Shown here one piece after another: positions 1 to 47,554 of a DNA stretch of 47,554 nt. Made by a program: the position numbers and the translations under genes. The stretch is from positions 1 to 47,554 of the forward strand of contig JARFTZ010000058.1 of assembly GCA_029289235.1 (NCBI GenBank). The letters run 5' to 3'. The stretch comes from Gammaproteobacteria bacterium. GTDB lineage: Bacteria > Pseudomonadota > Gammaproteobacteria > Burkholderiales > Rhodocyclaceae. The notes beneath the pieces are model-generated. The model was not told the DNA's origin and did not search any database. It saw only the letters and a list, made by a program, of their open reading frames with translations. Numbering within the stretch: the first letter of the stretch is position 1; every line of letters begins with the position of its first letter.

Positions 1-57
1 TGCTTGAACTCTTCCCGGTGATACCGCCTGCGCCGTATCGGTTTCTGTATTTCCATC

Positions 58-92
58 GATCGTGTCCACCATGTTTTCTAGCGGACACGATC
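58..92. repeat. Perfect 10-bp inverted repeat downstream of iolG
   Basis: GATCGTGTCC at 58-67 is repeated in inverse complement at 83-92 (GGACACGATC), separated by 15 bases. It lies about 50 bases beyond the iolG stop codon. It has no following T-run on either strand, so it is either a weak transcript-end hairpin for the leftward iol operon or a protein-binding palindrome for whatever lies left of the window. A 10-base direct repeat (TCTTCCCGGT, 10-19 and 91-100) flanks it. No gene is recognisable in 1-143. Confidence 0.5.
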
Positions 93-143
93 TTCCCGGT
101 CTAAACCCTCAATTCATAGATGACTTCGCCGGGGGCTTACGGA

Positions 144-1154
144 TCACAAGCGAACCAGCTGATTCGTTTCAAACGCCTCCTTGCACAGATAGGCGATCTG
201 AGTGCATTTGGTACCGTCATAGACGCTGACCTCGGGCTTGCGGCCTTCGTTGATGCAGCGGACGAACTCGACCATTTCGTTGCGGTAGGCGTCGCCGAAG
301 CGTTCCAGGAAGTCCTGCGAGCATTCCCGGCGGACGCCCTGCGGATCGAGGATCTCGACCAGGTTTTTTTGCGGCACCGAGGCGATGCGCAACGTTCCCT
401 GCGTGCCGATGATCTCGGTTTCCACGTTGTAGCCGTGCGGCGCGGTGCGTCCGGCGAAGAGGAAGACCATCGCGTCATTCTCCAGCTGCATCAGGGCGGC
501 GACGTTGTCGCCATCCTTGTACTGGCCGAACTCGGGGTGCGCGTAGCAGCCGCCGATGGCGAAGATGGTCTTGGGGTCGGCCCCCATGAACCAGCGGGCC
601 AGGTCGATGTCATGGACCGCCATGTCAATGAACTGCCCGCCCGAATGCCCGGCATAGGCGATGGCCCCTGCAATCGCGCGCTCCGGGTCCTGGCTGTAGC
701 CGCGGAAGAGGATCGGCTTGCCGATCTGCCCTTCGGCGACCATTTTCTTGGCGTAGGCATACGAGGGGTCGTAGCGGCGCATGAAGCCGAGCATGAACAC
801 CCGCTCCGGAAAACGCGCCACCGCTGCTTCGGCAATGCGGCACTCGTCGACCGTGGTGCCCAGGGGCTTTTCGCTGAACACGTGCAGGCCGCGTTCCAGC
901 GCGGCGGCAATCTGCGCGGTATGCAGGTGCGATGGCGAGGTGATGACCACCGCGTCGAGTCCGTCCCCGGCAATCATCGCCTCGAAGTCGGCGTACGTCC
1001 GCTTGACTCCCCACGCGGTCGCCGTCGCCCTGAGTTTTTCCTCGTTGGCGTCGCACAGGGCGACCAGTTCCACGCCCGGGATGGCAAAGCGCAGGTTCCA
1101 CGCATGCTGGTAGCCCAGGCGGCCAAGTCCGATGGCGCCGATCCTGACAGTCAT
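144..1154 (-). CDS. iolG: Inositol 2-dehydrogenase, Gfo/Idh/MocA family
   Basis: This 336-residue protein should oxidise myo-inositol to 2-keto-myo-inositol (scyllo-inosose) with NAD+, the first cytoplasmic step of inositol breakdown. The N-terminus has the Rossmann motif GAIGLGRLG (residues 6-14) and an acidic residue after the second strand (Asp35). The family's catalytic set is present: Lys96 in SEKPLG, and Asp177 and His181 in FIDMAVHDID, matching the Lys/Asp/His triad of Bacillus IolG. The start follows a GGAGG at good spacing that overlaps the permease stop codon, so it is the last gene of the ABC transporter operon. Linkage to iolD, iolE and iolB on the other arm supports inositol as substrate. 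A scyllo-inositol dehydrogenase or another sugar dehydrogenase of the same family cannot be excluded. Confidence 0.88.
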   Translation of the reverse strand: MTVRIGAIGLGRLGYQHAWNLRFAIPGVELVALCDANEEKLRATATAWGVKRTYADFEAMIAGDGLDAVVITSPSHLHTAQIAAALERGLHVFSEKPLGTTVDECRIAEAAVARFPERVFMLGFMRRYDPSYAYAKKMVAEGQIGKPILFRGYSQDPERAIAGAIAYAGHSGGQFIDMAVHDIDLARWFMGADPKTIFAIGGCYAHPEFGQYKDGDNVAALMQLENDAMVFLFAGRTAPHGYNVETEIIGTQGTLRIASVPQKNLVEILDPQGVRRECSQDFLERFGDAYRNEMVEFVRCINEGRKPEVSVYDGTKCTQIAYLCKEAFETNQLVRL

Positions 1155-1164
1155 TTTCCGCCTC

Positions 1165-2148
1165 CTATTTCTTCTTGGCGTTCTTGCGCATGTCGATCAC
1201 GACGGCGGTGACGATGATGGCGCCCTTGATGATCTGCTGCCAGTAGGCGGAAACGCCCAGCAGGTTCAAGCCGTTGTTGAGCACGCCGAGAATCAGCGCA
1301 CCGACGACCGCTCCCTGGATCGTCCCGATCCCGCCAGAGTGGCTCGTTCCGCCGATGGTCGTCGCCGCGATCGCATCGAGTTCGTACGCGACCCCCATGC
1401 CCGGCTGCCCGGTATTGAGGCGCGCCGAGAGCATCAGGCCGGCCACCCCTGCGAGCATCCCCGCATACATGTAGATCTTGACCAGATTACGCCCGACATT
1501 GACGCCGGAAACCTCGGCCGCGACGATGTTTCCGCCGATTGCGTAGATGTTCTTGCCGAATTTTGTGTGGTTCAGGACCACCCAGGTAATCAGCGCCAGC
1601 ATGAAGAACAGGATGACAGGAACGGGAACGCCGAAGACGTACCCTTGACCGATGAACTGGTACGACGCGGTCAGTGTGCTGACCGGACGGCCGTCGGAAT
1701 ACAGCAGGGCCAACCCACGTACCGAGACGTAGGTTCCCAGCGTGGCGATGAAGGCGGGAATGCCGGTCTTGGCGACCAACAGGCCGTTGACCATGCCAAC
1801 GAGCGTGCCCACGCCGAGGGCGACGAGAATCGGGACGATCACCGGCAGTTCCGGCAGCGAGGGGTACATCTTGGCCGCCCAGTCGCCGGCCTGGCCGAAA
1901 CTCGCGGCCATGACCGCGCACAAGGCCAGCGTCGAACCACTCGACAGGTCGATGCCCTTGGAGATGATCACCAGCGTGACACCGAGCGAAATCACGCCGA
2001 TCACCGAGACCTGGCGCACCACGTTGAGCAGATTGTCCTGCGAAAGAAACACCGGCGACAGGAAGCTCATGATTATGACCATGACCACCAGAACCAGGTA
2101 GATCCCGTACTTGCCGAAAAACTGCTTGATGTTTTCCTTGCCGTTCAT
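1165..2148 (-). CDS. iatP: Inositol/ribose-type ABC transporter permease
   Basis: This 327-residue polytopic membrane protein is an RbsC/MglC-type permease (BPD_transp_2 family) of a carbohydrate importer. The sequence begins with a short cytoplasmic stretch followed by a first hydrophobic helix (about residues 15-32) and continues with repeated hydrophobic segments. It contains the family's loop GVNVGRN...IYMYAGMLAGVAG, which contacts the ATPase, followed by the conserved TIGGTSHSGGIGTIQGA segment. It ends with a basic tail (KNAKKK). It sits between the ATPase gene (53-base gap) and iolG. The arrangement binding protein, ATPase, permease matches the Caulobacter ibpA-iatA-iatP inositol transporter, hence the symbol. 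Substrate assignment rests on context. Confidence 0.85.
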   Translation of the reverse strand: MNGKENIKQFFGKYGIYLVLVVMVIIMSFLSPVFLSQDNLLNVVRQVSVIGVISLGVTLVIISKGIDLSSGSTLALCAVMAASFGQAGDWAAKMYPSLPELPVIVPILVALGVGTLVGMVNGLLVAKTGIPAFIATLGTYVSVRGLALLYSDGRPVSTLTASYQFIGQGYVFGVPVPVILFFMLALITWVVLNHTKFGKNIYAIGGNIVAAEVSGVNVGRNLVKIYMYAGMLAGVAGLMLSARLNTGQPGMGVAYELDAIAATTIGGTSHSGGIGTIQGAVVGALILGVLNNGLNLLGVSAYWQQIIKGAIIVTAVVIDMRKNAKKK

Positions 2149-2201
2149 AGAAGAATTCCCAACCCTTGTGTGATGTTGATCGAGCGACCGGAACCCGATC
2201 G

Positions 2202-3704
2202 TTACGGTTTCATGGTGGCGTATTTCATGACCACTTCCTGCGTTGCGTCCTTGCGCTCGACGATTCCCGTCAGTCTTCCTTCGCGCATCACCGCAATCCG
2301 GTCACTCATGCCGAGAATTTCGGGAAGCTCCGAAGACACCAGGATGATCGCCTTCCCCTTCGCCGCCAGGTTGGTAATCAGCGTATGGATTTCCGCCTTG
2401 GCGCCGACGTCGATCCCCCGCGTCGGTTCATCGAGGATCAGGATTTCCGGCTCCGACATCAGCCAGCGGGCGACCAGGACTTTCTGCTGATTGCCGCCGG
2501 AGAGGTTCATGATCTTCTGCTCGAGGCTCGGCGTCTTGATCTTGATCTTGTGCCGATACTCGCCGCACTCGTTGCGAATCTGGGCATGGTTGAGAAATTT
2601 GCCAAGGCGGTTGCGATAGCGGTCGATGACCGCCATGATCATGTTGTCCTTGATGTCGAGCATCGGGAAGATGCCGGACAACCGCCGGTCTTCGGTCAGG
2701 AGCGCCATCTTGTGCCTGATCGCGTCCTCCGGAGCACGGATATCCACCGGCTTGTCATCGATCAGCACGCTGCCTGCGCTTTTATGGCGGATGCCGAAGA
2801 GCGTTTCCATCACTTCCGTGCGCCCGGCGCCGACCAGGCCGGCAAAACCGAGAATTTCGCCCTTGCGCACCGCGAACGAAACGTCCTGGAACGCCCCGGG
2901 GCTCGACAGGTTCTTCACCTCCAGCTTGACGTCGGTGATCGGGCACTCGACCTTCGGGAACATCTCGTTCAGTTCCCGCCCGACCATCAGCGCAATCAGC
3001 TTGTCGGTGTTCAGTTCGGCGGCCGGATAGGTACCGACGTAATTGCCGTCGCGCAAGACGCTCACTTCGTCGGAAATGGCGAAGATTTCATCCATCTTGT
3101 GCGAGATATAGATGATCGCCTTGCCTTGCTCCCGCAGCCGCCGGATGATCCTGAACAGATGCTCGACCTCGCCCTTGGTGAGCGATGAGGTCGGCTCGTC
3201 CATGATCACCACGTCCGCATTGTAGGACACGGCCTTGGCGATCTCGACCATCTGCATTTTGGCGACGGTGAGCTTGGCCATCTCGATGCGCGGATCGATC
3301 GAGAGCTCCAGATCGTCGAGCAGACGCTTGGTGTCGTCATGCATCTTGCGATGATCGACGAACGGCGTGCCCTTGATCAGCGGCTCTCTCCCGAGCCAGA
3401 CGTTTTCCATCACCGAACGGTGCGGGACGGGCGACAGCTCCTGGTGGATCATCGCAATGCCAAGCCGGATCGACTCGATCGGCGCGTTGAACTCGGTCTC
3501 GACGCCCTTGTACAGGACGATCCCTTCCGTCGGCTTGTACATCCCGCTGAGGATCTTCATCAACGTCGATTTCCCGGCCCCGTTTTCCCCCATCAGGGCG
3601 TGCACGCTCCCTGGCCGGAACCTGAGGGATATTCCATCGAGCGCGACAACGCCGGGGAACACCTTCCGGATGCCGCGTGTTTCCAACACATACTCGTTAG
3701 CCAT
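2202..3704 (-). CDS. iatA: Inositol/ribose-type ABC transporter ATP-binding protein (two ATPase domains)
   Basis: This 500-residue protein is an RbsA/MglA-type ATPase with two fused nucleotide-binding domains, which powers sugar uptake through the adjacent permease. Domain 1 has an intact Walker A (GENGAGKST, near residue 40), a Walker B ending VIMDEPTSSL, and an H-loop (YISHKMDE). Domain 2 has the degenerate Walker A typical of this family (GLVGAGRTE), a signature LSGGNQQK and Walker B ILILDEPTRG. ATG at 3704 is preferred over an in-frame TTG six bases upstream because AGGG precedes it at normal spacing. It follows the binding-protein gene after an intercistronic stem-loop, which is usual where the binding protein must be made in excess. 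Confidence 0.88.
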   Translation of the reverse strand: MANEYVLETRGIRKVFPGVVALDGISLRFRPGSVHALMGENGAGKSTLMKILSGMYKPTEGIVLYKGVETEFNAPIESIRLGIAMIHQELSPVPHRSVMENVWLGREPLIKGTPFVDHRKMHDDTKRLLDDLELSIDPRIEMAKLTVAKMQMVEIAKAVSYNADVVIMDEPTSSLTKGEVEHLFRIIRRLREQGKAIIYISHKMDEIFAISDEVSVLRDGNYVGTYPAAELNTDKLIALMVGRELNEMFPKVECPITDVKLEVKNLSSPGAFQDVSFAVRKGEILGFAGLVGAGRTEVMETLFGIRHKSAGSVLIDDKPVDIRAPEDAIRHKMALLTEDRRLSGIFPMLDIKDNMIMAVIDRYRNRLGKFLNHAQIRNECGEYRHKIKIKTPSLEQKIMNLSGGNQQKVLVARWLMSEPEILILDEPTRGIDVGAKAEIHTLITNLAAKGKAIILVSSELPEILGMSDRIAVMREGRLTGIVERKDATQEVVMKYATMKP

Positions 3705-3777
3705 ACTCAACCCTGATTCAAGTTGGAACCTGTTTCGTGAGCCGACCCGCAGGTTTTCCGGGTTGCACGAGCGACAA

Positions 3778-3800
3778 GCCGGGAGGCTTCCCCTCCCGGC
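3778..3800 (-). other. Intercistronic stem-loop between ibpA and iatA
   Basis: GCCGGGAGG (3778-3786) pairs perfectly with CCTCCCGGC (3792-3800) around a 5-base loop. It lies just after the binding-protein stop codon and about 70 bases before the ATPase start. No U-tract follows on the coding strand, so it looks like a 3'-end-protecting or attenuating hairpin rather than a full terminator, as found between binding-protein and ATPase genes in other ABC operons. Confidence 0.6.
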
Positions 3801-3814
3801 CTAAGGTCACGTTC

Positions 3815-4732
3815 CTATTTCTTGAATTGCGCGAGGTTTTCCGGTGTCACGAGCTTGAACGGAATCCAGTTTTCTTTCGGCACTTTTTCGCCCTTCACTG
3901 CCTTGACGGCGACTTCGACACCGCCGCCGCCCTGGCCGGCGGCATCCTGGAACACCGTTGCGGCGAGCTCGCCCTTGGATACCGAGGTCAGGGCATCGGG
4001 CGTGGCATCAACGCCGAGGACAATGACGTCGGTACGCTTCTTGTCCTTGAGCGCCTGGATGGCGCCGAGCGCCATGTCGTCGTTGTTGGCGAGGATGGCC
4101 TTGAGATCCTTGCCGAAGCGGTTGAGCCAGTCCTCGGTCTTGGCGAGGCCTTCGTTCCGTTGCCACTGGCCGGTCTGCTTGTCGAGGATCTTGATGCCCG
4201 GATACTTGTTCTTCTGGACTTCTTCATTGCCGGCAGTGCGCTTCAGGGCGCCTTCGTTGTCCAGCTTGCCCATCAGGATGGCGACGTTGCCCTTGCCCCC
4301 GAGTTTCTCGCCGAGGAATTCCATTTGCAGGCGACCGGCGACGATCTCTTCCGAACCGACGTAGTAAGCGCCATCGGGCAGATTGCCCGGATTGCGGTTC
4401 ACATAAACCGCCTTGATGTTCTTCGCCAGGATGTTCTTGGTCATCGGGGCGGTGGCGCTGGTGTCGACCGGAACAACGATGATCGCATCCATCTTCTGGA
4501 CGATGAAATTCTCGACCTGATCGAGCTGTTTCGCCATGTCCTCCTTGGCATCGGTAAATGTCAGCTCAACGGCATCCGGATTCGCTTTTGCGTAGGCTTT
4601 CATTCCGTCCATCATGTAGGTCAGGAACGTATCGTCGAAGTTGGCGATCGAAACGCCCACCTTGACGGGAGCAGCAAAGGCCATGGTGGATGCCACGAGA
4701 AGCGCGGCGCCAGACAGCAGAATCTTTTTCAT
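3815..4732 (-). CDS. ibpA: Periplasmic inositol/sugar-binding protein
   Basis: This 305-residue protein is a type I periplasmic binding protein (ribose/galactose/inositol-binding group). The chosen start gives a classic signal peptide (MKKILLSGAALLVASTMAFA, cleavage after AFA), and GAGGGG lies 9 bases upstream. The longer open frame to 4822 lacks such a signal. The mature part opens with VKVGVSIANFDDTF and has the family's hinge and ligand motifs, including DAIIVVPVD, YVGSEE, ILANNDDMALGA and VLGVDATPDAL. It resembles Caulobacter IbpA, the myo-inositol-binding protein, in overall sequence. It is followed by iatA, iatP and iolG in one leftward operon. The ligand is inferred from the flanking iol genes. 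Confidence 0.85.
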   Translation of the reverse strand: MKKILLSGAALLVASTMAFAAPVKVGVSIANFDDTFLTYMMDGMKAYAKANPDAVELTFTDAKEDMAKQLDQVENFIVQKMDAIIVVPVDTSATAPMTKNILAKNIKAVYVNRNPGNLPDGAYYVGSEEIVAGRLQMEFLGEKLGGKGNVAILMGKLDNEGALKRTAGNEEVQKNKYPGIKILDKQTGQWQRNEGLAKTEDWLNRFGKDLKAILANNDDMALGAIQALKDKKRTDVIVLGVDATPDALTSVSKGELAATVFQDAAGQGGGGVEVAVKAVKGEKVPKENWIPFKLVTPENLAQFKK

Positions 4733-4925
4733 ATCGGTTTTCCCCTCATGTTTATGCAAAGAATCTTCTTCTGAATCAGATGTTTGACCCGAACAGGCAA
4801 ACGCTTGCGTCTTTGGTGTCAATCCCTCCTTTCAACACGGACAATTCGCCGTGCGGCATGATCTTTCTCTCCGATACACTCGAGAAAGCACGCCGCCGGC
4901 GATGCTTTTATGGTTATTCGATAAC

Positions 4926-4949
4926 GATTGCCCGCAGCCGCGGGCAATC
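4926..4949. terminator. Perfect 10-bp hairpin after the transaldolase-family gene
   Basis: GATTGCCCGC (4926-4935) and GCGGGCAATC (4940-4949) form a perfect stem with a 4-base loop, 11 bases downstream of the transaldolase-family stop codon. No run of U follows, so termination would be partial. It may separate the aldolase transcript from ibpA, whose start is 194 bases further on. Confidence 0.5.
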
Positions 4950-4960
4950 ACCCTTCAATG

Positions 4961-6070
4961 TCACTTCTTCTTGTCGGGGTTGGGGATCATGGCGTCGCGC
5001 ACGATCCCGAGCAGTTCGTGGTAGTGCTCGCAGAACACCCGCAGGGTCCGGGCCGTCGCCCCGAACGTGCCGAACTCCGCGACGCTCATCCCGTTTTCGT
5101 CGTAAGCGCGGCGGAAATCGGGGACCATTGAATACAGTTCATCGACAATCTCGGGAGCGACCGGCAGGTGCATGCGCTCCTTGACCTCGACCTTCGACTT
5201 GTTGAACAGGACCTGCCAGTCGTAGGGGATCGTCAGGATGACATCGCCGCCGATGAACTGCGACCAGTGCAGATGATTGCGGTAGGCGGCTGAGAGCAGG
5301 CGGGTACGATAATCACGTTCTTTGTATAGGGTATAGGCCTTTTTGAAGGCGGCGACGCCGGCCCAGTCGGCATAGCCCGGCGTCAGGAGCGTTCCGTCGC
5401 GGGCCGTCGCAACTTTCATCCAGTCATCGAGACGGCCGACCATGATGGTGCAGGCGGGATGAATATGATCGACAGCCTTCCCTTCCTGCTCGCGACGTTT
5501 CAATCCGCGCTCGACGGCCTCGGCGACAGCGATGGCCTGTGGCACCGTGAAGGAAACAGTCGCGTTGATGGTAACCCCCTGATAGGTAGCCTCCTCCAGC
5601 GCGACAACCCCCGCCGCCGTGACCGGGATCTTGACCTGGATGTTCGGCGCCAGGCTATCGAAATGAACCGCCTGCTCCACGAGCGCACGGGCGTCGCGAT
5701 AGTACGTCGGACTCGTCTGCATGGACAGACGCCCCTTCCGCCCGTTTTCCCGCTCGAAGACCGGCAGAAGCATGGCCGCGCCCTTGATGCCCATTTCCTC
5801 GATCAGGCGCCAGGCGATCTTGTCTTCGCTCCACGTCGGATTGCTCTCGATGATGCCGCAAAGCGTGTCTTTCCACGCCGCATATTCCTTCTTCAGCACG
5901 TTGAGGACGATGCTCGGGTTGGTCGTTGCCCCGACCGCGCCGTTGCGGACCGCATACGCCAGTTCATCGCTGCCGCACGAATCGTTCCAGTAGTCGGTCG
6001 GCGTCGAATGGGTGGTTCGATAGAGTGGACTCTGCGTGTCGTATTCCTGGGGTGCGGTGCGGGTGTTCAT
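4961..6070 (-). CDS. Transaldolase-family aldolase linked to inositol catabolism
   Basis: This 369-residue class I (Schiff-base) aldolase of the transaldolase family is much longer than transaldolase B (about 317) or fructose-6-phosphate aldolase (about 220). Visible active-site elements are Asp30 (NDSCGSD), Asn51 (TTNPSIV), the Schiff-base Lys147 in VKIPVTAAG, Asn169 (TINATVSF) and GRLDDW (212-217). At the position of transaldolase B Glu96, in a conserved GRL context, it has Gln118, as in FsaA (Gln59). The VKIPVTAAG segment is also FSA-like. The residue matching TalB Phe178/FsaA Tyr131 appears to be Met210. ATG at 6070 has AAAGG 9 bases upstream, better than an in-frame ATG at 6100. It is divergent from iolDEB and precedes the inositol transporter. 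I infer that it acts on 2-deoxy-5-keto-gluconate, but ordinary transaldolase or another ketose substrate remains possible. Confidence 0.75.
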   Translation of the reverse strand: MNTRTAPQEYDTQSPLYRTTHSTPTDYWNDSCGSDELAYAVRNGAVGATTNPSIVLNVLKKEYAAWKDTLCGIIESNPTWSEDKIAWRLIEEMGIKGAAMLLPVFERENGRKGRLSMQTSPTYYRDARALVEQAVHFDSLAPNIQVKIPVTAAGVVALEEATYQGVTINATVSFTVPQAIAVAEAVERGLKRREQEGKAVDHIHPACTIMVGRLDDWMKVATARDGTLLTPGYADWAGVAAFKKAYTLYKERDYRTRLLSAAYRNHLHWSQFIGGDVILTIPYDWQVLFNKSKVEVKERMHLPVAPEIVDELYSMVPDFRRAYDENGMSVAEFGTFGATARTLRVFCEHYHELLGIVRDAMIPNPDKKK

Positions 6071-6547
6071 CGTGCTCAGCCTTTCAATGGAGTCATTCAA
6101 CGTGCTGGGGCGCCTGTTACGGGGACGCCGAAGCTGCCCTCGCCTTGCTTCTGGTGATTTCTTTTTTTTGGGTTATCTCTTCATGAACCCCTCCGGAAGA
6201 AACCGGAGGAAACCGGCGTGTTCGACAAAACAATAGGCATTCTAAAAATTATTGTCAATAGAAAATTATTTCTTTTTACACGACGAACCGTTGGTCACCC
6301 GCCCACTGAAACAGCTTTCCGGCCTACCGAGGGAGATAGTTGAAAAAAACTTAACATGTTGTTATTTCAACACTTTCAAAACCGTTTAGAAGACAATCGC
6401 AACCAATGGAAAGTTATTTCTAAACATAATAAGTTATTGAAATTTTAATTGCACTCCACAGCGAAGCGCGTTATCTTTATCCGGAATCCGGCAGTTCACG
6501 TCGAACACGCGACGTTGCCGAGAAACAACGACCAGGGGAGGAAACCA
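6071..6547. promoter_or_regulatory. Divergent iol control region
   Basis: This 477-bp stretch between the transaldolase-family gene and iolD has no credible gene. Its right half (about 6210-6450) is far richer in A and T than the flanking genes. It contains repeated octamers: ATTATTTC at 6265, GTTATTTC at 6361 and 6413, and GTTATTGA at 6433. The copy at 6361 sits in TGTTG-N6-CAACA, an inverted repeat. A 7-bp hairpin (CCTCCGG 6190-6196 / CCGGAGG 6203-6209) lies in the leftward leader. The repeats are candidate operators for an inositol-responsive regulator not encoded here. I could not assign -35/-10 boxes with confidence. Confidence 0.5.
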
Positions 6548-8401
6548 ATGGCAACGATTCGTTTGACGATGGCACAGGCGCTGGTGCGCTATCTCTCGGC
6601 CCAGAAGGTGGCAACGACCACCGGAACCGAGCCGCTCTTCGGTGGCGTCTGGGCCATATTCGGGCACGGGAACGTAGCCGGTCTGGGAGAGGCGCTGTAC
6701 GCGGCGCGCGACGTCCTGCCGACCTACCGGGCGCACAACGAGCAGGGCATGGCCTTGGCCGCCACGGCCTTCGCCAAGGCGCATTTCCGGCGCCGCCTGA
6801 TGGCAGTCACGACCTCCATCGGTCCCGGCTGTACCAATCTGGTGACGGCGGCGGCGACGGCGCACGTCAATCGCCTGCCGATGCTGCTGCTTCCCGGCGA
6901 CATTTTCGTTTCCCGCGATCCCGATCCGGTACTGCAGCAGGTCGAGGACTTCCAGGACGGCGGCGTTTCCGCCGTCGACTGCCTGCGCCCGGTGTCGCGT
7001 TACTTCGACCGGATCGTCACGCCGCATCAACTGCTTTCGGCGCTGCCGCGGGCGATGGCGATATTCTCCGACCCGGCCCTTTGCGGACCGGTCACCCTGG
7101 CGCTCCCGCAGGACGTTCAGGCCATGGCAGCCGACTGGCCGGAGGAGTTTTTTGCCGAACGCATCGTCGAATTCCGCCAGCCGCCGGCCGCCCCCCGGCA
7201 ACTGGCCGCAGCCGCCGCGATCCTGAAAACGGCGAAGCGCCCCCTGATCGTCTGCGGCGGCGGCGTGCTTTACAGCGAGGGAGGCTGCGAAGCGTTACAG
7301 CGCTTCTCCGAACGCCACGGCATCCCCATCGGCGAAACCCAGGCCGGCAAGGGCGCGTTGGCGTGGGATCACCCCTTCGTTTCGGGCGCAATTGGCGTCA
7401 CCGGCACACCGGCGGCGAATGCACTCGCCGCGGAGGCCGATGTCGTTCTGGCCGTCGGCACGCGGCTGCAGGACTTCACGACCGGATCGCATACGCTCTA
7501 TGCCAACGCCAGGCTCATCTCGATCAACGTCAACACATTCGACGCGATCAAATGGGGCGGACAAAGCGTCCAGGGCGACGCCGCACTCTCGCTCGACGCG
7601 CTGACTTCAGCGCAACCCGACTGGAAATCCGACGACAGCTGGCAGGCCCGGGCCCGGCAACTCAACGCGGAATGGCGCCATGCAATCGGCGACATCGTGC
7701 ATAGTTCCCGCGCCGATCTGCCGACCTACGCCGAAGTCATCGGCGCCATTCAGGACTCCTCGCCCGATTCGTCGTCGAAGGATATCGCCGTCTGCGCGGC
7801 GGGAACGCTGCCCGCCGAACTGCACAAACTGTGGCGATCCTCCGTTCCCGGAGGCTATCACATGGAATACGGCTATTCCTGCATGGGCTACGAGATCGCC
7901 GGCGGACTGGGCGTGAAAATGGCCCGCCCCGACCGCGAAGTCATCGTCATCGTCGGCGACGGCAGCTACCTGATGCTCAACAACGAACTGGCCACCTCGG
8001 TCATGCTCGGACAGAAGATCATCGTCGTGGTCACCGACAATTTCGGCTACGCCTGCATCACCCGCTTGCAGAAGGCCTGCGGTGGCGCGCCGTTCAACAA
8101 CATGTTCGAGGATTGCCTGCAGGCGCCCGGCGGCATGCCGACGATCGACTTTGCCGCCAACGCGCGCTCGCTCGGCGCGAAGGCCGAAAGCGTGAAGAGC
8201 ATTACCGATCTTGGCGAAGCCATGAAACGCGCCCGCGCGTCGGACACCTCCTACCTCATCAGCATCGTCATCGACGGCCCGCAAAGCACGCCGGAAGGCG
8301 GTTGCTGGTGGGAAGTAGGAATTCCCGAAGTATCCTCACGACCTGCCGTCGTGGCCGCCCGACAACAGCTTGAGGCAGAGAAGAAAAAACAGCGGATTTG
8401 A
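6548..8401 (+). CDS. iolD: 3D-(3,5/4)-trihydroxycyclohexane-1,2-dione hydrolase
   Basis: This 617-residue thiamine-diphosphate enzyme opens the ring of trihydroxycyclohexane-1,2-dione to give 5-deoxy-glucuronate, the third step of inositol breakdown. It has the three-domain layout of the acetolactate-synthase superfamily. The N-terminal pyrimidine-binding domain has HNEQGMALAA around residue 60, including the catalytic Glu. The central domain runs from about residue 215. The C-terminal domain has the ThDP/Mg motif GDGSYLMLNNE followed by TDNFGYACI, and the family-typical GGCWWEVGIPEVS near the end. ATG at 6548 follows GGGGAGG at ideal spacing, whereas the open frame extends to 6449 without similarity. 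It is the first gene of the rightward iolDEB operon. Confidence 0.93.
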   Translation: MATIRLTMAQALVRYLSAQKVATTTGTEPLFGGVWAIFGHGNVAGLGEALYAARDVLPTYRAHNEQGMALAATAFAKAHFRRRLMAVTTSIGPGCTNLVTAAATAHVNRLPMLLLPGDIFVSRDPDPVLQQVEDFQDGGVSAVDCLRPVSRYFDRIVTPHQLLSALPRAMAIFSDPALCGPVTLALPQDVQAMAADWPEEFFAERIVEFRQPPAAPRQLAAAAAILKTAKRPLIVCGGGVLYSEGGCEALQRFSERHGIPIGETQAGKGALAWDHPFVSGAIGVTGTPAANALAAEADVVLAVGTRLQDFTTGSHTLYANARLISINVNTFDAIKWGGQSVQGDAALSLDALTSAQPDWKSDDSWQARARQLNAEWRHAIGDIVHSSRADLPTYAEVIGAIQDSSPDSSSKDIAVCAAGTLPAELHKLWRSSVPGGYHMEYGYSCMGYEIAGGLGVKMARPDREVIVIVGDGSYLMLNNELATSVMLGQKIIVVVTDNFGYACITRLQKACGGAPFNNMFEDCLQAPGGMPTIDFAANARSLGAKAESVKSITDLGEAMKRARASDTSYLISIVIDGPQSTPEGGCWWEVGIPEVSSRPAVVAARQQLEAEKKKQRI

Positions 8402-8446
8402 AGCGAACGGACAAGACAATCAACGCATTGATCACATGAGGCAAAC

Positions 8447-9352
8447 ATGGGAAAACTTCAGGTAAGAATCGGCATCAACCCGATTTCATGGACCAACGAT
8501 GACCTGCCGCAGCTCGGCGGCGATACGCCGCTGGAAACCTGTCTGGCCGAGGGCTCCGAAATCGGCTACGAGGGGTTCGAACTGGGCAACAAGTTCCCGA
8601 AGGATCCGGAGCAACTGAAGGCGAAGCTGGCCGGCTACGGCGCGGTGGTCGTCTCGGGCTGGTACTCCGGCACGCTGGCGGAGAACAGCCTCGAACATGA
8701 AATCGAAGCCGTACAGGCGCACATGAAGAAACTGGTGCACAACGGCTGTGCCGTGATGGTCTACGGTGAAGTCGCCGGTTCCGTGCAGGGCCAGCAGCAG
8801 ACGCCGCTGTCGCGCCGCCCGCGCTTCCCCGGCATGGCCCAGTGGGAAGCCTACGCCAAGAAGCTCGACGCCTTTGGCGCCTATCTCAAGTCACACGGCA
8901 TCACCCTCGCCTACCATCACCACATGGGCGCGTACTGCGAAAGCCCGCAGGATCTCGACACCCTGATGCAGCTCACCAGCCCCAACGTCGGTTTGCTGTT
9001 CGACACGGGACACATCACGTTCGCCGGCGGCGACGCGCTGACCGAACTGCGGAAGCACATCGACCGCGTCGTCCATGTGCATTGCAAGGACGTGCGCCAG
9101 AACGTCATGCTGAAGGCGCGCAACAACGACCAGAGCTTCCTCAACTCCGTGCTCGACGGCGTCTTCACCGTTCCCGGCGACGGCATGATCGACTTCGGCC
9201 CGATTCTCCAGGAACTCGCCTACCACGACTATGCCGGCTGGCTGGTCGTCGAGGCCGAACAGGATCCCGCCGTGGCACCGAGCTACGAATACGCCAAGAA
9301 GGGCTACGACACACTGGCCGGACTGGTCAGGAAGATCAACGGAGCAAAGTGA
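8447..9352 (+). CDS. iolE: Inosose dehydratase (2-keto-myo-inositol dehydratase)
   Basis: This 301-residue TIM-barrel protein of the xylose isomerase-like superfamily should dehydrate scyllo-inosose to trihydroxycyclohexane-1,2-dione, the substrate of IolD. Family markers include the N-terminal GINPISWTNDDLP, the barrel segments GYEGFELGNKFP and LAYHHHMGAYCE, LLFDTGHITFAGGD (metal-ligand strand), VVHVHCKDVR and the C-terminal VVEAEQDPA. GAGG precedes the ATG at 6 bases. It lies 45 bases after iolD, and its stop codon overlaps the ribosome-binding site of iolB, indicating tight co-translation. Confidence 0.93.
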   Translation: MGKLQVRIGINPISWTNDDLPQLGGDTPLETCLAEGSEIGYEGFELGNKFPKDPEQLKAKLAGYGAVVVSGWYSGTLAENSLEHEIEAVQAHMKKLVHNGCAVMVYGEVAGSVQGQQQTPLSRRPRFPGMAQWEAYAKKLDAFGAYLKSHGITLAYHHHMGAYCESPQDLDTLMQLTSPNVGLLFDTGHITFAGGDALTELRKHIDRVVHVHCKDVRQNVMLKARNNDQSFLNSVLDGVFTVPGDGMIDFGPILQELAYHDYAGWLVVEAEQDPAVAPSYEYAKKGYDTLAGLVRKINGAK

Positions 9353-9362
9353 GGAGGCGCGC

Positions 9363-10154
9363 GTGAGCAAGTTATTGGTCAAGGCCCGCAAGGGCAAGGA
9401 GATCGCCTCCGTCACGCCGGCGTCGGCGGGCTGGGAGTACGTTGGCTTCGCCGCCTACCGGCTGCAACCGGGTGAGTCGGTCGAGTTCGAAGATCCGGCG
9501 CGCGAGGCGTGCCTCGTCGTCCTCGCCGGCAAGGCCGCGGTACGGGCCGGCGCGCTCGACTGCGGCGAACTCGGCACGCGCGAAAGCGTTTTCGACGACA
9601 AGGCCCCGGATGCCGCCTACGTGCCGAACGGCAGCAAGGTGAGCGCCACGGCGGTGACCGCCTGCGAGATCGCCATCGCCCATGCGCCCGGTTTCGGCAA
9701 CCACCCGGCGCGCGTGATCCGCGGCGAGAGCATCCACCGCTCGGTGCGCGGCAGCGGCAGCAACACCCGCTACGTCACCGACATCCTGCCGGCCGACCAG
9801 CCGGCCGACAGCCTGCTCGTCGTCGAAGTCGTCACGCCGTCGAGCCACTCGTCAAGCTACCCGCCGCACAAGCACGACACCGACAACCTGCCGAACGAGA
9901 GTTCCCTCGAAGAGACCTACTACCATCGGCTCAACCCGCCACAAGGGTACGTCCTGCAGCGCGTCTATACCGATGATCGCAGTCTCGACGAGGCGGTCGC
10001 GGCCGAGGACCACGACGTGGTGATGGTTCCGCGCGGCTACCATCCGGTAACCGTGCCGCACGGCTACACCTCCTACTACTTCAACGTGATGGCCGGCCCG
10101 AAACGCGACTGGGTATTCAAGAACGACCCGGCGCACGAATGGATGCTCAAGTGA
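9363..10154 (+). CDS. iolB: 5-deoxy-glucuronate isomerase
   Basis: This 263-residue bicupin-type enzyme isomerises 5-deoxy-glucuronate to 2-deoxy-5-keto-gluconate (DKG). The open frame runs back to 9231 inside iolE, but the GTG at 9363 is chosen. It follows GAGGAGG (9351-9357), which overlaps the iolE stop, and gives the expected length and N-terminus (SKLLVKARKGKE). The cupin metal-binding signature is seen in SYPPHKHDT and in the downstream Glu of SSLEETYYHRL. The conserved VMVPRGYHPV lies near the end. It is the last gene of the iolDEB operon. The product, DKG, would normally go to the kinase IolC, which is not in the window. Confidence 0.93.
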   Translation: MSKLLVKARKGKEIASVTPASAGWEYVGFAAYRLQPGESVEFEDPAREACLVVLAGKAAVRAGALDCGELGTRESVFDDKAPDAAYVPNGSKVSATAVTACEIAIAHAPGFGNHPARVIRGESIHRSVRGSGSNTRYVTDILPADQPADSLLVVEVVTPSSHSSSYPPHKHDTDNLPNESSLEETYYHRLNPPQGYVLQRVYTDDRSLDEAVAAEDHDVVMVPRGYHPVTVPHGYTSYYFNVMAGPKRDWVFKNDPAHEWMLK

Positions 10155-10160
10155 TATTGC

Positions 10161-10186
10161 CGTGGCGCCGCAGCAGCGGCGCCACG
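10161..10186. terminator. Perfect 11-bp hairpin after iolB
   Basis: CGTGGCGCCGC (10161-10171) pairs perfectly with GCGGCGCCACG (10176-10186) around AGCA, six bases after the iolB stop. It lies between convergent iolB and the phosphate-transporter gene. No strong U-run follows on either side, so it may block read-through in both directions by stem stability alone. Confidence 0.6.
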
Positions 10187-10224
10187 AGCGAATCAATTCA
10201 CACGGCAAGCCTCAGCCCCGGCAA

Positions 10225-11820
10225 TCAGGGCAGCATCATGCCCCTGATCGTGAAATACAGCATCGCGGCCATCAGGGCCGACGCTGGCACGGTGATCACC
10301 CACGCCGCCGCGATGCGGATAACCTGTGAACGCTTGACGAGTTCGCGCTTGTGCAGTTTCTTCAAGCCCTTGCGCTCGTCCTTGGAAACAATGCCCGGCG
10401 CAGCAGCAGTGTTTCCCCGTGCCTTGAGTTCACGCAGCATCGCTCCTTTTTCCTGGATTGAGGCCTTTTCAAACTCCTCTACGAACGCGGCGATCGCAGC
10501 GGCCCCTTCACCGGCGTGGTGCGCATGGATTTCGGCCAGCATGCGATCGTAGTTGGTCTTGAGATACTCCCGCAGAAACCCGACGCCAAATACGCCACCC
10601 ACGGCGATGTGCGTGGAACTGACGGGCAATCCCAACTGGCTGGCCACAATCACGGTAATCGTCGCTCCCATGGCGATGCAATACGCACGCATCTGGTCCA
10701 GTTCGGTGATTTCAGAGCCAACAGTTTTGATAACCTTGGGACCAAAAAGCACGAGGCCAAACGAAATACCGACCGCCCCGAGCATCATCACAAAGAGGGG
10801 GATCGGTGCGGATTTGCCGATCGAACCGCTACCTGCAATGATATCGACGATCGCCGCCAATGGACCGATCGCATTGGCCACATCATTCGAACCGTGGGCA
10901 AAACTCAACAATGCCGCGGCAAAGATCAGGGGAACGTTGAACAGTCGATTCACGCTCTCCTTGGTGTTTGAAGCGAGACCACCATTGTGGCTCAGCCTTT
11001 TCCGCACGATGAAGAATACCGCCGCACCTGCAAGCAGGCCATACACGGCCGCGGCAACGAAACCCACTTTCCAGATCTTGCTCAACCCTTTCAGCAACAG
11101 ATAGCAGGTGAAAATCGCAACCATCAGTCCGACGAGAAGCGGAACCGTACGGCATGCCGCATCGCTCATATCCTGCTGATAGGTGATGCTGCGCTTGATC
11201 AGATAGAGGAAGGCCGCCGCGAAAAAAGCCCCGAGGACCGGCGAGATAACCCAACTCGCCGCGATGCTGCCCATCGTCGCCCAATTGACGATCTCCGGCC
11301 CGGCCGCAGCCGCTCCCGCACCCAGCACAGCGCCGACGATCGAGTGCGTGGTCGATACCGGCGCGCCGACCGCCGTGGCGATGTTCAGCCAAAGCGCTCC
11401 AGCGAGCAAAGCAGCGAGCATCAACCAGACAAACACGCTCGAACTTGGGATGAGATCGGGGTTGATGATTCCGCTGCGGATAGTCCCAACAACCTCTCCG
11501 CCTGCAATCAGCGCCCCGGCAGCTTCAAAAATGGCCGCAATTGCCAACGCGCCGCCCATCGTCAGCGCCTTGGAACCGACCGCCGGGCCCACGTTGTTGG
11601 CAACGTCGTTGGCGCCGATGTTCATGGCCATGTAGCCGCCGATCGCAACGGCCACAAGGAAAAACAGATTCGGCTGGGCGGTGCCATAGCGCGCGGAGTA
11701 ATAAACAGCGGCGGCGATAAAAACCGCCCCCACGACAAGACGCGACAAGTCTCGAAAAACCGAACGAGACTTCCCCACGTCAGGACCGGCCTGAACGGAT
11801 TCCTTTTTAGTGCCTGGCAT
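10225..11820 (-). CDS. Inorganic phosphate transporter, PiT family
   Basis: This 531-residue polytopic membrane protein carries both duplicated PiT signature motifs, GANDVANNVGPAVGSKAL near residue 68 and GSNDVANAIGPLAAI near residue 310. These define cation-coupled, low-affinity phosphate uptake. A basic, soluble segment (about residues 435-500, rich in Lys/Arg/Glu) interrupts the C-terminal helices, as in longer bacterial PiT proteins. AGGGAG precedes the ATG. It is the last leftward gene before the convergent iol operon, 77 bases beyond the exonuclease stop. No PhoU-like DUF47 partner gene is adjacent. Sulfate permease activity, known for a subset of PiT homologues, cannot be ruled out. 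Confidence 0.85.
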   Translation of the reverse strand: MPGTKKESVQAGPDVGKSRSVFRDLSRLVVGAVFIAAAVYYSARYGTAQPNLFFLVAVAIGGYMAMNIGANDVANNVGPAVGSKALTMGGALAIAAIFEAAGALIAGGEVVGTIRSGIINPDLIPSSSVFVWLMLAALLAGALWLNIATAVGAPVSTTHSIVGAVLGAGAAAAGPEIVNWATMGSIAASWVISPVLGAFFAAAFLYLIKRSITYQQDMSDAACRTVPLLVGLMVAIFTCYLLLKGLSKIWKVGFVAAAVYGLLAGAAVFFIVRKRLSHNGGLASNTKESVNRLFNVPLIFAAALLSFAHGSNDVANAIGPLAAIVDIIAGSGSIGKSAPIPLFVMMLGAVGISFGLVLFGPKVIKTVGSEITELDQMRAYCIAMGATITVIVASQLGLPVSSTHIAVGGVFGVGFLREYLKTNYDRMLAEIHAHHAGEGAAAIAAFVEEFEKASIQEKGAMLRELKARGNTAAAPGIVSKDERKGLKKLHKRELVKRSQVIRIAAAWVITVPASALMAAMLYFTIRGMMLP

Positions 11821-11897
11821 TAAATCTCCCTGTCATTTCCAAACTCAAGTACATCAACAGCAATAAGCAGCACGGTGGTGCGACAATCAGTTTCGGC

Positions 11898-12692
11898 CTA
11901 TCCGGCCCACGCCGCCAGGAACTCTCCCCAGTGCGGCTTGTTCAGTTTCCCCAGTTCGTCACGCACGAAGGCTATTTCCGCATCGTATTCGCCACGCGAC
12001 ATCTCGCCGCGCATCAGCCGGAAACGCAGGAACACCAGGTAGGTGTTCATCACGTCGGTTTCGCAGTAGTCGCAGATGCCGGCAATCTCACCGCTCTGCC
12101 ATGCCTCCCAGACCTTGCTGCCGTCCATGCCAAGCTTGCCGGGGAAGCCGATCAGCTTGGCGAGGTCGTCGAGCGGCGCGTTGGCGCGCGGCTGATACAG
12201 GGCCAAGAGGTCCATCAGGTCGAGATGGCGGGTGTGGTAGCGGCTGATGTAGTTGTTCCACTTGAAGTCGCGGCTGTCGTTGTAGTCGCCGTCGCCAAGA
12301 TCCCAGTAGCGAGGGGCGACAACGCCGTGGATCAGCCCGCGGTAGTGGAGCACCGGCAGGTCGAAGCCGCCGCCGTTCCACGAGACGATTTGCGGCGTGA
12401 ATTTCTCGACGCCGTCAAAGAAGCGCTGGATGATTTCAGCTTCACTTTGCTCCGGCTCGGCCAGCGACCACACGCGCAGATCCTTGCCGGCGCGCAGGAC
12501 GCACGAGATGACGGCGACGCGCTGCAGGTAATGCGGCAGGAAGTCGCTGCCGTTCTGCGCCCGCCGCTGCTGGAAGGCCATTTCCGCCACTTCGGCGTCG
12601 GACAGCGCCGGATCGAGGTCGTGCAAACGCCGCAGGCCCGGCACATCGGGGATCGTCTCGATATCGAAGATCAGGACAGGCTTCACGCTCAT
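11898..12692 (-). CDS. DEDDy-type 3'-5' exonuclease related to the PolB proofreading domain
   Basis: This 264-residue protein matches the stand-alone family of predicted 3'-5' exonucleases related to the proofreading domain of family B DNA polymerases (PF10108). Exo motif I is FDIETIPD (Asp10, Glu12), motif II lies in IVSWNGGGFDLPVL, and motif III is YCETD (Tyr-X3-Asp), which places it in the DEDDy class. The polymerase domain is absent. The start at 12692 overlaps the cysM stop by four bases (ATGA). A longer open frame running back into cysM has no support. The biological role of these proteins in DNA or RNA processing is not settled. Confidence 0.83.
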   Translation of the reverse strand: MSVKPVLIFDIETIPDVPGLRRLHDLDPALSDAEVAEMAFQQRRAQNGSDFLPHYLQRVAVISCVLRAGKDLRVWSLAEPEQSEAEIIQRFFDGVEKFTPQIVSWNGGGFDLPVLHYRGLIHGVVAPRYWDLGDGDYNDSRDFKWNNYISRYHTRHLDLMDLLALYQPRANAPLDDLAKLIGFPGKLGMDGSKVWEAWQSGEIAGICDYCETDVMNTYLVFLRFRLMRGEMSRGEYDAEIAFVRDELGKLNKPHWGEFLAAWAG

Positions 12693-13588
12693 GCCGGGAA
12701 GACGCCTGTTGAAAGATAACGGTCGCCGCGGTCGCAAACGATCGTCGCGATCGTTGCGTTGCTGACCTCGGCGGCCAAACGCAAAGCCACGGCCACCGCA
12801 CCACCGGACGAAATCCCGGCGAAGATCCCCTCCTCGCTGGCCAGGCGGCGCGTCATTTTCTCTGCCTCGCCTTGAGAAATCGCTTCGACACGGTCGACCA
12901 ACGTACGATCGAAGATTTTCGGCAGGTACGCTTCCGGCCACTTGCGGATACCGGGAATCTGCGAGCCGTCCTCGGGCTGGCAGCCGACGATGCAGACAGC
13001 AGGGTTCTGTTCCTTGAGATAGCGCGAAACGCCCATGATCGTGCCGGTGGTGCCCATGCTGCTGACGAAATGGGTGACGCGCCCTTCGGTGTCGCGCCAG
13101 ATTTCCGGGCCGGTGCCCTCGTAATGCGCCAAGGGGTTGTCCGGATTGGCGAACTGGTCGAGGATCACGCCCTTGCCTTCGTCGCGCAGTTTCTCGGCGA
13201 CGTCGCGCGCGAGTTCCATGCCGCCGTCGCGCGGGGTGAGCACCAGCTCCGCGCCGAAGGCTCGCATGGTCTGGCGGCGCTCGATGCTCTGGTTCTCCGG
13301 CATGACCAGGATCATGCGGTAGCCACCCATCGCCGCGGCCATGGCCAGCGCGATGCCGGTGTTGCCGGAAGTCGCCTCGATCAGCGTATCGCCCGGCTTG
13401 ATGTCACCTCGCCGCGCTGCGCGCGTGATCATCGACAGCGCCGGCCTGTCCTTGACCGACCCGGCCGGGTTGTTGCCTTCCAGCTTGGCCAGGATGACGT
13501 TGCCGCGCGCCTCGACCTCCTTGCCCGGCAGGCGCTTCAGGCGCACCAGCGGCGTGTTGCCGACGTAGTCCTCGAGCGTCTTATACAT
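12689..13588 (-). CDS. cysM: Cysteine synthase B (O-acetylserine/thiosulfate sulfhydrylase)
   Basis: This 299-residue PLP enzyme makes cysteine from O-acetylserine and sulfide, and as CysM typically also S-sulfocysteine from thiosulfate. The PLP lysine is Lys46 in [11 protein letters not shown]. The phosphate/substrate loop [12 protein letters not shown] and the glycine-rich [11 protein letters not shown] loop near the C-terminus are intact. The length and the [15 protein letters not shown] stretch favour CysM over CysK. The start lies eight bases inside hldD, and the 3' end overlaps the exonuclease gene, so all three are probably translationally coupled. Confidence 0.92.
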
Positions 13589-14585
13589 GGCGGTTCAACC
13601 ATTGCACGTACTGCGCCACGCCTTCCTCGACACTGGCGAACGGGGCGTCGTAGCCGGCCTGGCGCAGCTTGGTGAGATCGGCCTGGGTGAAGCTCTGGTA
13701 CTTTCCTTTCAGCGCCTCTGGGAAGGGGATGTATTCGATGAGGCCTTGCCCCAGCAGTGCGTCGAGCGGTTCCGCCGCCTTGCCCTGCAGGACGCGACAG
13801 CTGTTGACGTTGGCCGCGGCGAGTTCATTGAAGCTTTGCGCCCGGCCGGTGCCGACGTTGAAGATGCCTGATTTGTCCGGATGATCGAGGAAGAACAGAT
13901 TGACCTTGGCCACATCGCCGACATAGACGAAATCGCGCTTCTGCTCGCCGTTAGCGTAGCCGTCGCAGCCCTCGAACAACTTGACCTTGCCTTCGGTGCG
14001 AAACTGGTTGTAGTGGTGGAAGGCCACCGACGCCATGCGTCCCTTGTGCGATTCGCGCGGACCGTAGACGTTGAAATAGCGGAAGCCGGCGATCTGCGAG
14101 TTGTTACCCTGCGCCTCCGCCAGGCGCTGGCGAACGATCTGGTCGAAAAGGAACTTGGAGTAACCGTATACGTTGAGCGGCCCCTCGCAGGCGCGCTCCT
14201 CGCGGAACTCGCTGCTGCCGCCATAAGTCGCCGCACTTGATGCGTAGAGAAACTGGACCTTCTGCTCCTGGCACCAGTCGAGCATGGCCAGCGAGTAGCG
14301 GAAGTTGTTTTCCATCATGTAATGGCCGTCCTGCTCCATGGTGTCGGAACAGGCTCCCTGATGCAGTACGGCATCGACGGCGCCGTCGAAATGACCGGCC
14401 AGCAGGCGTTCGATGAAACCTTCCTTGTCGAGATAATCGGCAATGTCGCAATCGACGAGGTTCTTGAATTTCTCGGCGCGCTTCAGGTTGTCGACGGCGA
14501 TGATCTTCGTGACGCCGCGCTCGTTCAACGCCTTGACGACATTCGCTCCGATAAAACCGGCGGCGCCGGTGACGATGGTGTACAT
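13581..14585 (-). CDS. hldD: ADP-L-glycero-D-manno-heptose-6-epimerase
   Basis: This 334-residue short-chain epimerase converts ADP-D-glycero- to ADP-L-glycero-manno-heptose, the precursor of the LPS inner core. It has the NADP-binding [11 protein letters not shown] motif at the N-terminus. The family's substrate stretch [14 protein letters not shown], the SSAATYGG segment, the catalytic YGYSK (Tyr-X3-Lys) and the conserved [20 protein letters not shown] are all present. It follows the kinase gene rfaE1 by nine bases and overlaps cysM by eight, so it is in the heptose/LapB operon. Confidence 0.95.
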
Positions 14586-14594
14586 GAGAACTCC

Positions 14595-15527
14595 TTATTT
14601 CAAAGCGGCCGCCAGTTCGTCGCGGGTAACGACTGCGGTCCCGAGTTTTCCGACAACGATGCCGGCAGCGACGTTCGCCACGTGAATCGCCGGTTCCCAG
14701 TCGGCGCCGCTGGCGAGCATCACTCCCAACGTCGCGATGACCGTATCGCCGGCACCGGACACGTCGAACACTTCCCGTGCCACGGCCTTTTCGTGAATCG
14801 CCCGGTCGGCGAGAAACAGTGACATCCCTTCCTCGCTGCGGGTGACCAGCAGCGCATCCAGTTGCAACTGCTCGCGCAATTCGGTGGCCTTGCGCTCCAG
14901 ATCGGCTTCATCCTTCCAGCGTCCGGCCACGTCGCGCATCTCGGAGCGATTCGGCGTCACCACCGTTGCCCCGGCATAGGCGGAATAATCGTCGCCCTTG
15001 GGATCGATCAGGACGATCTTTCCGGCCCCGCGCGCCAACGCGATCATTTCGCTGATATGTGTCAGCCCACCTTTTCCGTAGTCGGAAAAAACCACGGCGT
15101 CGCAATCCGGAAGGCGTTGCGCAAAATCTGCAAGCTTGGCGCGCAGAACTTCGTGAGACGGGCGATTTTCGAAGTCGATCCGCAAGAGCTGTTGCTGTCG
15201 CCCGATCACGCGCAGCTTGACCGTCGTCGACACCGCATCGTCGACGTGCAGGCTGGCATCGATCCCTCCGTCGCGCACCAGACGCGCCAGACTTTCGCCG
15301 GCTTCGTCCCTGCCGACCAGGGAAAGCAACGAAACACGCGCACCGAGTGCCGCCGCATTGCGCGCCACGTTGGCCGCCCCGCCCGGTCGCTCCTCGCAGC
15401 GCTCGACCCTGACGACCGGCACCGGCGCCTCCGGAGAGATGCGCGAGACATCACCGAACCAGTAGCGGTCCAGCATCACGTCACCGACAATCAGCAGTCG
15501 GACAGTGGAGAGATCAGGCAAAACCAT
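14595..15527 (-). CDS. rfaE1: D-glycero-beta-D-manno-heptose-7-phosphate kinase
   Basis: This 310-residue PfkB/ribokinase-family kinase phosphorylates heptose 7-phosphate at C1 in ADP-heptose synthesis. Domain markers are GDVMLDRYWFGDVSRISPEAPVPV at the N-terminus (interrupted here only by family-typical residues), GGAANVARN, and the PfkB C-terminal signature DVSGAGDTVIA with its catalytic Asp. Unlike Escherichia coli HldE it ends after the kinase domain. The adenylyltransferase half (RfaE2/HldC) must be encoded elsewhere, as is common in betaproteobacteria. ATG at 15527 was chosen because the 38 upstream codons lie inside lapB and have no similarity to the family. Confidence 0.92.
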   Translation of the reverse strand: MVLPDLSTVRLLIVGDVMLDRYWFGDVSRISPEAPVPVVRVERCEERPGGAANVARNAAALGARVSLLSLVGRDEAGESLARLVRDGGIDASLHVDDAVSTTVKLRVIGRQQQLLRIDFENRPSHEVLRAKLADFAQRLPDCDAVVFSDYGKGGLTHISEMIALARGAGKIVLIDPKGDDYSAYAGATVVTPNRSEMRDVAGRWKDEADLERKATELREQLQLDALLVTRSEEGMSLFLADRAIHEKAVAREVFDVSGAGDTVIATLGVMLASGADWEPAIHVANVAAGIVVGKLGTAVVTRDELAAALK

Positions 15528-15538
15528 GCGGGCAAATC

Positions 15539-16708
15539 CTATGGGGTCAGGTCGAATTCTTCGGTACGCTTCGGCGAATAGGTTTCCCAGCCGCCGCAGG
15601 CCGGGCAACGCCAGTAGAACTGCCGCGCCTTGAAGCCGCAATTATCGCACCGGTAACGCGCCAGGCGGCGGGTATACCCCTGTACGATCCCCTTCGCCAG
15701 ATCGAGATCGGCACGCGACTCCGGCGGCGAAATCAACGAACGCGCCTCGATCAGCTTGTCGAAGCCGAGCAAGGTGGGGTTGCGGCGCAGCTCGTCGCGC
15801 ACCAGGGCGTATGCAGCCTCCGCCCCCTCGCATTCAAGCACCAGCTGGAAAACCACATCGAGCAGGTCCAGCGACGGATAGCGTTCGAGATAGCCACGCA
15901 ACAGCAACAGACCCTCATCGCGCCGCTCCAGCTTGCGGAACGCTTCGAGCAGGCGCTTTGCCACCAGCGCCAGATAGGTCGGATCCTGCTGCTCGATGCG
16001 TTGCCAGCAGGCAATCGCCTCCGCCACACGCTCCTGCTGGACGGCGATATCCCCCTGCAGCAGACTGGCGCGTACGCACTTGCGGTTGCGCTCGAGTGCG
16101 GACTTCAGGTGTTCGGTCGCGGCATCGGGATGCGAACGGATCATCTCCGCCGCCGCCAGTTCGCAATAGTATTCGGCAACCTCCTTCTGCGAGGCGAAAT
16201 CAGGCAACTCGGCGGCGATGGCGATCGCCTTTTCCCAGTCCTTTTCGAGCTGGTAGATTTCCAGCAGGTTGCGCTTGGCATCTTCCGCGCGGGGTGATTC
16301 CCGCAATCTGTCGAAGATTTCCTCCGCCCGGTCGAGCAACCCGGCCTTCAGATAATCCTGCCCCAGTTCCGATAGCGCCTGCAGCTTCAGATCCTGCGGC
16401 AGTTCGTCGCGGTCGATCAGGCTCTGGTGCATGCGAATCGCCCGCTCGGTCTCGCCGCGGCGCCGGAACAGGCTGCCCAGCGCGAAATGCAGTTCCACCG
16501 TCTCGGGATCGACGCGGACCGCTTCCACAAACGATTCGATCGCCCGGTCCGGTTGCTCGTTGAGCAGGAAGTTGAGCCCCCGAAAATAGGAACGCGGCAA
16601 GGCACGCGATTCCTTGACCAGATGGCGGATGTCTATGCGCGCGGCCGCCCAGCCGAGAACGAAAAAGAGTGGAAGGAACAGGAGATGCCAGTATTCGAGT
16701 TCGATCAT
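15539..16708 (-). CDS. lapB: LPS assembly/LpxC-turnover protein LapB (YciM)
   Basis: This 389-residue inner-membrane-anchored TPR protein works with FtsH to control LpxC degradation and so lipid A supply. A single N-terminal hydrophobic helix (YWHLLFLPLFFVLGWAAA) is followed by TPR-like helical repeats over about residues 40-340. It ends in a rubredoxin-like metal-binding module with two Cys pairs (CDNCGFK...CPACGGW). These parts correspond to the known LapB architecture. It is 16 bases after lapA and 11 before rfaE1, which links regulation of lipid A synthesis to heptose supply in one operon. Confidence 0.93.
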   Translation of the reverse strand: MIELEYWHLLFLPLFFVLGWAAARIDIRHLVKESRALPRSYFRGLNFLLNEQPDRAIESFVEAVRVDPETVELHFALGSLFRRRGETERAIRMHQSLIDRDELPQDLKLQALSELGQDYLKAGLLDRAEEIFDRLRESPRAEDAKRNLLEIYQLEKDWEKAIAIAAELPDFASQKEVAEYYCELAAAEMIRSHPDAATEHLKSALERNRKCVRASLLQGDIAVQQERVAEAIACWQRIEQQDPTYLALVAKRLLEAFRKLERRDEGLLLLRGYLERYPSLDLLDVVFQLVLECEGAEAAYALVRDELRRNPTLLGFDKLIEARSLISPPESRADLDLAKGIVQGYTRRLARYRCDNCGFKARQFYWRCPACGGWETYSPKRTEEFDLTP

Positions 16709-16724
16709 GTTTTCTTGACTTCCG

Positions 16725-17015
16725 TCAAAGGAACGGCGGCGTCACGGGAAGCGACGCATCGTCCGCGCTCTCCGATACGGTGGAAATACGCTTCAGTCGG
16801 GCAATTTCTCGCCGCAGCGAGAAGACCTTCCCCAGCAGGGCCAGCACGCCCAGCGCCATGCCTGCGGCGAAAAAGGCCAGTACCACGATGATCAACGGAG
16901 CCTGCCACGAGGTCTCAAAGAAAAAGCTGACGCTGACCGGGGCCGTGTTTTTCAGCGCAAAAGCCAACAGGAACAGAAAGATGAAAATCCGACAACACCA
17001 CAACACGACACGCAT
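16725..17015 (-). CDS. lapA: Small membrane protein LapA (DUF1049)
   Basis: This 96-residue protein has two hydrophobic helices (about residues 4-21 and 39-62) separated by a short periplasmic loop with the DUF1049 stretch NTAPVSVSFFF. They are followed by a basic, coiled-coil-prone segment (LRREIARLKR) and a short acidic tail. This is the layout of LapA, partner of LapB in LPS biogenesis control. It lies between ihfB and lapB, the arrangement common in beta- and gammaproteobacteria. A terminator precedes it, so part of its transcription may come from read-through or a local promoter. Confidence 0.88.
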   Translation of the reverse strand: MRVVLWCCRIFIFLFLLAFALKNTAPVSVSFFFETSWQAPLIIVVLAFFAAGMALGVLALLGKVFSLRREIARLKRISTVSESADDASLPVTPPFL

Positions 17016-17028
17016 CGCACGGCCTCCC

Positions 17029-17061
17029 GCAAAGAAAAGGGCGGCAACGCCGTTGCCGCCC
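17029..17061 (-). terminator. Rho-independent terminator after ihfB
   Basis: On the leftward strand GGGCGGCAA (17053-17061) pairs with TTGCCGCCC (17039-17047) around a 5-base loop, and CTTTTCTTT follows. It is about 28 bases beyond the ihfB stop codon and just before lapA. Confidence 0.75.
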
Positions 17062-17088
17062 CTGCTGTCTACTTAAGCATGATTTTCG

Positions 17089-17385
17089 TCATTCAGACCG
17101 AATTTCCGCCTTGTCGACGCGCTCCCGCAACTCCTTGCCTGCCTTGAAGTGCGGAACCCATTTCTCGGGAACACTGACCTTGTCGCCCGATTTCGGGTTG
17201 CGTCCGACGCGGGGCGGCCGGTAATTCAGCGAAAAACTGCCGAATCCCCGGATCTCGATGCGATCGCCCTTGACCAAGGCCTCGGACAACGCATCGAGAA
17301 TCATCTTGACCGCAAAGTCGGCGTCCTTCGCAACCAGCTGCGGGAAACGCTCGGCCAGCCGTGCGATCAGATCTGACTTGGTCAT
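17089..17385 (-). CDS. ihfB: Integration host factor subunit beta
   Basis: This 98-residue HU/IHF-family protein forms the DNA-bending IHF heterodimer with IhfA. The start [15 protein letters not shown] is canonical for IhfB. The beta-arm sequence [20 protein letters not shown] contains the intercalating proline region, and the [10 protein letters not shown] strand is conserved. It follows rpsA by nine bases, with its AAGGG ribosome-binding site overlapping the rpsA stop, matching the conserved rpsA-ihfB pair. A putative IHF site lies in the ric-norR region of this same window. Confidence 0.95.
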
Positions 17386-17394
17386 GCGCTACCC

Positions 17395-19092
17395 TTACTG
17401 CTGGCTGTTCAGCTTGGCCTTCAGCAGGGCGCCAAGGTTCGTCGTACCCGAGCTGGCATTGCTTTCCGCGGCGAACTTCTGCATCGCCTCGTGCTGCTCG
17501 GCCTGGTCCTTGGCTTTGATCGACAGGTTGATCGAACGCGTCTTGCGGTCGATGTTGATGATCATCGCCTCGACTTCGTCACCTTCCTTGTACACCTTGG
17601 TCAGATCGTCGATCCGATCGCGGGACGCTTCCGATGCACGCAGGTAGCCATCCATGTCGCCTTCGAGCGTAATCACAGCGCCACGGGCGTCCACCGACTT
17701 GACGGTGCCCTTGACGATCGCGTTCTTCTCATGCGTGGCGATGAAGCTGGTGTAGGGGTCGCCGTCGAGCTGCTTGATACCCAGCGAGATGCGTTCCTTC
17801 TCGGTATCGATGGCCAGCACGACCGCCTCAACCTCGTCGCCCTTCTTGAAGTTGCGGATGGCTTCTTCACCCGGGGTCGACCACGACAGGTCGGACAGAT
17901 GCACGAGTCCGTCGATGCCACCCGGCAGGCCGATGAACACGCCGAAGTCGGTGATCGACTTGATGGCGCCCTTCACCTTGTCGCCCTTCTTGTGGTTCAT
18001 CGCGAAGTCATCCCACGGATTGGCCACGCACTGCTTCATGCCCAGCGAGATGCGACGACGCTCTTCGTCGATTTCGAGGATCATGACTTCGACTTCGTCG
18101 CCGAGCTGGACGACCTTCGACGGATGGACGTTCTTGTTGGTCCAGTCCATTTCCGAGACGTGCACCAGACCTTCGATGCCCTGCTCGATTTCCACGAATG
18201 CGCCGTAGTCGGTCAGGTTGGTGACCTTGCCGAACAGGCGGGTGCCTTGCGGGTAGCGGCGGGCGATGCCGACCCACGGGTCTTCGCCGAGCTGCTTGAG
18301 GCCGAGCGAGACGCGGTTCTTGTCCTGGTCGAACTTGAGGATCTTGGCCTGCACTTCATCGCCGACCGCCAGCACTTCCGACGGGTGACGGACACGGCGC
18401 CAGGCCAGGTCGGTGATGTGCAGCAGGCCGTCGATGCCACCGAGGTCGACGAAGGCGCCGTAGTCGGTGATGTTCTTGACGATGCCCTTGACGATGCTGC
18501 CTTCCTTGAGGTTGGCGAGCAGTGCTTCGCGCTCTTCACCGGCCGTGGCTTCGAGCACGGCACGACGCGAGACGACGACGTTGTTGCGCTTGCGGTCGAG
18601 CTTGATGACCTTGAACTCGTAGGTCTTGCCTTCGTACGGGGTGGTGTCCTTGACCGGACGCATGTCAACCAGGGAACCGGGCAGGAAGGCGCGGACGCTG
18701 TTGGTCATGACGGTGAGACCGCCCTTGACCTTGCCGGTGATCGTGCCGGTGACCAGCGAACCGTCGTTCAGCGCCATTTCGAGCGCGTTCCAGGCGGCGA
18801 CGCGCTTGGCACGCTCGCGGGAGAGGCGGGTTTCGCCGAAACCGTTCTCCAGCTGTTCGATGGCGACCTGAACGAAGTCGCCGACATTGACTTCGATTTC
18901 ACCGGCGTCGCTGAGGAATTCGCTGCGGTCGATATAGCTCTCGGACTTCAGTCCGGCATTGACGACGACGAAATTCTGATCGATACGCACGACCGACGCG
19001 GTGATGACCTCGCCTTGACGCATTTCCTGGCGGTTGAGGCTGGCCTCGAAGAGATCGGCAAAACTTTCCTGCATGGTGGGATTGGCTGACAT
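17395..19092 (-). CDS. rpsA: 30S ribosomal protein S1
   Basis: This 565-residue protein has the expected six S1 RNA-binding repeats. Repeats 3-6 are recognisable by repeated [23 protein letters not shown] segments and by the DLSW/DMDW motifs that end their central strands. It binds mRNA leaders and delivers them to the ribosome. I see no purine-rich Shine-Dalgarno sequence before the ATG at 19092. The preceding bases are CCCCCAATTTCTTT, which fits the known autogenous control of S1 on its own leader in enterobacteria. It lies between the aroA-cmk fusion and ihfB, the usual cmk-rpsA-ihfB order. Confidence 0.96.
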
Positions 19093-19210
19093 AAAGAAAT
19101 TGGGGGTTACCGCATTTGCGGGTTAGTTGATCAACATCGCTGCAAACCGGGAAACGGCAACAGCGACACCGAAGCGGCCCGGCATGGCTGCCGCACCGCC
19201 TTTGCTGCTA
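19093..19210 (-). promoter_or_regulatory. rpsA leader without a Shine-Dalgarno sequence
   Basis: The 118 bases before rpsA contain a small hairpin (CCGCA-AA-TGCGG), a 10-bp palindrome GTTGATCAAC (19126-19135) and a pyrimidine-rich run immediately before the start, but no ribosome-binding motif. This is a candidate S1 autoregulatory leader by analogy with rpsA in E. coli. A promoter was not identified. Confidence 0.35.
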
Positions 19211-21157
19211 TCAGGCCTGCCGGCTCCATTCGAGAACTTGCGCCACGGTCTGGGCGATGGTCAGTTCCGTCGTGTCGAGCAGGTGGGCTCCTTCACTTTG
19301 CTGCAATGGCGCCACGCTACGTTGGCTGTCGCGCAAGTCGCGTTCACGCAAGTCCAGCAAAAGAGGAGCAATGTTAGCAGCGATTCCTTTGTCGATCAAC
19401 TGCTTATAGCGCCTTTGCGCGCGCACCTCGACGCTTGCGGTGAGGAAGATTTTGGTCTGCGCATCGGGGAAGACCACGGAGGCCATATCCCGCCCGTCGG
19501 CGACCAGCCCGGGCGCGCGGCGGAACAGCCGTTGCCGGAACAACAAGGCCTGACGTACCGATGGCAGCGCGGCGACACGCGAAGCGCCAATGGAAATTTC
19601 CTCAAGACGAATGGCGTCGCCGACTTCCTCACCGGACAGCCGGATCGAGTCCTCGCCGAACTCGACGTCGAGTTCCGCGGCGATTCGCGCGAGCGCCGGC
19701 TCATCGTCCCACGCTACGCCGGCACGCTGCGCGGCCAGCGCGGTCAGGCGGTAGATTGCGCCAGAGTCCAGATAATGCCAGCCGAGTTCGGCCGCCACCC
19801 GCGCGGCGATCGTTCCCTTGCCGGAGGCCGACGGCCCGTCGATGGCGATCACCGGCACCGCGCGCGTCACCTCGGCAAAGCGCGCGAAGTATTCGGGAAA
19901 CGTCTTGGCCACGCATCCCGGATCGTTGATCCGCACCGGCACGCCACAGGCGGCCAGCGAGAAACACATCGCGATGCGATGGTCGTCGTAGGTATCGATA
20001 CCGGCATGCGGCGCAACGAACGACGCCGGCGGCTCGATGCGCAGCAAATCAGCCCCCTCGTCCACCTTCGCGCCGAGATTGCGCAACTCGGTTGCCATCG
20101 CAGCGATCCGGTCGGTTTCCTTGACCCGCCAGCTGGCGATGTTCCTGAGCGTCGTCACTCCGTCGGCGAACAGCGCCGTCGTCGCCAGCGTCATCGCCGC
20201 GTCAGGAATGTGATTACAGTCGAGATCGATGCCGCGCAGCCGGCCATTTACTGGTGCGCCGGCCTCGATCCAGTTCGGCCCCATGGAAATCCGGGCGCCC
20301 ATTTGTGCGAGCGCATCGGCAAAGCGAACGTCACCCTGGACCGATGTCTCGCCGACGCCTTCGACGCGCAGCGGCCCGCCTCCAATCGCTCCAAGCGCCA
20401 GGAAGTACGACGCCGACGACGCGTCACCCTCGACATATATCGTACCGGGTGAGCGATAGACCGAACCAGCCGGCACAATGAAGCGCTGCCAGCCGTCGCG
20501 CCGCACCTGCACGCCGAAGCGAGCCATCATCGCCAGCGTAATCTCGATATAGGGCTTGGAAATCAACTCGCCGACGACTTCGACCGTGGTCTCCACGCCG
20601 GTCAGCGGCAAGGCCATCAACACCCCGGTCAGGAACTGGCTGGACACGTCGCCGCGGACACGGACAACGCCACCGGAACGGATCGTCGCCGGGCGGATGG
20701 TCAGTGGCGGAAAGCCTTCGCTGCCGACATAACCGATGTCGGCGCCCAGTTGCCGCAGCGCGTCGACAAGATCGCCGATCGGCCGTTCGTGCATGCGTGG
20801 AACGCCCGACACGGCGTACGTCCCGCCGCTCAAGGCGAGCACCGCGGTCAGCGAGCGAAACGCCGTGCCGGCGTTGCCGAGAAACAGGTCCGCCTGCTTG
20901 TTCGGAAACGTCCCGCCAACACCCTTGATAAGCCAGGCATTGTTTCCAAGCGAATGCATATCGACACCAAGTGCCGACAGCGCTTCACGCATGCGCTCCG
21001 TATCGTCGGATTCGAGCAGGTCGCGCACCTCGGTATCTCCCGCGGCCAGCGCCGAGAGCAGCAAGACCCGGTTGGAGATGCTCTTTGAACCCGGCAGGCG
21101 GACGCTACCGCCAGCCGACAACACCTCGGGTAGATCGATGAATTCAGGCGTGTTCAT
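19211..21157 (-). CDS. aroA-cmk: Fused EPSP synthase (AroA) and cytidylate kinase (Cmk)
   Basis: This 648-residue fusion has two domains. Residues 1 to about 430 are 3-phosphoshikimate 1-carboxyvinyltransferase (shikimate pathway, makes EPSP), with [10 protein letters not shown] (21-30), [10 protein letters not shown] (91-100), [11 protein letters not shown] and [14 protein letters not shown]. Residues from about 433 are cytidylate kinase (CMP/dCMP to CDP/dCDP), with Walker [10 protein letters not shown] (441-449) and YLDSGAIYR. There is no stop or restart at the junction. The residue equivalent to E. coli AroA Pro101 is Ser102 (TCG codon at 20852-20854), within GTAFRSL. The start overlaps the tyrA stop by four bases. 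Separate aroA and cmk genes in this order are common, and fused forms are known in some proteobacteria. Confidence 0.93.
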
Positions 21158-22038
21158 TTGCTCTTGCTTCCATCCCAGGCGCGACGCGCCGAGCGCGCCA
21201 CTTCGAAAGTCTTCTCCAGCACGGCACCGTCGCCACCGGCCAGCGCACCGCGCAACTCGTCGAGTTGCGCGCGGTAGCGATCAAGTTCATCGAGCAGCGC
21301 GACGCGATTGGCCAGACAGATATCCCGCCACATCTCGGGATGACTCGCGGCGATACGGGTGAAATCACGGAAGCCGCTGGCGGCGAAAGTAAAGAACAGG
21401 TCGCTGTTCTCGCGAATGGCCAGGTCATGCACGAGGGCGAATGACAACAGATGCGGGAGGTGGCTGACCGCGGCAAAAACCCGGTCATGCTCTTCCGGTT
21501 TCAGTTCAAAGATCTGCGCGCCACACCATTCCCAGGCCGATCGCACCCGGGCAACGCTGAGGACCGGATTCTCCGGCAGCGGCGTGAGCACTACTTTCTT
21601 ATCGCGGTACAAATCTGCGCGCGCCGCCGCCGCGCCGCTATTCTCGGCACCGGCGATCGGATGCGCCGGAACGAACTGCCCGGCCTTGCCGCCGAAGTGC
21701 TCGCGCACGGCGGAAACCACATCCGCCTTGGTGCTGCCACCGTCGGTCACCACCGTTTCCGGACCGATATAGGGGGCAATCCGCGCCATGATTTCGGGCA
21801 TTTGCCCGACGGGCGAAGCAATCAGCACGAGGTCGGCATCAGCCACCTCCTGCCCCGGATTGGCGCCGACGCGGTCAATGATGCCCAAGTCGAGCGCCTG
21901 AGTCAGGGTCGCAACACTTCGACCGAAACCGACCACCTCGCCCACCTGCTCCGCAGCCTTCAACCCCAGCGCGAACGAGCCGCCAATCAGCCCGACGCCA
22001 AAGACAACAACCTTGCCGAACTCGGGCTCCGCACTCAT
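21154..22038 (-). CDS. tyrA: Prephenate dehydrogenase
   Basis: This 294-residue NAD(P)-dependent enzyme converts prephenate to 4-hydroxyphenylpyruvate in tyrosine synthesis. The Rossmann motif [16 protein letters not shown] is at the N-terminus. The catalytic-domain segments [23 protein letters not shown] and [14 protein letters not shown] are intact. No chorismate-mutase or ACT domain is fused. ATG at 22038 gives the standard N-terminus. An upstream ATG at 22074 would overlap hisC by 26 bases and adds a non-conserved basic extension. It follows hisC by 10 bases and overlaps aroA. Confidence 0.93.
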
Positions 22039-22048
22039 TCGTTCGCTC

Positions 22049-23140
22049 TCATCCGCGCGCCTTTTCGAGGGCATCTAGGAACTGGCGGTTCTCCGCCTCG
22101 GTGCCGATGGTCACCCGCAGCCATTCGGGCATCCCGTAACCAGCCACCGGACGAACAATCACGCCCTGCTTGAGCAGCTTCTGGTTAACCGTGGCGGCGT
22201 CCCCCGCCCGAAACGCGACGAAATTCCCGCAGGAAGGAATGTATTCGTAACCGAGCCTTGAAAAACCCTCGGTCAATTGCGTCATCCCCGCGCGATTGAG
22301 TTCCTGGCTGCGCGCCACGAATTCATGGTCACCCAACGCGGCCCTCGCAGCAGCCAGCGCCAGATTGTTGCAGTTGAACGGCTGCCGGACGCGATTCATC
22401 AGGTCGGCGATCTCGGGTGAGGCCAGCCCATAGCCAATACGCAAACCAGCCAGCCCGTAGATCTTGGAGAAGGTCCGCGTAATCAGCAGGTTGGGAAATT
22501 CGGCCAGCCATTCTTTCGAATCTTCACGAACGTCAGGCGGCAGATACTCGTTGTACGCCTCGTCCAGCACCACCACGACGTCGGCGGGGATCGACTGCAT
22601 GAAGGCCTTCAACTGCGGATACGGCACGAAGGTTCCGGTCGGGTTGTTCGGGTTGGCGATCCAGATCAGACGCGTATCGGGCCGGATCGCAGCGCGCATC
22701 GCGTCGAGATCGTGGCCGAAATCCTTGGCAGGAACGGCGATCAGTTCGGCACCCACTGACAACGAGGCCAGCGGATAGACGGCGAAGGCGTGCTGCGAGA
22801 ATACGGTGGACCGCCCCGGCGCAAGAAAAACCCGCGCCGCCATGTCGAGCAGATCGTTGGAGCCGTTGCCAAGGACGATGCGCTCCATGCCGAACCCGGT
22901 GTGCCCGGCAACCGCCGCCTTGAGTTCGAAATCGTCCGGATAGCGCTCCAGCGTGGCCGCCGCCCTTTCCATCGCCGCCCGCGCCTTCGGGCTCATCCCG
23001 AGCGGGTTCTCGTTGGACGCCAGCTTGATGATCCGCTCGACGGGGATACCCATCTCCCGAGCCAGCTGGGTAATCGGTTTGCCGGGCTGATAGGGCGAAA
23101 TGGCGCGGACATACGGTAACGACTGATCGCAGATGGACAT
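22049..23140 (-). CDS. hisC: Histidinol-phosphate aminotransferase
   Basis: This 363-residue fold-type I PLP aminotransferase acts on histidinol phosphate. Its position among pheA, tyrA and aroA suggests it may also serve as an aromatic aminotransferase, as HisC2 paralogues do. Motifs are LASNENPLG near residue 40, the PNNPTGT segment, DEAYNEY (Asp contacting the pyridine ring) and the PLP lysine in TRTFSKIYGLAGLRIGY. ATG at 23140 is preferred to a GTG four codons upstream, because GTGAGG lies 6 bases before it. Confidence 0.92.
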   Translation of the reverse strand: MSICDQSLPYVRAISPYQPGKPITQLAREMGIPVERIIKLASNENPLGMSPKARAAMERAAATLERYPDDFELKAAVAGHTGFGMERIVLGNGSNDLLDMAARVFLAPGRSTVFSQHAFAVYPLASLSVGAELIAVPAKDFGHDLDAMRAAIRPDTRLIWIANPNNPTGTFVPYPQLKAFMQSIPADVVVVLDEAYNEYLPPDVREDSKEWLAEFPNLLITRTFSKIYGLAGLRIGYGLASPEIADLMNRVRQPFNCNNLALAAARAALGDHEFVARSQELNRAGMTQLTEGFSRLGYEYIPSCGNFVAFRAGDAATVNQKLLKQGVIVRPVAGYGMPEWLRVTIGTEAENRQFLDALEKARG

Positions 23141-23164
23141 GCGGAACCTCACATAACAGGTTGA

Positions 23165-24256
23165 TCAATAGACGGCGACAGGGTACGAACCAAGCACCTT
23201 CAGATAGGCCGCCCGGCCGGCCAGCTCGGCGAGCGCCTTCGCCACCACCGGCTCATCCTTGTGCCCTTCGATATCGACGTAGAAGACGTATTCCCACAGG
23301 GTGTGGCGGGCCGGTCGCGACTCCAGGCGGGTCATCGATACGCCCGCCTCGGACAACGGCACGAGGAGCTCACAAAGCGAACCGGTGCGATTGGGCGCCG
23401 ACATGATCAATGACGTCTTGTCGCGCCCCGACGCCCCGCTCTCCTGCCGCCCGAGAACGATGAAGCGTGTCGTGTTGTTCGGCTCGTCCTCGACGTTGCT
23501 GACCAGCATCGGCAAGTCGTAGCGCTGCGACGCCGCCTCGCCGGCCAGCGCCGCGGCGCCGGGTTCCGCAGCCGCCAGTTGCGCGGCCTGCGCGTTACTG
23601 CCGACCGGAATGCGTTGCGCGTTCGGCAAGGAGCGGTTGAGCCACTCGTGGCATTGCGCCAGCGACTGGGCGTGCGAATAGACCTTGCCGATCGCGTCGA
23701 GCGACGGCTCCTTCGACAGCAGATGCTGATGAATGCGCAGGACGACCTCGCCGCACACTTTCAGCGGCGAGGACATCAGCAGGTCCAGAGTCCGCCCGAT
23801 CGCCCCCTCGGTCGAATTTTCCACCGGCACGACGGCAAAATCGGCATGACCGGCCTCGACCTCGCGGAACACGTCGTCGATAGATCCTTGTGGCGACAAT
23901 CGCGCCGCGTGACCGAAATGCTTGGTCGCCGCGCTCTCCGAGAACGTACCCAGCGGCCCGAGAAATGCCACGCCCAGCGGCTTCTCCAGCGAGAGGCAGG
24001 CCGACATGACCTCGCGGAAGAACCAGGTAACGCTTTCGCTGGGCAACGGCCCCTGATTCATCTCCTGGACGCGCCGCAATACCTGCGCCTCGCGTTCCGG
24101 CCGGTAAATGAAACCGGCGTCGCCGTGCGCCGCCTTGATCTCGCCGACCTTTTGCGCACAACGCGCACGACGGTTGAGCAGATCGAGCAGTTGTGCGTCG
24201 ATGGCGTCGATTTCGCCGCGCACGACGGCAAGTTCGGTCTTGAGGTCGTCGCTCAT
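23165..24256 (-). CDS. pheA: Bifunctional chorismate mutase/prephenate dehydratase
   Basis: This 363-residue P-protein carries out two steps toward phenylalanine. The N-terminal AroQ-type chorismate mutase (about residues 5-90) has the conserved EIDAIDAQLLDLLNRRA and FREVMSACLSLE helices. The prephenate dehydratase domain begins at AFLGPLGTFSESAA and contains the catalytic Thr-Arg-Phe motif in NTTRFIVLG. A C-terminal ACT regulatory domain with ESRPARHTLWEYVFYVD predicts phenylalanine feedback. It is 54 bases downstream of gyrA. The serC gene usual at this place is missing. Confidence 0.95.
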   Translation of the reverse strand: MSDDLKTELAVVRGEIDAIDAQLLDLLNRRARCAQKVGEIKAAHGDAGFIYRPEREAQVLRRVQEMNQGPLPSESVTWFFREVMSACLSLEKPLGVAFLGPLGTFSESAATKHFGHAARLSPQGSIDDVFREVEAGHADFAVVPVENSTEGAIGRTLDLLMSSPLKVCGEVVLRIHQHLLSKEPSLDAIGKVYSHAQSLAQCHEWLNRSLPNAQRIPVGSNAQAAQLAAAEPGAAALAGEAASQRYDLPMLVSNVEDEPNNTTRFIVLGRQESGASGRDKTSLIMSAPNRTGSLCELLVPLSEAGVSMTRLESRPARHTLWEYVFYVDIEGHKDEPVVAKALAELAGRAAYLKVLGSYPVAVY

Positions 24257-24310
24257 TTCAATGCAGGCAATCTCTTGTCAATAAAATCCCGGAAAAACGA
24301 TGCCGCCGAA

Positions 24311-26941
<2,631 letters not shown>

Positions 26942-27001
26942 CGGTGATGCGGCAGCCCCTGACGCTCGGGTCGGTCTTGTTGTCGTTCTGAGAAACAGGT
27001 A

Positions 27002-27010
27002 ATTCTAGCA
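27002..27010 (-). promoter_or_regulatory. Extended -10 promoter for gyrA
   Basis: Read leftward, TGCTAGAAT is an extended -10 element (TGn-TAGAAT) about 60-80 bases upstream of the possible gyrA starts, with no convincing -35 box. It lies in the 124-bp divergent gap shared with mtaD. Confidence 0.4.
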
Positions 27011-27065
27011 CGCGGCCTCTTGAGGCTCCCGACCCGACACATTTGATACCGAAAGGCGTTCTCTC

Positions 27066-28388
27066 ATGCATTCAGCTGTTCCAATTGACCTCCTCATAGA
27101 AGCCAAGTGGATCATTCCGGTCGAACCCGCCGGAACCGTTCTGGAAAAGCACGCGGTCGCGGTGCACGAAGGAAGAATTGTTGCAATTTTGCAACACACG
27201 GAAGCGCGATCGCGTTATGCAGCAAAAGAGACCGTGCGCCTGCACGACCACATCCTGATTCCCGGCCTGATCAACCTTCACACGCACGCGGCCATGACGC
27301 TCCTGCGCGGCCTGGCGGACGACCTGCCGCTAATGGACTGGCTGCACGACCACATCTGGCCCGCCGAAGCAAAACACGTTTCGGCCCAGTTCGTGCATGA
27401 CGGGACGCTGCTGGGCTGCGCGGAAATGCTCCGCTCCGGCGTCACCTGCTTCAACGACATGTACTTCTTCCCGCAAGCAGCCGCCAAAGCCGCATTGCGC
27501 ATGGGCATGCGCGCAGCCATCGGCCTCATCGCGATCGACTCCCCAAGCGCCTATGCGGCAGACTGCGAGGACTACCTGTCCAAAGGACTGGCTGTACGCG
27601 ACGAATTTCGCGACAACCCGCTGATCAGTTTCTGCCTGGCGCCGCATGCCCCCTACACGGTAAGCAACCGAAGCTTCTCCCGAGTTCTCACATTGGCAGA
27701 ACAATGCGACATACCGATCCATCTCCACGTCCATGAAACCCGCGAGGAGATAGAAGAGAGCACCAGCCAATACGGCATGCGCCCGATCCGGCGCCTTCAT
27801 GACCTGGGAATACTCGGACCGGCATTGATAGCAGTACACGCCGTACATCTCACCGCCGAAGAAATCACCCTTCTCGCAGATAACGGCGCCTCCGTCGCAC
27901 ACTGCCCCACTTCAAACCTCAAGCTCGCCAGCGGAATCTGCCCGCTCACCGAACTCGTCGAAAACGGTGTCAATGTCGGACTGGGGACGGATGGCGCAGC
28001 AAGCAACAACCGCCTGGACATTCTCAGGGAACTGCACCTCGCATCACTCCTCGCGAAGGGGAGCAGCGGTCGCGCCGATACCATTGACGCCCATCAATCC
28101 CTGAGAATGGCCACCCTGGGAGGCGCGAAGGCTCTCGGACTGGAAAGGGAAATTGGCAGCATAGAGATCGGCAAGGCTGCGGACTTGTGCGCCGTTAGAG
28201 TTGATGACGCAGCACTGGCCCCGTGCTACGATCCAGCATCACTTCTTGCTTATTCGGCAGGACGTGAGCATGTATCAGACGTTTGGGTAGCTGGGAAGGC
28301 TCGTGTTTGCGACGGATTGCTGCTTTCCGGCGGAGAAATCGAGTTGAAAAATCTCGCGGCTTTATGGCAGAATCAAATCCGTCCGTAA
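27066..28388 (+). CDS. mtaD: 5-methylthioadenosine/S-adenosylhomocysteine deaminase-type amidohydrolase
   Basis: This 440-residue cytoplasmic metallo-hydrolase of the TRZ/ATZ (chlorohydrolase) group deaminates adenosine-type nucleosides such as S-adenosylhomocysteine and methylthioadenosine. The metal-binding HTHAAMTLLRG lies near residue 75. HAPYTVS, HVHETREE, HAVHLTAEE and LGTDGAASNN supply the remaining ligands and the catalytic residues, in the usual order. Divergence from gyrA and proximity to ubiG is a common betaproteobacterial arrangement, and both it and UbiG touch S-adenosylmethionine metabolism. Exact substrate preference cannot be read from sequence alone. Confidence 0.88.
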   Translation: MHSAVPIDLLIEAKWIIPVEPAGTVLEKHAVAVHEGRIVAILQHTEARSRYAAKETVRLHDHILIPGLINLHTHAAMTLLRGLADDLPLMDWLHDHIWPAEAKHVSAQFVHDGTLLGCAEMLRSGVTCFNDMYFFPQAAAKAALRMGMRAAIGLIAIDSPSAYAADCEDYLSKGLAVRDEFRDNPLISFCLAPHAPYTVSNRSFSRVLTLAEQCDIPIHLHVHETREEIEESTSQYGMRPIRRLHDLGILGPALIAVHAVHLTAEEITLLADNGASVAHCPTSNLKLASGICPLTELVENGVNVGLGTDGAASNNRLDILRELHLASLLAKGSSGRADTIDAHQSLRMATLGGAKALGLEREIGSIEIGKAADLCAVRVDDAALAPCYDPASLLAYSAGREHVSDVWVAGKARVCDGLLLSGGEIELKNLAALWQNQIRP

Positions 28389-28467
28389 AATGCTCGACCT
28401 AGTATTTTCAACAATGAACCGGCCGACCGGACAATTCCGCTGGCTCTAACTAACGAGGTGAATCAAG

Positions 28468-29148
28468 ATGAATAAAACAGCAAAACATTCCGTGATGGCC
28501 TTGGTGGCCGCTACCCTTGGTCTCTGCGCCTCGTTGGCGCAAGCCCAAGCTGTTGATCGCGTTTACGCCATCGATGGCCGCGGCGAAGTCGTGATGGATC
28601 CGTTCGGCCTCTGCTGGCGCACCAACTTCTGGACCCCGGCCGCTGCCGCCAAGGATCCGGCCGGCTGCAAGTGCGACAAGGACCTCCTGCCGAAGGAAGT
28701 CTGCGAGCCGAAGGCAACTCCCGCCCCGGCTGCCAAGCCCGCCGCCAAGCCTGCCGCCGCCCCGGCTCGCGAAAAGGTAACCGTCGCTGCCGACGCCCTG
28801 TTCGACTTCAACAAGGCAACCCTCCGTCCGGAAGGCAAGGCCAAGCTCGACGACGTTGTTGCAAAATCGCAACAGCTCGTTCTTGAAGTCGTCATCGCAG
28901 TTGGTCACGCCGACCGTATCGGCAGCGCCGCCTACAACCAGAAGCTGTCCGAGAAGCGCGCCGCTTCGGTCAAGGACTACCTGGTTGCCAAGGGCATCCC
29001 GGCCAATCGCATCTACACCGAAGGCAAGGGCAGCAAGCAGCCGGTCACCAAGCCCGATCAGTGCAAGGGACCGAAGAGCGCCAAGGTTATTGCCTGCCTG
29101 CAGCCTGACCGTCGTGTCGACATCGAAATCATCGGCACCAAGAAGTAA
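28468..29148 (+). CDS. OmpA-family outer-membrane/peptidoglycan-binding protein
   Basis: This 226-residue exported protein has a signal peptide (about residues 1-27, ending SLAQAQA). A short Cys-containing domain follows (Cys in GLCWR, GCKCDKD and EVCEP), then an Ala/Pro/Lys linker (about 83-105) and a C-terminal OmpA peptidoglycan-binding domain. That domain contains FDFNKATLRPEGKAKLDD, VGHADRIGS and the LSEKRAASVKDYLV helix with its conserved Arg. There is no eight-stranded barrel domain of classical OmpA. GAGGTGA lies 8 bases before the start, and a strong terminator follows, so it is probably a monocistronic, highly expressed gene. Confidence 0.88.
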   Translation: MNKTAKHSVMALVAATLGLCASLAQAQAVDRVYAIDGRGEVVMDPFGLCWRTNFWTPAAAAKDPAGCKCDKDLLPKEVCEPKATPAPAAKPAAKPAAAPAREKVTVAADALFDFNKATLRPEGKAKLDDVVAKSQQLVLEVVIAVGHADRIGSAAYNQKLSEKRAASVKDYLVAKGIPANRIYTEGKGSKQPVTKPDQCKGPKSAKVIACLQPDRRVDIEIIGTKK

Positions 29149-29164
29149 TACTGCACGTCACTGG

Positions 29165-29192
29165 AAAAGCCCTGCTTCGGCAGGGCTTTTTT
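29165..29192 (+). terminator. Rho-independent terminator with UUCG loop after the OmpA-like gene
   Basis: AAAAGCCCTGC and GCAGGGCTTTT pair over 11 bp around a TTCG tetraloop, ending in six T. It lies 17 bases past the stop codon and separates the gene from ubiG. Confidence 0.93.
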
Positions 29193-29222
29193 ATTTCGAT
29201 CCATTTGCGAAGCTGACGAAAA

Positions 29223-29921
29223 ATGCATAACGCCGACCCGCACGAACTCGAGAAATTCAGCCAGCTCGCCCACCGCTGGTGGGATCCTCAAAGCGAATTT
29301 CGCCCCCTGCATGATATCAATCCATTGCGATTGAACTGGATCGACAATCAAGCCCAGTTGAAAGGAAAACGCGTGCTGGACATCGGTTGCGGCGGAGGCA
29401 TTCTGGCCGAGAGCATGGCCGATGCGGGAGCCAGCGTGACGGGAATCGATCTCTCGGAAAAGGCGCTCGGCGTAGCAAGGCTACACCTCCTCGAAAGCGG
29501 CAAAAAAGTAGACTACCGAATGATCTCTGCGGAAGAACTGGCTACCCAAGCTGCCGGCACGTTCGACGTGGTCACTTGCATGGAAATGCTCGAACACGTC
29601 CCCAATCCTGCCAGCACAATCGCCGCCTGCGCTGCGCTGGCAAAACCGTCCGGACACGTGTTCTTTTCCACGATCAACCGCAACCTGAAAGCCTACGTCC
29701 TGGCGATACTCGGTGCCGAGTACATCCTTCGCATGCTTCCCAAAGGAACCCACGATTACGCCAAATTCATCAAACCATCAGAACTGGCGCGATGGGCAAA
29801 GAGCGTCGGCCTTCAACCGGACGAACTCATTGGCATGACATACAACCCGCTCAGCAGGGAATATTCGCTCGGAAACGATACTGCCGTTAACTATCTGATG
29901 CACACCGTAAAACTGGTCTGA
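29223..29921 (+). CDS. ubiG: Ubiquinone biosynthesis O-methyltransferase
   Basis: This 232-residue class I SAM-dependent methyltransferase carries out both O-methylations of ubiquinone synthesis. The start has the family's [28 protein letters not shown]. The SAM-binding motif is [13 protein letters not shown], with the acidic residue in GIDLS, and [12 protein letters not shown] is the conserved post-I region. The C-terminal [16 protein letters not shown] is typical. The ribosome-binding site is weak. It is convergent with queD, with a 24-base gap. Confidence 0.95.
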
Positions 29922-29945
29922 CATCCATCAAGGACTTGCCAGACC

Positions 29946-30389
29946 CTACTTGCGTATCGCATCGGCCCAGCAGTTTGGTGTTTCATAGAGACGCACCTGC
30001 TCCAGGCGCAACTGGTTCCCGTAGACATCGAGATATACGGCATCAAGGATGCGGAAAGCAGTCTCAGCGAGATTCTCGGCCGTGGGAATACAATCCAGAA
30101 CGACCGTCTTGTGTTCCGGCAAGGACGCCAGAAACCCTACCACCGGCGCATCCCCGGCATAGACCAGAAATGCGTGATCCCAGAGGTCTACGACATGCCT
30201 GCGGGCCAGAGCCTTCACATCCGAGAAGTCCATGACCATGCCGTTCGCCGGATCTCCTGCGCTCCGGATAATTCCACCGGAAAGAGTCACCTCAAGCACG
30301 TAGCGATGCCCATGCAGATGCCTGCACTGGCTTTTGTGATCGGGGATCCGGTGACCGGCATCGAATTCTAGACGACGGGTAATGCGCAT
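29946..30389 (-). CDS. queD: 6-carboxytetrahydropterin synthase (QueD/PTPS family)
   Basis: This 147-residue T-fold enzyme makes 6-carboxy-5,6,7,8-tetrahydropterin from dihydroneopterin triphosphate for queuosine synthesis. The first zinc His is in FDAGHRIP, the other two are in HLHGH, and the catalytic Cys precedes them (CRHLHGH). The MVMDFSDVK segment and PTAENLAE are conserved. ATG at 30389 gives the standard N-terminus MRITRRLEFDAGH. It overlaps the open frame of, but is divergent from, the radical SAM gene. Close relatives with pterin synthase activity cannot be separated by eye. Confidence 0.88.
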   Translation of the reverse strand: MRITRRLEFDAGHRIPDHKSQCRHLHGHRYVLEVTLSGGIIRSAGDPANGMVMDFSDVKALARRHVVDLWDHAFLVYAGDAPVVGFLASLPEHKTVVLDCIPTAENLAETAFRILDAVYLDVYGNQLRLEQVRLYETPNCWADAIRK

Positions 30390-30462
30390 GACTTTCTCGG
30401 GAAAAAATTCGCGCCAGATTATATCATCGTGGCTTGGAGCACTTTCCTCGACACAACAGAAC

Positions 30463-31305
30463 ATGCCCGCAACCCTGAGCATCAACGACCACAGCCGGAA
30501 CAGCGCCGGGATGAAATACGTCTATCCGGTCATCTCCCGGAGAGCCGGAGGCGTCTCCGTCGGCATCAACCTGAATACCAACAACGCGTGCAACTGGGCC
30601 TGCCTCTATTGCCAGGTCCCCAACCTCACCCGAGGCACCGCACCAGAAATTGATCTCCGACTTCTGGAATCGGAACTCAGGCTTTTCCTCACAAACGCCA
30701 CATCGGGAGACTTTCTCCTCCGAAACGCCCCGGCAGGGGCAAGAACACTCGTGGACATCGCCTTCTCCGGAAACGGAGAACCGACCAGCGCATCGGTCTT
30801 TCCTGAGGCCGTAAGCATCGCCGGACGCGCACTCGACGACTTCGGCCTGTCAGCCACGGTTCGGCTGCGACTGATCACGAATGGCAGCCTGTTGCACAGA
30901 GCATACGTTCGCGAAGGAATCGCACGAATAGGGGAACGTGGCGGGGAGGTCTGGTTCAAGATCGACCGGGGATCACAAACGGGAGTGCGCCTGGTCAACG
31001 GAATAACGACCACTCCCGAGAAGACAAGGAAAGCGCTCATTGCATGCGCAAAACTCGCGCCGACCTGGGTACAAACCTGCTTTTTTGCAATTGACGGCCA
31101 GAGCATTGACGAACAGGAATTCCAGGCCTACCTTGAACTCGTCACTTCGGCAAAAAACGAAATCCGGGGAGTGCTGCTTTACAGCCTGGCCCGACCATCC
31201 CTTCAGCCTGCAGCAGAAAGGCTTTCGGCGCTTAACGCCGAAAGCCTTTCTGCCTATGCCCGCCGTATTGCGGAAACGGGAATCGAGGTCATTGCAACCC
31301 CGTGA
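30463..31305 (+). CDS. Radical SAM protein of unknown specificity
   Basis: This 280-residue protein has the radical SAM cluster motif C-X3-C-X2-C (Cys43, Cys47, Cys50 in ACNWACLYCQV). It also has a glycine-rich SAM contact (FSGNGEPTSA) and a TNGSLLH strand, all in the usual order. Divergence from queD invites the guess QueE, but it is longer than QueE, and the GNGEPT sequence is more like the general COG0731-type radical SAM group. ATG at 30463 was chosen. The open frame upstream overlaps queD and is not conserved, and no good ribosome-binding site is visible. Its C-terminal 30 codons contain an 18-bp perfect inverted repeat. Confidence 0.75.
   Translation: MPATLSINDHSRNSAGMKYVYPVISRRAGGVSVGINLNTNNACNWACLYCQVPNLTRGTAPEIDLRLLESELRLFLTNATSGDFLLRNAPAGARTLVDIAFSGNGEPTSASVFPEAVSIAGRALDDFGLSATVRLRLITNGSLLHRAYVREGIARIGERGGEVWFKIDRGSQTGVRLVNGITTTPEKTRKALIACAKLAPTWVQTCFFAIDGQSIDEQEFQAYLELVTSAKNEIRGVLLYSLARPSLQPAAERLSALNAESLSAYARRIAETGIEVIATP
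31213..31253. repeat. 18-bp perfect inverted repeat inside the radical SAM gene
   Basis: GCAGAAAGGCTTTCGGCG (31213-31230) is exactly complementary to 31236-31253, with a 5-base loop CTTAA. It encodes two similar peptide stretches (AERLSA and NAESLSA) in the last 31 codons of the gene. No T-run follows on the coding strand. Confidence 0.9.
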
Positions 31306-31317
31306 CACCAAGAGGTA

Positions 31318-31623
31318 TCAGGCCGCTTTCTTCTTGGCCTTCGCCGATTTCTTCAGGGTCTTGTAAAGGTCAGGATCTTCGCTCTTGAGATAGTCGATGA
31401 TCTCGACATCTTCCTTTTTAACGCGCTGAATATCCACCTGCTCTACGTGGACCAGTCGCAACAACTCGCGGACCGGGCGCGGCATGTTCCGTCCGCTCTC
31501 ATAGCGTGACCCGCCACTCTGCGTCACCCCGATCTTCGACCAGAACTGTTGCTGATTCAAACCGAGCTTGCGGCGAATCTCGCGTGGCTCGATGGCTTTT
31601 TCATTCGCTTTCACGGTGCTCAT
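31318..31623 (-). CDS. XRE-family helix-turn-helix regulator
   Basis: This 101-residue protein has an N-terminal Cro/C1-type helix-turn-helix (about residues 12-55) with IRRKLGLNQQQFWSKIGVTQSGGSRYESGRNMP. Here the turn and recognition helix read KIGVTQSGGSRYESG. An acidic mid-section (KKEDVEIIDYLKSEDPDLY) and a Lys/Ala-rich tail follow. ATG at 31623 has AAAGGA at 5 bases, whereas the open frame continuing to 31758 crosses the promoter. It is convergent with the radical SAM gene and divergent from lysC. A palindrome at the predicted transcription start suggests autoregulation. The regulon is unknown. Confidence 0.8.
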   Translation of the reverse strand: MSTVKANEKAIEPREIRRKLGLNQQQFWSKIGVTQSGGSRYESGRNMPRPVRELLRLVHVEQVDIQRVKKEDVEIIDYLKSEDPDLYKTLKKSAKAKKKAA

Positions 31624-31703
31624 AGCAGTCCTTTCATATGTCCTGACACCCCAAACAGGCCAAGCATCTTCAACCAGGCCTCGATTCACTCCAAACCTTG
31701 GAT

Positions 31704-31721
31704 ATATAACTTTCGTTATAT
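31704..31721. promoter_or_regulatory. Palindromic operator at the XRE gene start site
   Basis: ATATAAC (31704-31710) and GTTATAT (31715-31721) form a perfect 7-bp inverted repeat with a TTTC spacer. It covers roughly +1 to +18 of the predicted leftward transcript, where a bound protein would block transcription. The size and symmetry suit a dimeric XRE repressor. Confidence 0.6.
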
Positions 31722-31728
31722 TGCCGCC

Positions 31729-31758
31729 AGTATAGAACATGAACATATGCAATTGCAA
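31729..31758 (-). promoter_or_regulatory. Sigma-70 promoter for the XRE regulator
   Basis: Read leftward, TTGCAA (31753-31758), 18 bases, then TATACT (31729-31734) match the -35 and -10 consensus well. The -35 box overlaps the 10-bp palindrome TGCAATTGCA. The transcript would start near 31722 and give a leader of about 100 bases. Confidence 0.6.
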
Positions 31759-31818
31759 GTGGCATTTATTAATGCGTTTTGGGCAAATGCCAGACTCGTT
31801 TCAAACCCGCAAATTGCC

Positions 31819-31847
31819 TTGTGTCTCAAATAACTGGTACGTTAGAA
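31819..31847 (+). promoter_or_regulatory. Possible sigma-70 promoter for lysC
   Basis: TTGTGT (31819-31824), 17 bases and TTAGAA (31842-31847) lie 35 bases before the lysC start. The match is moderate and rests on position and spacing. Confidence 0.35.
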
Positions 31848-31881
31848 TTCCCGACGTTCGCATTTACCGCTGGGATTGTGC

Positions 31882-33108
31882 ATGGCACTGATAGTTCAGA
31901 AGTTTGGAGGCACGTCGGTTGCATCAACGGACCGGATCAAAAACGTTGCCAAAAGGGTTGCCCGCTGGAAAGCTCAGGGGCATGACATCATCGTGGTTCC
32001 TTCGGCAATGTCCGGCGAAACCAACCGGCTTATCGCTTTGGCGAAAGAGATCTCGACGGCTCCAGACCCTCGGGAACTCGACGTGATCGCCTCGACCGGG
32101 GAACAAGTAACGATCGGCTTGTTGGCCATGGCCCTTAAAGAGGAAGGCCTGAAAGCCAAAAGCTACACAGGCCCCCAGGTAAGAGTGCTCACTGACAGCA
32201 CCTTCACAAAGGCTCGCATCCTGCAAATCGACGATCAAAAAATCCGCAAGGACCTGGCTGACGATCACGTCATCGTCGTCGCAGGTTTCCAGGGCGCGGA
32301 TGAAGAAGGAAATATCACGACCTTGGGCCGTGGCGGCTCGGACACATCGGCTGTCGCCCTCGCCGCCGCGCTGAAAGCTGACGAATGCCAGATATACACT
32401 GATGTTGACGGCGTCTACACCACCGACCCGCGCGTCGAACCGGCCGCACGAAAACTCGACACGATCACCTTCGAGGAAATGCTGGAGATGGCCAGCCTCG
32501 GGTCGAAAGTGTTGCAGATTCGTTCCGTCGAATTTGCCGGCAAATACAAAGTGAAACTGCGCGTACTTTCCAGCTTCCAGGACGAAGGCGAAGGTACTCT
32601 GATTACTGTTGAGGAAGACAAGCAAATGGAACAACCCATTATTTCCGGTATCGCCTTCAATCGCGACGAGGCAAAGCTGACGGTGCTCGGCATCCCCGAC
32701 CGCCCGGGTATCGCCTATCAGGTTCTGGGGCCGATTGCCGACGCCAACATCGATGTTGACATGATCATCCAGAACATCGGGCACGACGGCACCACCGACT
32801 TCTCGTTCACGGTGAACCGTAGCGAATATGCCAAGGCCATGGACATTCTCAAGGCATCAGGGGAGAAACTCGGTGCCCGTGGTGTTGTAGGCGACAACAA
32901 GATCTGCAAGGTTTCCGCAGTCGGTGTTGGCATGCGCTCCCACCCGGGCGTAGCCAGCAAGATGTTCAATGTCCTGGGGGCAGAGGGCATCAATATCCAG
33001 ATGATCTCCACCTCCGAAATCAAGATTTCCGTGGTCGTCGAGGAAAAATACCTGGAACTGGCCGTACGCGTTCTGCACAAAGCTTTCGGACTGGAGCAAG
33101 GGGAATAA
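31882..33108 (+). CDS. lysC: Aspartate kinase
   Basis: This 408-residue enzyme phosphorylates aspartate, the first step toward lysine, threonine, methionine and diaminopimelate. The N-terminal amino-acid kinase domain starts MALIVQKFGGTSVAS and includes TLGRGGSDTSAVALAAAL and the DVDGVYTTDPR segment. Two ACT domains (from about residue 265) include the regulatory stretches GIPDRPGIAYQV and INIQMISTSEIKISVV. This is the beta/gammaproteobacterial monofunctional type with lysine/threonine feedback expected. An in-frame TTG six bases upstream is the alternative start. tRNA-Ser follows, as in many betaproteobacteria. Confidence 0.95.
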   Translation: MALIVQKFGGTSVASTDRIKNVAKRVARWKAQGHDIIVVPSAMSGETNRLIALAKEISTAPDPRELDVIASTGEQVTIGLLAMALKEEGLKAKSYTGPQVRVLTDSTFTKARILQIDDQKIRKDLADDHVIVVAGFQGADEEGNITTLGRGGSDTSAVALAAALKADECQIYTDVDGVYTTDPRVEPAARKLDTITFEEMLEMASLGSKVLQIRSVEFAGKYKVKLRVLSSFQDEGEGTLITVEEDKQMEQPIISGIAFNRDEAKLTVLGIPDRPGIAYQVLGPIADANIDVDMIIQNIGHDGTTDFSFTVNRSEYAKAMDILKASGEKLGARGVVGDNKICKVSAVGVGMRSHPGVASKMFNVLGAEGINIQMISTSEIKISVVVEEKYLELAVRVLHKAFGLEQGE

Positions 33109-33124
33109 AGAATCGCTTTTCCGT

Positions 33125-33153
33125 TTGACCAGAAGGTTCGGAAAGGCTATCAT
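33125..33153 (+). promoter_or_regulatory. Sigma-70 promoter for tRNA-Ser
   Basis: TTGACC (33125-33130), exactly 17 bases, and TATCAT (33148-33153) form a near-consensus promoter 12 bases before the tRNA 5' end. Confidence 0.75.
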
Positions 33154-33164
33154 CGCGCCCTTCC

Positions 33165-33258
33165 GGAGACGTGGCCGAGAGGTCGAAGGCACTCCCCTGC
33201 TAAGGGAGCATACGGGCATAAACCTGTATCGAGGGTTCGAATCCCTCCGTCTCCGCCA
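33165..33258 (+). tRNA. tRNA-Ser (anticodon GCU)
   Basis: This is a 94-base class II tRNA including an encoded CCA. The acceptor arm pairs GGAGACG with CGTCTCC, followed by discriminator G and CCA. The anticodon stem CTCCC/GGGAG encloses the loop CTGCTAA with anticodon GCT, which reads AGC/AGU. A long variable arm (CATACGGGCATAAACCTGTATCG region) and a T-arm GAGGGTTCGAATCCCTC are present, as expected for serine. Confidence 0.97.
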
Positions 33259-33272
33259 AGCAGCAAGCAATC

Positions 33273-33297
33273 AAGCGCCTTTCGGGGCGCTTTTTTG
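33273..33297 (+). terminator. Rho-independent terminator after tRNA-Ser
   Basis: AAGCGCC (33273-33279) pairs with GGCGCTT (33286-33292), followed by a run of T. It starts 15 bases after the CCA end. Confidence 0.9.
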
Positions 33298-33421
33298 TTT
33301 CCCCCGCCACAAACCTGAAGACGGTTGTGCCAAGTCGCTGGAAATTCCGGAGGCGGCAGTACCCGGAGCCAAGCGGCGCGTACTGTTCCGCAGCCGCCAG
33401 TTGAGTCCTCAGAGCCTTAGC

Positions 33422-33577
33422 ATGCGCGGTCATACTTTTGACGAAGGCCCTAACGACGCCGCAACGCTGGCGCAGAAACGTGCGAACAATGTTCGCTCAC
33501 TCCGTCTGCTGGAACAGTTCGTACAACAGGACGAGCATACCGACGAGGCAATTCACAACTGGATCTGGCGCGAATAG
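33422..33577 (+). CDS. Doubtful small ORF (51 codons)
   Basis: The predicted peptide is charged and Gln/Glu/Asn-rich, ending in IHNWIWRE, and resembles no family I know. There is no ribosome-binding site before the ATG. It is listed because the composition is protein-like in its second half, possibly a decayed gene end. It may equally be chance. Confidence 0.15.
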   Translation: MRGHTFDEGPNDAATLAQKRANNVRSLRLLEQFVQQDEHTDEAIHNWIWRE

Positions 33578-33677
33578 CGCAGACTATGTTCGCTTTGGAG
33601 TGCGAAACAAAAAGACAATTTCCGAGACTACCAAAGCCACCAAGCCACGAGATTTTTTCGTCCCGAATCAAGCCGCG

Positions 33678-33729
33678 ACCGGGCGAGACACAAAATACGC
33701 CCGGTACTCGCCCCGGCTAAACACCGGGG
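33678..33729. repeat. Two adjacent GC-rich hairpins downstream of ric
   Basis: ACCGGGCG (33678-33685) pairs with CGCCCGGT (33698-33705) around an AGACACAAAATA loop. CCCCGG (33711-33716) pairs with CCGGGG (33724-33729). They lie 20-70 bases past the leftward ric stop codon. Neither is followed by a clear U-run. They may end the ric transcript or be REP-like elements. Confidence 0.5.
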
Positions 33730-33748
33730 TAGCACCTCAAAATCCGAC

Positions 33749-34414
33749 TCAAGTGCGCCGTTCGACGTTGAGGAACAGAATGTTGTTTTCAAGGTGAATG
33801 TGTTGCATCAGGTCTTCCCGCAATTGCCGCAAACCCGTAAAAAGCGCGCGCCAGGTATTGCAGGCATCGGCGGGCCCGGTCATGTCGTTGGTCAGGCTTT
33901 CCAGTCCGGCCAGCGCTTCGCCGTGCTGGTCGTGCTCGGAGCGCATGACCGCGATCGGCGAGCGGGCCATGTGGTCATTCCCTTCGAGCAGCATCGGGAA
34001 GAGTATCTGTTCTTCCTTCATCATGTGGCTGAGCAGTTCCTCGAACATGAGTTCGAGATGATCGGCCAGGCCGGTCGGGCAATCCGGGCGATCGCCATGC
34101 ACTTCCTCGACGCGCCGGGCGAGGCGGATCAACTCGGGAACATCTTGGCGATGACGTTCGTGAAAACGCCGCAGGATGTAATCGATCAGCTCCGACGCCG
34201 GCGCGGCGCGCCAATCGCGGTCGGACGCGCCGAGGCTCTGGAGAGGACTGAGTTCATCGACCAGGGTCTGAAGGTTGACTCCGCGCTTTTCGGCCGCCTC
34301 GCGCAGCGTCTTGTGTCCGCCACAGCAGAAATCGAGTTTGTGCTCGTGAAAAATCCGGGTCGAGCCGGGGAGCGCGCAAGCGAGTTGTCCGATGGGTTGT
34401 TCAAGCAGGTTCAT
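33749..34414 (-). CDS. ric: Di-iron iron-sulfur cluster repair protein (RIC/YtfE/ScdA)
   Basis: This 221-residue cytoplasmic protein repairs Fe-S clusters after nitric oxide or oxidative damage and binds iron-nitrosyls. The N-terminal ScdA domain carries the conserved FCCGGHKTL with two Cys (30, 31). The C-terminal hemerythrin-like domain supplies His/Glu ligands across FHERH, LSHMMKEEQILFP, RSEHDQHGEAL and MQHIHLENNILF. ATG at 34414 was chosen over a longer frame crossing the promoter. It has a sigma-54 promoter and faces away from norR with three NorR-type sites between, so NO-induced expression through NorR is strongly suggested. Confidence 0.92.
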   Translation of the reverse strand: MNLLEQPIGQLACALPGSTRIFHEHKLDFCCGGHKTLREAAEKRGVNLQTLVDELSPLQSLGASDRDWRAAPASELIDYILRRFHERHRQDVPELIRLARRVEEVHGDRPDCPTGLADHLELMFEELLSHMMKEEQILFPMLLEGNDHMARSPIAVMRSEHDQHGEALAGLESLTNDMTGPADACNTWRALFTGLRQLREDLMQHIHLENNILFLNVERRT

Positions 34415-34453
34415 GGCAATTACCTTGGTGTGGTGGGTTAGTGACCTGTGTAC

Positions 34454-34469
34454 TGCAATCGCCGTGCCT
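34454..34469 (-). promoter_or_regulatory. Sigma-54 promoter for ric
   Basis: Read leftward the sequence is AGGCAC-GGCGA-TTGCA, matching the sigma-54 consensus TGGCAC-N5-TTGCA at all but the first base, with the invariant GG and GC correctly spaced by ten. The transcript would begin near 34443, about 30 bases before the ric start. Confidence 0.85.
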
Positions 34470-34474
34470 GTTTG

Positions 34475-34487
34475 CAATTCACTGATT
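34475..34487 (-). promoter_or_regulatory. Putative IHF site between sigma-54 promoter and NorR sites
   Basis: Leftward AATCAGTGAATTG matches the IHF consensus WATCAANNNNTTR with one mismatch, and the flank is AT-rich. Its place between enhancer and promoter is where DNA bending would help NorR contact sigma-54 polymerase. Confidence 0.45.
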
Positions 34488-34509
34488 TAACGATAATTAT
34501 TGTTTTTTT

Positions 34510-34568
34510 GGTAATTTTTACCTTATCCTTCTATGGTCTTAACTACCTCAAAATAGGTATTTTTCACC
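34510..34568. promoter_or_regulatory. Three NorR enhancer sites (GGT-N7-ACC)
   Basis: Three copies of GGT-N7-ACC with AT-rich centres lie at 34510-34522 (GGTAATTTTTACC), 34535-34547 (GGTCTTAACTACC) and 34556-34568 (GGTATTTTTCACC). They match the known NorR core GT-N7-AC, and three sites is the number found upstream of E. coli norV. They are 67-125 bases upstream of the predicted ric start site. The third ends at the base before the norR ATG, so NorR bound there should block norR expression. Confidence 0.85.
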
Positions 34569-36125
34569 ATGACTACAACGTTCCCGATCACTGACCTCGT
34601 CGCCGATCTCGTCACCGAAGCGCCGCAGGCAGTCCGGTTGCAGCACCTGGTCAATGCCGTACGCCGGCATTTCGGCTGTGGTGCGGTCGGCTTGTTGAAG
34701 GCCGAGGGGGATGGCTTGCGCCCGGTCGCCATTGCCGGGTTGGCGCATGAAACACTCGGCCGTCACTTTCTGCTGCCCCAGCACCCACGCCTGGCGGAGA
34801 TTCTGGCGAGCCGGGCGGTCGTTCGCTTCCCGCCTGGCAGCCCGCTGCCCGACCCGTACGATGGCTTGCTCGACCAGCATCCCGGCAAGCCGTTGCCGGT
34901 GCATGACTGCATGGGAATCCACCTGTCACTGAACGGCGACCTTTGGGGTGCGCTGACGCTCGATGCGCTGCGCGGCAACGTTTTCGACAAAGCGGCGCAG
35001 GATGAACTGGCACAAACGGCCCTCATGGTGGAATTGACTCTGCGCATTTCCTGGCTCGAGGAAGAAAACCGCCGTCTGCGTTTTGGACGCCCCCTCCAGA
35101 ACGCGGCTTCGCCGGCTTCAGCCATCGAAGGTGAAATCGAGATCGTGGGACAAAGCCCGCAGCTGAGGGCGCTGATGCAGGAACTCGATGTCGTCGCCGA
35201 ATCGGAACTACCTGTCTTGTTGCTGGGAGAAACAGGTGTCGGCAAGGAGTTGTTCGCCCGTCATCTGCACCGGGCGTCGAAACGCGCCGACGGACCGCTG
35301 GTGCAGGTCAACTGCGCTGCGCTCCCCGAATCGCTGGCCGAAAGCGAACTGTTCGGGCACGTCAAAGGCGCGTTCTCCGGCGCGTTCGGCGAACGCGCCG
35401 GGCGGATCGAGGCGGCGGAAGGGGGGACACTTTTTCTTGACGAGGTCGGCGAATTGCCGCTGCCCGTGCAGGCCAAGCTGCTGCGCACGCTGCAGAACGG
35501 CGAGGTTCAGCGTCTGGGTGCCGACCAGCCGCACAAGGCCGACGTCAGGATCGTGGCCGCGACCAACCGCCAGTTGCACGACCGCGTCCGCGAAGGACAT
35601 TTCCGCGCCGATCTTTACCACCGGCTTTCCGTCTATCCGGTGCAGGTTCCACCCCTGCGCGAACGCGGCAACGACGTTTTGCTGCTCGCTGGCCGCTTTC
35701 TCGAGATCAACCGCACCCGGTTCGGCGTACGCGGCTTGCGTCTTTCTCCGCGCGCCGAAACCGCCCTGTGCTCCTATGCCTGGCCGGGAAATGTGCGGGA
35801 ACTCGAACACGTCATCAGCCGCGCAGCGCTGCGCGCCATCAGCCGCGGTGCTGACCGTTCCGGGATCGTCACGCTGGAGCCGGAATTGCTCGACCTGGAA
35901 CTGTCCGGGGCCGAATCGCAATCGGCAGAGGGTGCTCTTCTAGACGACGCGACGCCCGCTGCCTCTCCCCTGCCGCTGAAGACCGCTGTCGACGCCTTTC
36001 AGCGCCAGCTCATCCGGCATGCACTGCACAACTGCAACGGCAACTGGGCTCGCGCCGCACGACAGCTCGACGTGGACGCGAGCAATCTGCACAAGCTTTC
36101 GCGTCGCCTCGGGCTGAAGGCATGA
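34569..36125 (+). CDS. norR: Nitric-oxide-responsive sigma-54 activator NorR
   Basis: This 518-residue enhancer-binding protein has the NorR layout. The N-terminal GAF domain with a non-haem iron centre shows HPRLAEI (Arg74), PDPYDGL (Asp95, Asp98) and VHDC (His112, Cys114). The central AAA+ domain has Walker A GETGVGKE (220-227), Walker B FLDEVGE, and a C-terminal Fis-type helix-turn-helix over about 485-515. The sigma-54 contact loop reads GAFSGA (267-272) rather than the usual GAFTGA. No Shine-Dalgarno precedes the ATG because the bases are occupied by the third NorR site. This start gives the expected N-terminus. It is divergent from ric. Confidence 0.93.
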
Positions 36126-36172
36126 AAAAGCCCCGGAGGCCTGCGCGGATCGCGCCTGAACCTGCCGGGGCT
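36125..36172 (-). terminator. Terminator of katG overlapping the norR stop
   Basis: AGCCCCGG (36129-36136) pairs with CCGGGGCT (36165-36172), with further internal pairing possible. On the leftward strand the stem is followed by TTTTTCA, whose U-run is the complement of bases adjoining the norR stop codon at 36123-36125. It serves katG and may also end norR transcripts. Confidence 0.75.
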
Positions 36173-36182
36173 CGTTGAGTCG

Positions 36183-38396
<2,214 letters not shown>

Positions 38397-38590
38397 TCAT
38401 TCCCCCCTATGGTTGACGTGGCTGCTGTACCCACGGAAGTGTAGGTGTCTCACCTTCGTGTTTCAAATGAATTAAGCCAATTGGAACGATGCGTTCGGGC
38501 TATCAAGGTACGCCTGGCGAAACAATCGCCCTTTGCTAGACTGAAACGGCACCGCCGCTCCTCGCGGCGCACTTACAGGAGGAATCATCC

Positions 38591-38830
38591 ATGAGCCAAC
38601 CTGAAATCGCCGCCAAGGCCCCCTGTCCCGTCGATGTCGAACCAGGAAAGGACTATTGGTGGTGCGCGTGCGGCCGCAGCAAGTCACAACCATTTTGTGA
38701 CGGCTCGCACAAAGGCACGGAATTCACACCGAAGAAATACACGGCAGAAGAAAGTAAGAAGGTGTTTTTCTGCGCCTGCAAGGAGACGAAGAATCCGCCG
38801 TTCTGCGACGGAACGCACAAGTCGCTTTAG
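38591..38830 (+). CDS. Double CDGSH iron-sulfur protein
   Basis: This 79-residue protein has two tandem CDGSH-type [2Fe-2S] motifs, each with three Cys and one His. They are Cys25, Cys27, Cys36 and His40 in [19 protein letters not shown], and Cys61, Cys63, Cys72 and His76 in [19 protein letters not shown]. No membrane helix is present, unlike eukaryotic mitoNEET. AGGAGG lies at 8 bases from the start. It is divergent from katG and 47 bases ahead of the rubredoxin/reductase gene, so it is probably co-transcribed with it and may act in redox sensing or Fe-S transfer. Confidence 0.9.
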
Positions 38831-38877
38831 GAGATTCGCAGCCGTATGCGAAGCGACCGGGATACGGATATCTCACC

Positions 38878-40248
38878 ATGAAAACCTACGAGTGCGCGAT
38901 TTGCGGCTGGATTTACGACGAGACCAAGGGATGTCCCGAAGAAGGCATCCCCGCCGGTACCCGCTGGGAGGATGTGCCGGAAGACTGGCACTGTCCTGTT
39001 TGCGGCGCGGGGAAGGGTGACTTCCGGATGGTCCCCGTCGATCCGGAAACGACACCGGCAGCCCAGGCCGAGCCGACGCTTGTCCATGGCGATACAGGCC
39101 CGGCACCGCTGACGATCCTCGGCACCGGTCTGGCCGGGTACACACTCGCACGGGAATTCCGCAAGCTCGACAGTGCGACGCCGCTACGACTGATCACCCG
39201 CGACGGCGGCGGCTTCTACACCAAGCCCGCACTCTCCAATGCCCTGGCCAACCGCAAAACGCCGGCGCAGTTGCAGACCAAGACCGCCGGGCAGATGGCT
39301 GCCGAGCTTAACGCCGACATCCGCACATGTTCCGAGGTGGCCGGAATCGATCCGGGCCGGCGACTGTTGCGCCTCGCTGACGGATCTGACCTCGCCTTTG
39401 AACGCCTGGTGATCGCCTGGGGCGCCGACCCGATCCGCGTTCCCATGGAAGGCGACGGCGCGAAGGACGTACAGTCCGTCAATGATCTGGACGACTTCAC
39501 CCGTTTCCATACGAGCCTGGAGAATACAAAGTCTGTGGCTGTGATCGGCGCCGGGTTGATCGGTTGCGAGTTCGCCAACGACCTGGCCAGCCGCAAGATC
39601 AAAGCCTTCGTCATCGACCCCGCCGGCTGGCCGCTCTCCCGCCTCTTGCCGGAGGCAGCCGGACGGCACTTCGCCTCGGCATTGCAGGAGGAAGGCATCA
39701 AGTTCTTTTTCGGCGTGTCGGCGCAAGCGATCTGGCGCGCCGGCAGCGGCTACCGGATCGAGCTCTCCGACGGCCGGAAAATCATCGTCGACCGTATTCT
39801 CTCCGCGATCGGCCTGCGTCCGCGCACGGCTCTCGCGCAGGCTGCTGGCATTGCCTGCCAGCGCGGCATCGTCACCGACCGCCTCCTGGGAACCAACATC
39901 CCCGGAATCTACGCCACAGGCGATTGCGCGGAAATCGCCGGCCTGAACCTGCCCTTCATCCTGCCGATCATGCACCAGGCCGCCGCACTGGCCCGGACCT
40001 TGAGCGGCACGCCGACGCTGCTGCATTACCCGGCGATGCCGGTGGTGGTCAAGACACCAGCTTGTCCCACAGTGGTCTGTCCGTCGGCTTCGGGAGCCGA
40101 GGGAAGCTGGACATGCCGGGCGGTTGAAGGGGGGTTTGAGGCGCTTTATCGAAGCCCGGGCGGCGACCTGCTGGGCTTCGCCCTTCTCGGCAGCGCTACG
40201 GCGCAAAACCAGGCGTTGACGGCGCAATTGCCGGCGATGCTGGGCTGA
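38878..40248 (+). CDS. Rubredoxin fused to rubredoxin reductase
   Basis: This 456-residue protein has two units. Residues 1 to about 52 are a complete rubredoxin with Cys6, Cys9, Cys39 and Cys42 binding one iron (YECAICGW and [13 protein letters not shown]). From about residue 78 there is an FAD/NAD(P)-dependent oxidoreductase with FAD motif [12 protein letters not shown], an NADH motif [18 protein letters not shown] and the second FAD motif [14 protein letters not shown]. It would pass electrons from NAD(P)H through FAD to its own rubredoxin domain and then to a partner such as a flavodiiron protein, rubrerythrin or alkane hydroxylase. None is in the window. Its 3' end overlaps the convergent amidase gene by 53 bases. 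Confidence 0.88.
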
Positions 40249-41038
40249 TCGCCGATCCGTTCTCGGGCGAATCGCCGTTGGCCGGGGCCGGCATGCCGGT
40301 CGTGCTGCCGTTGACGGCGCGCTGGTTAAGCAGGCAGAACGCCAGCGCGCGCTGCGCGTCGACCGGCAACATCTCGTTACCGACCGCGTAGTGGAGGAGA
40401 AATGCCCGCTGCGAAGCCTCCGGCGTCAACGGCGAATAGCCCAGCGCGGTTAACGCCAGCGGCAAATCGAAACCTTCCGGCGCTGGCGGCCACGGCTCGT
40501 CACACCACAGGCCGAAGCCGTGTTCAGCCAATCGCCGCCAGGGAAACCAGGCGCTCGGATCGACCTTCCGGCCCGGCGCCACGTCGGCATGCCCGACGAC
40601 ATTGGCGCGCGGAATGCCGTGACGCTGCCGGATGTCGGCCAGCAGACCGAGCAGTGCGTGGATCTGCGCATCGGGAAACGGCTCGTCGCCATCGTTGTCG
40701 AGTTCGATACCGATCGACGCCGAGTTGATGTCCGCATTTCCGCCCCACCAGGACTTCCCGGCGTGCCAGGCGCGATCGTTTTCCTCGACCAATTGCACGA
40801 TCTCGCCGTCGCGCCCGATCAGGTAGTGAGTACTGACCTTGCGCTCGGGGTCAGTCAGGGTCGCGAGTGCCTCATCGACAGTGCTGTCGCTGGTGTGATG
40901 CAAAATAACCATGTTGGCCCGGCGCGCGTCGAAGTTCGGCGACGGAACTTTGCGAATGCCTTCACCCGGCAGCGGCGCAAGCGGCGCGCAAGCGGAAACC
41001 GCAATCAGCGCCGGCCACAGGAACGCAGCGATTCTCAT
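40196..41038 (-). CDS. Lipoprotein N-acetylmuramoyl-L-alanine amidase (AmpD/AmiD-like)
   Basis: This 280-residue lipoprotein has a signal ending in the lipobox VSAC (Cys17). An Amidase_2 zinc domain (about 40-190) follows, with the first zinc His in [22 protein letters not shown], a Glu in [10 protein letters not shown] and the last ligands in [14 protein letters not shown]. The layout matches outer-membrane AmiD, which cuts anhydro-muropeptides between muramic acid and L-Ala. A Pro/Ala/Ser-rich tail extends beyond the domain and is encoded by the part overlapping the rubredoxin-reductase gene. ATG at 41038 shares one base with the upstream stop (TGATG), so translation is coupled. Confidence 0.87.
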
Positions 41039-42453
41039 CACTCGCTATCAAACCCCATGAGTCGCCGTTCAACGATGCGCCGGGCGACCGCTTCCGGCAC
41101 GTCGTTCTCCCATTCGCCACGCCCGCGACGGAGCGCCGCGAGCACCTCGACGGCGTCAATGTGCATATGCCGATCATCGAGCGGGATCAGCGAAAGCATC
41201 TTGTTGTTTTCCTTCAGAAAGTCGAGGAGGTGACGGAGGTTGGCCGGCACCTGCACGTTGTCCAGCGTGATTTCGGCCGACGTATCGGTACCGCGCGGGC
41301 GCGACGGGTAAACATAGACGTAGGTGTTGTCCGGGAACAATTTGCCGAACGCCTCCAGGATGCCGCCTTCGAGGCCCTCGTAGTACTTCTCGTCGAAGAG
41401 GTAGTGGAAGTCGCGCACCGACAGGACGATGCCGATCGGCTTTTGCGTATAGCGGCGCAGGTAGGCGCGCAGGCGGAAGTAGCGCAGGTAATCGGAGATC
41501 ATCACCGTGTAGCCCATCGACCCGAGCAGGTCGACCCGGGCGAGAAAATCGGCATCGACGACGTTGTCCTCGTGGATCAGCGAGTTCATCGTCACCTCGG
41601 CCAGCGAGACGATCTGCGCATCGTCCACCGCGGCCAGCTGGCTGAACTGCTTGAGGCCGGCGGCCATCATGTCCTCATTGACGTTGGTCACGGGCTTGAA
41701 ATGGCCGCGCATCACCATCACCGGCTTGCGGTAGAACAGCTCACCCGGCACGACGACCTCGCCCGCCGGGTTGAAGACCACCGCCCGGGTCAGCCAGCTG
41801 CGCACCAGGTGCAGGTTCATCAGCCGGTTTTCGACTTCCTCGAAATACGGGCCGGAGAAGTGGATCAGGTCCACCTCGATCCGCTCCGGCCCGAGACCGT
41901 CGGCCAGGCCTTCGACGATCCACTCCGGCTGCTGATGATGGAAAAACGCGCCGTGGATCAGGTTGACCCCGAGAATGCCGAGAGCGTCGCTCTGCTGCGC
42001 GTTGTCGTTGTCGAGCATGCGCACGTGCAGGATCACGTCGCTCGGCTCCGCGCCGGGATGCAGTTGCAACCGGATGCCGACCCAGCCGTGGCACTCGTTC
42101 TTCTGCTTGAAGCTGCGCGCGGTAACGGTGGCGGCGTAGGCAAAAAAGGTGGTGTTCTTCGGCCGCACCTCGCTGAGTCGGGAGACGACCTGGGTAAACT
42201 CCTTGTCCAGCATCTGCAACACCCGCGCCCGGCTGACGTAGCGGTCGACCTGGCCGTAGATGTCGTCACTGACCGCCATGTCGTAGGCCGACATCGTCTT
42301 GGCGATGGTACCGGCGGCCGCACCGACCTGGAAGAAGCGGCGCGCCACTTCCTGCCCGGCGCCGATCTCGACGATGGTGCCGAACTTGTATTTGTCGAGG
42401 TTGACGGCCAGCGCCTTCTGGTCGGTCGTCAGGGAAGTGTCGCGTTCGCGCAT
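41038..42453 (-). CDS. Conserved protein of unknown function
   Basis: This 471-residue protein has no signal peptide or membrane helix and no motif I can tie to a known enzyme. It opens with RERDTSLTTDQKALAVNLDKY and contains IVEIGAGQEVARRFF, GTIAKTMSAYDMAVSDDIYG, GWVGIRLQLHP, GILGVNLIHGAF and YRKPVMVMRGHF. I believe homologues in cyanobacteria and proteobacteria have carried misleading labels such as TonB-dependent receptor or nucleotide adenylyltransferase. The sequence supports neither. ATG at 42453 is preceded by GGAG at 6 bases. Translation is coupled to the lipoprotein amidase downstream. Confidence 0.8.
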   Translation of the reverse strand: MRERDTSLTTDQKALAVNLDKYKFGTIVEIGAGQEVARRFFQVGAAAGTIAKTMSAYDMAVSDDIYGQVDRYVSRARVLQMLDKEFTQVVSRLSEVRPKNTTFFAYAATVTARSFKQKNECHGWVGIRLQLHPGAEPSDVILHVRMLDNDNAQQSDALGILGVNLIHGAFFHHQQPEWIVEGLADGLGPERIEVDLIHFSGPYFEEVENRLMNLHLVRSWLTRAVVFNPAGEVVVPGELFYRKPVMVMRGHFKPVTNVNEDMMAAGLKQFSQLAAVDDAQIVSLAEVTMNSLIHEDNVVDADFLARVDLLGSMGYTVMISDYLRYFRLRAYLRRYTQKPIGIVLSVRDFHYLFDEKYYEGLEGGILEAFGKLFPDNTYVYVYPSRPRGTDTSAEITLDNVQVPANLRHLLDFLKENNKMLSLIPLDDRHMHIDAVEVLAALRRGRGEWENDVPEAVARRIVERRLMGFDSE

Positions 42454-42541
42454 GAAATCTCCAATCACTAATTAAGTGGTTTTGTCACAGGACGCGGAAC
42501 GTTGGTTCCACCCACAAGGATGCGAAGGATAGCGAAAAACG

Positions 42542-42580
42542 AAGCCCAAGGCCCGCGATGATGCAGGCCTTGGGCTTTTT
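42542..42580. terminator. Bidirectional terminator after denD
   Basis: AAGCCCAAGGCC (42542-42553) pairs over 12 bp with GGCCTTGGGCTT (42566-42577). A T-run follows on the plus strand, and CGTTTTTCG follows shortly after on the leftward strand. It closes the leftward tetronate operon 20 bases beyond denD. Confidence 0.85.
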
Positions 42581-42599
42581 CGACGGAATTGGCGGAAGA

Positions 42600-43574
42600 C
42601 TATCCGACCAGATCGTCCTTGATGAACGCCCGGACGATGCTCTCGAAATCCTGATCGCCCTTGAAGCCGAGCATGTGCGCCCGGCTCATGTCCCAGCGCG
42701 TCGGCCAGGTATGGATGATGCGCTGGATGGCGGGATCAGGCTCCCAGCGGATCAGGCGGGTCGCCGGTTCGCCGGCGATCTTGCCAAGGACGTCGACCAT
42801 CTCGCGCACCGACACCGTCACCCCGGGCAGGTTGAGCACGTGGCGCTGCCCGAAGGCTTCGGCGCCGAGGTTATGACCGTGAATCAGACACTCGATCGCC
42901 TGCCGCGGCGACATCAGCCACAGTTTCATGTCCATCGTCACCGGGCAGACCGTCTGCACATTGTTCAACGGCTCGCGAATGATGCTGCTGGTAAACGACG
43001 ACGCTGCCTTGTTCGGCTTGCCGGGACGAACGGCGATCGTCGGCAGGCGCAGCACCCGGCCGTCGATGAATCCGCGGCGACGGTAATCGGAGAGCAACAA
43101 TTCGATGATGGCCTTCTGCACGCCGAACGAGGTCTTGGGCTGAAGGACCGTGTCGTCCTGAACGACTTCCGGCAACGCGCCGCCATACACGGCGAGCGAA
43201 CTGGCGAATACCAGCTTCGGGTTATGACCGACCTTGCGGCATGTTTCGAAAAGCTGGCGCGACGCGTCGATATTCACCGACAAGCCAAGGTCGAAATCGT
43301 CCTCGGCCTGCCGGCTGACGACGGCGGCGAGGTGGAATACGGAGGTCGTTTCTTCGTCGATGACCTTCGAAAGCGCATCGGCGTCGCCGACGTCGGCCGT
43401 CACCACGTTGATCCGCGGATCGTTGAATCCAAGCGCGGGCACGACGTCGAACAGGGTGATCTGGTCAATCTTTTCTTCACGCAGTTCGGCATTTTTCAGC
43501 GTTCCGCGTTGCAGCAACCTGGCTGCCAGCCGCCGTCCCAGAAACCCGGCGCCCCCCGTAATCAGAACCTTCAT
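42600..43574 (-). CDS. denD: D-erythronate dehydrogenase
   Basis: This 324-residue extended short-chain dehydrogenase should oxidise D-erythronate to 2-oxo-tetronate with NAD+. The Rossmann motif is LITGGAGFLGRRLA, with the acidic residue in LFDVVP. ASSLAVYGG carries the active-site Ser region, and RLPTIAVRPGKPNKAASSF is typical of the DenD group. At the usual Tyr-X3-Lys motif the sequence is Phe150-G-V-Q-Lys154. ATG at 43574 shares its A with the last base of the otnI stop codon, and AGGAG lies upstream. The longer GTG start three bases earlier is less likely. It is the last gene of the operon. Confidence 0.87.
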   Translation of the reverse strand: MKVLITGGAGFLGRRLAARLLQRGTLKNAELREEKIDQITLFDVVPALGFNDPRINVVTADVGDADALSKVIDEETTSVFHLAAVVSRQAEDDFDLGLSVNIDASRQLFETCRKVGHNPKLVFASSLAVYGGALPEVVQDDTVLQPKTSFGVQKAIIELLLSDYRRRGFIDGRVLRLPTIAVRPGKPNKAASSFTSSIIREPLNNVQTVCPVTMDMKLWLMSPRQAIECLIHGHNLGAEAFGQRHVLNLPGVTVSVREMVDVLGKIAGEPATRLIRWEPDPAIQRIIHTWPTRWDMSRAHMLGFKGDQDFESIVRAFIKDDLVG

Positions 43575-44347
43575 CACATCTCCTTAAGCCATCCCAAACC
43601 GTCTTCGGTGCGGCCGCGTGGCTTGTATTCGCAGCCAACCCAGCCATCGTAGCCCATTTCGTCGAGCAATTTGAAGATATGGCGGTAGTTGATTTCGCCC
43701 TGATCCGGCTCGTTGCGGGTCGGCACGCTGGCGATCTGCACGTGGCCGATGCCGGCGAAGTTGTTCTTGAAGGTCATCGTCAGGTCGCCCTCGACGATCT
43801 GGCAGTGGTAGAAGTCCATCTGCACCTTGAGGTTCGGCAGGCCGATCTCCTGGCAGATTGCGTGCCCTTCGGCCTGGGTGTTGATGAAATAACCGGGAAT
43901 GTCGCGTGGATTGATCGGTTCGATCACCAGCATGCGCCCGTGCTTGGCCAGTTCCTGCGCGGCGTAGCGGACGTTCTCGACGTAGGTCGCCCGATGCTTG
44001 GCGCGATCTGCGCCGGCAGGGAACAGGCCGGCCATGCAGTGGACTTTTGGCGTCCCCATCGCTAGGGCATATTCAATGGCCTTGGCCACGCCTTCACGGA
44101 ATTCCTGCTCACGCCCCGGCAGCGAGGCGATGCCACGCTCTCCGCCGGCAAAGTCGCCCGGCGGGAGGTTGAACAGGGCGTTTTCCAGATTGTTTTCCTT
44201 CAGCCAGCCGGCGACTTCGGCCGGCGTGTAGTCGTACGGGAAGAGAAACTCGACGCCCTTGAACCCGGCTTTGGCGGCAGCGGCGAAGCGCTCGGGGAAC
44301 GGCACTTCGTTGAACATCATCGACAAATTGGCGGCAAACTTCGGCAT
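43574..44347 (-). CDS. otnI: 2-oxo-tetronate isomerase
   Basis: This 257-residue TIM-barrel protein of the hydroxypyruvate isomerase-like group converts 2-oxo-tetronate to 3-oxo-tetronate. It starts [17 protein letters not shown], the family N-terminus. [25 protein letters not shown] (metal-binding Glu), [14 protein letters not shown] (Asp/His) and GCEYKPRG (Glu) outline the metal site. AAAGGA precedes the ATG at 6 bases. Without the operon context it would be annotated Hyi. With otnC, otnK and denD adjacent, OtnI is the better name. Confidence 0.9.
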
Positions 44348-44357
44348 GGCAGTCCTT

Positions 44358-45011
44358 TCAGATATCCAGTTTGAATGCGACTTTGAGTTCTTCGATCTGC
44401 TCGGCGTTGAGGCAGTTGGTCCTGGCGTTCTGCAGGAGCAGGAAAATCTTGGCGGTCTCTTCCAGTTCCTCTGAGGCGTAGATCGCGCCTTCCAGGTCCG
44501 GGCCGGAGACAACCGGGCCGTGGTTGGCCAGCAGGACGGCGCTGTGCTTCGGCGCAAGGGTCTTGATCACCTCGCCGAGCGCCTTGTCGCCGGGACGGTG
44601 GTACGGCACCAGCGGCAGACGCCCGATCTTCATGATGAAGTACGGGGTCAGCGGCGGGATGCAGTTGGCGGGGTCGAGACCGCACATGCAGGAAACGGCG
44701 GCCGAGTGCGTCGAGTGCAGGTGCACGATGGCGCCGGCCTTCGGGCGTACGTCGTACATGCCGCGGTGCAGGAAGGCTTCCTTCGACGGAGGGTCGCCGG
44801 CGAGCAGGTTGCCGTCCCAGTCGAGTTTGGAGATGCGTGCCGGGTCGAGTTCGCCGAGGCAGGAGTTGGTCGGGGTGAGCAGCCAGCCCTCGGACAGGCG
44901 GACGCTGATGTTGCCGCTGCTACCGGCCGTCAGGCCGCGCTCGTAGAGGGACCGCGAGAGACGGGCGATCTTGTCCCGTTCGCGGGTTTCTTCGGAGAGG
45001 ATGGCGGTCAT
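44358..45011 (-). CDS. otnC: 3-oxo-tetronate 4-phosphate decarboxylase
   Basis: This 217-residue class II aldolase/adducin-family protein should decarboxylate 3-oxo-tetronate 4-phosphate to dihydroxyacetone phosphate and CO2. The catalytic Glu is in [11 protein letters not shown], two metal His are in IVHLHSTHS (97 and 99), and the third is in [17 protein letters not shown] is the N-terminal phosphate-binding loop. It overlaps otnK by four bases (ATGA) and precedes otnI by 10 bases. L-fuculose-phosphate aldolases are the nearest look-alikes, and neighbours decide the function. Confidence 0.9.
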
Positions 45012-46285
45012 GCGAGCTTGCTCCAGGCCTTGAGGAAGAAGTCGGGAGTGCCGAAGTTGCCGGATTTGAGCGCGAGGGCGATCGGTTTTTCGGCGGTGTT
45101 CTTGGTGATCGCGGTGGTCCAGGGCACGCCCGGGTCAATCTCGGGGCCGATGCGCAGGCCGGACACGCCGAGCGCCTTGACGACGGCGCCGGAGGTTTCG
45201 CCGCCGGCGACGATCAGTTGGCCGACGCCCAGGGCGATCAGGCCTTGAGCGATGGCGGCGAGAGCGTCTTCGACAAGGGTGCCGGCCTTCTCGGTGCCGA
45301 GCTGGGCCTGGACGGCCTTGACGGCTTCGGGGGTGGCGGTGGCGTAGAAGAGAACGGGTTCGGCCTGGATCTTGTCCTTGGCCCAGGCGAGCGCTTCGGC
45401 AACGACGTCCTTGCCATGGGCGAGTTCGAACGGGTCGATGTTGAAGGCGGGATGCTTTTCGCGCATGGCGGCAACCTGCCCTTGCGTGGCGATCGAGCAG
45501 CTGCCGGCGATGACGGCGCGCAGGCCGCCGGTTTTGGGCAAAGTGTCGGCAACCTGGGCTTCCGCAAGCAGGCCGGCCTTGACGAAGTTCTGCGGCAGGC
45601 CGAGAGCGATGCCGGAACCGGCGGTGACCAGCGGCATGTCGGCGCAGGCGGCACCGATGGCCATCAGGTCGTCGTTGGTGAGGGCATCCGGCACGGCGAA
45701 GTTGCAGCCTTCGCTCTTCAGTTGGGCGAAGCGGGCCTTGATGGCTTCCGGTCCCTGGCGAACGACGCTGGAATCGACGAGGCCGGCCTTGCCCTTGATC
45801 TGGGCTTGCAGGACCTTGACGAGGTTGGCGTCGGTCATCGGGGTCAGCGGGTGATTGCGCATGCCCGAGTCGGAAAGGAGGATGTCGCCGACGAAGAGGT
45901 GGCCCTTGTAGATGGTGCGGCCATTGACGGGGAAGGCCGGGCAGGCGATGGTGAAGTCGCTGTGCAGGGCGGCCATCAGGGCTTCGCCGACCGGGCCGAT
46001 GTTGCCGCGCGGGGTGGAGTCGAAGGTGGAGCAGTATTTGAAGTAGAACTGCTTGCAGCCGGCGGCTTGCAGCCAGCGCAGGGCGGCCAGCGATTCGGCG
46101 ATGGCGTCTTCGACGGGGTTGGTGCGCGATTTGAGGGCGATCACCACGGCGTCGATGTCGTCGCCGATCGGCTCTTGCGGGACGCCGATCATTTGAACCG
46201 TGCGCATGCCGGCCTTCACCAGCATGCCGGCCAAGTCCGTGCCGCCCGTGAAGTCGTCGGCAATGCAACCAAGCAGAACAGTCAT
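45008..46285 (-). CDS. otnK: 3-oxo-tetronate kinase (DUF1537 family)
   Basis: This 425-residue four-carbon acid sugar kinase phosphorylates 3-oxo-tetronate at C4 with ATP. The N-terminal domain starts LLGCIADDFTGGTDLAGML and has KSRTNPVEDAI and KYCSTFDSTPRGNIGPV. The C-terminal nucleotide-binding domain has AVIAGSCSIATQGQ and GVGQLIVAGGETSGAVVKALGV, the conserved glycine-rich loop. It matches the former YgbK group. Its start follows ltnD by 28 bases, and its end overlaps otnC. Confidence 0.93.
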   Translation of the reverse strand: MTVLLGCIADDFTGGTDLAGMLVKAGMRTVQMIGVPQEPIGDDIDAVVIALKSRTNPVEDAIAESLAALRWLQAAGCKQFYFKYCSTFDSTPRGNIGPVGEALMAALHSDFTIACPAFPVNGRTIYKGHLFVGDILLSDSGMRNHPLTPMTDANLVKVLQAQIKGKAGLVDSSVVRQGPEAIKARFAQLKSEGCNFAVPDALTNDDLMAIGAACADMPLVTAGSGIALGLPQNFVKAGLLAEAQVADTLPKTGGLRAVIAGSCSIATQGQVAAMREKHPAFNIDPFELAHGKDVVAEALAWAKDKIQAEPVLFYATATPEAVKAVQAQLGTEKAGTLVEDALAAIAQGLIALGVGQLIVAGGETSGAVVKALGVSGLRIGPEIDPGVPWTTAITKNTAEKPIALALKSGNFGTPDFFLKAWSKLA

Positions 46286-46313
46286 TTACGTGCTCCTTGT
46301 TCGATAAACTGGA

Positions 46314-47219
46314 TTATTTCTTGGGCTCGGGCAGCTTGATGCCGGGAAAAACCTTGATCACGGCCGAATCGTCCTCACCACCGTGCCCGGCGGCAGATGC
46401 CGACATGTACATCTGGTGGGCGGCAGCGGACAGCGGCAGCGGGAAGATGTTTTTCTTCGCGTAATCCAGGACGATGCCGAGGTCCTTGACGAAAATATTG
46501 ACCGCCGACAATGGAGTGTAGTCGCCCGCCAAAATGTGCGGCACGCGATTCTGGAACATCCACGAATTGCCGGCACTGTTGGTGATTACCTCGTAAACCT
46601 GGTCCGGATCAGCACCGGCACGGATCGCCAGCGCCATCGCCTCGCCCGCCGCGGCGATGTGCACGCCGGCAAGCAACTGGTTGACCATCTTGACGACCGA
46701 ACCCGGGCCGACCTCGTCGCCGAGGCGGTAGACCTTGCCGGCGATCGCGTCGAGCACGTCCTCGCACTTGGCGTAGGCTTCAGGCGTTCCGGACGACATG
46801 ACTGTCATCTCGCCGGCCATCGCCTTGGCGGCACCGCCGGAGATCGGGCCGTCAATCATCAGCAGGCCGGCATCGGCCAGGCGCTTGCCCAGCGCCTTGG
46901 CAAACTCGGGCGATACCGTGGCGCTGGCGATGACCACCGAGCCGGGCTTCATGTGCGGCGCTGCGCCCTTCTCGCCGAAGAGGACGGCTTCAGTCTGGTC
47001 GGCGTTGACCACCACGGTGATCAGCACATCGACCAACGGCGCCATTGCCGCCGGCGATGCGGCGGCGATACCACCGGCATCGACCACCTTCTGCACGGCT
47101 TCCGGCCGAACGTCGCAGGCATGAACTTCGAACCCTGCGCGCACCAGTGACATGGCCACGCCCATCCCCATCGCGCCGAGACCGACGACGCCGACAGGTT
47201 TCTTGACTGCTGCATTCAT
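46314..47219 (-). CDS. ltnD: L-threonate dehydrogenase
   Basis: This 301-residue beta-hydroxyacid dehydrogenase should oxidise L-threonate to 2-oxo-tetronate with NAD+. VGVVGLGAMGMGVAMSL is the Rossmann motif, DGPISGGAAKAMAG is the substrate-binding signature, and the catalytic Lys is in GSVVKMVNQLLAG (Lys-X3-Asn). It is of the former YgbJ type. GGAG lies 10 bases before the ATG. Its presence together with DenD shows that the operon can accept two epimeric acids that join at 2-oxo-tetronate. Related 3-hydroxyisobutyrate and tartronate semialdehyde reductases are the alternatives. Confidence 0.87.
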   Translation of the reverse strand: MNAAVKKPVGVVGLGAMGMGVAMSLVRAGFEVHACDVRPEAVQKVVDAGGIAAASPAAMAPLVDVLITVVVNADQTEAVLFGEKGAAPHMKPGSVVIASATVSPEFAKALGKRLADAGLLMIDGPISGGAAKAMAGEMTVMSSGTPEAYAKCEDVLDAIAGKVYRLGDEVGPGSVVKMVNQLLAGVHIAAAGEAMALAIRAGADPDQVYEVITNSAGNSWMFQNRVPHILAGDYTPLSAVNIFVKDLGIVLDYAKKNIFPLPLSAAAHQMYMSASAAGHGGEDDSAVIKVFPGIKLPEPKK

Positions 47220-47268
47220 TTTCTGATTCTCCGATTCAATTCAATAGACACAAATTAACTGTGTGTGC

Positions 47269-47554
47269 TTACGCAGGCACCCCATAGACGAGATCCCTGA
47301 GGAAGAGGGAGACCTGGGGCACGTAGGTGATGATCATGAGGAAGGAGAGGACGGCGAGGACGAAGGGGATCAGCTGCTTGATCATCTGATCGAGCGAGAT
47401 TTTCGCCACCGTGCAGGCGGCGAAGAGATTGACACCGAACGGCGGGGTGATCATCCCCATCGCAAGATTCACCACCATGATCGTCCCGAAATGCACCGGA
47501 TCAACCCCGAACTTCGCCGCCACCGGCACCAGGATCGGCGCCAGCACGATGATC
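47269..47554 (-). CDS. dctM: TRAP transporter large permease, C-terminal part
   Basis: The right window edge cuts this leftward gene, leaving about the last 95 codons of a DctM-type permease. The conserved end NLAMGMITPPFGVNLFAACTVAKI is present, followed by the last membrane helix (PFVLAVLSFLMIITYVP). Position upstream of ltnD suggests that the transporter imports tetronates as organic acids. The DctQ and DctP partners would lie to the right. The start is outside the window. Confidence 0.88.
   Translation of the reverse strand, partial: IIVLAPILVPVAAKFGVDPVHFGTIMVVNLAMGMITPPFGVNLFAACTVAKISLDQMIKQLIPFVLAVLSFLMIITYVPQVSLFLRDLVYGVPA

Follow-up and report, generated by a model that had tools for sequence, protein, structure and literature searches.

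Phytate-derived inositol is abundant as a carbon source, and the established route for its breakdown runs through IolG, IolE, IolD and IolB, with malonate semialdehyde as a C3 product that is used by IolA. In Bacillus subtilis, Burkholderia and others these four enzymes, which the locus described here shares, stand upstream of IolC with IolJ or of an IolC-DUF2090 protein: 2-deoxy-5-keto-D-gluconate (DKG) is phosphorylated and then cut to dihydroxyacetone phosphate, unlike in the route that we propose below. The IolC-DUF2090 fusions have been put forward as DKG-phosphate aldolases from fitness data (excerpt of PMC9007349). IolC is one of four core genes in a large survey of genomes for inositol use (excerpt of PMC9430895), and therefore a bacterium that relies on a transaldolase may be classed as incomplete. 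For sulfofructose, an excerpt of PMC9594981 describes a transaldolase of the TAL/FSA fold which cleaves an anionic, unphosphorylated 2-ketose and transfers a three-carbon unit to glyceraldehyde 3-phosphate, which saves a kinase. At the level of titles and the opening lines of abstracts, we found no paper that joins the clade discussed here to inositol breakdown (PMC7736159, PMC3164627 and PMC12130570 hold both words), nor any biochemistry for this clade.

Our hypothesis is that the gene that we call tal belongs to a clade of enzymes that cleave unphosphorylated DKG, the product of IolB. Read from its C6 end, DKG is CH2OH-CO-CHOH-CHOH-CH2-COOH, and by Fischer projection both hydroxyl carbons should have the D-fructose configuration, so that a cut between C3 and C4 would give a dihydroxyacetone unit and malonate semialdehyde. 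Lys147 would form a Schiff base with DKG, the C3-C4 bond (in the same numbering) would be cut with release of malonate semialdehyde, and the bound dihydroxyacetone unit would pass, most likely to glyceraldehyde 3-phosphate, to yield fructose 6-phosphate. Malonate semialdehyde would go on to acetyl-CoA via IolA or, in some anaerobes, perhaps via an acylating aldehyde dehydrogenase and a carboxyltransferase. Phosphorylated DKG should not fit a site for dihydroxyacetone transfer, because its phosphate would sit on C1 of the ketose. In Chloroflexota, Acidobacteriota and some Spirochaetota the enzyme would take the place of IolC and of the aldolase that goes with it, while in the betaproteobacterial genus of the host its route would run parallel to that of IolC-DUF2090. 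We consider this proposal as a whole likely. The substrate, the products, the acceptor and the parallel role in the host are what we infer from the patterns described below; transfer of dihydroxyacetone rather than its release is weakly favoured.

The window, that is the whole stretch of 47,554 nucleotides that was analysed, is contig C58 of the host genome from base 1. Its open reading frames were listed to position 22,000, and the proteins encoded between 144 and 11,820 were scanned against protein families (Table 1).

Table 1. Features of the tal/iol region, with positions in the window
Feature	Position	Strand	Basis or remark
iolG-like inositol 2-dehydrogenase	144..1154	-	TIGR04380 353.9 bits, cut-off 355; adjoins contig edge
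ABC transporter permease, MglC/RbsC type	1165..2148	-	under curated cut-offs of specific models
ABC transporter ATPase, MglA/RbsA type	2202..3710	-	under curated cut-offs of specific models
Sugar/polyol ABC substrate-binding protein	3815..4732	-	RbsB/MglB-like, under curated cut-offs; start at ATG 4732 inferred
tal, transaldolase-family protein, proposed DKG-cleaving enzyme	4961..6070	-	PF00923, fold model, conserved residues
tal/iolD divergent promoter region	6071..6547		direct reading of the sequence
Palindrome AGAAAATTATTTCT, possible operator (weak)	6260..6273		tal/iolD region; also in C47 iolG/iolA region
Palindrome GGAAAGTTATTTCT, imperfect second copy (weak)	6408..6421		tal/iolD region
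iolD	6548..8401	+	TIGR04377 884 bits, cut-off 715; ATG 6548 preceded by GGGGAGGAAACC
iolE	8447..9352	+	TIGR04379 414 bits, cut-off 290
iolB	9363..10154	+	TIGR04378 323 bits, cut-off 205; GTG start at 9363 inferred

The minus-strand arm begins with tal, followed by the genes for the substrate-binding protein, the ATPase and the permease and by iolG; iolD, iolE and iolB lie divergently on the plus strand. This gene order, with tal heading an inositol-transporter arm opposite iolDEB, had been claimed in the sequence-only reading that preceded this work, and the order found here bears it out, with tal as a full-length open reading frame. The four inositol genes named there were also recovered, iolD, iolE and iolB over their cut-offs and iolG slightly under its own. 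We place the start of tal at ATG 6070, with GAAAGG upstream and a product of 369 amino acids; a longer form of 379 amino acids from a TTG at 6100 is possible. The 379-residue form matches PF00923 (TAL_FSA) with 129.8 bits (cut-off 27, E 1.7e-37). The AlphaFold2 model of tal has a mean pLDDT of 95.9 and its best Foldseek matches in the PDB are solved transaldolases (probability 1.00, about 20% identity). Membership in the transaldolase family, likewise claimed earlier, is upheld by the Pfam match, by the predicted TAL/FSA fold, a TIM barrel, and by a lysine at the Schiff-base position (Lys147). At the same time tal remains under the cut-offs for classical transaldolases (TIGR00874, 55.8 of 396.2 bits; TIGR00876, 77 of 233.75; PRK03343, 107.6 of 367) and for FSA (TIGR00875, 42.3 bits against 245.95).

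Residues were compared among 80 proteins, the window protein and 79 relatives (L047 was dropped as mis-framed), with TalB-type positions set by alignment to the host genome's own canonical transaldolase, a 307.7-bit match on contig C46. Asp30, Asn51, Gln118, Lys147, Asn169, Arg213 and Arg264 are identical in all 80. The positions of the Schiff-base lysine, two asparagines and two phosphate-site arginines of TalB are thereby invariant, and the two-arginine anion site would suit both a donor with a carboxylate and an acceptor with a phosphate. The position of Glu96, which we take to be the catalytic glutamate of TalB and to correspond to Gln59 of FSA, is glutamine throughout the 80 proteins and glutamate in the host's canonical transaldolase. 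The position of TalB Phe178, presumably equivalent to FSA Tyr131, is Met210 in all 80, and that of TalB Ser226 is alanine in all 80. The invariant Asp30 ends the first model strand (residues 26-29), and the catalytic aspartate of TalB is presumably Asp17 at the end of strand 1; the alignment is unsure here and leaves Asp30 unpaired with the TalB residue.

These residues bear on two other readings. A paralogue of the pentose-phosphate transaldolase, brought under inositol control and rebalancing sugar phosphates from triose phosphate, would be expected to have the predicted fold and the Schiff-base machinery of transaldolases, as tal does. But a canonical enzyme is already encoded on C46, tal lies far under every curated transaldolase cut-off with glutamine for the catalytic glutamate in 80 of 80 proteins, and the tal-only operons without iolC described below would be left unexplained; in our opinion this is very improbable. 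The second reading is an FSA-like aldolase that would free both malonate semialdehyde and dihydroxyacetone from DKG, the latter to be phosphorylated by a dihydroxyacetone kinase. The glutamine shared by all 80 proteins, as in FSA (presumably Gln59), points in this direction, and so do the transaldolase variants E96Q and E96Q/F178Y, which the PDB includes by entry titles, and two Dak1 genes in the host genome. On the other hand, the Tyr131/Phe178 position is methionine in 80 of 80 and the phosphate-site arginines are retained. Furthermore, Dak1 was not found in 10 of 27 tal-bearing Chloroflexota, Levilinea included, which makes free dihydroxyacetone a less than obvious end product there; as a sign of the aldolase mode Dak1 proved uninformative and was set aside, being found in 17 of 27 tal versus 17 of 23 iolC Chloroflexota (p 0.55). 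We regard release by an FSA-like aldolase as unlikely, though the most serious of the alternatives, and continue with dihydroxyacetone transfer from DKG.

Is the association with inositol genes a property of the clade? Contigs were scanned with the tal protein alone, iol genes being irrelevant to the choice, and the best 80 of 124 matching stretches were analysed. Most records are metagenome-assembled genomes (MAGs). Neighbours were called by tblastn thresholds, with family models run on a few loci only, and a codon-usage gene caller was also used, which missed some genes, e.g. an iolG in L024. Among these best 80 of 124 loci, iolB was found in 40, iolD in 33, one or the other in 41 and iolE in 37; an IolA-type dehydrogenase in 23, an acylating aldehyde dehydrogenase in 6 and iolC in 4. 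A dehydrogenase was the sole marker in 9 more. On the same strand and within 400 bp of tal, the same 80 loci have matches to iolB (26), iolD (19) and iolA (12). The gene order is iolB-tal-iolD-iolG-iolA-iolE-iolG in the isolate Levilinea saccharolytica (L024), which is without IolC or DUF2090, iolB-iolD-tal-iolA-iolE-iolG in L017, and LacI-iolB-tal-iolD-iolA-iolE-iolG in L046, a Solibacter MAG of the Acidobacteriota. For L017 and L024 the IolA-type gene is over the TIGR01722 cut-off.

Where iolB and iolD are missing, tal can still be paired with genes suited to the proposed C3 product. In L068 and L082, without iolB or iolD, tal is paired with MMSDH-type genes. Two Spirochaetota loci read tal - acylating aldehyde dehydrogenase - acyl-CoA carboxyltransferase (PF01039) (L090, 7252-11495) and tal - carboxyltransferase (PF01039) (L081, 117-2901), and these genes could carry malonate semialdehyde via malonyl-CoA to acetyl-CoA. 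However, iolB, iolD and the dehydrogenase are all missing in 30 of the 80 loci, many of them on short contigs and a few with other iol genes. An SDR gene lies immediately next to tal in L048 and L085. In G359, a member of the host's genus, tal adjoins a TRAP transporter with a DctP match and an RpiR-like regulator, and 17 kb of sequence there yielded no recognisable iol gene. Given this TRAP context and the 30 loci, another sugar acid may be a substrate, for example a different 5-keto sugar acid giving a C3 semialdehyde, with inositol as one context of several. The 41 of 80 loci that have iolB or iolD, the recurrent pairing of tal with an IolA-type dehydrogenase and the mutual exclusion of tal and iolC in Chloroflexota (see below) all speak against this, and we find it improbable.

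Mapped on the tree of tal, iol context changes 19 times versus 28 in shuffles, a count inflated by the truncation of contigs; it is clustered yet spread across many branches. In Actinomycetota, loci L049 and L066 have weak iolE or iolG matches only, and the IolC of G028 is a near miss (288 of 300 bits); replacement of IolC by tal is possible in this phylum, on thin evidence. A relative with 50% identity, annotated as a transaldolase family protein, lies on a Clavibacter michiganensis plasmid that is predicted to be mobilizable (NZ_CP021037.1, 30865-31953).

IolC itself was searched for in 50 genomes, namely the host genome and those of the 49 loci at which any iol gene, iolC included, was matched locally. 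L012, L072 and L089 are among the 49 wholly or partly owing to iolC, which biases the set against our finding. TIGR04382 is over cut-off in 9 of the 50 (G000, which is the host, G001, G002, G004, G016, G039, G045, G048 and G049); the other 41 genomes are without an IolC over this cut-off. IolC is present in all 8 proteobacterial and fusobacterial genomes and in 1 of the 42 others (G016, the Chloroflexi MAG of L032), and this split partly follows taxonomy. Lower-scoring PfkB relatives of IolC are found in all 50, and one of them, or a diverged DKG kinase elsewhere, could phosphorylate DKG. Pure replacement of iolC also does not predict that it lies next to tal, as it does in L012 and L013 (iolC then tal) and in L089 (tal then iolC).

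A comparison within one phylum was made with 301 genomes of Chloroflexota, to which Levilinea belongs, profiled for the tal clade, iolC, iolD and iolB. The tal profile is found at 520 bits or more in 27 of them; three genomes at about 260 bits represent a sister family and were left out of this count. The sister family (L139/G185, L140/G277 and L141/G267) has glutamine in its AQVNP/GQVDP motifs. iolC is over cut-off in 23 of the 301, iolD is found in 72 (70 over cut-off) and iolB in 72 (67 over cut-off). We dropped iolD alone as a marker of the pathway. Homologues of it without iolB lie near genes of glycine cleavage in this phylum (L107/G118 and L111/G174, near P-protein genes, with no iolB or iolE recognised nearby), which makes iolD alone unsafe, and therefore iolB and iolD together were used.

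Among the 46 Chloroflexota with both iolB and iolD, 16 have tal only, 22 have iolC only, none has both and 8 have neither (Fisher p 8e-7 for mutual exclusion, kinship ignored). With the weaker iolB matches removed, the figures for the remaining 45 are 16, 22, 0 and 7. Over all 301 genomes tal and iolB occur together in 20 (odds ratio 12, p 9e-9, kinship ignored); tal and iolC occur together in none, which is not significant alone (p 0.24). No IolC over cut-off is found in any of the 27 tal genomes, and 5 of these lack both iolB and iolD. At E 0.001, DUF2090 was not found in 26 of the 27 tal genomes (the exception, G180, is weak at 34.8 bits), nor in 22 of the 23 iolC genomes (again with a weak exception, G197, 20 bits); the aldolase of the iolC Chloroflexota may possibly be IolJ. 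Of the eight genomes with neither gene, two offer a lead: G298 has a near-miss iolC of 278 bits and G085 a short IolC-like piece adjoining iolE-iolD-iolB. A separate locus in this phylum (L117, G225, 5813-14652) has iolG, iolD and iolE beside a split transketolase and a gene resembling that of phosphoglycerate kinase, and iolB, iolC and tal are all under the thresholds used in G225. It is perhaps a transketolase-based inositol variant, an echo of the sulfo-transketolase pathway.

We now turn to the host, where the picture is different. Its genome (G000) is 3.8 Mb and 95% complete. The earlier observation that the window has no IolC kinase or IolA is correct for the contig only: in whole-genome searches, C58 gave neither an IolC over cut-off nor any match to DUF2090 or of the IolA type. 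The same searches found on contig C47 a bifunctional IolC-DUF2090 kinase/aldolase (NF047869, 956 bits, cut-off 600; PF09863, 424 bits), a second IolG (408 bits), an IolA/MMSDH-type dehydrogenase (TIGR01722, 545 bits, cut-off 448.5) and an RpiR-like regulator under cut-offs. With these genes on C47 the host need not use a kinase-free route, and the occurrence of IolC-DUF2090, IolG and IolA together rules that route out as its only one; a dependence of the host on it, as implied in the sequence-only reading, must be given up. The idea that the transaldolase stands in place of IolC thus survives at the family level, through the 41 of 50 genomes without IolC and the exclusion in Chloroflexota, and fails for the host genome. 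Similarly, the survey of tal beside iol genes that was suggested there supports it, 41 of 80 loci having iolB or iolD and 41 of 50 genomes lacking an IolC over cut-off; the IolC of the host and of seven other members of its genus goes the other way.

Given the genes on C47, it could be argued that the host degrades inositol solely via IolC-DUF2090 and that its tal is redundant or a decaying acquisition. The genus member G370, in which tal is fragmented and one of the matches is interrupted by a TGA, would fit with this. However, the open reading frame in the window is intact and keeps all clade-invariant residues, and tal lies inside the iol operons of genus members L158, L159 and L161. We therefore consider such redundancy improbable.

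A search of 148 relatives found tal confined to the genus, where 10 of 28 genomes have it, that of the host among them, with fragments in G351 and G370; a match of 215 bits in G366 is at the level of the sister family and was not counted. Leaving out G365 (59% complete), iolC is present in 8 of the 10 genomes with tal and in none of the 17 without it. The two tal genomes without iolC are G359 and G370, and G373 has iolC without DUF2090. G354 and G350 have a tal-iolG-iolD-iolE-iolB-iolA cluster; iolC shares the contig in G354, at a distance of about 13 kb, and is on a different one in G350. The order in G361 and G364 is iolC then tal. L072 and the genus member G349 are apparently one and the same, iolC having an equal place and score in both. 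Just upstream of tal in the iol cluster, L158 has a gene for a methyl-accepting chemotaxis protein (5668-7371), which suggests inositol taxis, and in L161 a gene of 572 amino acids at 2328 is placed like it. The two routes look complementary in the genus, as the acceptor of the transaldolase could come from the triose phosphate that the IolC route yields.

For an operator shared by the two contigs we have a weak hint. Matches to the AT-rich palindrome of Table 1 number 3 in the window versus 1.05 expected, and 3 in 20 kb of C47 versus 0.37, the counterpart on C47 (L100, 12135-12177) being in the iolG/iolA promoter region. The hint is weak because conservation of the palindrome across the genus was not found. 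A search of the iol promoters for GGAA-N6-TTCC, the RpiR/IolR motif, was negative.

Taking all of this together, the family-level claim, that a transaldolase clade goes with inositol genes and substitutes for IolC in part of its range, appears well supported by genomics. The fuller statement is in our opinion probable on balance: that several phyla finish inositol breakdown without a kinase, converting DKG to malonate semialdehyde and fructose 6-phosphate, with IolC and its aldolase replaced in many Chloroflexota, Acidobacteriota and some Spirochaetota and both routes side by side in the host's genus. If confirmed, this would give the transaldolase fold a further enzyme function, fill a gap in a pathway of uncultured Chloroflexota and provide the trick of sulfoglycolysis with a carboxylate counterpart. 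The cultured Levilinea saccharolytica KIBI-1 makes the proposal directly testable.

How does tal compare with the known enzymes? With TalA/TalB and the transaldolases of the Corynebacterium/Neisseria type it has in common the predicted fold and the positions of the lysine, the two asparagines and the two arginines. It differs from classical transaldolases in having glutamine for the catalytic glutamate, and its 369 residues compare with about 316-360 in solved chains. With FSA (TalC) it shares glutamine at the acid/base position, but FSA is about 220 residues long and presumably has Tyr131 where tal has methionine. Similarity to the 226-residue chain of BmSF-TAL falls short of full length, as tal matches 69 of its residues (E 8.6e-8). 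Even so, the sulfoglycolytic enzymes SftT/SqvA and BmSF-TAL would be the closest working model by analogy, since the reaction proposed for tal is likewise a transfer that spares a kinase; the proposed substrate and product differ from those of the sulfoglycolytic transaldolase, and the neighbours of tal are iol genes.
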